From Paramecium tetraurelia (Eukaryota; Ciliophora; Oligohymenophorea; Peniculida; Parameciidae): 64,000 nucleotides of DNA. Positions 1 through 64,000 of the stretch are shown one piece after another. Every line of letters starts with the position of its first letter. Positions within the stretch are counted from its first letter, which is position 1. Under the pieces are notes generated by a model. The model saw nothing but the letters and a program-made list of their open reading frames with translations, made no database searches and was not told the origin of the DNA. The stretch covers positions 470,935 through 534,934 of the forward strand of contig NW_001799178.1 of NCBI RefSeq assembly GCF_000165425.1. Reading direction: 5' to 3'. The translations under genes were made by a program, and so were the position numbers.

Positions 1-2616
1 ATGAGTTTTTTTAGAAGTGCAGCTCTGCATTCATATCTCCTCAATTGGATTCTCAAACCAGAGTAGCAGCAGGGACATTGCTATAGAGATGTATAACATA
101 TGAGCAAGGATGGCTGGCAATCGGGTTAGATGTAAAGCGAAAAATCAAAGATGAGTTGCTTTCCCAACTAATTTCTAGTGATTAAAATATTAAAAAGTCT
201 GCAGCAAGCGTAAACTTTCCATAATAATTTAATAGTGCTTATCAGGGATTTGTGCAATTGAATTGCCAAGATAAGAGTGGCCTGAAATCATCAGCGTATT
301 AGTATAGAATACTCGACATGATTCAATAGAAGTGAAAAAAGCGGCAACTATAACTCTTGGTTATATTTGTGAAGCTTTGAAAAATTAGAAGTAATCAATA
401 GAGAAGACAGAGAGTGAAAAAGTATTGTACGGAATATGTATGGGATTACAAGGAGAGAAATAAATCAAGTTGATTTCAATCAGAGCATTGAAGGACAGCT
501 TGCAATTCATGGATCAAGTATTGGCACAATAATAAGTCAGAGATCATGTGACCAAGTTGTTGGTTGAATAGGCTGTATCTTAAGATGCTGAAATAAGATT
601 GGCAGCATTAGAATGCTTGATTGACTACACCAAAGCAATATTCGATTATTTAGGTACGAATTCTAAATATAAATTTAGAATAATATATTTTGGGTTTATG
701 GAATTGTACATAAGAAAGCATTTATCATTAAGATTTTGCCATAGTGACAATGGAAATATGGTAGAGCATTGCATCTGAAATAAATGAGAGATCTGCTGTC
801 AGTAATAGAACTAATTTGGGATTCAGAAAAACATAAAAGGAAGCATTGCAAATAATTTCTTAATAACTAATCTAAGCTGTCCTTTAAAACTTGCTGATCT
901 CTGATGAGGATGAGGAGGATGACGAAGAATAAGGAATTTAAGAGGCAGCATATAAGGCAGCATCTTCAATTAGTGAGGCTTTGGGAAGTCTAAGTTATCA
1001 ACTTTACTTAAGATTTATTGAGAGTAATTGAATTATTTAATCTATTATAGATACACTCCAAGCACTAGAATGGTAAAATAGAAAGGCTTCATTATTAGCA
1101 TTTTCATCAATGGTTGAGACAGCCGATGTTTTGGAATTGTTCTAATTTTCTAATTCAGCAATTGGTGAATTTATCAAAAAACTAGCTGATTCTCATAAAT
1201 AGGTTAGATATGCTGCTGGTAGAGTGATCACAAGAATTGCTGAAAATTACCCATTAGTTATTTTGAAGCATCAATATGCTGATGACTACATTAATTAATT
1301 TTCATAATTTTTGTAAGGAAATACAAAATTGACTAAATATTTATTATGGACTCTTGTTAACCTTACAGAAGCTTTCAGAGATGATGCTCAAAATTAATTT
1401 GGCAAATATTACGATTTTTTAATATCTTAATTTGCTGCTGTTGTTGGAAGATAAGATTTTTAGAATGGAACTCTCTTAGATATAGCCTGGGTTGGTATCA
1501 TCAATTGCTTGTAATGTGTGAAAGAGCCTTAAAAAATAAAGACATACTTGGAAGCATTTGGTTAATAAATGCTTGCAGTATATTCATAAAGTGGGTGGTA
1601 AAAGGAGGCCAATATATCAGGATTATTGTCAGCAATTCATATTTGTTTCTTGAGATTAGTAGTGTTGGGAGATTAGTGTGATATCCAATTGATGAACAAT
1701 TTCTATCAACTTATCGTTGATTACTTTAAAAAGATCTAAACAGTGACATAAGATGGTTTCTATGCTATTAGTGCTATTGCTCAATGTAATTAAATATGAA
1801 TATATTATATAGATAGCAAAATCAATTTTAAATCCCTCTTAGAAGATTTCATGTAAAATTATTTGGAAATTGGTTTGTAAAAGAAATTAGAAATCGAGAC
1901 ATTCAAAGGAGCCATTTTGTGTTTGGCTGACATTGCCAGATCCCTTTAATTTAAAGAGTTCAGTAAATACTTACGCATTTTAGAATATCTGATTACTTGT
2001 GTTAATGTAAATTGATTTTGTAATATTCCATATAGGACTAACAAGTCAACAGAGTGGCCAAGATTGCTTTGTTTGTTTGCATAGCTGACATAGTCCTGAT
2101 AGCTGAACAAGATGCTGAACCCTACTTTTAAGCCATTTGGCAATTAGTAAAGAGTGGATTCGGCGCTTCGATCTACTTCACATAGAATAAGGACATGACA
2201 CAATTGGAATATTATGAAAATCTAAATGATGCCTTGTTGAATTGTTATCTGTGCATGTTACATGCATTCAACTTGAACAAGGTACCCTACCTTCCCATCT
2301 ATCAAACCATATAAGAATTGTGCATGTTCATTTAAGCAACATCTGACAAGTCATTGACACCCACAGTGGTATTGATTATTGTTAGCAATCATAGGAATAC
2401 ATTCGTCTTTGTGTGACTTGTCTCCTCGATTGTGTGGCCTATTATAAGCAAGTAAAGGGACAAGAGAATATGTCTTAAAAAATACTCACCAGTCCTCTTC
2501 TCATCAGCCTATTGGATATGTTAAAACAATATTCAAACTAATAAGAAAATCAATAATTAATTATGTATGCTAATGATTTGTGCAAATCATTCCAATTGCC
2601 TTAATATTTGAATTGA
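1..2616 (+). CDS. KPNB1: Importin subunit beta-1 (karyopherin beta), 5' partial
   Basis: Nuclear import receptor of the importin-beta family, which carries NLS cargo (usually through importin-alpha) across the nuclear pore under Ran-GTP control. The gene is already open at base 1 (frame 3), so the N-terminus is missing. The first residues match the family's N-terminal HEAT region: SQTRVAAGTLLQRC, then YEQGWLAI. Further helical HEAT pairs follow (IEVKKAATITLGYICEAL, EIRLAALECL, VRYAAGRVITRIAENYP). An acidic loop (DEDEEDDEE) near 900-930 matches the acidic loop of HEAT 8 that contacts Ran and cargo. Short introns include 210-235, 654-678, 1024-1050, 2006-2034 and a very short one of 17-20 nt ending at 2385; without the last, an in-frame TGA would cut off the conserved C-terminus. 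TGA stop at 2614-2616. Family assignment is strong. Confidence 0.9.
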
Positions 2617-2760
2617 GATCATCATTATATATTATTATGTTTAATTGAGATGTGTTGTGTTCATTCCGACAGAGTAGAATGCTCTATAAATCTATAATAT
2701 AATTTATAAGCTCATTAGTATTCATTGCCAAATTTTAAATATTTTTCAAAAAAATACATA

Positions 2761-3913
2761 ATGAAAGGAGGTAAATAATAAAAGAACAAATCAATCTGGG
2801 ATCAAGTCAAAAACGAAGAAAAGGACTTCTACTTCAACTTTTTGGCTAAAAAATACAGGAATCTCTAAAAGAAACTCAAGGATATTGCTGACCTAGAGGA
2901 ATTACAAAAAACTAAAGAATTGAAGCAAGAATAGATCTAGAAGATCCAAGGCAAAGATGAAAACAATGAAAGAATTAAAGAATTAGAAGGTACACTCTCG
3001 AATTGGCTCAACGCTAAGAAAGAAGCCGAACAATAAGGATCCATAATCACTATTGAAGCATATATTATAATTCTTTAAAATCTCGCCTAAGATCCATAAT
3101 TGGTTGCTTTGTTAGCCCAAGACCATGAATCCACACATGAATTAGCTAAAAAATTGTAATCTAAAATAGTTGGATAAGGCAAAACAGATTAACCATGGAA
3201 AGGATTGAAAGTATTTGAATTACTACTAATATTTAGTTAAATGTTCAAGTCTAAGAATAAGTCCAAGAACCTAAACAAACCTAAGATGTAACAGAAACAG
3301 AACCTATCCAATAATAAGTTCAATAAGTTATACAACAATAAGAATAACATACCCATTCAAAATAAAAACCTTCAGAGGAAGTCTAACATTAATCCAAATA
3401 GCCTGAATAGCCTGAAGTCTAAGAATCTTAAGAACAACAATAATTCAATGAATAACAACCATCAAATGAACAACCCTAAGAAGATACCTAAAATTAAGAC
3501 TAAGAACCCAAGCAAGATCAATAACCATAATAAAGACATCATCAACATCATGACGATAGAAGAAACTACAAAAAGAATTACAATAACAATAATTATGATA
3601 GAAGAAACAACTACGATAGACCATACAGAGGAAACAAATAACATTATCAAAATAGAGATAGAAATTATCAATAGGAATAAATCTGGGAAGAAAAGGTTGA
3701 CAAATAGGCCCCTTAAAATTAAGAAGACTAATAACAAGAAGAAGATGACTACATTACCGTTAGAAGCAAGTATCATTTACCTTTATGCCATCTAGAAAAC
3801 CATAGAAACCATAGAGAGGAGGATAAAGAAATTATGACAATAGAAATAATAATAAAAACTATGAAGGCAACCAATAAAGAAGATAGAAAAATAATGAGGA
3901 AGGTGATTAATGA
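2761..3913 (+). CDS. Gln/Asn-rich, basic RNA-binding-like protein, possibly caprin-like
   Basis: About 366 residues after removing two 26-nt introns (3210-3235 and 3771-3796); the spliced length is a multiple of three. Residues 1-150 are charged and helical and contain KKYRNLQKKLKDI, similar in spacing to the first helical block of caprins (KKLRNLEKKK). After that come a proline/glutamine/glutamate-rich linker and an Arg/Tyr/Asn-rich low-complexity tail (DRRNNYDRPYRGN, then QRGGQRNYDNRN). Low-complexity RG/RGG tails of this kind are typical of mRNP-granule proteins. I see no RRM, KH or zinc finger. The caprin comparison is a guess from one short block; the RNA-binding character is inferred from composition only. 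It lies 144 nt downstream of importin-beta on the same strand. Confidence 0.6.
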
Positions 3914-4651
3914 GAGTATTTAAAAATATATATATATTTATGTATCAGTATCTATCATTTAATATTATCCTTATCTAATACATTATTAAATGAAAAGATA
4001 GAATTGTAAACGCATTTATTTTTTAACTTATAAATTGTTGATTCCAATTTACTTTTTAGATAAATCCTCAAAAGTTACTAGCATTCATTTTTATAAAATA
4101 TATACATCTTTTAATTAATGTAAATTCTATTCTTTATATTCAGCGATTATATATTATATTATCTTATGATAATGTACATTTTTCAATAAAATATATTGGT
4201 ATGAATTGATTAAATTTGGATACTCATAAGTAAGGTTTTCAATTTAAATTATTTATTACTAGGTTTGCTTACTATCAAGTAATTATAATCAAAAAATTCT
4301 TTAAATAATTTCAATTACCATATCATGATAATATATTATTCACTTATATACTGAAATTCTACAAGAATTTTTAATATGAATTAAGATTCATGAAAAGATT
4401 TATTTAAATATTCATGCTTCCAGTGTATTGATGTTTGTTATAATATTCGAAAGGGGGATAACTTATAAATCTGTTCAACCTTTGTAAATCATTCTCAGCG
4501 ATTAACATATCTTTTTCAACATCTATTATTATATTTTCAATAATTTCTGACATGTCCCAAATCAAATTAAATATTAAATTTTAATGTTTTTGTATTTCGA
4601 TTTATATTGTGAAGTGAAAGCGAAAATAGAAATTTTATTATATTAACAAAA
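3914..4651. other. A+T-rich intergenic stretch
   Basis: About 740 bases of very A+T-rich DNA between a plus-strand gene ending at 3913 and a minus-strand gene ending at 4652, so it holds two converging 3' ends. Apart from the weak minus-strand ORF listed at 4323-4553 I see no gene, RNA or repeat. Confidence 0.5.
4323..4553 (-). CDS. Possible small hypothetical protein (76 aa)
   Basis: A minus-strand frame with ATG at 4553 and TGA at 4323-4325, no intron needed. The product begins MSEIIENIIIDVEKDM and contains ISYPPFEYYNKHQY, less repetitive than most A+T-rich shadow frames. With TGA as the only stop, a 76-codon open frame can occur by chance in such DNA. No family recognised and no supporting context; it may be noise. 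Confidence 0.25.
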
Positions 4652-5375
4652 TCAATCTAATTTTTCTTGAGGAACTCCTCCCTTTCTTATTACTCTAATG
4701 ATTTCTATATAATTCTAACTTTACTCTTTTGATTCTAATTTATCCTACTTTTCTTGCTTACTACCATAAATGCATAAGGATGTCAAAACCACTATAAAGT
4801 CAACAACGACGTAAAAAGGTACCTACATGAAGGAGGTGATTAATTACCATTTTTAATCAGAATATCTTCTTAAACATTTTTTGAAATGTTCAATTTCTTT
4901 CGGAGTGTTGTAAGGTTCTAGATGTAGATATTTGTTATCATCTACTAATTGACTGAAATTACCGATGTTGGTAGATTCTAGAAATTAATTAATGATTTTA
5001 CGATTATAAAAATACATCTTATTATCAGTATCAAATATTCAAAGGTCGAATATTTGCTTATACCGATCCTATCACCAATAAGTTCTTATTTATAACTTTG
5101 CTATTGTAAACCGATGCGTTTCTATTGCACCAATGCTTAGAGTGCCATTATAAGTTGATACCATTTCTTCCGAAATTTTAACTATTCTATGACAACCTTT
5201 ACACCCTGAAGTCCAAAAGAATATAAACCATGGTTTTCTAATCCTTCATTGCCTAAAAGAGTGACTGCATCCCAGTTATTGTCATAATTACAAGTGTCTA
5301 TTTTGGGAATTCTAAATCTGGCCTATCCTGGGAGCTGCAGAGTACAAAAATAACAAAAAGAAGCTTAAATTTCAT
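4652..5375 (-). CDS. Single-pass membrane thioredoxin-domain protein (TMX/PDI-like), with two phase breaks
   Basis: Predicted ER thiol-disulfide oxidoreductase. From ATG 5375 the product has a signal peptide (MKFKLLFVIFA) and, after a 23-nt intron, a thioredoxin fold: strand and active site FFWTSGCKGCHRIVK (CxxC = CKGC), then ISKYSTFEY in the position of the cis-proline strand and NKMYFYNRK. A 28-nt intron lies inside the domain. Near the C-terminus is one membrane segment (VPFYVVVDFIVVLTSLCIYG) and a charged cytosolic tail of about 37 residues. The order signal peptide, one thioredoxin domain, one TM is that of TMX1-type proteins. The usual cis-Pro (YPT) reads YST. Two single-base breaks, in the T run at 5234-5237 and the A run at 5033-5035, interrupt the frame; adding one base at each gives 225 whole codons. 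Confidence 0.7.
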
Positions 5376-5409
5376 TATTTTATTTTATTATTTCTAAATA
5401 ATATATATT

Positions 5410-5775
5410 TCATTCTCTTGTTGCAACAAAATAATTATTTGCTTATTCTTTGGCATTGTTAGTCCAAGCAATCTATCGATTGTGTATTATAAATTTGTTA
5501 CTTCAGCCAATAATACAGTGCCAGCCAAAGTTAAACAGATGGGGGCGGCATAAGTGACTCTCTTGGGTGTGTAGACTGGAGCATAATGTTCAATGTATGA
5601 TAGTCTTGGTGCCTTTGTGTAAATCAAATGGCTGAATCATATAAATATTCATATACTCAAGATATTAAACTGATCTGCCCACTAATGATTTGTTAGTAAA
5701 GTTTGTGAATACCAAACCAGCTCCGGTTACTGCATTACAAATTGATTTGTAGAGTTTGAATGAATTTGGATTCAT
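5410..5775 (-). CDS. Small putative membrane protein (103 aa)
   Basis: ATG 5775 to TGA 5410-5412 with two introns (25 and 29 nt); the spliced length is exactly 104 codons. The chain has a mildly hydrophobic N-terminal part (NAVTGAGLVFTNFTN), a tyrosine/proline-rich centre (YIEHYAPVYTPKRVTY) and one candidate membrane helix (YAAPICLTLAGTVLLAEIAW) near the C-terminus. I do not recognise a family. It lies 34 nt upstream of the thioredoxin-like gene, same strand. Confidence 0.6.
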
Positions 5776-5825
5776 TTATTATTTAGATATATATAAAATT
5801 AATTAATAATTTATTCTTTAATTCT

Positions 5826-5905
5826 TAGGTCCTTGGTCTCAGACTGAGTGGACTAGAACCCAAGGTTGGTAATTGTGAGTTTGGTTTGCCTTAAATGTGG
5901 CAATT
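5826..5905. other. GC-richer patch with nested inverted repeats
   Basis: In the A+T-rich gap between divergent genes starting at 5775 (minus) and 5968 (plus) lies a noticeably GC-richer patch. It contains a perfect small hairpin (CTCAG-A-CTGAG) nested inside an outer CCTTGG...CCAAGG pair. It has no tRNA-like A/B boxes and no long coding frame; a 33-codon minus frame (about 5838-5940) crosses it. It could be a structured RNA, a regulatory element or a short exon. Confidence 0.25.
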
Positions 5906-5967
5906 ACTTATTTAATCGAATAACCATAATTTTATTTCATAAATTAGTTAAAAAAATTTGAAAATAA

Positions 5968-7168
5968 ATGGAATATAAACGTTTGCTTGATATTTGTGAA
6001 TAATTACTAAAGCATTCAGGTAGTTTTTCTTCTGATAGTGATTGGTAGCGTTGCCTTTGGATATGCTGGAAAAATATTATTTACTCAAAGAAAAGACACT
6101 CTCCAATGTTATAGTTAATCCATAAGCAAATCAAAATGCCTTGGTTGTGAAGATCATCCAATTATTTGCGTAATGTTTCAATTAGATGCTTACACAAAGA
6201 GATATTAATATAACCAATACAGAAACAACAATCAACCATTTATTAGTAACATTATATTTGATGTAATCAAGGACACTTACAATGCGAATGATTTGAGATC
6301 TGAATTTTCTACCACATTCCAAGTATATATAGCATAATTGAATCCCTAGTTATTGTTACAAATAAATAGTGATCGAAAGGAATTGGATGCCACAGTCACT
6401 TTCTTATAAAATGAGATAAGGAAAATCAAATTAGAATTGAACATGTCGAATTCTCGGTTGGATCAATAGAAGAAATTGACTAATTCGGAGGACAAGGAGA
6501 GGAGCTTAAAAGTATCGAGAAATTTTAAAAACTATAGTTATAGAGACAAATCGATGAGTTGAAGGATGAATTGCAAACAAAAATAGAAGAACATGAAGAG
6601 CAAGTTCATCAATTGCAGTTTAAATATGATGAATAAATAAAAGCTTTGATGAAGAAGAATAAGGAAACCTTTTAATCAGAGTCAAAATATCAATAATTAG
6701 AAAAGGAATAGAAATAGTATGAGGAATTCTTCGATAAATTTGCTGAAATGTCATTGCCATATTTAGAAAAATACGAAAGAGATTTTGAAAAACAATAAGC
6801 CAAATCCAAAAGATATTCAGAGCAAAATATTAGTGAAAATGAAATACTCCTAGATTTTCTCTTCTATTTGCTCTAGAAGTATGTCCCCTTGTAAGAAGAC
6901 TTGAGGGAGGTCAGGAAGAGTAGTGCTAAGAAGAGCAATCAAGCAAGTCCAAAGGTATCGAGAGAGAGCAATAAGGGAGAATCTTCTGCCACAAGAGATT
7001 TGCATTTTGAACAATACAAAGTACAAAACAATAATCAGATTGATGATACTGTCAATAAATTAAAACAAGAGTTGGAACAATCAAGAAAAACACTTGAGAA
7101 ATATGAATTAAGTCGAAATAAATTATAGGTAATATTTATAAATAATTAATTAGAATTAAATATCGTGA
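5968..7168 (+). CDS. Coiled-coil protein (364 aa)
   Basis: ATG 5968, TGA 7166-7168, four introns (29, 26, 26 and 25 nt, the last at 7129-7153); the spliced length is exactly 365 codons. An N-terminal helical region (YKRLLDICEQLLKH) is followed by a long charged, glutamine-rich coiled coil (from about residue 130), a Ser/Lys-rich linker (RKSSAKKSNQASPK) and a final coil. No enzymatic or named domain. A reading that continues into the next gene fails, because after the last intron the frame reaches TGA within four codons; the next ATG is 42 nt on. Probably structural or cytoskeletal, by composition only. Confidence 0.65.
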
Positions 7169-7210
7169 TTTATTTAATATATTTATATATAATTTAATAA
7201 ATATCTTTCA

Positions 7211-10200
7211 ATGTCTTTGCCATAAGGAATTCCAATGAATGCTGTTTATAAGCAAGTAGTTATGGAGCATAAAGAAGATGAAAGAGTAGAGCAATTGGAA
7301 GCACAAATTTATAACATGGAAAAAGATCATAGTATGTGGAGAAAGAAGTATTTTGAGCTAGAATCATTATATGATAAGTGTCGATATGCTGCTGAAAAAG
7401 TAAACATTCATTTCTTAATTTTAGTCAGTCTAATTAGAGGATAGAATCAATCTATTGAGATAGGACAATTCACAAATATCAGCCTTGCTTAGAGAAAAAG
7501 CTACAGAATGCGAAAAAATGAGAGTGAGATTGACACAATTGGAAAATGAAAATTTTGAGCTAAATACAGTTAGATTGTAAGTAACCAAATTCAATGATCT
7601 TCTGTAATAAAAGACCTAAGATATCGAACTATTAAGAAAGAAAAACTCAGAAATTTATGCTAGAGTAATTGAATTAGAAGGAAATGAATTAGTTATTAGG
7701 GATTACAAGTCTTAAGTCAACAGTTTGACAAAGGATTTAGATGTTTGGAAAAAGTTGTATGAGGATTAGTAATAGGAAAGAGTCAAGCTTTTAGAAATCA
7801 TCAGATAATTTGAATAAAATAATCCTTTATCAGGATCAATTAAATCATCCTAATAATAGGTTAGTGAAGTCATTGAAAGAAGAGTTGTCACTACTTCAGA
7901 AACGACTAATAATACTCAATAATTATAATCATCACTTTTATAAAACTAAGCAACTATATCTGATCTAGAAGATAGACTAGGATTCTCAGAGAAGTAATAC
8001 GACAAATTGAAGTAGGAATTAGAAGCCAGAATTAAAATGAATAATGAGCTTAAAATTAAGTAATATCATAATTTAATTATAGAATAACATAGTAAGAATG
8101 TGAATTAAAGAATATTAATTATTTGAAACTAGATAATCAGAAATTAAAGGATCAACTTGATTAAACTAAAAGAGAACTTGATTAATTTAGAAAATAATAT
8201 TATACTACTTTAAGTAAATTATAGATTGCTGAATAATAACTCAATGAATTATACAATCTAGAAAACAGACTCTAATTACTATAATAAGAGAGAGACACCT
8301 TAAACAAATCATTAAAATAAAAGAATGAAGACATTGGATAATTGTAAGACAAGGTTTCATCATTGTTATCTTAAATAGAATAATTGAGACTCAATGATTA
8401 AGCCAGAAATGCTGCTGAAAATGAGGTTATCTAACTCAAAACTGAATTAAGCAAACTCTAAGCTAATCTTAAATAGAAAGAATAAACAATCTCAGATTTA
8501 CATGGAAGAATAAATGACTTATAAAAACAATTAACTAATTCTCAATCTGATTTTAAGAGATTGTAAGCTAAGGATTACTCAGGATTATAGGATCAGGCAA
8601 AATTAGTTAATGAATTACAGTAAAAGCTACTATAATTGAGCTAAGATAATTCTAAATTCTAAAGTTAAGCATTCAATTTGGAATCCAAGAACAATTCGCA
8701 AGTTCAAGATATTTAAAGATTGAATTCTTTATTGTCGACTAAAACTTAAGAGCTCTCGGATGCAAATAAGAAAATTTACGATTTAGAAAATGATAAAACA
8801 ATCCCTGATCTTAAGTTTTAGAACTCTTAATTAATTGCTGAATTGAGAGAATAAGAAACTGAGAACAAAGGTTTGTAAGAGAAACTACAAATCTTGGAAA
8901 ATTAAATCATTCAATTAAATACTAAATTGACTACTGCTGAAGCTTAGGCTAATTGTAATTTGAATGAGAAAAATAAGGTTGATTAATTGTTGACTTCCTA
9001 TTTGCTTCAATTATCATAATTAGAAAAAGAGTAATATATTAATTTAATACTTTAGAGTAGATCAACTCAGAGTCATAGCCCAATAAGTAGCATAATAGAG
9101 TGCCATAAATAAGTAATAAGAATAACTCGTATAAGCATTATAGAAATAATTAAAAGACTAAACCAGCTAATTCAATGAATTGAGTAAAGAGAATGAGAAA
9201 TTATATGTTGATAATTCTCAACTATCTACTCGTATTTCATAATTAAGCGAATTGCCAAACAAGATCTAAATTTTGGATGAGGGACTTCAAAAACTTTAAT
9301 AAGATTATAATAATGAATTATAAGCCAATGAGACTCTAAACAAACAATTGAACGATGCCTTAAAAGTGAAGAATGATTTAGAAAATAAAATAGCTATGTT
9401 ATCAACTGAAGTTGAAAGATTTTAGTATAAATTAAATAGCAGATAAAATGAGGCTGAGTAATTAAAGAAACAAATAGTAGATTTGGAGACTCAAATAGCT
9501 TAATTGAAATAATTGGAATCTGAAAATTAGGTGTTGGCAGACAAGATTGCTCATCTTGAACAACAAATAATTAATGAAGCAAATAAGAATTTAGAGCATC
9601 TATTGAGGGTCAGTTAGGATGAAACTAAATCGTATGTTTTGGATAATAATAAACTTAAATAACAATTAGATTAAAGGGAGCAAGAAAATAAGTAAAAGGA
9701 TGAATCGTATAAATAATTAGAATAAAAATATTAATAACTTCAAAGTTCAAATAAGAATTTAGAAGCTTAGAACACTCAAATTGCTGAATTATAAAATGTA
9801 ATTGCAGGATAAGAGAATGATATACAAAAATTCTAAGATCTTATTGAAGAATTGAGAGATAAAAACAATGATTTAGTAGCAGAGTATAATTATATTATGA
9901 TTATTTAGATCTCAAAAGTTATCAATTGAATTGACTTAATAGTAAGTATAAATTGCGGATTTGAAAAATTAAATTGAAAAACTCAATACTCAAGTTAATA
10001 ACAATTAAAATTATGACTAATTAATAGAAGAATTGAAGAAGAAGATTGAGAAATTACAAGAAGAGAAAGTATAATTTAATTATATTATATCTTAGTACTA
10101 ATTAGAAAACAAAGTAGCCTTATTGTCAAGTGAAATAGAGAGAATGAGAGTTAAATATGATGCCTAAGGAAACAAATTGAATATTTCCGAAGAGTAGAAA

Positions 10201-10475
10201 CAAGGCTTAACCAAGGAGTTGGAATAAGTACATAAATTATTTGAAGAATCCTAAGATGTATCTATATGTTGTAAAGATTAAAATAGGAAATTGATAAATT
10301 GTAGGAATAATTGTCAAAACAGAAAGAATTAGAATAGAAAGAATAAGCCTTAAGCTTAACTTTGGTAAATGCATTCAATGAAATCGATGCTTTGAGATAA
10401 TAATTGTCGAGAGTTTTTAATGAAGCTAATGAATAAAAGAAGGCCAATATAGCGTTGGCTACATAATAATAATGA
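7211..10475 (+). CDS. Large coiled-coil protein (~1,040 aa)
   Basis: ATG 7211 (MSLPQGIPMNAVYKQ) to TGA 10473-10475. The product is almost entirely heptad-repeat coiled coil, rich in Leu, Gln, Glu and Lys, with one Ser-rich interruption (SRSTQSHSPISS) near 9060. At least five short introns are evident, including 7401-7425, near 9905-9930 (GTATAATTATATTATGATTATTTAG is 25 nt, so abridged here as GTATAA...TTTAG), near 10070-10096 and 10258-10286. There is no motor, kinase or targeting motif. In ciliates such proteins commonly build basal-body rootlets, filaments or cortical scaffolds; that is inference. The minus-strand frame at 10262-10447 is a shadow. Confidence 0.65.
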
Positions 10476-10508
10476 GTATTATAAAAATAAATATTAATAA
10501 TTAAAAAA

Positions 10509-11209
10509 ATGCTCTAAAAAGCTACAATCAGATTTTATTTATCACAAGCAAGTAATATAGAATATAAAAATAAGGAAAAATTCCAACAATTTGGGATGTG
10601 AACCCTTTCGTTTACTAAAGATTGTCTAATGCTTTAATAGGAGCTTACTCAAACAGATAATTTGGAGTTTTAATAAGAGAAAATCTTGAACAGATAACTG
10701 ATCATCAAGTAGCATATGCATTTCAAAGGTATGATTCTAGTATTTAATTATTTAACTAGAATCAATGAATTGAATTTGGATGCTGATCAAGACTTCTATG
10801 AATATGTTGTACCAGCATTAAAGGAATTTGTTTCAAATTTAACAAGAGATCATTCAGTCTCATTTGCAACTATTATTGGAACTTGTGGTAAAATAAATGT
10901 CAAGGATGCTTCCCTTTGGCAATTATTTGAAAAAAAAATCGTGGCTGATCGAATATACAGGTATTGTAGAATTAGATTTAATAAAGATATATTCCTTTGA
11001 ATGACTTAGTCAGTATGACTTAATAAGTTGCATTAAGTGATTATGGATCTGAAGGATTTTTTAATACAATGGAAAAACAAATAGGAAGACATAGATTAGC
11101 ATTGAGTGACGAATAAATTAAATTGACTCAAGAAGCTTTTGAAAGAAAAAGATTAGCAGCTCCAATCATTAAGCAATTAAAATAATCAGCTTAAAAACAA
11201 TTAGCATGA
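10509..11209 (+). CDS. Mitochondrial-type all-helical protein (206 aa), function unknown
   Basis: ATG 10509 gives MLQKATIRFYLSQAR, an amphipathic, Arg-containing leader like a mitochondrial presequence. Three introns (23 nt ending AAG, 31 nt and 26 nt) give a spliced length of exactly 207 codons; the 23-nt intron is required to join the leader to KIPTIWDVNPFVYQRL. The body is a run of helical pairs (SNALIGAYSNRQFGVL, VVPALKEFVSNL, SFATIIGTCGKINV, WQLFEKKIV), resembling the helical repeats of mitochondrial RNA-processing proteins (FASTKD/RAP type), but I see no RAP domain and would not assign a family. It begins 33 nt after the preceding gene. Mitochondrial location is an inference from the N-terminus. 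Confidence 0.6.
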
Positions 11210-11252
11210 TTTATTAGATAAAAATAAAATATTATATAGTACAAATTAATGC

Positions 11253-12758
11253 TCAATATTCAAGATGGTGTTTTAGCTTCTCTTCTAACCAATTATAAAA
11301 TTCTACGTGTTCTAAATAATAAGGATAAAAGGGAGACTTTTCAAAAGTCTTGGCAAAATTAACTATTTTTTATATCAAAATATGCGCAAACTAATAAAAA
11401 TAACATAAATTGTACTTTTCTTCCAACATAAGCTAAAACACTATTAGGAACCATGGAAATTTTGGGATTCACATTTGTGCAAGCTCTAATGGAACATGAA
11501 TCCTTATCAATAGGGGTAATTTCAAAAATGTAGTATTTGATATACATTCTCACAAATTTGGATTTCTCTGGGATAAAAATTCCATTCTTTTCTAAAAATT
11601 CTTTATCTTAATCCACTGACCTTGACAATAATGTGATTGTTCCATTAACTTATAATCTATCATAACCTTCTCCAACAAAAACACATTCTCTATCTGGAAT
11701 CAGAGGGAAATACATTTCTGATGTGCAAACCTTACACGCTCTATTCAGCACTTTATTAACATAAGTTCTCTTGCAGAAGGGAACCCATAAATAATTTAAA
11801 TTCATTTCGTTTACTAAAGCCAACACTCTTATGGCGTTTACTGGTATCTTAGTTTCCATAAGCATAGAGGCAGTAGATGTGTTTTCTGGGAATTTGTACT
11901 TCACAGAGATTCCATTACTCAAACCATCAAATATCCAGCCATCTGAATCTAATTCTTTCACATTTTCGATCATATAATTATATTGCAAAATTATTTAGTC
12001 TACATATTCAGCATGAGGTAGATAATTTATATCAGATTTAAATTTATCTTATGCCAATTTTGCATATTGGTAGGCCTTAATTATTAATATACATATTTAC
12101 TTGATCAATCCTTGTTTAATCAAACTCGTATTTACTTCTATTAATGAGTTCTGATAACTCATCCTAGGCTATTTCGATATATTTTTTTGAAGGAGGGGAT
12201 TGGATTAAGGATTATTCTTCTTTCGATTATAATGGGTAAATATTATTCTCATAAAATTATATCTATTAATCCTCGCAAATATCAATGTTTTAAGTCAGCA
12301 TCTAAGTTTCAGCTTGTTTTTATTATAGTTACTCCTCTCTCTATATAATAAACTCCCTGCCTATTCTTGATGCTTTATAATTGATACTTAAGCTTCTTAC
12401 TTCCTAAATTTAATTAGCTAAATATCATTTGACGTATTTACTTTCTTCATCAGCAATTCTAAACATAAATTCTTAGACTTCAGGATTATTCATCATTGTG
12501 TTCATTAATTTCTTAATTTAGTTTTTTTCTTCATGTGACGTATTTGTCTACTCCAATAAACTAGTTAGTATTAAATTGATTTCATTATATGTATTAAGCT
12601 TCTCAATATCGTTTAATGAGCTTGAAATTAATTCAGAAAACTAAATTGGATTTGTTCAAAATTCTTACAATTATTTTTATTTTTTCAAGCTGTTCATTAA
12701 TCTCCTTAAGTTTGACTGCACATTGAAGCTTCTCTTGAAAGTTTACATTCATTTGCAT
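11253..12758 (-). CDS. START-domain lipid-binding protein with N-terminal coiled coil (467 aa)
   Basis: ATG 12758, TGA 11253-11255, four introns (28, 24, 25 and 25 nt); spliced length exactly 468 codons. Residues 1-150 form a charged, glutamine-rich helical region. After a spacer (QSPPSKKYIEIAQDELSEL) comes a fold typical of START domains: DSDGWIFDGLSNGISVKYKF, a central LNYLWVPFCKRTYV strand, YFPLIPDRECVFVGEGYDRL and the C-terminal helix FAHILIQKIVNFAKTFEKSP. START domains bind one lipid or sterol in a hydrophobic cup closed by that last helix. The ligand cannot be told from sequence. No transmembrane segment is seen, so a cytosolic lipid sensor or carrier is likely. Confidence 0.75.
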
Positions 12759-13161
12759 TAATTATATTAATTTAATATATATATATATGAATAAGTTTAT
12801 TTGTTATGTATGCTACTCGTAACACTCAAAAATCATAAAATGATCGATGAGCTGACTCTGAGCAATTGATCTCTGCTAATTAGACCCATAAATAAGTTAT
12901 CTAAACTCATTAACCTAAAACTAATTAGCCTTTTATTGTGTATTAACTTAATGTTCACAAATTAATTCAATTATTTTATTATTATTTTAATCTTCATATT
13001 TTCCAATATAAATACCCACTTATTAAGAAAAAATCAATATAAAAATTGAGATTACACTATTAAAAATATCAATTAAAAATTGATTTACATTTTGTTTTAA
13101 TTTCTATGATTTAATAAATTTATATATTATGTGGAGATGATTTGAAAAATTTATTTGATAA
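12759..13161. other. Intergenic stretch with a weak plus-strand candidate exon
   Basis: About 400 A+T-rich bases. From ATG 12806, removal of one 33-nt GT...AG segment gives an open plus-strand frame beginning MYATPDSEQLISANQ and rich in Gln/Thr, but it dissolves into A+T-rich sequence with no clear stop before the next gene. I do not call it a gene. A poly(AT) tract lies at about 12776-12790. Confidence 0.3.
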
Positions 13162-15243
13162 TCATATTGTAATTTTATTATAAATATCTCTGCTTTTGTT
13201 TAATTTATTAACTGTCAAGATGCTCTGGAATTATTCTACTAATTCCTGAAGAGCCACCTTCTTATTATCTTGCAATTCCTTCATTAAAGTATCAATCAAA
13301 TGTTCTGATACTTTTGGTCTCTCTTTCAATTTAAGTTGAGGTAACTTCTCCTTATTCTCAAATTAATCTTTGTAGCATTCAATTGATTTTTCTATCTTCT
13401 TCTATATATCTTTATTATTTTAATCACTGCTCAATTTATTCAACAACATCAATATTTCTTCCCATTAGTTTTTTTCTTCCCCTTGTATACGAGAAGAGAG
13501 TTGTGACTATCTGACTTTCTTATTCATACTGTCTTCAAATAACCTTTTGAAGACTGGATTTACTATTTATTTTGGAGGACTCCTTGAAACTTACCTTAAA
13601 AGTACAGAATTTTCATTAGCCAAATGATAGGATGTTGAAGCACCTCTCTTCCTTTGAATGCCAGGAGATGGCAGACAACGAGGCTAATCATTCTTAACAT
13701 TGTTTAAAGGAATAATTTAAAAATCTGGTTTGAAGTGAATTTATGATTGAAGTTTGGGAAGTGTTCCAGTTTTTTCAAATTTAATTCATTTCCCAATTTC
13801 TCAAATGCAAATTTATGGTATTTTCAATTATTAGATATTTTAGAATATTGCATTTTCTCCTCTGCATATAGTACATAACTGATATTCGAATGAGTTTTCT
13901 GTCTAAGTCAATTAACAAACCTATTAGAATTTATACATCTTTATAGCTTAATTATTTTCAAATTCTAGTTACTCCAAACTTTCAGCAACCAACCTTGTTT
14001 TGTTAATAATGTTATTTTGTTCGCTGAACTCTCGAATTTTCAAAAGGGAATTTTCAGTATTAATTAATCTTGTATTAATTTAAGCCTTCTCCAATTGAAG
14101 TTTTTAAAGCTATTGTTTCAACCTAATAATTTCTTCATCCTGCAATCTCTAGGCTTTTGTTAAGTTTTATGATTCCTATATCAATTATTAGTGTAGAATT
14201 CTCAAGGAGGCCACCTTGGATTTCAAGATTTCATTTATTTTAATAAGTTAATCGAACTGCTAATTAACCTAATTGGTGTATTGCTCTAAATTTAATATCA
14301 CATTTCTGAAATATCCTTTGTAATTAAATTATTGGATTTCCTAATCAGAATTTGCCTTAAATAATTTAATGACCTAATTGACATAGGCCCACTACCTTAA
14401 AGCCTGTCTAGCTCCCCTTTAATTACAATTACATTCAATTTCTGGATCCTCCTTGATAATTAGACAAATAGGCTCTGATATTGTGTTGAGTTCCATGGAG
14501 CCTAGTTTATTCATTTCCTATTTTAATGCTTGATAATGCAAGTCTTATTATTATCTTAGGTGAGTTTTGAATTGAGTGTATTCTCTTTCAAAGGATTTTG
14601 AGCACATCATCATTTTATCAATGTAAGAGTAGTTTATTCCATATTCAGGTCTTTGGTTCTCAAAAACTTCAAAGAAATAATAACCTCCCTTCATATCCTG
14701 TATGATCTTCCATAATTCATAAGGACTCATTTAATCCAGATAATCTTTAAAATTTTCGGGATGCTATTTTTTATTGTTAAACCTCTTTTTTAATAATTCC
14801 TCTTTTTCATTTAGATGATTTAACAATGACTAAATTAAACTATCTTCATAAGCAGTTGGTTTCCTTCCTTTCTAAAATAATAATAATATAAAATCACCTG
14901 TACGATAGTTTGTTCTTTATTGAAAAAATTTTGTTTCTCTTCATCTGAGTTTTCGAAACAATCATCTCCAGTTAAATCGAAATTCATTCTCTAGCATTTT
15001 AAATACGAAATATACCTAATAAATCTATGACACATCGATATTGGAAGGTTATTTCTTGACCTCATCTAAGAATCTGACACAACTCTGTTTATAATTTTTG
15101 TTGGGAAATGTGATGTATTTGAGATCGAGATCTGATAATGTGTAAATAACTGCATTCATCATTAACATATACAAGCTGTTCTCAATGTCTAGACCTTTTT
15201 TGACATTATCCTTTATTGACTGAATTATTGGAGATAATTTCAT
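13162..15243 (-). CDS. Coiled-coil protein (~680 aa), function unknown
   Basis: ATG 15243 (MKLSPIIQSIKDNVKKG) to TGA 13162-13164. Two introns near the 5' end (25 and 32 nt) join an N-terminal helical block, then YLDQMSPYELWKIIQDMKGG and a Cys-containing stretch (IECNCNQRGARQAL), followed by long coiled coils, a Pro/Ser-rich linker (RCLPSPGIQRKRGAS) and a final coil. Around 13740-13800 the frame changes phase twice over about 50 bases; a frame reading FEKLGNELNLKKLEHF bridges the gap. This could be an unrecognised exon arrangement or two one-base errors. No known domain. A cytoskeletal or ciliary role would be typical but is not shown. Confidence 0.6.
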
Positions 15244-15409
15244 CTTTCAAGTGGACTTCTATTTATTATTTATATTAATAAAATAACTTAATCAAATGAA
15301 ATTCAATGATGTTAATAACATATTAAATACCTCAACTTTGCTTATAATGTTAACAAGATGAGTTTGGTATCAATCATATTTTGAATGAAATAATATTAAT
15401 TTTGATTAA

Positions 15410-16258
15410 ATGTTGAGTCCTGAATAAATATATTCCATAGTTTATAAAACAGATTCGGGAATTGAAGGATATGCAATTCCTAGATTTTACCATGACCCAG
15501 CCGAAATGATGAGAAATCGAGATTTGTTGAAACAGATAGAAAAAAGTAAGTTTCTCCATGTCACACACTATTAGAATAAGCACATAAAAGATATGAAACC
15601 AAAAAAGGCAGTTATTTAGACGACTACACAAAAATGTTTAAAAGTTTTCCCAGTCCCTTATAATATTAATCATACAACATTGAAAAAATCCCAGAAAAAA
15701 AAGTTAAATATCCAAATCGCCTGACATTGTTTGATCAATTATAAAAGGAGTAAAAAAGGATTAATAACCCTTCAGTTGGAGCCTATAATATCGAAAAAAC
15801 GTAAGAGCAAATAGAGAAGGAGCTTAAGGTGTTAAAGACTCGCAAGGTCAAAGAGCTTTAAAGACCCAATCCCTATGAAGATGCCATGGCTCACAGCATT
15901 ATGGTTCCTGGCCCTGGAAATTATAATCCACATGTGAGATATTCAACAATAATAAAAGTCGTTCCTACCGAAAATCAAAGTCAATAATACAAAACCTGAA
16001 GATTGGAGAAAAAAACATAACATTGAAAAAAATAAAAGTCTTGCACAACTTCCTCCTGTCGGAACCTACACTCCCATCCTAAGTGATTCATTTGCAAAGA
16101 TATAATGCACTGCTCCTGTCAAAAGATCCTATTGGGGAAGTGAAAAGCGATTTAAAGGATTATTCGGTAGTTCTTCTATTGGACCAGGTCCTGGTACATA
16201 TGCTCAATTAAGCAAATTGTTAGCAAAAGGAGTTGAAAAGTCTATTTATCAAGAATGA
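15410..16258 (+). CDS. Sperm-tail PG-rich repeat (SHIPPO/ODF3-type) protein, 264 aa
   Basis: ATG 15410, TGA 16256-16258, introns of 29 and 25 nt; spliced length exactly 265 codons. Several copies of the PG-rich repeat are visible: SVGAYNIEK, VPGPGNYNPH, PPVGTYTPI and, at the C-terminus, SSIGPGPGTYAQL. Proteins with these repeats are microtubule-associated components of axonemes and sperm-tail outer dense fibres, several being microtubule inner proteins of ciliary doublets. An axonemal location is therefore likely in a ciliate. The promoter side faces a coiled-coil gene 166 nt away in divergent orientation. Confidence 0.8.
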
Positions 16259-16350
16259 TTTATATAAAATTTTTAATTTTAATAAATAATTATAAACCTG
16301 TTGAAAATTTATATATATTTGTTATTATTAAATGAAGATATTCTCTATGT

Positions 16351-17999
16351 ATGATATTCGATATTTAAATTATGAAAAATTAAAGATTGTAAAAAAAATT
16401 GAATAATTGCCAAATTATCATAAATAGAATCAAGTCCAAGTTTAGAATGAGCACAATTTTGATAATTTATTCATTTTTTATACTTGCTTTTACTTTTGCA
16501 AATCTTCTGATATGTTTAACATTGTAAATCAATCTAACAAGCAATCAAGTTGAAGAAATCTCAAATTAGTAATTAACTTTACAAAATTCCAAGTGAATTT
16601 CTTATTTAATTTAGAGCTTTAAACTTTCAATCAAAGGAGACGACTCATTTATTTTAGATTGCATTTCAAATGGCAATATCGAAAATGGAAAAATTGGCCA
16701 TTCTTAACCTCAAAACCTCGATCTAAGATGTAGACGCAAGTCAACGCATTTCAAATTGCCAATAGGCTTAGTAATATGATGAACCAATTTAGAAAGTCGC
16801 CATATGTCTCTCAAATTTGAAAGTATAAAACGAATCAACCAATAGTAGCAATCATAACAAAAAATTTATCTCATTCCTAAATGTTTTTGAAGGTCTTTAG
16901 AATATTTTTGACCTTCCTATTATTTCTAAGCAGTTATATTTTGTTTCTCCTCATGATCACTTCTTAACAGCTTATTATCCAACAAGATAGAAAAATGAAA
17001 CCAAAGAATTGGTTGAATATGAGTGGTTTATTAACTATATAACTGAGATTTAGAAGAATTCAAATCCTTCCTTCTTTAAGCTGATTCCTTATATTAACCT
17101 ACCAAATTATGATTATTTATTGGCAGGATTGACTATGTTAATGATCGACAAAAATTATTAAATCAACGGAATTGCAGTGTAGATTTTGAATTTTCCTTAA
17201 CTTACTAAAATCCTTTTTATTGAAACTCTAAATATAATTATGGTGTACGATGATGGTAAAATTATGTACACCCAAACCTATGTATACAACGGTTTAGAAA
17301 AACAAATTAGATACATTTATAATGAAACTATCAGTGGTTTTAACTATTCAGATTGGGAACTGATCAAATCTTCACTCAATTTTAAATACCCTATCTACAT
17401 ATACAATAGCTTATTAAATTAGAATGTATATCTTAAAGCTAAATAAATACCAAATACTCCTTTGATATCGCTGATGTATTAATTGATATTAATCTAGATT
17501 AACTAATTTAACTTATGAAAATGAAATTTCCAAACTATTAAACGAATAAATAGATTCAATTCTAAATTGGTAATTAACTTTAATCACTTATACTTCATCT
17601 ATAAGCATCCTAATAATATTATTAAGTTTAATTCCTTTAAGATCTTTATTTAAACCGACTTAGGTTGTGATAGAGATGATGATGAAATATTTACTGGGAA
17701 GATTTGATTATAAATTGAAAGATCAAGTTATAAGAGAAAATAAGATCTCACAATTAAATAATGCGATTAATTAATTATATTAAGCTTATCAGAGGTTAGA
17801 TATTACTTTAAATTAATCGTAATACGTTAAAAATGAACATTGCATACTCATTGAAAAATTCTATTATGAATAGAAGAAAGGAAAAATGCAGAATTTTTCA
17901 TTCGAAAACATTATAAATCAGAAAGAATAACTAAGTCTTTCTGAATTTAAAAAATTTATTGCCATGTAACACGATGTTTAGGTTGAAACCATTATTTGA
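16351..17999 (+). CDS. Two-pass membrane protein with large extracellular (Cache-like) region, 534 aa
   Basis: ATG 16351, TGA 17997-17999, two 22-nt introns; spliced length exactly 535 codons. An N-terminal anchor (TILIIYSFFILAFTFANLLICL) is followed by about 330 residues rich in aromatic residues and N-glycosylation-type sites, including YFVSPHDHFLTAYYPT and IMVYDDGKIMYTQTYVY. A second membrane helix (SISILIILLSLIPL) follows, then a coiled cytosolic tail. TM, sensor-like region, TM, coil is the plan of dCache-type receptors, but there is no kinase or cyclase domain and the tail ends after about 110 residues. The Cache comparison rests on layout only. A start at 16332 is out of frame with the anchor. 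Confidence 0.55.
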
Positions 18000-18735
18000 A
18001 ATCAACTTGTTTATATATTCACTTAATGTTTATTAATCTATAAAACCTGCTAAAAGAAAAATTCATGATTAATTCTTTTTTTAAATTATAGATTTTTTTA
18101 ATATCATATACATTGTATTAGTGAATCATCTAGCAACCATTACCGAAAGTCAAAAATTATTAAATCTAAAAAAGATAATTTTAGATTCTTTATATGCTAT
18201 TTGAAAGCGTTCTAAATTAATACCAATAAATCAAAGATCAAACTAATATTTATTTAAAATTACTTTATCGATTTTTATGAAAAATATTTGACCGAAATAA
18301 TTAATTTTTATATTTATTTTAGGCATATTGGCTAATAATTACTAAAATTAAATATATTTTCAATATGAATTGTTGAATAAATTATTATTAGTTGCATTAC
18401 TATGCAGCTTACAACCATGACCTTTGGTTCTGATATTCAGTATAGCATCATAAATTCATAATGAATTTCTAATACATATTCATTCTAAAATTTAAATAAT
18501 AAATACTTTTAGTTATTTAAATATCGACCATTTTAGAATTACCAAATAATATTATCAAATTATTATTTTATGATTTTATTATAAATCAAGATATGATTGT
18601 AAATTATTAGATGAAGAACCATTATATAAAGAAAATTTCCAATTAGCATAACTCAGTTACAATATTATTAATAAAATTAGATACTAAATCATTTTAATAG
18701 AAATTAACAATATTTTAATATACAAGTAAAATTAT
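18000..18735. other. A+T-rich intergenic stretch
   Basis: About 735 very A+T-rich bases between converging genes. No frame with coding-like composition, RNA gene or repeat is visible to me. Confidence 0.5.
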
Positions 18736-19390
18736 TCAATCTAAATTATATTTTAATAAATGCAATAACTAATTATAACACTTATCTAGATTTTCCTAAA
18801 GTATTTAAAATAATTAATACTTGATTTAGAGGACAAAATGTAGGCATGAAGGAATTAAAATTTTAATCAATCCAAAAGTAGGCAAAGTATAGTTGTTTTT
18901 TGTCACCTTTCTTGGTTGAAGTACTTTATTCATTTTCAATGGAATTAGGTTACCAAAATTAATTACTTTAAGTTTGATTCAAGTTTTCAGAAGGACTCCA
19001 CCTTTTCAAAATTGGTAAAGCTGAATAAGATCTCTATTTTTAATGTTATTCATCTTCAATATTAATTTTTTTTTTTTATTTTTAACATTTCTTGGCATCA
19101 TCATTTTATCTTTACACATCCATTTTTTTAACTAATTTTTAGTACAAATTCTCCCTTATATATTTAATACAATAATTATACTTGTTGTCATTCTCAAAGT
19201 TTTCAATTATTCTTATATATGAAGCATTCTAAGTATTTTATGGTTTGTTATAGGCTAGACTAGGCCTTTGTTCTTTTAATTGACTATTCTGAATAGATTA
19301 TTTTTCAATTGATTAGTTCTTGGAAATGAAGTTTTATTTAGATGTAGCAAAGGATTATTGAAGTTGTTGGTGCTATTTTGAGGGTTTCAT
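18736..19390 (-). CDS. Gln/Lys/Ser-rich hypothetical protein (209 aa)
   Basis: ATG 19390 (MKPSKQHQQLQQ), one 25-nt intron near the 3' end, TGA 18736-18738; spliced length exactly 210 codons. The N-terminal half is low-complexity. A middle helical stretch (ENFENDNKYNYCIKYIREN) precedes a lysine run and an aromatic C-terminal segment (KQLYFAYFWIDQNFNSFMP). No family recognised. Because the composition is simple, coding status rests mainly on the long TGA-free frame plus a well-placed intron that yields a sensible C-terminus. Confidence 0.5.
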
Positions 19391-19538
19391 TTTTAAAATA
19401 ATTAGTTCAAAATCAAATTTATAAAAGTTAAGTTGGAAATTAAAATGAGTAATTTATTTCAATGAAGTCTTTATCAGTAGATTAAAAGAAGAAAAACAGA
19501 GGATCAAATATATATTAATATTGATTTTATTGTTTAAA

Positions 19539-20662
19539 TCATACGTGCAAATCCCTTCTAGTTGGGAATGGTTTTAGAAGCTTAAAGTTAACTTATGTTT
19601 CAGGTTTATTTTAAAGTATAGCTTCTATTTTTGCTTCAACCTCAGGTGTGATCAATTTTATAGCTTATATTGACTTAATGGTTTCCTCTAATTACTCAAC
19701 TCTAGAAGCTGATGTTAGGGCAGTGCTAACATCCTTATTTTTTAAAGCCCAAGCCAACGATAATTAGGCTTATGAAATATTCAGTTCTTTGGCTAACTCA
19801 CCTAATTTTTTTAATTATGACTAAACTTTAGCGGCATCTTTTTATAGATAAAATATAATACATTCAGGATTTCCTAATGTTCTCTCATAAAAACCTTTCA
19901 AGTAAGGATTATCTGTATTTTTAAATCTACCATCTGCAAAAAGATCATCGTTATATTTTCCTGTCAAAATTCCTTAATATAATGGTGACCAAATGGTAGA
20001 TCCATAACCTTAAGCAAAAACATTATTATAGCCCCATTCAAACTTATCTCTAACCAACATGTTGTATTGCGGTTGTTCTGCAACAGGTTTGATTAGTTTC
20101 AATCTATCGCAAATACCTTGAATAATTTAAAGATATTACCGATTGCTTCTAAAATTTATTGAGCTGTCCATTCACTTGTTCCCCAATAATGAGCCCAACC
20201 ATGTCTAACTACCCAATCAAAGGCTCTACAAACTTCTTCCAAAGGAGTTTGTGGATCATACCTATGTGCAAAGACAATGTCAACATATTCTAAGTCCAAT
20301 CTCTTGAGTGAATTTCTGAGACCTACATAATGAAATTGAGTCGTACCTTCAATGATATGTTTTCTTGAAAGAAATCTGGAATTTGGAAAATCGTCTTAGG
20401 CTGTTCCAAAGTATATCTTTGTGCTGACTACGTAATCTTGTCTTTAAACATTGAGTGTCTTGAGAGCATTCCCTAATTGTATTTCCGCTTTTCCTTTTCC
20501 ATATCCTTCTGCTGTATCAAAAAAGTTGATTCCCAACTCCCAAGCCTTCTATATAATTTTGATATTCCTCTCCAAAGTTTCGTTGTCGTCTGCATTTAAC
20601 CAATTTCCAAATCCGATGGCAGACACTTTGAGTCCTGTTGATCCTAGTCTTCTGTATTCCAT
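19539..20662 (-). CDS. Aldo-keto reductase, voltage-gated K+ channel beta-subunit (Kv-beta/AKR6) type, 366 aa
   Basis: NADPH-dependent oxidoreductase with a TIM-barrel fold. From ATG 20662 the start is typical of the family ([19 protein letters not shown]). The catalytic tetrad is present: Asp and Tyr in [12 protein letters not shown], Lys in VVSTKIYFG, His in IVFAHRYDP. Other conserved pieces are [38 protein letters not shown] and SPLYQGILTGKY. The last, with the overall length, favours the AKR6 group (Kv-beta and fungal/plant relatives) over shorter AKRs. One 23-nt intron near 20110-20135; spliced length is 367 codons. Whether it binds a channel or acts only as an enzyme cannot be told. TGA at 19539-19541. 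Confidence 0.9.
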
Positions 20663-20782
20663 TATGATATAAATATTTTCAATAAATTATTGTTTATGAA
20701 AGAGATTGCATTCTGAATTCTTAAATAAGAATAAAATGATATTATAAATAATACTTTACTAAGTGAAATTAATTAAATGTGT

Positions 20783-23700
20783 TCAATTTTCAGCAATTAT
20801 AGCACACTTTATGATGTCAATGCATTTGTGTTCAGTCTCGAAGTGATTAAATATTGCTAAGGCCTACATATAATTGCATAATTACATCCAAATATTAGGA
20901 GATCCCATTTAGTTCTTTTATTGAACTTATGAAAATGATGTCATCCAGGATGTCTTGAGCATCAGATATCGTGTACTTGTAGAAGATATTCTATTTCACA
21001 TGCTTACCAAGTTATTAGTACACGTAATTCGTCAAGTGTCCGACTATTGATTTTATCACACTTGAATGATAGTAATCAAACATTTTTATTATTTAAGGAT
21101 CTTAACTTATCAATCCCTAAATAATAGCCTTTACTTCAACAGCATCAAATTAATTCAATCCAATAATCTCCTATACACACCTAAGGTACTGCTTATACAG
21201 CCATTTGCAATGATTCCCCTAAGAGAAGAAAAACAATCCCTTTAAGGGATGCTTGTTGTCTTCAAACCAATTCTTTAAGCTGATTTCAGCTAAATCCATC
21301 ATATTTTAAGCTTTTTAAATCTAATTTAAAAATTAATATGACTCACATTATATTAGATACATAACTGAAACAATAGGATGAACCATATGCTGTTTGATTG
21401 GTAATATTTTTAAATATCCATCAATCGCTTTTTGAGCACTTTATGAAATCCAATTATTTATTAACTTTTTGTTCAATCCAGATTTGCAGGCTTGAAAGAC
21501 ACTCAGTTAAAAATCCAATATCTTCAATTTGTAATCAATTTCAGTCACATCAGCCAAAATATTCAATTTCAGAGAATAATACACCTATTGTTTCTTCTCT
21601 TCATTTTAAATTTTCTACTTGATATCTTCAATTTAATTTGCAGGATCATCAATAAGCTACTATATCAATGTCCAATCCTCAACAGACTACAGAAATTTAA
21701 AGTATTCAGCAAATATCATTTAAAGTTATGAAACATGTAATCTATTGTCTAATCCTAATTGCAATTAGAATAGCAGATTTATCTTAGGCAAGTTCTACTC
21801 TAAGTTGATTAGAATTCGAATGTGATTCAAAATGGCTTCATTCATGAAATCATTATTGAATAAATGAATGTAATCGGAATCCTCACTTTCATCTATTAAG
21901 TACTCATATTCCATTATTTTTAGCTGTTTTAGAGTTGAATTTATTGGGTATTCTCGGTGCTAAGAATATTAATTAACAATACCAAGGCATCGTTCACAAT
22001 CGAAACTATGATCTTTTCCTATTTAAGGAATGTATTAATATATTGAAGAACTTTGTGAGAGTATTTTAAGGCATTCTCGAAGTCAATCAAATTGATGTAA
22101 TATTTGCATTAGAAATGAGCTAAAATAGCATAAATCAAAGTTCCCTCTCTGTAATCATTTAATTTAAGTCTATATGTTAAATAGGCTATTATAAATACAT
22201 AAATTGTTGTTTTGGCTCCATCTGACCAGTCATCGAACTGACAACTTCCAAATAGCATTTATATAAATCAAAATATCTAATTAAACTAGTTTGATTCTTT
22301 AATTGCGAAATAGATTCTGATACGATTTCCTAAATCAGGAAATAGTCCTGATTCATCAGGATATTGAATAATAAGTATTAGGAATGAAATTTAGGATCAT
22401 CAAAATATTTAAAGTCGCTTGTGTATTCATACAAATATCTTTATGGGTATGGTATGTACTGATTTGAGTCTTTGTATAGACTCTCTATTATCTATAGATC
22501 TTGTTCGAAACCTGGATGGGTTCTATGGAAGATGAAGGCTTAGGACTCTAACAATCTCGAAGTAAAACTATAAATCAAATCCACAATCTCTACTTATTAT
22601 AAATAGAGAAAGGAGTGTAATAAGCCCAGAATTATTATAGATGGTTAGATTTCGTCTGTTATGCTATCTTCTATCATCTGTATTGATTTTTTTAGACTAG
22701 TATGCTATTTAAGACTGCAATTCAAAAATTAACAAAATATTTAGTATTATTAATATTTAGGCAGGGAGGAATCTATCAAAAATTAACCTGCCTATTTATT
22801 ATTTATTTGGGTGCATTTAAGTATTTAACAGTAGAATTTTGGTTTGGATAAGAATTTCTTTATTTATTACACAGCATAGTTGGCAATCTCAGATTCTCCT
22901 TAATCTAGATTTTCTATATGTTTAGGGGAATAGGCAAAGCAAATAGATAAAAAGTAGAACATTTACAGTTCCTCTAAACATTACTAGAAAAACCACGAGT
23001 CCTTCCTTATTTTAAATTGGTTATGATATTCTTGCAATAGTCTTACATAAGAGATTTTGTTTGAAAATCTAATTGATTTAGTTTTAATCTATTTAGGTAT
23101 GGAATGACTAATAGGTTAAGAGTTATCCAAATGCAAGAGTTATTAAATTAGTTTAATTTGAACTAGACAATTATAGGAATCAAGTGTAATAGGTAATTTG
23201 AAATTAATTTTAGAGAGTAGAAACCTCCTATTTTCAAGTGTTCGTTGCAGATTAGAGAAGATGAATATCTATCTTTTAATGAATTCATCATCATTAGAAT
23301 TAAATAGATGCAAATACTTATGGCTCGATATTTCTTACCATTTCATAATGCTGACACACAAATACTTTCCAATCTCACACTTCATTTCTTACTGTAAGTC
23401 TTGTTAAGGAATATCTTCTTTTCTTAACAATTTTAATTAATTTTGATAAAATTTAAATACTGGTTCATATATACTATTTAGTTCCTAAAAGTCGTTGTAA
23501 TAATATTAAAATTATTCATTTTTACTATCATAAAGATTTATCAAATATAAAAATTTCAAGTAAAGCATCTAAGTACAATACAGCTGATCTCCATTAATCA
23601 AACAGCCGGTTCTTGTATCTGTGTTATCTAAAGCTATTTGTTCCTCTTCTACAGGTGAAGTTTATTCAAGATTGATTAATCCTGGACTGTGGTCAAGTGG

Positions 23701-26700
23701 AACATTTAAACATTAAGGGGCTGGTTCTCTTAATACTAACTTTTCTTAATTAGATATAACATCCAAGTATTGAATTCCTGCCATAATATAATTTTGATTG
23801 AAATAGTAATCGATTGCTTTAATGGTTTAAAATTAATTTAAATATCTTTGCAATTAGGTCTGATATTGAACAATCACGAGAATATAGTCCTAGTTCTTTC
23901 TTAGTGTATTTATGAGATTCAACCTTTCAAATGAACTTATAGATGATTACTTTTCAGACGTTTATTTCAATTTCCTTTTCAATACTATACATTATTCAAT
24001 TTCTGATAGATTCTCTAATTTCACATTCAAACTTAATTGTCTAAACATTACTCTGATTTATGCACTGCACCTTTTTAACCCATCAATCAATTAAGATATC
24101 TCATTTTCGAAATCTTTTCTGACTGCAAACAAAGCACAAATCTTAAAGTAATAAATTAGTAAAGTATCCAAAACCTTTTTGATTTCATTCGATCTCAAAA
24201 TGTAATGACTAAGGTTTTTAGAAAACGAATTTACAAAAAATGGTAACAATTCTTAGGTAGTTTCATATTGAGTGATTCTTAGGTATTCTTCTACTTCTTT
24301 TATTAGAATTAAGCATTTATCGAATTACTTGATTCTAAGGTGGAAATTGATTTGATGCTTCATATTTTCCATGTAGATTTGATAAGATTGCTCTTTTTAA
24401 GCATATGCTAATTAAAAGTCAATCTCCCAAAAAGATTTCTGATCCAACATCATGTCAAGAATTTGGATCGGAGTTTTGTCAGCATGAATGATTTCGATTA
24501 AGAAGTATTTTAAGGGATGATCTAAATTCTACAACGCTTGCTCAAAATCTTCTATTGGCTATAGATAGATCATTTCAATAACAACTTAAACTAATTGCCA
24601 TACTTAATTGTTGTCCTAATTGACTGAATTCAAAATCATGTATTCATTTTGAATAAGTATATAATTGTAAATCGACAAATTCATTATATGATGTTTGGTC
24701 ATTATCTTTAAATTAGCAAATATAAATTGTCTCAACTCATCCAATGTGTAATATAAGGCGTATTTCTTTCTGAATTACAATACTTAATATAAACTCTTAC
24801 ACTCTGAGCATTGATATAATGATATGCAATACCCTTTGATAAAAAAGTCGTCAATTTAATCAAGTATATTCAATTATTTAATATAGTTCTAACTCTCCCC
24901 AAGATACACTCCCAATCCATCATTATGATATTGCTGAAATTGCAATTACTAACCATGTCTAACTTAAAAAAACTACATTAGATATTCTTTATCCTCCACG
25001 CTAACTATCCAAAGTATGTCATGCAAGTGTTTCTTCATTTTTATATTGGGAATCTAATTTATTTCATCAAGAAAATATTGCATTGCATATTCTTCAACTT
25101 TTAAGGAATGCTGTTCAAATATATAAGTGTCCTTAGCTTTATCAATGACTTACTTATAAACTTCTGATTTCAAAGACTCTAGATAATAGGTTTTTTAAAT
25201 TGTTCTACTGCTTGTAGATGAGAATACAAATTGCTTTTTTTACCTAGATAAAATTATCAATTATAATATACTCGTATTCTAATTTGTTGAATAAATCAAT
25301 AAATTGAGTGAAATTGTATCTCTGAATGCATGAATACTAAACAATAGTTCCAAATTTCTTATGAATGTCTGATTCAAATTGAATTTCCTCTAACTTTTTA
25401 CTAGCCTCATAGTACTCTAACGCATATTAAATAGATTGCTTCCTTAGAGTTTATTTTCTAAATCCTCTAAAAAACAAACCTTTGTATCTAAATATTTATA
25501 CTTTTCTACAGTTTAACCAAGATCTCTTCTCAATAAAGTTCTGATATTTATAAACTAATTCATTGTATTCTTTGACTTCTTCAGATGTGAGAGTATTACC
25601 AAATTATTGAAATTGTTTTCTAAATTTGAGCATAGCCTAATTTCTATAGTATTCGTGTTGTTTGTCAAAACTCTTTTTCAAAATTAAATACCTCTTGTAA
25701 TCCAAATTATGAAATAAATGGGATTTCCTTTAAATATAACTTTGAGCAATAAATAATCTATAATCGGTCCAAAACATATTATAATTAGAGAGAAGATTCA
25801 ATCTAAAGAAAAATCTCCAAATTTTGGTTCTGACTTGAATGAGTTACTTTTCCCCCTTTGAAGAAGATTGAATTCTAAAAGCCCAATGAATGGATCTATT
25901 TGAGTAGTATTTGAACAGGAAATCATAATTCAATTTCTAGACTTATTTTATTTTTTTCATGCTATCCTTTATTTTCGATTTCATATTTCTTCGAGTGTAT
26001 GTCTCTTGTTTTACAAACTCATTGACAGGGACAATTATTTAGTTACTTGATTAGTCAAACGAATCTGCCTATATTTTCTTTTGAGTATTTTAATTGGTCG
26101 TAAGAAATTGCTGCTGCTATTACGACTTATTCTTAAGATTTAATTGATTCATCTTGAAATTAAACATTTCTTCTTCATATACTAATCTCTTAGAAATTTA
26201 TTTACTATTCTTAGTGTAATAGTCAGCAATTTCATCTTCAGAACTAATCGTTTCGAAACGTTCATATTTACGATAGATAGATGATCCAAACACTTTAAAA
26301 AGTGGACATCTTTACAATTTGTATTTGTTATCTTGCTGGGACAATCTGTTTAATTTTGATTTGCTTTAAATATTGCTTTTAAATATATATTGGCTTCTTT
26401 TCACAATTTGATCCAATATGATAGGAGAATTACCGAATATGGAATTAGTAAGGTATTTAATAAAAAAGTTATAAAACAACAGTGCTAAAAATAGAATGAT
26501 GACTTGATCTTTCATTGTTTCGTAATAATACATGCAAATCAACCCTGTATTACTTAGGAGTGTCATATAATTAATCAACTAAAAAAAGTCATCCCAAATC
26601 CCTAAAGAACCATCTCCTTTTGGCCAAGGTCTTTGAGAAATGTAGAGTAGTCGTAATTTAGATATCTACACTTGTAAGATAGTCCAAATCCAAAATAAGG

Positions 26701-29700
26701 TTACGCTAAATGGAAATAAACAACCGAATATATTTATTAAAGTTAATTACAAAAAAAAGTCCATGTGCTCATCTATGTTTCCATATTTTTCAACACTTTT
26801 TTAAAAAGGAATTCTTTGTTCTTAAATTTCAATAAAATCACACAAGCTTTGCTGGTTGTTTGGGTATAACTTTTAAGGGTTCTTCACCATATCGTTTTGG
26901 AATGTCATTAGGAATTTAATCACTTACATCAAAAACATCAACATCATCGTAGTCCCAAAATAATACTCAACATTATGTCTACAATTTTCTTCCTTGCAAT
27001 ACAACTGCAAAGGGGAATTCAGAAAACTAACCATCAACAATGGGACAACCTGAGAGGAACAATGTAATGTGTATTTTTTTATGATATAACTAGTTTCATA
27101 TTGATAAGAAGTCTAGAAATTCTCGAAATCTGTTAAAATAGTAGCAATTTGTTCATAAAACGAACTGATTAATAATTAAATGACATAATTGAGTGAAGCT
27201 GTCACTATGATCTCAAAATATTAAAAGTAATTTCCTAAATCTATGAATTCTGACTTTAGATACAAATTAAAGAAGTATAATCCAATTATTCTTCCAATAT
27301 CAGATCCAATCAGAAATATTAAGATGAAAATAGATATAACCAATCTCTGAATGAATTTCGAGTGTATAACTCCAATTGAATTCAATTCATCACTCTCAAT
27401 TGACCTTACATTTTATCCTTTAAATGAACTACGTATAATGCTCTCTTTAACATTTCTATTTTATCCAAACTTGAGATTAAAAGTTAACTACTATTAATGC
27501 CAGCAGTCTGTTTAAAAGGAATTCCAATGGACTATTAAAATGGAAAAAACCGATACGGTTGCTGTGTATACTTCATTATTGTAGTTCTATGATATGTACA
27601 TTAACACACTAAATAACAGTCCTAAGGCTGCCATAGGAGTTGAAAATTTAATGAAGTAAGAAGTAAATTCAAAGTACAATCCTATCTTCTCCCCAAAATA
27701 GGAACAAATGTTATCAGTTGGTATAATCCATGGATGTAAATAATCCAGATTCCATTCACTTGCAATATCAAAAGGCTTTTTCTTATAGTTATGCTTTTCT
27801 TCACTTACTGCTTTTTAGATACTTTTACATTGGCCAAACAACTCATATTGATCATGCAAACTGAATAGTTGTTTGACAAACTATAAATTGATTAAAGTAT
27901 TTAAATTAATTGTTTGAGTAATAACGGAAGATGCTAATTTCAATCTTTCATTATTTGGAAACAATGTAATTTAGTTTTATTCATTTTTAATGTATCTGCA
28001 CCATTTAAGTTTGTATTTGGCAATGTTCTTTAAGGATTCCCCAATGAAATTAATTTTAAAAGGCACATATAATTCAAAAGGTTTTTAATGGTACCTATCC
28101 CAAATTGTTTTTATATAGTGTTGAGAACAATTGGCAACCTTAAGAGCCTCTTGAAATATGTTCAAATAATTATGAGCTAATTATTGCTATTTGATCAATT
28201 TGATGGATTTTAATTTTGGTAGATCAGCTATCAAAGGAACATTGTACGAGAGATCTATTAATTCTCTTACTTTTTCATACATTTCACTTATTTTGTCAGA
28301 GGCGTCGTCGCTTAAATCAGTAAATTAATTAATCTATTCTTTTCTATTAGTTCTAATTCCATATAGTTGTTCAACTGTCTTTTATCCATCTACACATAGA
28401 GCAATGTCACTATCTATTTGATGCTTACTTCTTTCAATCTATATATGCTTATTTAAATGAACCAAATATTTATAATATGCTGTCCACTCCTCATCCGTTG
28501 GCCCATCCTAATCTCCATATAAATCAGACTTTCCATATTCAAATAACTCAATATTTAAACCACTTTGGCCTACTTCTCTAGCCAATCTTTTGAAATTAAT
28601 CTATCTTATTTAATCAATGATCAGGGGTCGTAAGTATTCTAAATAAGGAGAATTATCATATTCATCTGGTCTCCAGAGTCTGCCATTCAATCTTAAAGGA
28701 CGATACTATTTGTCCACAGGTTCTAAAGACAGAAGATCTGTGAAACAAAAGCTTAATTTCTTTGGCAATGCGAAATTTTCAGCAGCAATTTCGAGCATCT
28801 TTTCTGTCATATACAAACAAAGATAGATGGTTTATCCATCTTTGGATATAAACGATTTCACATTGAATCCTTTTCTAGATAGTTAAATTATCAAAGCATT
28901 TCTGATGAGAGTCAAAATATCTTGGGTTTCATTTCTTGTTCGAAACCAAGATTAACCTTATCTTTTGAGGTATTCTCCTTAACTGTAGGCCTTCTTTTAA
29001 ACGTATTCCAATTTATGCATGTCAATTTATAAACAATCAGTGATATTATGTAAACTGCCTGCATAATGTGAGATGTTATCTTTTAAATAATTTCTAAACT
29101 TTTTCACTAATTTACTCATTGGATCTTCTTTTTTATAAACAGGGAAATCGGATGTTCTATTCAACTAATTGACGATGTTCTCCACAAGAATTAGGGAATT
29201 GGGACTTCTATCTGGGGATTTTTGAAATAATTATTACGAAGTTCCAAATTATACCAAAGTATTTCTTTGTTATTGTTGATTTGAGTCTATATTTCTTGTT
29301 TTTAATTCAAATAACGAATATATTTTGCGATCAGCGAGGTGAGTGAAGGCATTTTCCAAAGCCTTTATAAATAGTTTATCATAAATTGACTTATCATCTA
29401 TCTAAAGAGACTTTACAATTTATTCAAAAATTTCAAATTGCTTTATACTGTAATCGTATTCATCTGGAATCAAATCTGGGTTGGGAAGACTTTGAAATTC
29501 ATAAATAAAATTACATTATACCTTATGACTGCTTCTGGTAAATCAAATTCCATTATTGTATTTTCATCTATTTATGGAATATTGTTGAGAGCATAAAATC
29601 GTTTTTCATCTGCACGCCCAATATCTTGACCCAGAAGCATTTTCAAGTAGATTTCGTATATCTTGACATAATCTTCTATTTAATCTAGTTTTTTTTATCT

Positions 29701-29775
29701 TCTAGTTTTTTGTGTTATTTCTGGAATCAGTTATTGAAAACACTAAATTGAGAGTTTGGAGGTAAAAGCATGCAT
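20783..29775 (-). CDS. Giant anoctamin (TMEM16) protein with ~1,800-residue C-terminal extension (~2,954 aa)
   Basis: Anoctamins are Ca2+-activated Cl- channels and/or lipid scramblases. ATG 29775 (MHAFTSKLSIQ). After about 640 soluble residues the TMEM16 core follows: YFGEKIGLYFEF, FSTPMAALGLLFSVLMYI, VFSILIVHWNSFQTDCW, the TM6 region near 27230, EHMDFFLQLTLINIFGCLFP (TM7/TM8), QRPWPKGDGSLGIWDDFF and INYMTLLSNTGLICMYY, ending with FYNFFIKYLTNSIFG near residue 1115. The same frame continues to TGA 20783-20785. Compared from memory with the family motif EYMEM...FPLAP...NNIIEIRLDA, the TM7 acids are kept (E, D) but the TM8 Glu and Asp read Gln and Ser, so part of the Ca2+ site may be lost. Introns of 32, 22, 29, 23 and 22 nt give exactly 2,955 codons. 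The extension is helical and charged, without a domain I recognise. Confidence 0.8.
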
Positions 29776-30250
29776 TTTGCTTTATCTACTTTATCTTTAA
29801 TTCATGAGAATATAAAAATTCAACTTAAGAATTTTATTATTAGAATTATAAACTTTCCAGCAATGAATCTTCAATTTCTTTAAAAAGAGTATATTAATTT
29901 AAATTAAATTAAATCGTAACACGAATTGTATATATTAACATTATATTAAAGTACATCAATTTGATTAATATTAACTTCAAATTCAGAATTTAACCATAAC
30001 ATTATAGATTTAATGCCAACAAACACCAACATTTCATTGAAATTTAGCGACTCCTCCTCGATGATTGAAATGTTAAAATCTTTAAAAATTGAATTAATAA
30101 ATCAAGTTTAATTAGAGAATTAATAAGACAAGAAATTAATATTATTATAAAACTAATACAAATTAATTTATTTATAGAAATTTACTGATTTGATTATTGA
30201 TAGGATTTAAAATCAAGTTAGGAAGAACTAGCGATATATATTAATAAGAA
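29776..30250. other. Intergenic stretch between anoctamin and CDPK genes
   Basis: About 475 A+T-rich bases between the start of the anoctamin gene (minus) and the 3' end of the kinase gene (minus). The only notable content is the weak plus-strand ORF listed at 30013. The rest looks non-coding and must include the anoctamin promoter. Confidence 0.4.
30013..30250 (+). CDS. Possible small coiled-coil protein, 3' end unresolved
   Basis: From ATG 30013 a plus-strand frame reads MPTNTNISLKFSDSSSM and then a regular helical stretch (KSLKIELINQVQLENQQDKK). It stays open into the 3' end of the kinase gene on the other strand, so the stop or a last intron is not located; the end given is only the kinase boundary. 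Composition looks more protein-like than neighbouring spacer, but there is no family match. Confidence 0.3.
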
Positions 30251-32149
<1,899 letters not shown>

Positions 32150-32639
32150 TTCCAATTAATTTTAATAAGAAAGTTAATTATTTATAAATTCAACATATGT
32201 CAAATCAGTATCATGTAATAATTAGAAATTCAAATCTTTATATCGATTTTCCAAAAGCATTCCTTATATTCTCATTGCAAATTTAAGAATTCGATTAGTC
32301 TCTCTCAATCTCAATCAAAAGATTTCTTAATTTAAGAAACAATCCAACGACTTGTACTATTAGAACCACAATTTAACATCATTTTATTAGATAAATTGGC
32401 TTAGATCTGAAATGCAAGTGAGAGTTATTGTGTAATAATTCAAAATACTTTGTTTATAAAATATATTATTGAACTGATTATTTATGCAAGTCTATTCCTT
32501 CAAATTGAGGTATCTATGCATTAAGTCTATTGCATATATCTATTTTGGAAGCAATGAAAATCACGTTTAGTTAACTTTAATTTTGATTGTTTTTAATTTT
32601 GGAAATTTTATTAATTTCTTAGAAATTATATAAATAATT
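32150..32639. other. Intergenic stretch between divergent genes
   Basis: About 490 A+T-rich bases separating the divergent starts of the kinase gene (minus, 32149) and the next gene (plus, 32640). Holds the weak ORF listed at 32197; otherwise nothing recognised. Both promoters must lie here. Confidence 0.4.
32197..32421 (+). CDS. Possible small hypothetical protein (74 aa)
   Basis: ATG 32197 to TGA 32419-32421 without introns. Reads MSNQYHVIIRNSNLYIDFPK, then a helical, Ser/Arg-containing stretch (SLSISIKRFLNLRNNP). Its composition is balanced, but a 74-codon TGA-free frame is not rare here and no family is recognised. Confidence 0.25.
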
Positions 32640-33419
32640 ATGCAAAAAGCTATTAACACAGGGGATTAAGATTATAACATCGTTAAGGCTGACAACCATC
32701 ATGATTCTGATGAGGAATTATAAGGGAGGCAGGAGAAGAGTTCAAAGTTAGTTATTGAGGACGATGAAGAATTGAAAGAGGTTCCCCAAAATCAATCGAA
32801 CAATACTAATATCAAACAAGAAGTCTAATCATAAAAATAAGTTCAAAAGTAATAAGAAATCTAATAGTCAACTAATGAATAACCAAAAAAGGTTGTAGCT
32901 TAAGTTTACCCGAAATTCATTAATTTTGATTATTAAGACATTAATATTAAATTCAAGCCAGAATGGAAAGATAAAAGGAAAATCCCTGAACCCAATAAAA
33001 TTGAAAAGAAATCCATGATAGAAATTAAAGAGCCTATTTTATACACTTTGAATAAGCAAAAAACAAAGCATGGAAGATCAATTTTCACTTCTTTATTTTC
33101 TACAGATTATAGATACATCTACCTCACTGATGGATACATGTACATTTTGCAATTGAAGAATGAAAAGATGTTCGTAAAGAGTGTGAACTCTTTGTAGAGA
33201 TTATTTAAAATAATTCTTAAGGGAGATTAAATTTAATTATGCTTTATCAATGCCAACCTAGATAAAACTAAACCACCTAATGTATGTATTTCTATTCTTA
33301 TATAAAATTAGATAAAATCATATGAATTCTTAAAGGGTAAAGAGTAAAAAGAGAAACTCTTGATGAGGATGAGAGGAGAGATTAATAAATTAGGGTATGA
33401 TTTTGATTTAATGAAATGA
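32640..33419 (+). CDS. Hypothetical protein with acidic/Gln-rich N-terminus and compact beta-rich core (249 aa)
   Basis: ATG 32640, one 30-nt intron near 33280, TGA 33417-33419; spliced length exactly 250 codons. The first 90 residues are acidic then Gln-rich (low complexity). From about residue 120 the sequence alternates as in a small beta barrel (KEPILYTLNKQKTKHGRSIF, YRYIYLTDGYMYILQL, LFKIILKGDQIQLCFINA), which could be PH-like. It ends in a basic helix (KLLMRMRGEINKLGYDFDLM). PH-like is only a visual impression. Confidence 0.55.
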
Positions 33420-33483
33420 ATTTTATTGATAAATTTATTTAATTAATTATAATCGTTATTTTTTAAACATTTTCACCTGCTTT

Positions 33484-34284
33484 ATGAAGAAAAGAGAAAG
33501 TATTTCTGAACCTCCTCTAGATAAATTGGAACAAATAAGATAGAAGTTTTCAAAATAATTAATCAAAGTAAAATCCAAAGGTTTTGTGACATGTAGCATT
33601 GGAAAATCAATATAAAATGATGCTGGATCAAGAATTTCATATGGGAAAAGTTCCTTCCTGGAAAAACTCTAATCAATCAATTCATTTGAAGACGATGAGA
33701 AAACTCTACTAAAATCTATTTAATTTGATGTTCAATTGGCAATTAAAAGATATTAATAAAGAATTGAGTAAATCGGACAGTTGCAAGTCGAAAGAAGTTC
33801 ATTGCGATCCTGCTAATAAGATATTATGCAATACTTTACAACTCCTTAATAGGAAAAAACTGATGCCCATTTGGATTCTTTATTGTCCTCTAAGAGATCT
33901 ACTTGCAAAAGTACTTAATAGAATACAATTATTAATCCTAATTCAAATAAATTGATGCCATTTAATAAAAATGTTTTTGGAAATAAGAATTCAAACAAGA
34001 CCTTCAAAATCATATCTGAGAAATAGAATAAAGTAAAGTAGAATAAAAAATCAAGCAATTAATCTCTTACCGAAATAAGCATGCATAAAAAGAAGCAATC
34101 TAAAGATGGAACTCTTAGTTAAAAATCTGTTTCAACTCGCTAGCCAAGTGTAAAGGAAATAGCAATTAATTTAGAATAAAGAAGATCTACTGGAATGATA
34201 TTACGAAATCAATCAAGATAATCAAGAAATTCTATTAATTCCTTTGATAACAAGTAACCTGCTAAAAAACTTTAGGTATTTTGA
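33484..34284 (+). CDS. Basic Ser/Lys/Asn-rich hypothetical protein (266 aa)
   Basis: ATG 33484 to TGA 34282-34284, intronless, exactly 267 codons. N-terminal part is helical (EPPLDKLEQIRQKFSKQL, then FDVQLAIKRYQQRIEQIGQL); the C-terminal half is basic and Ser/Asn-rich with many RxxS/KxxS-type sites (RRSTGM, RQSRNSINSF) that could be phosphorylated. No recognised domain. It starts 64 nt after the previous gene in the same direction. Confidence 0.55.
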
Positions 34285-34707
34285 ATACAGTTTAAATGTT
34301 TGCTTTTTAATTGAATTTATATCAAATATTATTAAACGAATAATTTTCGGTTTTCAATAACGAAATAGATTAATATTATTGAAGATCAATTTATAAAAAG
34401 AATATGATTCTTAAGATTATTTTAAGTTCAAATTGAATTTCATATTACATCCCATTTAAATAGTAAAGTAATTTTAGAATATTTAAAATCATTATAATAT
34501 CAATTCCATTATTGAAATTTCATCATTCTCAACAACAAAATATGTAAGAATGGCTAAAGATTAAATCAGTGATTATTTCAATTTATGAGCTGAAACCAAC
34601 CTCATACACTTCCTAAACAAACACATAAAAAATGGTCGATCTTAATGTTGAAGAATTATTGATTATATATATTTCATAAATTCAAAACTTATTGTTATTA
34701 TAAAAAT
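34285..34707. other. A+T-rich intergenic stretch
   Basis: About 420 bases with no convincing gene. A short frame from ATG 34633 (MVDLNVEELL) runs into the next gene's first codons in another phase; I could not join it and treat it as spacer. Confidence 0.4.
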
Positions 34708-35765
34708 ATGAATACGCTTCATGAATATTAATTATAAGTGCCTTTAACTAAGCAACACGAAAAAACTAATGAACAGTCAAACCTTGAAGGAAGTCTCACA
34801 TTAAGTAGGGAGAGGTTTATTTAAAAATAAAAGAAATTAGTAATTGATATCTTTTCCCTTAGTAAATTAATACAACCAGATTGATACCTATTACAAGTGA
34901 AAAATTACCCAGATTATCTCAAAGCAGATCTCCAATCTAATAAAAAATGGCCAGAGCGATAACAGAGTATCAAGCACCATCAAAATAATAAGCAATGAAA
35001 TTTTTTAAAGCGAATACAAATACAGAAAATGAAGGAATCATCTATACTGATGATGAAAGAGCAAAATTGAAATTAAGGAGAGAGGAGAAAAAACCAAAAA
35101 CTACCAATTATAAAGCAGGCCTTTATGAAAATACTTAAAATAAAAAATTTGCAGAGTTTGCAGAATAGATCAGAAAACTCAAAGACTAATTGGATTCTTT
35201 ATAGGTATGTTGATGTATATAACCAAGAAATATTTGAACAATTCAAGAAAGTTGTTTTTAGTAGTTAGGAATATTGTTGAAAAAAGAAAAAACCTTAGGA
35301 AAATTCTATTAAAGAATGGGAAAGATGAACTTGTAGAATTGTCTGACATAGAAAAACTTTGCAGTGTAAAAGAATTCGTCAACATCAATGGAGAATAAAA
35401 ACTTATTGATAAACTGAATATCTCCCTATTAGATGACATTATCTATGCTAATGAAGTCTTAGAGAATTTAAAAATTTAGAATGAAATTCTAGATATCAAG
35501 GAAATGGCTGATTAAGTATGTTTTAATGAAAATTATGATTATAATAGAAAAAAATTAAATAAACAGGCTGAACAAGATTTTAAAAATCAATTAAGAGGAA
35601 GATTTGAAGTTATCCTTCACATCTATCGCAATGTCAAGGTACAATTTGCACGAACAAATTGAAACCTTCGAATAGCGATTAGGTCCTCTCTAGTCAATCA
35701 AAAAAAATTTAAAGCAAACCTCTTAAGCTATTACCACTTTTGTAAAATTGTTATGTGATAAGTGA
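34708..35765 (+). CDS. Coiled-coil protein (~326 aa) with one phase break
   Basis: ATG 34708 (MNTLHEYQLQVPLTK), introns of 23, 23 and 32 nt, TGA 35763-35765. After a flexible N-terminus (PRLSQSRSPIQQK) the chain is helical and charged, ending in a strong helical bundle (MSRYNLHEQIETFEQRLG, then TSQAITTFVKLLCDK). The A run at 35548-35554 must gain one base to join the two well-formed parts; with it the spliced length is exactly 327 codons. Without it the protein would stop eight codons past the last intron. The final helices resemble rod-like tethering proteins in style, but no family is assigned. Confidence 0.5.
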
Positions 35766-35840
35766 ATGATTTCTATATTTTTGGATTATCTATTTAATTT
35801 TATAAAAAGCTCTAATATAAATTATTATTTATACTTTACT

Positions 35841-38800
35841 ATGATTCTCGAAGAAGCTGTAATATAAGATATTTCTATTTCTAGCTTGGAGTAGAGGATG
35901 ATTATGTAAGATTGCAAAAGATTGCCGAAGGGATTAAGCAGATTTCATAAAGCTTGAAAACCTAAAAAAATTTCAACAGTCCTTCTCTAATTAAACAATG
36001 TAATTGGAAATTGCTATATAAGTGATTTGCTCATATCCATTTTCAGACGTCACCATTGAGATGCTCTTAGATGAGTGTTTTGAATAGCACAAAAGCGACC
36101 CCAAATTCATTATGGCATTCCATAAGGCATTACAAGAAGTGGCTATTCTTTAAGAATTCAGACAATTTTTAGGCACAAGATCCTTATTCAATAAATAAAA
36201 CCGTCAGCTATCACATAAGTAAGTAAATGAGTATAATTTTTAGCAATAATATTACCTCAATACTTAGAGAGTAACTGAAACAAGGGTCAATCCCTTTTAG
36301 CAGAGAAGTCATAGAAAGATTAATAATTGCAAAACGATTTTCAGTAAAATTTATTATCCCAATATTTACTCTATCCAAAGAGTACAAATTTGATCTGGAA
36401 TAAATGGCATCTATATTTAAACTTTTCCTAATGCATACCAAAAATGAAGAATTCTAACTCCAAATTATTGATATCTACGAAGAATTAAAATTGTCAGTAC
36501 TTAAAGATCTCGAATGGATTGAGGAACACAATTAAGAATTAGAAGATTGTAATTTATTATTTGTAATCTTAGATTTCATATAAAATAAAATTAAAGTCCC
36601 TTAAAAATTAATCTAAAGTAAATTGATGCATATAAAAAATAAAAACAAAAAATTGCTGCACCAACATTTCATTAAGAAATGCAACATGAAGAGTGAAACA
36701 GAAAGTGATTCTTTATCTGTTAGTCCAGAACAACCAAAAATAATAGATTACAAAACTAAGATTTAATAATGGCTTTGTACAAAAGAAACCCCTGTTATTG
36801 ATTTGGATAATTATGTCTATTTTACTAACTCCGAAAATCTAAACTCTCTTCTTTCTTTTATTTTGAATCCATGTAAAATTGATTTAATTGCGGATTGGGT
36901 ATTATTAGAATTCATTATAATAGGAATTGACATTCACAGATCTAGAGGCCACATTCAAAAAGAAACACTTTAAAAATCTTCCCATTAAATTAGATAAATT
37001 GCAAATCATTAGATCATATAAAACTGTCTTATTATTTCAAAACTAAAACAATATTCGTCAAATTGATAAACTATTAACCACCTTTGTTGAAATTTCATGT
37101 ATAGATTTAATCTTAAAATAGTTAGAAGAATATATGATTCCTTAATTAATGATGAAATTAACTTAAACATTAATCACTTAATTAATTTCCTTGAATAATT
37201 GATACTTTTAAATCCATAAAAGAGTGCCTATTAGATCTTAGAATACAATCTATTATTTACCTTCTCACTTTATATTTATAACCATTAAATGACTACCTTC
37301 ATAGGAGACATGTTGAGCTTATGGATAGATAAATTTAAATTTGGTTTTTATTTATAAGAACAAATATGGAAATATTTAGATTATACAAATTGGTTTAACT
37401 TCCTCTTTCAAATTTTATTGAAACAACCTTAAAGAAATGAGTAATGCTATTAGGAATACAAAACATTAAAAATTGTAAAATTTTCAATTATTAATTTAAG
37501 GATGGCATATTGGCTTTTGTTAAATTGTTAAAATAGCCTGAAAAAACCTAATAGACATAGAATGACTTCTAGAATTCTGTCACCAGTCGATAAGAACCGC
37601 TCACTCCGATCGAATTTTCAGAAGAATAGCAAATCTTAAATTCCTCATAGTGGATGTTGGACAATAACTCTACAGCAAATTAAATAATGGAAGATATGAG
37701 TTAGAAAGATATAGACAATCTCAAGTACTTTAGCATTGAGAAGAACAAATCAATTATGACAGAATTATAGGAGTCTTCACCTTTAAGAATTAGAATTTTA
37801 TAATCCTCTTATAATAAGGGATTTTATGGCTAATCATCAGACATAACTAACAAAGCTATCCTCTCTCCAAAGGGGAAGATGAATCATAGTTCAGTTAGTC
37901 TGCCTTCAATAGACAATAAAGCACACAAGAGTGAAAGTGTTGATTCCTAGAATTGCCAAAATTATGCATCAAGATAAAGGAATAAAACTTATATCATATC
38001 ACAAGATGGGTTTTCTACTACAAAGCTTATTTCAATTTATCCAAGAAGAAATATCGATTTATAGTTCACTCACTTTGAAACTGCTTAATCATTCTTTATT
38101 TACAATAAGCATACTTTAAAAAGTTGTACTAGAGTATTTAAAATTTTGAATGACTCTATATTCAACTCTCTTTATTATTAGGATAATTTGGTAAAGGATT
38201 CTTTTTAGAAATAACAATTCTTAAATCTAGCTTAGAGAAATTTCATTAATGAACGAACTATCCTAACGTTATTTCAAATTTATTTATATGGAATTTTCGA
38301 TGAGGAAAGTAAAGTGCTTTAGAAATCGTCAATTGAATGTGGTCTTATAATAAATGAGATTTATAAGAACTCCTTATCATTGCAAGAAAAATCATTAAAT
38401 AATTTACTCAAAAACTGTTTTAGTTAAGTTGCTGATTTTGTGAGTAAGAAATTAATAGAATTAAACAATTTTACATAGCTAACTGACTTTAAATTCAAAT
38501 AATTTTTATTATTTAGCACTTTAGTAAATGGCTTGCAATATTTTGATCTTTATGATCCTAATAGGGATGAGAAGAACATTTATAAGTACTTAAATGAAAC
38601 TGTGATGCATATACTAATAATATGGTTTTTTAATAGTCATTAAAATAACATTTTCTAATCGAACTTTGTTAAGTAATTATGCTTCTTAATAAAAGATTAA
38701 TCGCCATCCTTTTTTCTCGGGCACCTCAATATTAATTGTAGAATCTATTGTTCCATGTTGGTTTATTGACATCACTTTTTAATGGGTATAATACATATAA

Positions 38801-39261
38801 TAGAAATGGATGCAAAAATATAGACTATGTTGAAAGTTTATACATGAACATTATGTATTTAATATACATAATAAATGCTAATGTTTACTCAAGATAACTA
38901 GCATAATTAATTTCAAATTTAGAATCATCAGCATCATGGAAAGGCATTTAATAAACTATTTGTGAGGTGTAAAACAATTACTTGAATCAATTAAATTAAT
39001 TAATGAAATTGGACAGATCCTATTCAGTTAAAAAAATAAAATCTAGTTAGAAGATCCTTCTGTAGCCAAACTCTAAAGATTCAATTAGGCCTAAAAATGA
39101 CTCTAAGAATGATAATTCTTAATTAAATGAACTTTTAAAATAAAAGTATTAGTAAATTATTATTTATTAGATCAATAACTAAGGAATCATCACCTGTTAA
39201 ACAGTAAATGTAGATCAAGAAATTAATTAGATATAGAACTAAAAATAGCATAAAAGCATGA
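35841..39261 (+). CDS. Large helical protein of unknown function (~1,100 aa), three phase breaks
   Basis: ATG 35841 (MILEEALGVEDDYVRLQ), TGA 39259-39261. Five introns (26, 25, 25, 26 and 25 nt) are needed. The product is mostly helix: IAEGIKQISQSL, TIEMLLDECFEQH, REVIERLIIAKRFSVKF, LQIIDIYEELKLSVLKDLEW, LTQTLITQLI, TLFQIYLYGIFDEES, LYMNIMYLIYIINANVY and a basic C-terminus (KKLIRYRTKNSIKA). A Ser-rich central linker is seen near 37600-37900. Three single-base phase breaks (A run 35964-35970, T run 37196-37198, T run 38710-38715) are each repaired by adding one base to the run. The open plus frame beyond 39261 is the shadow of EMG1 on the other strand. Armadillo-like helical repeats are possible. 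Confidence 0.5.
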
Positions 39262-39529
39262 TTGATTTGAAATCAAATTTATTTTATTTTCGAAATTCTC
39301 ACTATGGATTAAAATCCAATATTGTTATATGTATTGTGATTAATCAATCATATGATGTTTTCCATTTTATTTAATAATGGAGGTATTACTCTTTGTTATT
39401 CTTACAACTTTCAATGGATATAATGTTATTATTCTTGTATTCCATTTTGATAATGTTGTTTTATTTAATGATAGTAAATGTATAAATTAAATAAAATAAT
39501 AATTAAAATTAATATTCTTATCTTTAATA

Positions 39530-40306
39530 TCAAATTACTTAATAATATTACTCAAATGTGTCAATAATTTTGGATAGACAATTAGATGTACTTAATTAAT
39601 ATCTCGAAATTGAAATACAATCATTACTAAACTTACATTCTAAGCCAGGATTGCCTTTGGCTACAGCTCCTATCACAAAAACCAACTACAATAAAAGGCT
39701 ATTTTTACATTATGCTTTTTTTAAATATATTCTTTTAGGTCAACCAATTTCGCTTTGTGTGATGTGGCTACAATGTAAGCTTCATTGGAGAAATACTCTT
39801 GAACTGTGTCATTGTGAATTTGGAGTAAAACTTGGTCCTCTGATTAAATTTTGGCTGTCTCCAATAATTTGGCGATCATTCCACTAAACCTTTTAAAGGT
39901 TCTGGGTATTTTAGTGACTGGATTGATTTCAATTAATCTATTGTCTTCTGTCCTTATCAATACTTTAATTAATCCTGCTTTATTAAGAGGACTATCAAGT
40001 AGTGTTAACAAACTTTGATGTACTATGTCTGGCCTTTTGCTTAATTAAATTATACCTGAAATCTTCTGGATTTCTTCCTAATCGCTTCGATATAAAATGA
40101 GAGTGATCTTCGAAATTCAGCAACACTTTTGATGATTTCAATTATCCCAATTGTAAGACTGCTCCGTCAAGTATGAAAGTTACGATTTCTTTATTCAATT
40201 TTTCTTGAACTTCTAACTCTGGGATCGGGACTTCATTATTAAGAGATTTCTGGATGGTTTTCTTCAACTTCTTGATTTACTTTTTGTTTGAGAGTTGTTT
40301 GAGCAT
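39530..40306 (-). CDS. EMG1: EMG1/NEP1, 18S rRNA pseudouridine N1-methyltransferase (243 aa)
   Basis: SPOUT-class methyltransferase that modifies a hypermodified pseudouridine of 18S rRNA and is needed for 40S biogenesis in the nucleolus. ATG 40306 ([16 protein letters not shown]), two introns (22 and 23 nt), TGA 39530-39532; spliced length exactly 244 codons. Family blocks are clear: [78 protein letters not shown] (SAM-binding knot), [20 protein letters not shown] and the C-terminal IIDTFEQYYQ. The fit is end to end. The plus-strand ORF over 39651-39887 is only its shadow. It is separated from the next minus-strand gene upstream by 42 nt. Confidence 0.93.
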
Positions 40307-40348
40307 AAATTAAAATTATATTAATTAAATAAAACTGAAAATACTTTG

Positions 40349-40666
40349 TCATTTATTATTAGCAGGATTGTTCACTGACTTTATTTTGTTCTGCTTTTTT
40401 AGAAACTCCTTAATGTCTGCTTTTAATTGACTGTATTCTTCTTTCATACTTAAAATCATCCCAGAAGTCTCTTCTCTCTTTGTATGAGAATTTTTTATTT
40501 TTTTTTTGAGTAAGATGAATTGCTAAAATCAAATGATATCAAATACAGGACGTAGCTCTGGGTTTTTTTCGATTTCATTCCATAACTTTTCGATTTTTAA
40601 TTATTTTCTTTGTTAAGCCTATTCTTTGTAACCTTTTGCATCACTGCCAAATTATTGATTTTACAT
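40349..40666 (-). CDS. Small basic coiled-coil protein (97 aa)
   Basis: ATG 40666, one 24-nt intron, TGA 40349-40351; spliced length exactly 98 codons. Lys/Gln/Glu-rich helices: GYKEQAQQRKQLKIEKLW, NPELRPQFILLKKKIKN, MKEEYSQLKADIKEFLKK. No family recognised. It lies just upstream of EMG1 on the same strand. Confidence 0.5.
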
Positions 40667-40867
40667 TTTTAATATTTATTTAATTACAGTATGAATTTGA
40701 ATGCCTCCTCAACTTGTAACCAAATAAATCTAAACAAAAATACATAATATGCAATTCTAAATATCAATTAATCTTAATAATATTGATTATTTTGACATTT
40801 GTGATGGTACTTAGTTATATTTTTAATTAAAAGCAAAGTGAATAAAATAATATAAAATATCTACTCT

Positions 40868-42169
40868 ATGAGTCACTTTGATGACATTGACTTCGGCTAG
40901 AATTCAAACTCCAGTAACGTGCATTTTGAATAAGAGGCAGACTCTGGAAAGAAGTAAGCTTTTGATTTAAAAAAGAAAGCCCAAATAAAACACAAAGAAT
41001 ACTTATATAAAGAAGATATCATCGCTTATAAAAATGACCAATCAAGAAATCTTAGATGAAAAGTAACATTCCTTTCTCAATAGCATAATTAGTTAAGAAA
41101 AAAAATAGACTGTCCACAAAGTCTAAAGCCAATAATTTCCTGGAAATAATTTAGGAGATAAAGAGGATAAACTAGCGAAAAACAGAGAGTCTGCTAGAAA
41201 TAGCAGGAGAAGAAAGAAGATTTATCTAGAATTATTGGAAAACAAAGTTACAAAATTATCAGAACAATTAGATGTTTTTAAGAATGTTAATGAGAGAACT
41301 CAACAATTAGCAATTAATCTATAAAATAAAATAACACAAGTATTCATCATCCTAATTATTAAGAAAAGAGAGCAAGATTCAACTAAGATGATTTTATTTT
41401 CCAATCTCTAAAATTCCATCAATGGAAATGCTGGAGAAATGAATATCGATGCAATCATAGATTCCTTGAATGTATATTACAATCTATACATCCATAGAAA
41501 AAATTTGGTTCTGGATCGCAGGAAAGACATTAGTTAATCGATCATTATGCAAGACAAATTTATGAAAATTGTTTGGCTCCATATATAAATTATATCATTG
41601 GAGTAGCTAAAACTGATTAAGACATATTCTCTAATTAAGAGTAAATGAACCATTTATCCTTAGGCAAACTGATAATACAATCTTAAGAAATCTTAAACTT
41701 ACCGATAAGCAAAAACAAATACTATAAAAAAAATAATAAAAATTAATAAGACATCAAAATGAATTAGCTAAGTATTTTGATTTAATTTATAATAAGTACA
41801 TTATCCTCAATTTAGGAAGTAAAAAATTAAATTTAAGCCGAACTAAGTTCATTTGATTAAACTTTAGAATAGTTAAGAAGAGAGTTGAAACCAAGTCAGG
41901 TGGCTAGATTCTTATTATCTATTGAAAAAAAGGATATGCAACATCACTTTAAAGAATAGTTTGAAAAATGCTTTGGATCAGAAATTGATGAAGATGACTC
42001 TTTGGAATTATATTAATTTATGACTGAGCACAATCAATGTAATTCACTTGGAATAGATATCCAATAAACTTACGAGATATATAGAGCATCCAATGATTTT
42101 TTAAATGGAAAAGCTGAATCGGAAGATTAATAGCAACAATAATTGTAACAATAAACTAAAGTTGAATGA
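40868..42169 (+). CDS. bZIP transcription factor (~403 aa) with two phase breaks
   Basis: ATG 40868 (MSHFDDIDFGQNSNSS). After a 22-nt intron and a Q-rich stretch comes a textbook basic region, KLAKNRESARNSRRRKK (signature N-x7-R with ARNSRRRK), followed by a leucine zipper (LELLENKVTKLSEQL, then FKNVNERTQQLAINL). Such proteins bind DNA as dimers in the nucleus. The C-terminal half is helical, with ILRNLKLTDKQKQIL and LEQLRRELKPSQVARFLLSI; the latter recalls the DOG1-type region of plant TGA-class bZIPs (L..PSQ..RFL), a comparison made from memory. Introns of 22, 24, 26 and about 20 nt. Two single-base breaks, in the A runs at 41643-41645 and 41821-41826, need one base each; then the spliced length is a multiple of three. 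TGA 42167-42169. Confidence 0.8.
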
Positions 42170-42442
42170 ATTGATATAGATATGACCTATATAATTGATT
42201 ATTATATATATTTACATATATAATCATCATTAACAATAGTTAAATATATTTGCTATTTCTTAAACAAAATGTTTATGCATTTTTATTAACTTAATAAATG
42301 TATTCATATATTAAAATATAGGATTTGTATGAATTCAATAAATAGTTTAGTTTACATCATTCGAAAGTTTCATAAGTAATGGATTAAGATGCTTAATAAT
42401 ATAGAATGAACCCATATGATATAATGTTATGATAAATTAATT

Positions 42443-44682
42443 TCATGTCATCTTTCTTATCTTTATGGCATTCGAGAAAATATTTTTAGATAGATCCTTT
42501 TTATATGTTGCAGATGAGATTCTAAGCTTGGAACTAAATGATTTTACTAGGGTTGGAGTCTAAAAAACTTCACTAGCCTTTTTTCTCATAGACATCTATT
42601 TGGTATATTCTTCATTGACGTATGGCACTTGCTCGGGGTCAAGTTTACCAGATACTATATCAGAAATAACTCTAATTTATTCCTCTTATTCAACGATTTG
42701 CTAATCGAAATCTTTAAATTTCTAAAATGTTATTTTATAAATACTGGTTTTTCCACAGGTTTATAATTGATGGAGGTAACAAAATTGAATTTAAGTTATT
42801 TTTTGCCATCCTTAATTTCATAAGCATCATCTTTTGAAACTTTTTCTATAATATCTACTATCTCTCCTTCCTCATTTACATACTAATTATATTTACAAGT
42901 AATGTAACCTTTAGCAATCATCTAAAGTACCTATAATCGTTTTTGCATTTTCTTTAATTATTTGAGAAAGTATTCTTTTCTTAATTGATTATCTGTTTTG
43001 CTTCTGGGTTCAAGTTCAAAAAAATTCCCAATATTTTCTTATTATTTTTTCATGAGAAGTTCATATTCACTGTTTAATTACTTGGAGTAATTTGAAGATG
43101 CTTCCATAAAGTTGAGATTTTGATATTTAACATGAGAAGCATAACTTTTGATTGCATTGTAGAATTATTCTTTGAGTTCTTGATTTCTTCTACTCGAATT
43201 ACCTCCCCAGTTGATAACTTCATCATTTACAACATTTTGGGTTTTGACAAAATTATCCAATTGAACTTCTGGTTATTCATTGGTTGTTAGTTCAAAATTA
43301 AAATGGGAAGATATTTTAGTGCTTTTAACATTTGGATTTATTATTTTCTACAAGACTCTTCTTTTGGGTTATTACTCACTATTTTTAGGATAATTATCTG
43401 CTAACTTTGTTTATGCATTTGTATGTGTTTTCTCAAAGGATAAATTTTTATTTGAATGTTACGCTTTGCATGTTTGATGTTAAAAGAATTGATTAAATTA
43501 TTAGGTATTTTGGATAATTAAAGAATTAGGCAGAATTTTAGATTTTTATTACTTAATCCCTTTATTTGATTTTAATTGATTGCTAATGTTTTTGGGATTA
43601 AATTCAGTCTCCTATAATTGAAAATTCAATTTGCAAGTACTAATCTCTTCTAAATAGGCTAAGTGAGCTTTTAGTTCTTCTGTATTAATTGGTTATTTAG
43701 ACAATTCAACAAATCTCTTCAATCTGAAAATCCATTTCTCTCCAATAAGGAGAAATAATATGTTCCTTGACTCTCTTTGCCAAACTTTCTTCTCGAATTC
43801 TACATTTGAAATTCTAAATAACATTGCTGAATCACAAAGACACTTAATATTAAAATACCTTTTATCATAATTCAAAAAGCTCTCTTCTCCAAAGACTTCT
43901 CCCTCAGCTAATCTAGTCAATTAATGTTCAGTTTAGTTCTCATCTCTTTTTGTGAGTGAAAATTCTCCCTTAAAAACAAAGTATGCCCAATCGCATTCCT
44001 AATCGCCTTCTTAATAGATTGTTTCATTTTTCTAAGGTTTGATAACTTCTAATTTGTATGCGAAATATTTAATTTCATTATCGGAGAATTGTTAAATGTA
44101 GGTGAGCTGTTTCAGAAATGCTATTTTTTCATTATTTTCACTCGATTTGATATTTGAGTTTAACTCGATGATAAATTTAAAATCTAGACAGGCTACATCT
44201 GTTTGTCTTAGTGTAACTGCAGTAGATTTCTAAACATCCTGTAAGCCAAATTCATTGAATGATTATCCAAATGTCATTTCAGAGACTTGAGAATATTGTT
44301 GAATATCCGAAATATCTGTGAAAGTCTTTGGTTTGGTGGAGTCAAGTTCTTAGGTTACTAATACTCTACCACTTAGGATGATGTAGGTGGTTCTGTTAAC
44401 TGATATATTCTAATTAGGCCCAAATGTTTTTAAATAAAGGTGTTTGCATAGTTGTTTCATAAAATCTGCATTGTATTTGGCTTTTATTTTCTCAAAATAT
44501 TGAAAACAAGACATATATTCTATTATCTGTGAGAAATCTTATTCGGTTCTAGATAAATAATCTTTTTATAAAACTTATTTTATTTTTGAGATATCTTGAG
44601 GTTGATTGCCAATCTTTGATAAAATATTAGAGGCTGAGATAATATGAACAGCATGTTAAAGTAATTGAGATTTGCTTTTCAT
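42443..44682 (-). CDS. Protein with two cyclic-nucleotide-binding-like domains (738 aa)
   Basis: ATG 44682, one 23-nt intron near the 3' end, TGA 42443-42445; exactly 739 codons. The N-terminal helix block (LSRTEQDFSQIIEYMSCFQYF) leads into two CNB beta-rolls. The first, degenerate, has TTYIILSGRVLVTQ and ACLDFKFII. The second has the clear CNB pattern: NETIYQEGDQECDWAYFVFK, GEFSLTK, EVFGEESFLNYDKRYFN, MLFRISNVEFEKKV. There is no kinase, channel or GEF domain; the remaining 380 residues are polar and low-complexity, with two coiled stretches. It may be a cAMP/cGMP sensor or a structural relative such as those found in cilia; ligand binding is not certain. Its ATG overlaps the TGA of the upstream gene (ATGA). 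Confidence 0.8.
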
Positions 44683-45289
44683 TTAGATAATTATTTATTT
44701 TAATGACGATATTATATATTAGAACCAGGAATCGCACCGTCAGGATGTTTATAAAAATTAGAACTATATTCAGGAATATGATAAGCCTTATCTCCTAAAA
44801 AATGCGTTCTAATTCCATTTCGATTGTCGTTAACTCGCACTTTTCTTTGCATTTCATCTTCCAATATGTAACCTTAATAGGTTTCCTTATTGGCATGCTA
44901 CAATACTATTGGAAATAAATGACCTCGAAGGTTTTGATGCCATAATCTACATCTTCTAGATGGCCATCCTTTTCCTAGCGCAAATGTTTCTTTTCAAAGT
45001 AAATTTATCTGTCCATGGGTTCAAATTGCTTTCGAAAATTGGGTTCTGAATAAAACTTCTCCAATCTCGATGACTCTTAATTATTGAGTGACTGTTTCAC
45101 AGTAGGAGTATTCAAGATCTGGAATTAATTTTATATTAAAGATTTCTAGACTTTCGGTTACACTTAGCCAAAGAATGTATCACTTTCCCTAGGAGTGATA
45201 ATTTCTAAGGCTTGTTATTCGAACTTCTTTCTTCCTTTGTCCCTCCATTTTTAAGGTTTCAATCCGTCCCAATCCATATAGGAATACAT
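44679..45289 (-). CDS. Probable ciliary/axonemal protein (194 aa), unnamed
   Basis: ATG 45289 (MYSYMDWDGLKPQKWRDKG), one 26-nt intron, TGA 44679-44681; exactly 195 codons. Basic, extended, with many charged and aromatic residues and few hydrophobic cores: REKFYSEP-type segments, MDRQIYFEKKHLRQEKDGH, and a C-terminal GIRTHFLGDKAYHIPEYSSNF. This style (short, Tyr/Pro/Lys-rich, no globular domain) is common in microtubule inner proteins. It shares a 17-nt divergent promoter gap with CFAP300, which supports a ciliary role; both points are inference. Its stop overlaps the next gene's start by four bases. Confidence 0.55.
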
Positions 45290-45305
45290 TATATTAATAT
45301 TAATT

Positions 45306-46087
45306 ATGTAAATTGAATCAGACAATTAAGTTACAAATCAGAGTTACTCTTTTTTTAGGTAAGAGAATACGATTTTGGATGATAAAAAGTTTATGGAAAT
45401 ATTGTAGAAATGGGGTCTATAACATAGCATCAAAGTGAGCACATTTTTATTTGATATCAAATTTGATCATCTAAATCCAAATCAATTTTTGTTGGATTTA
45501 TTCAATTCTAAGGACGTAAGAGGTTCATTGCATTATGTTTCATTTAAATAGAATGTGTTGCTATCATAGATTAAATTTTAACCTTTGACATGCAAATCCA
45601 TAAAATTGGACTTATTCGATAAGTTAACAGAAGATAAAATTGTTGTCAAGGGTCACATCAAGTAGTGTTTCGAGGAATAATTTGAAAATATTCAGATAGC
45701 TGATGAATTACGTAAAGCACTTGTTTTGGAAGATTCGGAACAATATTGTGTATTCAATGAAGCTGACAGATAAGAATTATTATTCAAATTATTCCAAATT
45801 CTAGTTCTGGGGGGATAGCTTTGTTAATATGAAGATGAAATACAAGCCTATTTAGATTGGACAAAGTATTTATACAAAAACACAGTCAAGTATCATGTGA
45901 ATTAATATAAAGTGCTCGAAAATATGCAGATAAGGATGAGATTTACATAGATTCTTATGCTTATGACATTAGGAAATTAGAGAACTCTTACAGTTCAGAT
46001 CATCCATAAAATGTAATGTATGTCGTTGTGAACCCATCATTAAGAATTGTTAATATCATAGAAAACTAATGGTTAAAAGTATGGTGA
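45306..46087 (+). CDS. CFAP300: CFAP300, dynein-arm assembly factor (252 aa)
   Basis: Conserved ciliary protein needed, in animals and algae, for cytoplasmic assembly and transport of axonemal dynein arms. I use ATG 45306 rather than 45393, because the upstream 29 codons stay open and give YSFFRQENTILDDKKFMEIL, which matches the family's N-terminal pattern. Then WGLQHSIKVSTFLFD, FDHLNPNQFLLDLFN, the core YCVFNEADRQELLFKLFQIL-VLGGQLCQYEDEIQAYLDW and, after a 23-nt intron, a C-terminal YVVVNPSLRIVNIIEN. Spliced length exactly 253 codons; TGA 46085-46087. Only 16 nt separate it from the divergent minus-strand gene at 45289, so the two probably share one promoter. Confidence 0.85.
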
Positions 46088-46143
46088 TTCTATTGAATTA
46101 AATTGTGATTAATCATGTTGAATATTTATAAATAAATATTATA

Positions 46144-47317
46144 ATGAATCGAAACACGACCTAGGGAAAAAGCTTTAACATAAAACCATTGGTTTTTAAA
46201 GTTAAAGGCACCAATTATGCAAGTTAAAAAACATCATTTACAAGTTTATCTCCCACTTCTAAAATCGGATCTCCAAGGTTTGCTGATAACTTAAGGAAGC
46301 CCCTCAATCCTATCTTAAGTCCCAAAATCAATAATAAACCTTATGATAATACTCACATCTTTAGATCCACAAGATTCCACTCAGAATTCAAAAAGCCAAC
46401 TCTTGAGAAATAAACTGAAAATGTTACTTTAAAGTTTTCAATCATGAAAGAACTTCATTTACAGAAATAACATACTCACCATAGTGTTCATTGTTCCACA
46501 TAAGTAGTTAAAAAAGATAATATCAATTTATTCGTTTTATGTGAGGGTCATGGCAAGTTTGGAAAGGAATGTTCCTAATATGTTAATCAAAAGATGATAG
46601 AGAAACTCACTAATAACAATTTAAACAATGTAGTTTAGAAAAAAATTGATTAAATAAATCTTTTATTTGAAGACCTCTTTTCTGAAATCAATAAAGAAAT
46701 GGTAATTAATTATATCTATACCTTAATAGCAATACTGCCAGGATCTAGACTCCTCCTAGAGTGGATCCTAAGCTCTTTGCATTTTGATATCTGAAATGAA
46801 ATTGATTTGTTCAAATTTGGGAGAAAGCAAAGTAATGTATTTCTTTTTACAAAAAAATAACTTAGTTTTCAAATAATTAAATACTGTTCACTCTATCGAA
46901 AAAATGTCTGAACAACAGAGAATACTGAATCATGGCGGAGAAATAGAACAAGAATACATTAATTATGTAAAGTCTGGTCCCTTGAAGATATGGCTGAAAC
47001 AAAATAAATCTTAAGGCATCCAATTAACCAGATGCATAGGGTACAACCACTGGCAATAAATTGGAATTACTTGTCAACCAGACACTTCAGAATAGGTTCT
47101 TACTCAATAGGGATATATAATAATTGGGAATAGTCAATTATTCGACTTAATTGATACTATTGATATATCAAAGGTCTTAGAAAAACATATGGTTCCACAA
47201 TCTTAATAAGAAGTCAGCAATATATGTGAATAACTATTACATTTGGCAAAGAGTAGAATTTCTAGTAATTTGCATATAGAATAAATTCTGATGATCATTT
47301 TATTCATTGGAATTTGA
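46144..47317 (+). CDS. PP2C-family protein lacking metal-binding residues: likely pseudophosphatase (381 aa)
   Basis: ATG 46144, one 28-nt intron, TGA 47315-47317; exactly 382 codons. A basic 100-residue N-terminus precedes a PP2C (PPM) fold. Aligned by eye with the family motifs: DGHGG reads CEGHGKFG (Asp to Glu); SGSTA reads SGSQALCILI; the ANVGDSR block reads CSNLGESKVMYF (GDS to GES); DH in the next block is lost (NTVHSIEKMSEQQRIL); RAFGD reads TRCIGYNHW; and the SDGLWD block reads GNSQLFDLI. Metal-coordinating Asp residues are thus changed at every usual site, so catalysis is unlikely. The order and spacing of all blocks are kept, which argues for a folded regulatory protein rather than decay. 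It starts 56 nt after CFAP300. Confidence 0.75.
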
Positions 47318-47511
47318 TTGTGTATATAAATATATAATAAATCATCTTACAACCTAATTGATTTTTCTTGGTTTCCCAAGCAAATGAAACTCCTAAATTG
47401 TGCTGATTAAATTCGATATTAAATTATTTTATATTTCTTAATGACTAAATTCTTTCTTAATTTTATGATGATGATGAAGATTTGAATTCTGTAATTTGCA
47501 TTATTGTTTTG

Positions 47512-47978
47512 ATGAAAAGTAATTAAAATAGCAATTTGGCTGAGACTAGCAATTTGAATGAGGACAACTAATAAATGAAGTCTCTAGTCAATCAAATCAT
47601 GCAGTAAAATAGTAAAATACACAAATAAAAATCCAATATCAAAAGAGTTAAATGGAATTAAGAAAGCTCAGAATTATTCAATAAACTATATCATATGTTT
47701 TTGGGAGACCTCAACATGATACACTCATATTTTTAATAACACACTGACTATAAATTTACCAAAAAATAAATCAAAGTATCAATTTTGTATATTTTAAGAA
47801 ACAATTCACCTAGCAGGTTCACACCCTTACTAAATCGAATAGTAAATCAATGGATGAAGAATTATATGCTAAGATATTTGATTCCTAACAGCAAAGTCTT
47901 TCAAACAGTAATTATTGCGAAGATCCAGAATAAAGTGCAATAAGTGATATAAAGAGTTTTCAATCAAGCAGTTTTTGA
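47512..47978 (+). CDS. SANT/Myb-like protein resembling TFIIIB subunit Bdp1 (147 aa)
   Basis: ATG 47512, one 23-nt intron inside the domain, TGA 47976-47978; exactly 148 codons. Residues 35-90 read VKWNQESSELFNKLYHMFLG, DLNMIHSYFQQHTDY, KFTKKQIKKQF. This matches the extended SANT of Bdp1 (W..EE...F...L..FG.DF..I...F..RT..Q+K.KF), where it contacts U6/tRNA-type promoters with TBP and Brf. The protein is far shorter than Bdp1 of other organisms, so it is either a minimal version or another SANT protein. An upstream coding stretch (DDDEDLNS, 47467-47490) is in frame but has no ATG, so a short 5' exon may be missing. Confidence 0.55.
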
Positions 47979-48035
47979 ATTTGACAATTTATATCATTAA
48001 TTTATTCTCTTTATTCAAACAAAATACAAAACATA

Positions 48036-48825
48036 TCATTCTCCATTTAAGGGTATCTTATAAATTGCCATTGCAACAACTCCCAAATCAACTCCCATAT
48101 GAAATAACGAAGTTGTTAACAATCCAAATTTGTCCCTAGTAATGAAAAAGATTCTTCCTCCTATTGCTATCATTATGAATCCAATTAAGGAAATGATCAT
48201 TAATCTAAGATATAAATCAATGACTTTAAAAAACATACTTGGTAAGAAAATAAATAACAAAAAAATGATACAAGGCATAATGCAAAGCCAAATACCACTT
48301 TAGCTATTCATTATATTTTATTTCTTCATGTGTAGTATATTAATCTGGCAAATAAACCCTCCAGAAAAATTCCTCCAAAAATGGATTGGTAATAGATAAT
48401 AATATCAACGCTAAAATTAAAGACAATTAGTTTCCTTTTAGTGTTTTAATTGCTTCATAATCCAAAATATCATAGTATTGAAACACAACATACCCAAAGA
48501 TTACAGTTGCCAAAAAGGAACCAATTAAAAATAATAAACCGTAACCAATTTCACTAATGTACAAATCGGTTTTTATTAGTTTTGAAAAATGCTTCTTCTA
48601 AATTTATAAACTAATTAACGGTATTGCTAATAAGGTTATAATTTAAAATGCTAATTAACACCCCAAGGGCATTTTCAATACCCACAAGAACAACAAAACC
48701 CAAATAACAGGAGATATCATTAATAACTCTAAGAGCAAAAGTTTCACAAATGTCAACTTTGGTTTTTAGTCAGAAAGCTGTACTGTTTCATCATTTTATT
48801 CTTCATCATAAACTTTTGAATCCAT
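48036..48825 (-). CDS. CPBP-family (CAAX-protease-like) intramembrane metalloprotease (262 aa), one phase break
   Basis: Multi-pass membrane protein related to Rce1-type proteases. ATG 48825 (MDSKVYDEEQNDE); helices at MISPVIWVLLFLWVLKMPL, QIITLLAIPLISLQ, GYGLLFLIGSFLATVIFGY and SLILALILLSI. The hallmark motif EExxxR is present (NPFLEEFFWRVYLP), followed by the FxxxH-like region (WYLALHYALYHF) and a late His motif (LFHMGVDLGVVAMAIY). In this family the Glu and His residues bind zinc. A run of seven A (48259-48265, T on the coding strand) breaks the frame; removing one base gives exactly 263 codons with no intron. Substrate unknown; prenylated-protein processing cannot be assumed. Confidence 0.75.
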
Positions 48826-49530
48826 TTATAAAATAATTATATAAAACAAATTGATGTAATTTATTTCTGATCATCTTTCGAGATAAATAAGAATCCCTGC
48901 CATTAGAATAAGATTCCTTGTAAGAACTCTTGACAAAAAGATCAAAAATTACAATTAAAGTGTTCATTGAGATAAAGTATTAGAAATGAAATAAAACTAA
49001 TGAATTAAGATAATTATAGAATTTAATTTAAGGAAATTTAATGTTTTATCAAATTGATGAACTTCTTGTTATACTTACTAGTTTTATTATGTTATCTAAT
49101 AGATAATTATTATAAAATGATAGATCACTCATTTATTGCAAATAATTAATATTAAAATAATTCTAAACTAAATAATTGTTGAAACTATAATTTTATGTTG
49201 TAGACTTATTAAAAAAGATAATAATCTTTATGTAAATGATATTTTTTAAACTAATTCATTTGAGACAGAAATATATAATTATTGATGAATGTATATATTA
49301 AAGTTACATGAAATGAATTAGTTAAAAAGTGAATGATATTTCTAATTATTATTTAGTATGCTATCCTAATGGGATAGTAAAGATTTGAGTTGAATTAGTA
49401 TTTGATGGATATATGTCAAAATAATTTGAATTTAAATAATGATTAATGAAGTAACTTTTATTTTGTATAATAAACGATTAATAGTTTATCTAGATAATAC
49501 TTAATTGGATTGCTGATAGAATATTAATAA
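48826..49530. other. A+T-rich intergenic stretch
   Basis: About 700 very A+T-rich bases between a gene start (48825, minus) and a gene end (49531, minus). I see no gene, structured RNA or repeat. The promoter of the CPBP gene lies at its left edge. Confidence 0.5.
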
Positions 49531-50379
49531 TCAAAGTTTGTAATGAACAGCTTAGTTATAATTTAAGGGAATAGGATTTCTTTGCTTTTGAAACATTCCT
49601 CCATAGTCTTTCGATAGTTCTGATTTCTTGACGTATCTTTACAGATAAGATATATCAGATAAGGGTAAAATCAAGTAGGAGTATGAACCTTAACTCAACA
49701 TGCCTATAACTTCAGAAGAGATTTTTTCTAAACTTATGTTTATTAAAATGAGTTTGCTTACATTTAAAAAATAATGTTTGTATGTTAAGTTGGCAATAAA
49801 ATTGAGAAAAATAGGGTTGGCTGATTCTTACTATAAGTCATAAACAATAATTATATGATTATTTAACTTGTTATTCGTTGCCATTTCATAAAACAAATAC
49901 TCCAGGAAATATAAGAAATATTATTAGACATACTCCGTGTTTATTTTATCAAGTTTTACACTCAAGACTAATCCTTTCTTAAAGTCAATGCCGATTATTT
50001 AAATTGCTTGTCTTAAAGGTTCATACTCAATTGGTCTTATACTTTATCGGAATTCTTAATTTTCTCTAATTAGCAAATTGATTTTCTCAAAATTGTAGTT
50101 TTGACTAACTAATAGATATCTACACAGGCTCAAATCCAAACAATGGTTATGCTTAGATAATTGAATAATTTGTGCAGTGAGTGAAGCAGAAAAAGGATCA
50201 AAATTGTTATCATACATTTTAGAATAGTATTGAACTACTTTGATTGAGATTGGATGGAGAAAAGAATTTCTTGTTTTTTCTGAAGCATGCTATCTCTAAA
50301 ATTAAGAGGGTCTGTCTTTGTTGTCTTAAATTTTGATTGAATTTTCTCTTGACAAACAGGTGTTTTCAAGGTTTCCCAT
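49531..50379 (-). CDS. CRAL-TRIO (Sec14-like) lipid-transfer protein (282 aa)
   Basis: ATG 50379 (MGNLENTCLSREN), no introns, TGA 49531-49533; exactly 283 codons. Features of the Sec14 fold: an N-terminal helical block (CLDLSLCRYLLVSQNYNFEK), the start of the lipid pocket (IIGIDFKKGLVLSVKL), FLYFLEYLFYEMA, the strand NHIIIVYDLQQ, the helix LNFIANLTYKHYFLNVSKL-ILINI and the C-terminal ELSKDYGGMF, matching the LPxEYGG signature. Such proteins carry phosphatidylinositol or other lipids and support lipid signalling and Golgi traffic. Ligand unknown. Confidence 0.8.
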
Positions 50380-50485
50380 TAATATATATATTAATTAAAC
50401 TAAAGTATAAAGTTTAGAATATTTTGCTTGGTCTTTTTATTTCGGTGTTATTTGTTGGGCATTTATTATAATTTTTTTATTCAAT

Positions 50486-53400
50486 ATGTCTAATAAGGGA
50501 GAATCTTTAAAATTTGGATAGGTGATCTCAATAAGTCCATTAGCCAATTAATCCCTTTTTGTCTATAGCGACGGATTAGTTAAAACGGATGCCAAGGTAA
50601 TTGTAGAGAAATAAGATTAGTTAGTCGAAATATCGCCTGACATAATGGCTGCAGGTTCACTCTATTACTACAGTTTGTATAGAATTTACCCTGATTTCAT
50701 TACAACCAAATTGCAAATGGCTATAAATTTTAAAGAAGAAACCATGCAGGATGATAATTCAAAAAAAATGTAGAAACTCAAAGATCTCCAAACCAAAGTA
50801 CAAATCTAAACTTAACAATAGATTATAGCAGATTATAAATCGAACATAGATGTTTCAACCAAATATAAGGATAAGCCATTATCCTTCAATAATTTAATTT
50901 AGTTTATGCATGTAGCAACAAATCGATTTTTGTCTTTATCTAGTAAGGAAGCAAAGGACGAAAAGGAAAACTTTCGCTTGGAACTAGTAGAATATCCTTC
51001 CTCAAAAACGGTATTTCAATTATAACCTGCCTTCGTACATTAAAAGGAATCGAATTCAGAAGTTTATGCAGGCGATAGTGTATATATCATGTGTGATCAC
51101 ATTTATTTGGGAATCAAGCCGAAACTAAGAGCCACACTTAAGTACGGTGTTATGGATACATATGAGTATCTACAGGATAGATCTATCTACGCAGTTCCCA
51201 ATTTAAAATTGCTCAAGAAAATGACAGACCAACTAGCACAATAATAGGATGTCTTAGAAATCACTCCAACTATTCAGAAATTCTAGAAAGTCGCCAGTTT
51301 AGCCAAAGGGTAAAGCATTCGAAGACAAACAACATGTAAATTTGAGTGCTAAATTATTTAGTAAAATAAGAAGAAGAAGTAAAGCCTGTCGGGTAAACGA
51401 GTGAAGTCAATATTTCATTGGAACATCAGAGTCCTTGGGTATTAACGGTGTTCTGTAATTAAAATGACAATGAACAAATTATAAGTTTTAATGATGTTAT
51501 ATGGATTCATCATATTGAAGAAAATTCACTTTTAACTTTGGGTAGAAATCAGGATAATGAACTAATAATAACATTTTAGAAATAGTCAAATGAATAATAG
51601 AGCGAATTTAATGGCGACTCCAATGGAATGTTTTAAATTGAAAATGAAGATCTAAACAAAGGAGGATTAGTTGAATGGGGTTAGAGTCTGAGGTTGAGAC
51701 ATTTCATTCTTGGCAAATATTTAGCAATAAATTATGAACCAATAAAATCGGGTTAATTGTTGTTATACTTATCTGATCAACCCACACCCAATACTCTATT
51801 CTAATTTTTAGCAGTACCAACTATGGGATCCAATACAGTAAGCTAGAAATATGTCACTAAAGATGCCTTTATGAAGATGAAAGCAGTGGGTAAATCCTCA
51901 TAATGGGTACATCTAGAATAAAAAAAAATTGTAATTCAATATCTATATATGTTATTAGTTATAAGCAAATAGTAAATACAAGGACACTGTTGTTGAGGAA
52001 GATAAATCAGTAATTGTTATTAGATTAACTGATAATACTGAGGATGATGACGTATTGAAATTGTACAAGGCAAATTATAGTGATGTTCTAGAAACAAACT
52101 TTCTAATTACAGGTTTCCCAGTTCTTAGAAGAGGATTAACTAAACTCAAATCCAATAAAGATATGACTAAGGAGGCACAGAAATAACAAATGATCAAAAC
52201 ATATAAGAAATTAACTACTACTATTGAAAAGTTAGAAAAGTTTTGTAAAAATTCTTTAATCAACACTTAACTTGATATTAAAAACACCAAAGTGGCGATA
52301 TTATAGAGATAGAAAATACTAAGAGAATAATACTTCATTGATCTCCTAATAGAAATTATGAAATAAATTACAAACGAAGATGAATTAAGATAATATAGTG
52401 AGTATTAGTTAGCCCAGCATAAGGCAGCTTTAGAAAAGCAGACGAAGACTACACTTGCTGTTTCTTAGAGATCTCATATTGGTTCAGATATCAGTCCCTT
52501 AAGAGCAAAAGATTCACAAATAAATTCCTTAAGTATTGTATGACTCTATTATTTTCAGATTAAATTGCAGTTGGGAGATCGGCAGCTAGTTAGTTAGTTT
52601 CATCCCATCAAATATAATCTTAGCAAAGAACTTAAGCAAGAAAAAAGAAAATGGAAATGGCATTTTTGTCTGAAAAAATGAGTGTGCTAAAAGTTATATA
52701 TCGATTGCTTAGAAGCATTTGTTAGGACAATCCAGAGAACTAATTTTATATTTACAAATTGTTTCCAAACTTTCTCTATTAAATCAAGTATTTCAAAGAA
52801 GCAACTGATTGTATCATAACAGTTCTTAGTGGTAATGAACAAATTTTAATCAATTTGTGTGATCATATTAAATTAAATGAGAAATTAAAAGCTCGACAAT
52901 AAGTGGATAGTGATGAGTCCTAATTATCAGATGAAATGGATATTCAATTTAATTCATCTGCTGATGAAAAGAAAAATATATTATTATATTATAAAAATTT
53001 GACAGAAGATAGTTAAGGATAAAGGAATATTCAATATTTATAATTTTTCAGATGCATATGCAGATTAAATGACTAAAGTATATCTGTAAATTAAGAAATG
53101 ATATTCAAATTTATCAAACAAAATGAAAATTTTAAGGGTTCTTTGTTTATGCCAATCATCATGTAATTATCTTTAATATTCTTAGTGAATCCACCAAAAT
53201 GAAAATATGTGTAGATTAAACACAAATTGCATACATTACCAGTATCAAAGAGTAAATAATTATATATTATCGTAGTCCTTTAATTTAAAATTATTTAATA
53301 GAATAATTATTTTTATATGCAGATTTGGCATATTAGCGAAACTTTTTGTGGAAATCTTATTTGGAACGTATCTTTCCAACCCAATTTGTATTTAATTAAA

Positions 53401-56400
53401 TTTTTGACGAAGACAAAGATTAAAGCAAGTAAAGTTTAGGTAATTCTGATTAAGTATTTGACAAATCAATGTAAATCAATTATAAGTCAGCATTCTGCAA
53501 CATGGCAATAACAAGTAATAAATCACTAAAATCTAGTATTTGTCGACCATGAGCCCTTCAACAAAGCAATTGTTCCTAACTTATGTAGATTATATACAGA
53601 AACAAAACCAATTTCAAAAAGTGTTTAATCAACTAATAAACTGACCAAATTAGCATCCACATATACTCCCCTAGTTGACAAGACCTTTAAATTTTTAAAT
53701 GATCTTTATGATTAAATAAATCTGGATCTAGATTACAAAAAGGAGTAAGCAAGAACCAAAGGCTAATTAATAAACTAAGACCCTGACGATAAAAAGAGGT
53801 AAGCAAGAACCAAAGATTAATAAAATGATCAAGACTCCTTTATCAATCCATTGGTACTTGATATTACTAAATTAATCTCCATAATGATTAGATTTGACAT
53901 GCTTAAAATAATGAAAAAAGAAGAATTGTATGTTAATATTGTACCCAAACTCATTTCCCTTTTAGAATATGACAAAAATAACATGCTATATTCATATATA
54001 CTTAAATCAGTCAGAGAATCAAAAATTAAAAAGGCAACTGAAGGAATCAATTTAAATGTGATAGGAAAAGTAACTGCACAATCTTAATTTACAAAACTGG
54101 CTAAAGACTTAGCATCATCTATTCTAGGAATTCCACCAAAATAATAAGGTTCATTAGAGGATGAATTTTCAGATTATGATACAACTGTTATTGCCAGAAA
54201 TCCAATAGTTTCTAGTCTTATCTCCATAATCACTTATATGGACACTCTTGGAGTCTAAGAGACAAACTCAAAAAATTAGAGTTAATAATAAATACAAAAT
54301 AACTTCGAAATTGAAATTTAAAAAGAAGTGTGTGGAATCCTTTTATACTTTTAGGATCAAAGATAAGATTTTTACGTCTCAAACTTTATTTAGTTTTATA
54401 AGAACTTCACAAATAAGTTTCAATAATTTAGTTGGAATAATACATTATTAAAGGATAAGTTTTTAAAAGACTTAGAGTCTGAATTGGTGCAAGCCTTACC
54501 ACCATTTTTAAAGACTGGAATTGAAGCCATAGATAAATAAGCATAAACCAGCATAGAGGCCATATATAAATCGAATGATATGAATGAACTAATTGGAGTA
54601 GGAAATCTACTGGCACAATAAAAGAAATTTTAGATCTAAAATCCATAATTAACTGAGACTATGGATCTGGATAAATTGACATGTGGAGAATCATAGGCTG
54701 AACTCTAACTATTGCCTACCTTAATTGTAACATTTTTTGTCACAAATGACTTTGGATTGTAAAATGAACTTATTGAATTAATGAGAAGGTCCTTCTCCCA
54801 AGTTTCTGAAATGATGTATCACTTAAACAGAATTGAATTACTATTTGATAAGGTAGAGATTGGTTGTTATCAATTTCTAGAAGTTTCAATATAAGAATTA
54901 AAAGTAATTACTGAATGTTCTGAAGTTTGGTTGGTTGATTTCTTAGCATCTCCACAAGGAGAAGTCAAAGAAATCCAAAAGATCCTAAAGATATTGGCAG
55001 ATTTGCAATTATTATTGAAACAAGGCACATCCATTGATCATAAAAGTAGAGTTATTAATGGAACTGATTAAATATCAGTATCTAGATAAAAAATATTTAA
55101 CTTCTTAAATGCCTATGAACCTTTACTGAATTTCATAAGAGATACTCAATAACAATTAGTAAAGGTTTTGGATGATCCATTTTATTCAATGGAGACTAAG
55201 AGCTACGTTATCCAACTATTGAAGGCATTATTTGCTTTACTAACAGATTTTTGTGATAAAAATGATGAAAATTAAAAAATTATGCATAAAAATGCAAGTC
55301 TATTTATGGATGAATTATAACATGACTATGGATAAATGAATTTGTTAAGTGCAATATATAGAGATAATAAATAATTATGTTAAAAAATTGATGAGATTTT
55401 ATTAAAAAAAATAAAATCATTTATCTATGCATATGGAAGATAAGCAAGATTTCTCCACTTATATAAAAATATTTAAACCTATAAGAACAACCCAATTATT
55501 GAGGTATAAACTAAAGTACTTCAATTGTTTATTCCATAACACATCAGCACAGAGGATTATACAGATATCAACGAATTTTATCTTTATGGTGAATTCAAAG
55601 CAATTGATGGTAGAAAAGTACTTGAATTCACATTTGAAAGATCACTAGAAACTAAATTGAGTGATCAACCATTTCTTTATCATAGTGAAATACTGTAGGT
55701 CTTATTAGCCACAATTATTGGTGAGGAGAGCTTTAAAATAAATTCTCCTAAATTAAAAAAATTATTTAAATTACATTATTTGCTTGAATTATTATTACAG
55801 CCAGATGATTTTTTATCGGAAGAAGCAAACATTTTGGAAGGATTGGTTGACGTTAATCTGGGTATGGTTAATGGTATAAAGCACATAAAGCCACAAATTA
55901 TTGAAATGGCAAATCTATTATATGTGAATAATAAGGTCACAGACTTATATTTATTCATTAAAGAATAACATAAATTTACTGAGTTCTTTGCTTAAGAAAA
56001 AGGCAGATTAGTTAAAATATAATCATTACAAGGTGATTTCGATTAATACTTGTAATACTTTTTTGATTATGTGATTGTTTTGATGAAATATTATTCAAAA
56101 AAAGTCATTACAAAAGATTCAGGTTCAGAATATAGAGAAAGATCAGATTATATGGAATTAAAAGATATCATGAACATCATTTTAGGAATGTGCAATACAT
56201 TGATTCAGCATAAGTTAAAAGTGAATTAATATAATAATTTAGTAGAGTTTGTTCATTCACTTGATGAATAGACTCTAACTGATAATGCAGGATAGATATC
56301 TTAGTCACTATAATAACAAGAATTTGCTAAACCTTAAGTCGAGGAAGAAAATTAAACAATTTTCACTTAAAAAAAAAAGGATTCTCCATTAATTCACAAT

Positions 56401-59400
56401 GATAAGGACGAAAAATTAAAACGGACTAATAATAAAACTGATATTGATTAACTAAATTAGGAAATTGTAGATTGGAATACAAAAAAAGCTTGGGAAAAAT
56501 TCTTAGAAGAATGTTAATCACTTTAATCGACAAAAAAAACACAATCTATTGAAATGAGAATCTTAAGTCAAACATTTTAAGAAGTGCATAAATTTATACC
56601 TGATGCTATGATCAAAGAATTAGGTTTGTAAAACTTTTGCTTTAAGGATTTTCTAAAAAAATTAATCCGATTTATCGAGGTAGGTATTATTAATAAAGCG
56701 AATAAATCGAATTTAATATATACATTATAACTTTTAGAAGATATTTTAGATTCAAAAGAAGATTTAGAAAAAATTCAAAATGAGTTTGATTCATGCTAAG
56801 CTACAAGAATGTTTTTAAATTTATTAGCTGACTTTTAGGTTTATCCTTTTGATGATGATCTCTTAATATAATTATTTAAATTTGCTTTAAAGCTAAGTAA
56901 AAATGGTAATCAAAGAATACAAACTACTGTATTTAATTATTTTAGTAATTTTGAAAAATCTGAGATGATCTTTTTAAAAATGAATCAAATTATTTATGAA
57001 GTAATTAATGAAAATAAAAAAACATAATAAGTATTGATGCAATAAAAAAGCTAAAAAGATAAGGATTAACATTAAAAATAACTTTATTTGTCTAGTATTT
57101 AAGAGTAATAAAATGAAGATGAATCTACCTCAAAAGAAGCTTAAGATGCTAGAAGAAGTAAAATGAGTATACTAATCTATTTGCTGAAATACTTTTAATT
57201 AATATGTGAAGGTCACAATTTATAAATCTAAAACTATCTTAGATAGCAATACAATAGTAGAAACAATTATAATATTGTCTAAGCTATGGTTGAATTATTA
57301 TGCGCTTTTGAAAATGATTTGTAAAGAGATTCTTTTGAAGTGATTATGAACACATTAGAAACATTGACAGAACTTGTCTAAGGTCCTTGTTCACAAAACC
57401 AATAGGATATTATTGATTCGTTATTTTTAGATGTTGCATCTAATTATTTAAATATGCATATTGAATCAAAGAAAAAAAAAGATTAGGATGGAGTTTAAGA
57501 AAAAGAAGAACATTCTATTAGAGAAAGATCAAATTCATTGCAGTCTAAAAGTACTGCAAAAGCAGGTGCAAAAGTTAAAACAATTTAAATTGATAGATGG
57601 ATGTTAGAAAGATTAAAATATAAGTGCATGGTTTTAGTAAGTTCTTTGTTAGAGTTAAACTCAGATACGAATGCTATTAAACGAATTCTAAGATCCTTGC
57701 CAATTAATGTGCTTAAAAAGAACTTAATTATAATTTACAAAAAGCATTAAAAAATGTACAAAAAATTAGGATACAATAAAGAATCATTAGGACATGTAAT
57801 TATTTATATTAATAGTATAGCTTGAAGAAAATCCTCATGATTCAACAAAACCTCCTGAATATCATGAATTAATTTTAGAAACTGGATTTTTGATTTACTT
57901 TTTAATCAATCATTATGCAAATTTGGATACAAAAGAAATAGATCCAGCAACTAGAGATGAACTTGAGGAAATAAAAGAAAGTCAAAAAAATTCTGATAAA
58001 GAAGATCCTTGGGCTTAGTTATAAAATTCTCTTATTGGTTAATTGGCGAGCTTAGTGTTTTCTTTAGTTGGAGGAATTTTAGAAATGATAAATGAATGGA
58101 GAGAGTATGCTTAATAATAATTAATGAAATAATTTAAAGGTAAAGAAAGTGCAGAAGAGGAAGAAAAACGAAAGGCAGCAAAGAAATTAGCTGCTCAATA
58201 GCTGTTTAATGATAGTATCACTTTTTTTTAAAAAAATTCTGCTACTGTTGAAGTTATTAGGGAATAGTAAATAGAAAAAATCATTTTCTATAAATTATCT
58301 TTTTGTAACTACTTACCTTAAGAAACTAAAACTGAGTTTCATGAAACTGTAGATAGAGATTCTACTAATTCTAAAGTGAGTGCTCTAGTTGAAAATATGC
58401 CAAATTTCATGGATGTTGCTAAACATGAAGAAGAACTTACACAATTTTTTAATTAGAATAAGTTTGTAGCTTTATTTGCAAAGTATGTTATTTTGTGGAA
58501 AGACTTATGCTTTTTATTGACTCTAGTGTTAAACGTATTTATTGTTCTTTCTTACTATGAAGGGGATTCTGATGATCCAGATTAAAGATTTTACGATAGA
58601 TTAAATTCACCAAAATTTTTAAAAATGTTATCTGTTGAGGAGACAATGTCAATTTTTCGATATTGTGGAATTGGCATGATTGTTTGTTCGTGCTTTGTTG
58701 TTTCGTTTTTTATTCTTAAGAAGGGACCATTGTATGTTAAAGAAGCTTGGAATCAAAGTAAGGATTTAATCAAGGAGGATCAAATTTGGATTATTAGATT
58801 CTTTTTAAAGTTGTATATGGTTGGTTTTTGTTTGGTTAAGGTGTTATTGAACATAGATATGATCTATTATTTGGCTTATGGTGTTTTGGCTTTCATTGCA
58901 ACTTTGGTTCACCCGTTCTTTTTTGCTTTTCATTTAAGTGAAGTGGTCTTAAGATATCCCACACTTAGAAATATTATAAAATCTTTTTGGGAACCCAAAG
59001 TGGCTTTAGGTTTGACATTCATTTTGGTATTGTTAATGAATTACTACTTCACTCTGATGGCATACTTATTGTTTTACGATATATACACAAATGGTATGAT
59101 AATCATAATATTTAGGAAAATGTGATTCGTTATTAGTGTGTTTCCTTTCGACGTTTGATTATGCATTTAAAAATAATGGAGGTATAGGAGGTTGGTTTGA
59201 TGGAAATTTTCCATAAGATCCAGCAAATTATAGTTATGGCAGATTTTTCTTCGATTAATTGAATAATATCCTCATTCAGATGATTAGTATTTAAATATTT
59301 TCTGGTATTATTATTGATACATTTGGTGAATTAAGAGAATAGCAATTAGCTAAAGAGGATGATAAAGAAAATATTTGCTTTATTTGTGGTCTTGACAGAG

Positions 59401-59687
59401 AAATTTTTGATATGAAATCCGATGATGGATTTAATAAACATATCAAATAAAGTCATTATATGTGGAATTATGTTTTTTATATGGCTTACATGGATAACAA
59501 AAATAAAAGTGAATATAATGGAATAGAAACCTATATCGCAAATAAAAGAAAAAATTAAGATAATTCTTGGTTCCCTATTGGGTAGTCATTAGAACTTCAA
59601 GAAGAATTAGAAGATTAATAAATGATTGAGGAAAGGAAGATATAATCTTTATAATTAAGAGTAATAAATATTAATATTGTAGATTGA
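50486..59687 (+). CDS. IP3-receptor/ryanodine-receptor-type Ca2+ release channel (~2,900 aa)
   Basis: Intracellular Ca2+ release channel. ATG 50486 (MSNKGESLKFGQVISISP). The N-terminus has the beta-trefoil/MIR layout: DGLVKTDAKVIVEKQ, FMHVATNRFLSLSS, GDSVYIMCDHIYLGIKP, NISLEHQSPWVLTVFC, LRLRHFILGKYLAINYEP. A long helical (RIH-type) region follows. The channel domain is C-terminal: YVILWKDLCFLLTLVLNVFI, MSIFRYCGIGMIVCSCFVVS, YYLAYGVLAFIATLVHPFFF, LGLTFILVLLMNYYFTL, the pore CDSLLVCFLSTFDYAF then KNNGGIGGWFD, the pore-lining IFSGIIIDTFGELREQQ and the cytosolic zinc-finger-like ICFICGLDREIFD...FNKHIKQSHYMWNYV. The filter has GGIGG where IP3R/RyR have GGIGD. Many 20-31 nt introns; one at about 59090-59112 precedes the pore. 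TGA 59685-59687. Paramecium has an expanded family of such channels; the subtype is not determined. Confidence 0.9.
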
Positions 59688-59854
59688 TGGAATTAAATAA
59701 TAGAGCGAAAAAGTACTCTAGATTTTAAATGATATCTAAGAATAAGTAGGTTAATGAATTAATATAAATTATAATATGTTTAATATTAAAGAGACTAAAA
59801 AATTTTATTATTAATAAATAAAAAATGATGGAAATTTAATAAAATACAAGCTTA

Positions 59855-62583
59855 TCACTTGACTTTTTAAAGCTATCTGTATCTAATCTGAAGTTTCATT
59901 TTTTCATCTTCAATGGCTAATCTTTAGCCCAACTTTAAAAGGGATTATGAGACCTTCTCAGATCTCAGTTATTTTTCAGAATTCCTCAATCTACAATGCT
60001 CGACCATAGAAGAGTTCTCAAATATCAATTAAGCAGGTTGTTATTCAGACTTTTCTAACAGATGTTCTTCAGGATGAAGCATCTCCTTTGTAAGACCTAT
60101 TTATGACTAATTACCCTTTTGAGTTTTGTGCAAATTTAAATTATTTTAGGGAGAGTTTGTGCTTCTGAAAGAGGAATTATAATCAAATTTATCAGAATGA
60201 ACCGATTTATGTAGAGATCCTACTAAAGAGGCAGATCTATTTTCATAAATATCTTGTTATTAACTCACAACTTGAGATTCTTTAACACCATCTTTCAACT
60301 TTTGCTGCGAAGTTTTACTTTAATTTAATTTTCTATCTTAGTAAAATATAAATACGGCTAACTGTACTAGCTCTGATTATGCAAGATTTAAGATCCTTTT
60401 TAGGTCTTCGAATCTTGACCTGGAACTTTCAATGCTACATTTTGATGAGAAACACTTAAATTTGGAACTTCAAATTGAGCATTCCATAATTCTTATTTGG
60501 GAATTTTTTCAAACAAATTTAAAATTTTTTCTTTTTCTACTCCTTTTCTGTATACATTTGATAATGATGGAAATAAATTTACTAAACTATCAAAAATCTT
60601 AAAGATCTACACAGTTGTTAATATTTGATCTGATGAGTTTTGTTGTTGTTCTTGTGTAAAAACCTAAGCCGAAACCAAAATTTCATCTAGAAAAATAATC
60701 TATTTAATTTACTTCTGAAACATTTGATAATAACCTTTTAGTCACTCCACTTTCTCTTTTAATCATCCATAACCTAGACAGGAGATAATTTGGCAATTTT
60801 CTCGCCTCTCCAGACATCATACAATCTTACTTCTGACTCAGCATCTTATACAACTGCTATTCCTGAACTGCTTACGGCTAATGACATTATTCTCCATAAT
60901 CCTTGCTTTTATTCATCATAGTTTATTTTTGTTCCTTTGCGGAATTAATTTGTTCTTTTGCACAACGTAATCCCTTCAATCGTATTATAAATATGGATGC
61001 TCCCATCATAAGAACAGCTAACTATTCTCTCATTCTCACAAAATTCTATATGGCTTACAATAGTTTAATGTTTATCAAGATAAAATCTTTCCTATTAGAA
61101 AACCAAATCATATATTAGAATTGACCCTTACTATAATCCTAAGCCTAACAACGAAAAATTTTTAGAGACGGCTAAACAAGATAGTGGGTATATCAATGGA
61201 ATTTCAATTAATCGGGTTTCATTTTTTTTATTAATTATTGGTAATTGAAATTTCATTTCTTATTCTTAAGTAAACTATGCGATAAGATATTATGGTAAAT
61301 TATTTCTCTTTGGTTAATTAAAGTAATGAAGTTCTAATTTTGTTGTGTTTGACCATCCAACTACTATACCAACAACAACTTCAAATTATTTAAACTATGA
61401 AATATAACAATGATTACCTTGTCAAAGGCCTTTTATCCGTTTTAAACGTTAACTGTCTCATGTATAAAAGCAAAATATGGCTTAAATTTTTATATGGGAT
61501 ATTCCTCACTTATATCATAACCATCTTTAATCTGATGCTTAATTATTAGTTGGTTATTATTTTCTTCTAAACCTGATTCTTCTTTTACTTATTGAATTAC
61601 TTCCTATTTCTTTTATGGTTAAGCATTAGGTTATTATTTTTTTTTATCTTCTTTCACTTCAACTTCTTTTGGGAGATTTTATTCTTTAAATGAATTTATG
61701 ATTTCATTAAATTTTTATTCTTTCTTTAATCCTTAAAATTTAATCTGATAAAATAGCTCAGTAATTTCAGTTACTGCAACATCAGTTTATGGATTTAATG
61801 GGATTTATTGTTTCAACTATTCTTTTGTAGCCTGTTACTTTTAATTTTACAGCGGAGGCAATAGAGTATTCTAATTCTACTATGATGTTGCCTATGTTGG
61901 CTGTTATGATTCCACCTTTAATTCAGGTATTTTATAAATAACCACATTACCATTATATTAAGTTATTAATATATATTGCGAATACTTGCTGATTTCTATA
62001 TCCATAGGAAGCTCACCAATACCAGTTGCATTTTTAGTGACTTATATAAAATGGATTTAGCTGATTTTGTTCTCTCCTGGTTTATATTTGAATATTTGTA
62101 CTACTGGATCTAAGTGACTTATTACTCCGATTCTAAAAATGGTGGAAACTGTTACATGCAAATATTTTTTTATTCATCATTCGCTCCATCTCTAATTCCT
62201 AAGCAAACTTTATTTATTCTTTTTGGGCTGACCTCTTTTTTACAAATTTTCGTTTTCTTACTCATGTCTAATATAAAAATGTTTCCTTGTAAATCTCCTG
62301 CTGCAATTTGTAAATTCGAGCTATTTGAGCTTATAGATGTAATATTCGAAATGTCAAAAATACCCTAAGGAGGCAATGTTCTCAAGGGACCTTCATAATT
62401 TGGATCCGACCTGTATTTTTCAATTAAGAACACCTTCGAATATACTTCCAAAAGAATATCCTTTTAGATGATTTTATTAATGAATCTTGAAGCTAAATGT
62501 TATCATTACCTAAAGGGCTCAGGTAATTTATCAACAAAATTGTTTGGATTGCAAAAATCCCAATCATTCAACTAATCGTTCAT
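59855..62583 (-). CDS. WDR93: WDR93-like WD40-repeat ciliary protein (~879 aa), one phase break
   Basis: ATG 62583 (MNDQLNDWDFCN). The start carries the WDR93 signature, VDKLPEPFRFINKIIQ, then LRTLPPQGIFDISNITS. WD-type strands follow: IAAGDLQGNIFILDM, YILITQYNGNVVIYKIP, LGLGLQQGSILIYDL, HIEFCENERIVSCSYDGSIHIYN and EVRLYDVWRGEKIAKL. WDR93 is an axonemal protein in other eukaryotes. Four introns (24, 23, 23 and 20 nt). Past residue 590 a Gln/Ser-rich extension of about 280 residues is reached only if the four-base T run at 60736-60739 gains one base; the total is then exactly 880 codons, ending at TGA 59855-59857. That extension may be a separate ORF (ATG within MFQKQIKQIIFLDEIL), but then this gene lacks a sensible stop. 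Its ATG overlaps the previous gene's TGA. Confidence 0.75.
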
Positions 62584-63750
62584 AATAATTTATTATAATA
62601 TATTTTATTCATCAATAATTTTAATTCAAACTACTAGCCTGCCAACTCGTATGTTGCCTAATTATAATGTTGAATTACTTAATACAAAGTTGTATAGTCC
62701 AAGAGCTGCCTTTTAAATTTTTTTGAAATGTATTAATAACAATCTGAACAAGCTTTATCTTTAGCAACTAATTCAATAATTTATTAAGATAAATCATCGA
62801 AATCCATTATTTCATCCAAAGGTTTTTGTTAAGTTTTATCAATTAGACTCATCTGTTATTATTGCATATAAAATAAGCTCGCTGCTAAATCGATATCAAA
62901 ATCTAGTTTCTATCTAAGCCAAATTAACTAATTTTATATTCCTTCTTGTTGTTATTTGTACAATTTTAAATTCTATAATTATTCTTTTAGATTAGCAATA
63001 TCATTTCTATGTTCTTTCATCAATTAAATTGCAAATTTTGATACTTACATCTAAATTTGGTTTTCTTATTTTAATTATAACCCACTAGGTCCAAGAACTG
63101 CTTAAGAGTTTAATGGAATTGGAGAGGTAACTATGTTCTTGTTAACAACATCTTTCACTTGTTTATCAATTTCAACTTTATCAGTAATCTCCTCATTGTT
63201 ATCCTTTTAATCTGTTTGTCTTTATTTATCCATTTAAATTGGATCATTTGAAAAATATTATTATTATTTTTTTTGCTTATGATATGGAAAGTGATTTGTT
63301 AATAATTCTTTAGCTTCTTAAAACACTCTTTACAAATTTTAATGATTAAACCAAAGCTTGGCTTCTGTAAGGTAAGTGTTTAAAGATATCCATTTTTCAC
63401 CTTAAGATGAATGAAAAAAGGATGATAATTTTATGTCCTTATCTAAAAAAGTTAAATTTATTAGTTACCATCAAGACTTTTATTTTCTATACAAATGTCG
63501 AAAATTTGTTAAGGGTAATTTAAAAAAAAAGAAAAATTCATAACTATTTAAAAGGATTTCTACTTTATCAATATATTAACAAACCCAGAAATTCTCAAAA
63601 TAGATTCATCTGCACTAATTAATTATACTATCTACCTTAAATATATATGTCTATATTATCATTGCAGAATTCATTAATAATGAATGTTGCATCTTATATT
63701 AATTTCTCTGGGTATTAAAAAAATTCATTCATATTGATTAATGAAGTCAT
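62580..63750 (-). CDS. VPS23: VPS23/TSG101-like ESCRT-I subunit (372 aa)
   Basis: ESCRT-I component that recognises ubiquitinated cargo at endosomes. ATG 63750 (MTSLINMNEFFQYPEKL), two 26-nt introns, TGA 62580-62582; exactly 373 codons. N-terminal part fits a UEV domain: ILRISGFVNILI, FFLNYPQQIFDICIENKSLD, GEKWISLNTYL and FQEAKELLTNHFPY. Next is a Q-rich linker with IPLNSQAVLGPSG, then a coiled coil (RNDIANLKEQLQNLKLYKQ). The C-terminus is a steadiness box: LVAKDKACSDCYQYISKKF, LLDYTTLYQVIQHYNQATY, LAGQQFELKLLMNKI. UEV, coil, steadiness box is the VPS23 order. The UEV is divergent, so ubiquitin binding is not assured. Its stop codon overlaps the start of the WDR93-like gene. Confidence 0.75.
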
Positions 63751-63896
63751 CTAAGATAACTTTTGAGATCTTTTTGGAACTTCTGTCTCAGCTTATTATT
63801 AAGTATCGTTTTAACTTTAAGGGTAGATTAAGTTTAATATTCTTTAATACATTTATTATTTTTCTAGCAAAATAATAAAAAGAATTTAATTTAGAA

Positions 63897-64000
63897 ATGA
63901 CATTTTATTTTGATTTTCAAAATTTGAAATAAATCAAATATCAATTTTAGATGAAGATGTTTGGATAGCGGCTTGTGTTCTAAATTTTGGACTTAAGGAA
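63897..64000 (+). CDS. Possible start of a further gene, 3' truncated by the window
   Basis: ATG 63897 opens a plus-strand frame (MTFYFDFQNLKQIKYQF) that is still open at the window edge. In another phase the last 50 bases read EDVWIAACVLNFGLKE, which looks like the start of a Myb/SANT helix; an intron could join them but I cannot place one. Divergent from the VPS23-like gene, 146 nt apart. Confidence 0.25.

Follow-up and report, generated by a model that had tools for sequence, protein, structure and literature searches.

An anoctamin gene of Paramecium tetraurelia with a degraded Ca2+ site and a giant, probably helical C-terminal tail

Introduction

Anoctamins (TMEM16 proteins) are usually regarded as compact, Ca2+-switched proteins. 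In the usual architecture only a short extension follows TM10, according to excerpts of a review (PMC8640346), and the anoctamin chains listed in the PDB comprise 667-975 residues, save one YFP fusion (1,217 aa). ANO10/TMEM16K, an ER scramblase (PDB 5oc9), has a chain of 667 residues and a preserved two-Ca2+ site, as excerpts of its description indicate (PMC6718402). ANO6/TMEM16F and the fungal proteins afTMEM16 and nhTMEM16 share a homologous membrane core in listed chains of 735-975 residues, again with the exception of the YFP fusion. Among human anoctamins, yeast Ist2 is closest to ANO10; it tethers the ER to the plasma membrane, and beyond its anoctamin core extends a long cytosolic C-terminal region, part of which is basic (excerpts of PMC7387695). 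No study of a ciliate anoctamin was found among the matches listed in a search of the open-licence literature (titles and abstract openings). A lead to the Toxoplasma IMC scramblase TgDAT1 was dropped because "anoctamin" is absent from the main text of the paper on it (PMC13298984).

Here we describe a gene on the minus strand of a 64-kb window (the whole stretch of P. tetraurelia DNA that was analysed). This one gene is predicted to encode one polypeptide of about 2,952 residues, in which an ANO10-like membrane core is followed, after TM10, not by a short extension but by some 1,836 residues. All coordinates below refer to features on the minus strand unless another gene is named.

Results

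Gene model and coding evidence

Between 29775 and 20783 the minus strand reads as one spliced frame in the ciliate code (table 6), with a single TGA at its end. Spliced translation gives a predicted product of 2,952 aa, or 2,953 codons including the stop; the "exactly 2,955 codons" of the first-pass annotation could not be reproduced. Exon 1 (29522-29775) is joined to exon 2 (25272-29489), a single open frame of 4,218 nt that carries the N-terminal cytosolic region, the anoctamin core and the basic proximal tail. The tail continues through exon 3 (22199-25243; 3,045 nt) and, in the splice model, through exons 4 (21983-22169) and 5 (20886-21959), with the last residues and the TGA in exon 6 (20783-20863). 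The five predicted introns span 22-32 nt, their lengths being 32 nt (29490-29521, ending in CAAAG), 28 nt (25244-25271, of the form GTA...TAG), 29 nt (22170-22198), 23 nt (21960-21982) and 22 nt (20864-20885). Translation may start at the ATG at 29775 or at that at 29805, which would add 10 aa.

Two joins in this model are soft. The join between exons 1 and 2 is the weakest: intron 1 has the lowest score (-5.48) among the eight introns scored, which leaves residues 1-85 less certain than the rest of the protein. Retention of the last, 22-nt intron moves the stop to 20832 and shortens the protein by 9 residues, with a score of 128.9 compared to 128.8 for the spliced form. Not one of the five introns has a length divisible by three, but we dropped this as an argument: the gene finder gains nothing by calling a stop-free intron of such a length, which makes the reasoning partly circular.

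The gene looks real. Exon 2 has no in-frame TGA, compared to 65 and 36 in the remaining two frames of that strand, and exon 3 has none compared to 39 and 32; past the anoctamin core, 376 codons of exon 2 run without TGA where the other same-strand frames hold 6 and 15. The claim of one uninterrupted frame, free of in-frame TGA and broken by short introns only, through a huge C-terminal region is therefore borne out, and the one-gene model scores 128.8 compared to 116.0 for the one split that was scored. Codon usage ranks the gene's frame best of six in 53 of 74 windows, the genes used for scoring having come from a gene finder trained partly on this very gene. GC3 is alike in the core (0.317), in residues 1116-1500 (0.296) and in residues 1501-2952 (0.315). 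When GC content is followed in 60-base steps, 10 of the 150 windows in the gene have values of 0.20 or less and none of these adjoins another, whereas both flanks of the gene contain runs of adjacent windows of this kind. One of the AT-rich windows inside the gene is at 26140, and another, at 25240, covers the 28-nt intron; a plain statement that the gene has no AT-rich dip was accordingly dropped, since it holds for runs of adjacent windows only.

These data also bear on the gene's boundaries. If the intron at 25244-25271 is retained, the frame stays open as far as 25142, where it meets a TGA; exon 3 has its first in-frame ATG 59 nt beyond this stop. On this reading an anoctamin with its basic domain (ATG at 29775; about 1,533 aa) and a tail protein starting at 25083 might be two genes or isoforms. 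An AT-rich 60-base window (GC 0.18) lies at 25240, albeit over that intron, and the windows flanking it have GC contents of 0.25 and 0.27. The 28-nt intron has the GTA...TAG form noted above and the best score of the eight (-2.30), the intergenic gap would be less than 60 nt, and the split model is 12.8 log units worse. We have therefore rejected a split at 25.2 kb as the gene model and regard two products as very unlikely.

At the other end, an unsupervised gene finder joined the gene to the downstream Kv-beta-like aldo-keto reductase, giving one protein of 3,355 aa (19539-29805). After rescoring without the target's codons, fusion (174.9) and separate genes (176.0) are about tied, and the two introns that the fusion needs (-4.94 and -5.21) score no worse than intron 1. 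The reductase from Met 20662, however, aligns residue 1 to residue 1 of AKR6D1, and the DNA between the genes has two neighbouring AT-rich windows (20680-20799; GC 0.20 and 0.17). Because its solved relative is matched from the reductase's own first Met, we keep the reductase as a separate gene and consider a run-on protein extremely improbable.

The anoctamin core and its Ca2+ site

Residues 679-1116 (26396-27709; residues 594-1031 of the exon 2 product plus 85) match PF04547 with E 6.1e-69 and 233.5 bits, compared to a curated cut-off of 28, over profile positions 1-459 of 460. The protein is thus an anoctamin by homology, and the clear TMEM16 core that had been placed at about residues 640-1115 is confirmed. 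Simple hydropathy resolves only five separate peaks in the core, and the full-length profile match suggests ten transmembrane helices. The closest solved relative is ANO10/TMEM16K (E 1.1e-14 and 2.1e-15 in two PDB sequence searches), with which the core aligns over ANO10 residues 196-577. About 680 residues precede the match. In this N-terminal region no Pfam match to a dimerisation domain appears up to E 5, nor up to E 10, and Pfam searches to E 10 return three DUF matches only, all below the cut-off (best E 0.012).

Alignment to ANO10 and ANO6 places the Ca2+-site region of TM6-TM8 at 26660-26938. Only two of the five conserved acidic ligands are kept, E992 and D995, both in TM7; the other three are replaced by Q940 in TM6 and by Q1024 and S1028 in TM8. 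None of the three asparagine ligands is retained in the same alignment, these positions holding M936 (in TM6), F937 and W1020, with the TM6 alignment less certain than that of TM7-8. ANO6, in contrast, retains the acidic ligands for which other residues are substituted here, and the loss of three of five acidic ligands also sets the protein apart from ANO10. The site of TM6-8 is, from its sequence, degraded, a feature absent from the first-pass annotation.

Neutralising mutations of TM6 and TM8 ligands strongly reduce the Ca2+ sensitivity of TMEM16A (excerpts of PMC8640346). Because its TM6-8 site is degraded, this anoctamin is probably not a canonical Ca2+-activated one. Ca2+ might still regulate the protein through the remaining TM7 acids, through another site, or through Ca2+-binding partners bound to the tail. 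Retention of E992 and D995 is consistent with this idea, as are the further Ca2+ site that ANO10 has at TM10-alpha10 (excerpts of PMC6718402) and the protein kinase gene (Pkinase match; 30251-32196) that adjoins upstream, in which EF-hand-like sequence is seen by eye. Replacement of the TM8 acids and of the TM6 acid, together with loss of all three asparagines, argues against it, and we regard such regulation as distinctly unlikely.

Composition, shape and relatives of the tail

The tail comprises residues 1117-2952, and its two parts differ. Charge counting gives residues 1101-1500 (25216-26443, a span that contains the 28-nt intron) a net charge of +38, whereas residues 1501-2952 (20786-25215) have a net charge of -18. 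The description of the tail as charged therefore fits its proximal part and not the distal part, in which K, R, D and E make up 21.5% of residues compared to 26.4% in the N-terminus. Similarly, its helical character is supported for residues 1501-2952, where the amphipathic moment (z 3.3) gives a modest helical signal, and not for residues 1116-1500, where no such signal is present (z 0.7). Overall the tail is free of membrane segments, as had been proposed, apart from weak hydropathy peaks at residues 1847-1865 (1.56) and 2360-2378 (1.68) that lie just above the cut-off of 1.5.

Single-sequence AlphaFold gives a pLDDT of 32.6 for exon 3 as a whole. A 206-residue piece (22453-23070), picked for the highest pLDDT in that run, is all-helical when folded alone, with a mean pLDDT of 64.0 (36-45 in the other four models). 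Foldseek gives this piece no match in PDB or BFVD at E <= 0.001; its top PDB rows, a designed helical repeat and 14-3-3 proteins, are not significant. On the basis of this model and the amphipathic moment, the tail is probably all-helical.

Pfam searches of the tail, taken to E 5 for exon 3 and to E 10 for residues 1116-1491 and 2506-2952, return chance-level matches and no credible relative, as do searches of NCBIfam with the two long-exon products alone (residues 86-2505) and of PDB sequences. These matches include a yqeY fragment (E 0.02), LEF-10 (E 0.088), UTP-glucose-1-phosphate uridylyltransferase (E 0.16), and nanobodies and a sybody (best E 0.065, or 0.37 when exon 3 by itself is the query). 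The C-terminal region is thus unrecognised in the profile searches as run, in agreement with the first-pass annotation, but its suggestion of a fused regulatory or cytoskeletal partner finds no relative and no significant fold match to sustain it. A TPR solenoid was considered and rejected: there is no Pfam TPR match, a scan with a 34-residue consensus is equalled by 56 of 200 shuffles, and the peak at lags of 30-42 is equalled by 97 of 300. The best paralogue candidate in the 64-kb window is a coiled-coil gene (E 0.18), which is not a relevant one. Scans of viral and prokaryotic contig collections, with both long-exon products as queries, give 2, 4, 13 and 4 pattern-matching stretches and no encoded relative; the missing orthologue means little because these collections are viral or prokaryotic.

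It is a real, if doubtful, possibility that the protein is a ciliate anoctamin of the ordinary kind and that its tail, a helical expansion specific to the lineage, serves no discrete partner function; long regions silent in Pfam are common in this genome. Of ten sampled open-frame pieces of the window (about eight genes by gene models), four have no Pfam match at E <= 0.01 and one more has only coiled-coil-type matches below curated cut-offs. The same window holds an IP3-receptor-like gene (50486-59757) with a predicted product of 3,017 aa, and the tail has neither internal protein repeats nor tandem DNA repeats. On the other hand, all 1,836 tail residues stay open with coding composition, and both the PDB chain lengths and the short extension after TM10 given in the review speak against so simple an expansion.

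Discussion

Our tentative explanation, which we place somewhat short of an even chance, combines an ANO10-like core lacking the Ca2+ switch, a basic stretch and a tethering helical arm. The polypeptide would consist, in order, of an N-terminal cytosolic region, the core, a basic stretch (about 400 residues) and a probable alpha-helical scaffold (about 1,450 residues), with everything after the last membrane helix cytosolic. Starting from the computed open frame, core, basic stretch and degraded site, we infer that the core may dimerise like other TMEM16s and pass lipids or ions without being switched by Ca2+ in the usual way. The basic stretch would rest against acidic lipid, and the helical arm might serve as a tether, whether to an apposed membrane, to the cell cortex or to a partner. 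Where the core is active, and perhaps whether it is active at all, would then depend on the arm rather than on Ca2+. Our best guess is a putative scramblase or leak, insensitive to Ca2+, that would sit in an internal or a cortical membrane and use its tail as a tether or scaffold. The bolder form, in which the Ca2+ switch is gone and the anoctamin is instead positioned or gated by its own giant helical arm, possibly ciliate-wide and at contacts between a cortical store and the plasma membrane, we think unlikely.

The arrangement may be a new channel or scramblase architecture, known here from one locus alone. If the bolder form is true, a scramblase or channel carries its regulator within its own polypeptide. 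A single chain three or more times the size of those in the PDB, with a degraded Ca2+ site, would be a natural experiment in controlling the fold without Ca2+, and, in a cell whose membrane cortex is elaborate, would be a candidate for a tether or scaffold.

The proposed arm would act in the manner of Ist2, except that it would be folded instead of disordered: the Ist2 linker has little defined structure, whereas the tail here, of about 1,800 residues, is probably helical. The two proteins also differ in the order of their charges. In Ist2 the basic part that binds the plasma membrane is a C-terminal sorting sequence; here the basic part adjoins the core, and the C-terminal 1501-2952 segment is net acidic.

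Gene structure and integrity

The minus-strand gene running from 29775 (or 29805) to 20783, with five predicted introns, encodes a protein of 2,952 (or 2,962) residues in which a TMEM16 core (residues 679-1116) is followed by approximately 1,836 residues. The first-pass annotation had described a clear TMEM16 core, and this is borne out by a PF04547 match to residues 679-1116 (E 6.1e-69) covering 459 of 460 profile positions. PDB sequences matched at E <= 1 comprise 20 distinct entries, all TMEM16 judged by their listed names, with ANO10 (TMEM16K) first (E 1.1e-14), followed by afTMEM16 and ANO6 (TMEM16F); afTMEM16 and nhTMEM16 are placed in the family by one of their listed names or by the identity of the entry. 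By homology, the protein is thus an anoctamin. It exceeds all listed PDB anoctamin chains (667-975 aa, bar one YFP fusion of 1,217), and the terms Paramecium, Tetrahymena, ciliate and alveolat- are absent from the main text of a superfamily survey (PMC5868767).

Exon 2 (25272-29489) is unbroken and carries the whole core together with about 375 residues of the tail. As the first-pass annotation had claimed, no in-frame TGA follows the core: residues 1116-1491 (376 codons) contain 0 TGA, versus 6 and 15 in the other same-strand frames. The sole frame-permitted break that we found is at 25.2 kb, where retention of the 28-nt intron (25244-25271) leads to a stop at 25142. A two-gene model divided there, with a second ATG 59 nt downstream, scores 116.0 versus 128.8 for one gene. 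Base composition provides a mild argument for one gene. GC is <= 0.20 in 10 of 150 windows within the gene (60-base steps), no two of them adjacent, and these include 25240 (over the 28-nt intron) and 26140; in the flanks, by contrast, such windows occur back to back in twos and threes (20680-20799, 29800-29979 and 30100-30219). The one-gene claim stands on the open frame and the split score, and its odds are therefore unchanged despite the weakening of the arguments from base composition and intron length.

The window is ciliate nuclear DNA in style, with TAA/TAG as glutamine (65 + 69 codons in the two long exons) and predicted introns that are short and GT...AG; the size of the introns and the style of the genes point to Paramecium. 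Gene models came from a home-made gene finder with intron weights set by hand, the first run of which joined the anoctamin gene to its downstream neighbour. Intron 1 has the worst score among all eight introns scored, and the first 85 residues are therefore the least certain. The last intron is optional, an unspliced form ending the protein at 20832 with equal score. By codon usage the anoctamin frame outscores the other five in 53 of 74 windows and is outscored in the remaining 21, and GC3 is 0.263 for residues 1-640, 0.317 for the core, 0.296 for residues 1116-1500 and 0.315 for the distal tail (1501-2952).

Downstream on the minus strand lies a Kv-beta-like (AKR6) aldo-keto reductase (19539-20662; 366 aa modelled), starting ~120 nt past the anoctamin stop. 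Separate genes score 176.0 versus 174.9 for a fusion, the anoctamin gene's own codons being excluded from scoring. Since these values are nearly tied, the anoctamin 3' end rests mostly on the reductase protein, which aligns from its own first Met (best PDB sequence match AKR6D1, E 3.2e-74; Kv beta-2, E 4e-69).

Calcium site

A review (PMC8640346) gives TMEM16A five conserved acidic Ca2+ ligands (E650 in TM6, E698 and E701 in TM7, E730 and D734 in TM8) and three asparagine ligands (N646, N647 and N726), and states that Ca2+ sensitivity drops strongly when the acids are mutated to alanine or glutamine. We transferred these positions to ANO10 and ANO6 by spacing; ANO6 has N, N, E, E, E, E and D at the seven tabulated columns. 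The acidic positions in the Paramecium protein are Q940, E992, D995, Q1024 and S1028, so that two of five acids are kept. None of the three asparagines is kept, the TM6 positions being M936 and F937 (the second is Q in ANO10) and the TM8 position, from the same alignment, W1020. TM7-8 is gapless in the HMMER alignment to ANO6 too; the TM6 alignment is less certain, but HMMER and MAFFT nevertheless agree by our count. Judged by these aligned residues, the protein is probably not a canonical Ca2+-activated anoctamin. Loss of the site need not abolish function, because ANO10 retains basal scrambling without Ca2+ (PMC6718402).

C-terminal tail

Net charge is +38 over residues 1101-1500 and -18 over 1501-2952. 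No credible Pfam family was found in the tail (exon 3, 22199-25243, to E 5; the pieces before and after it to E 10), and 4 of 10 other open-frame pieces from the window are likewise Pfam-silent at E 0.01, which sets the base rate. Neither NCBIfam, in a scan of residues 86-2505 that ended 447 residues before the C-terminus, nor PDB sequence search gave a credible family or relative. The amphipathic-helix signal is moderate in the distal tail (z 3.3), similar to those of the N-terminal region (3.4) and of an importin-like gene of the window (3.9; labelled by eye) and lower than that of a coiled-coil gene (5.9); it is absent from residues 1116-1500 (z 0.7). Run without an alignment, AlphaFold gave no usable model of exon 3 (pLDDT 32.6) but a fair one of a chosen 206-residue tail piece (64.0), which has eleven helices, no strand, and no fold match in PDB or BFVD at E <= 0.001. 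A TPR identity was tested and is not supported. Our guess, with modest support, is that the tail may form an alpha-helical scaffold.

The yeast anoctamin Ist2 links the ER to the plasma membrane as a tether, and the long C-terminal region that it uses for this has a lysine-rich part that binds PI(4,5)P2 (PMC7387695). The Paramecium protein shares the outline, with an ANO10-like core that bears a long cytosolic arm and a basic stretch. Its basic part is proximal, however, and its arm looks folded, so that the Ist2 layout is not reproduced, although the protein could still act as a tether. Taken with the degraded Ca2+ site, this plan suggests that the protein may be a scramblase or channel, either constitutively active or controlled by partners, which would be positioned by its arm.

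Neighbouring genes

A predicted 1,034-aa protein (35998-39261, plus strand) has no Pfam match at E 0.01 in two scanned pieces (36026-37063 and 37441-38766). A cyclic-nucleotide-binding domain protein (42443-44682, minus; E 1.6e-14) and a CFAP300 domain (cilia and flagella associated) gene (44382-46028, plus; E 9.2e-64) are also predicted. The second giant gene of the window is an IP3/ryanodine-receptor-like calcium channel (50486-59757, plus; predicted 3,017 aa), with a RIH_assoc match at E 9.1e-32 (piece 53203-57822). Directly upstream of the anoctamin gene is a CDPK-type protein kinase gene (30251-32196, minus), in which a Pkinase match (E 6.8e-14; piece 30783-31217) is followed by sequence that is EF-hand-like by eye.
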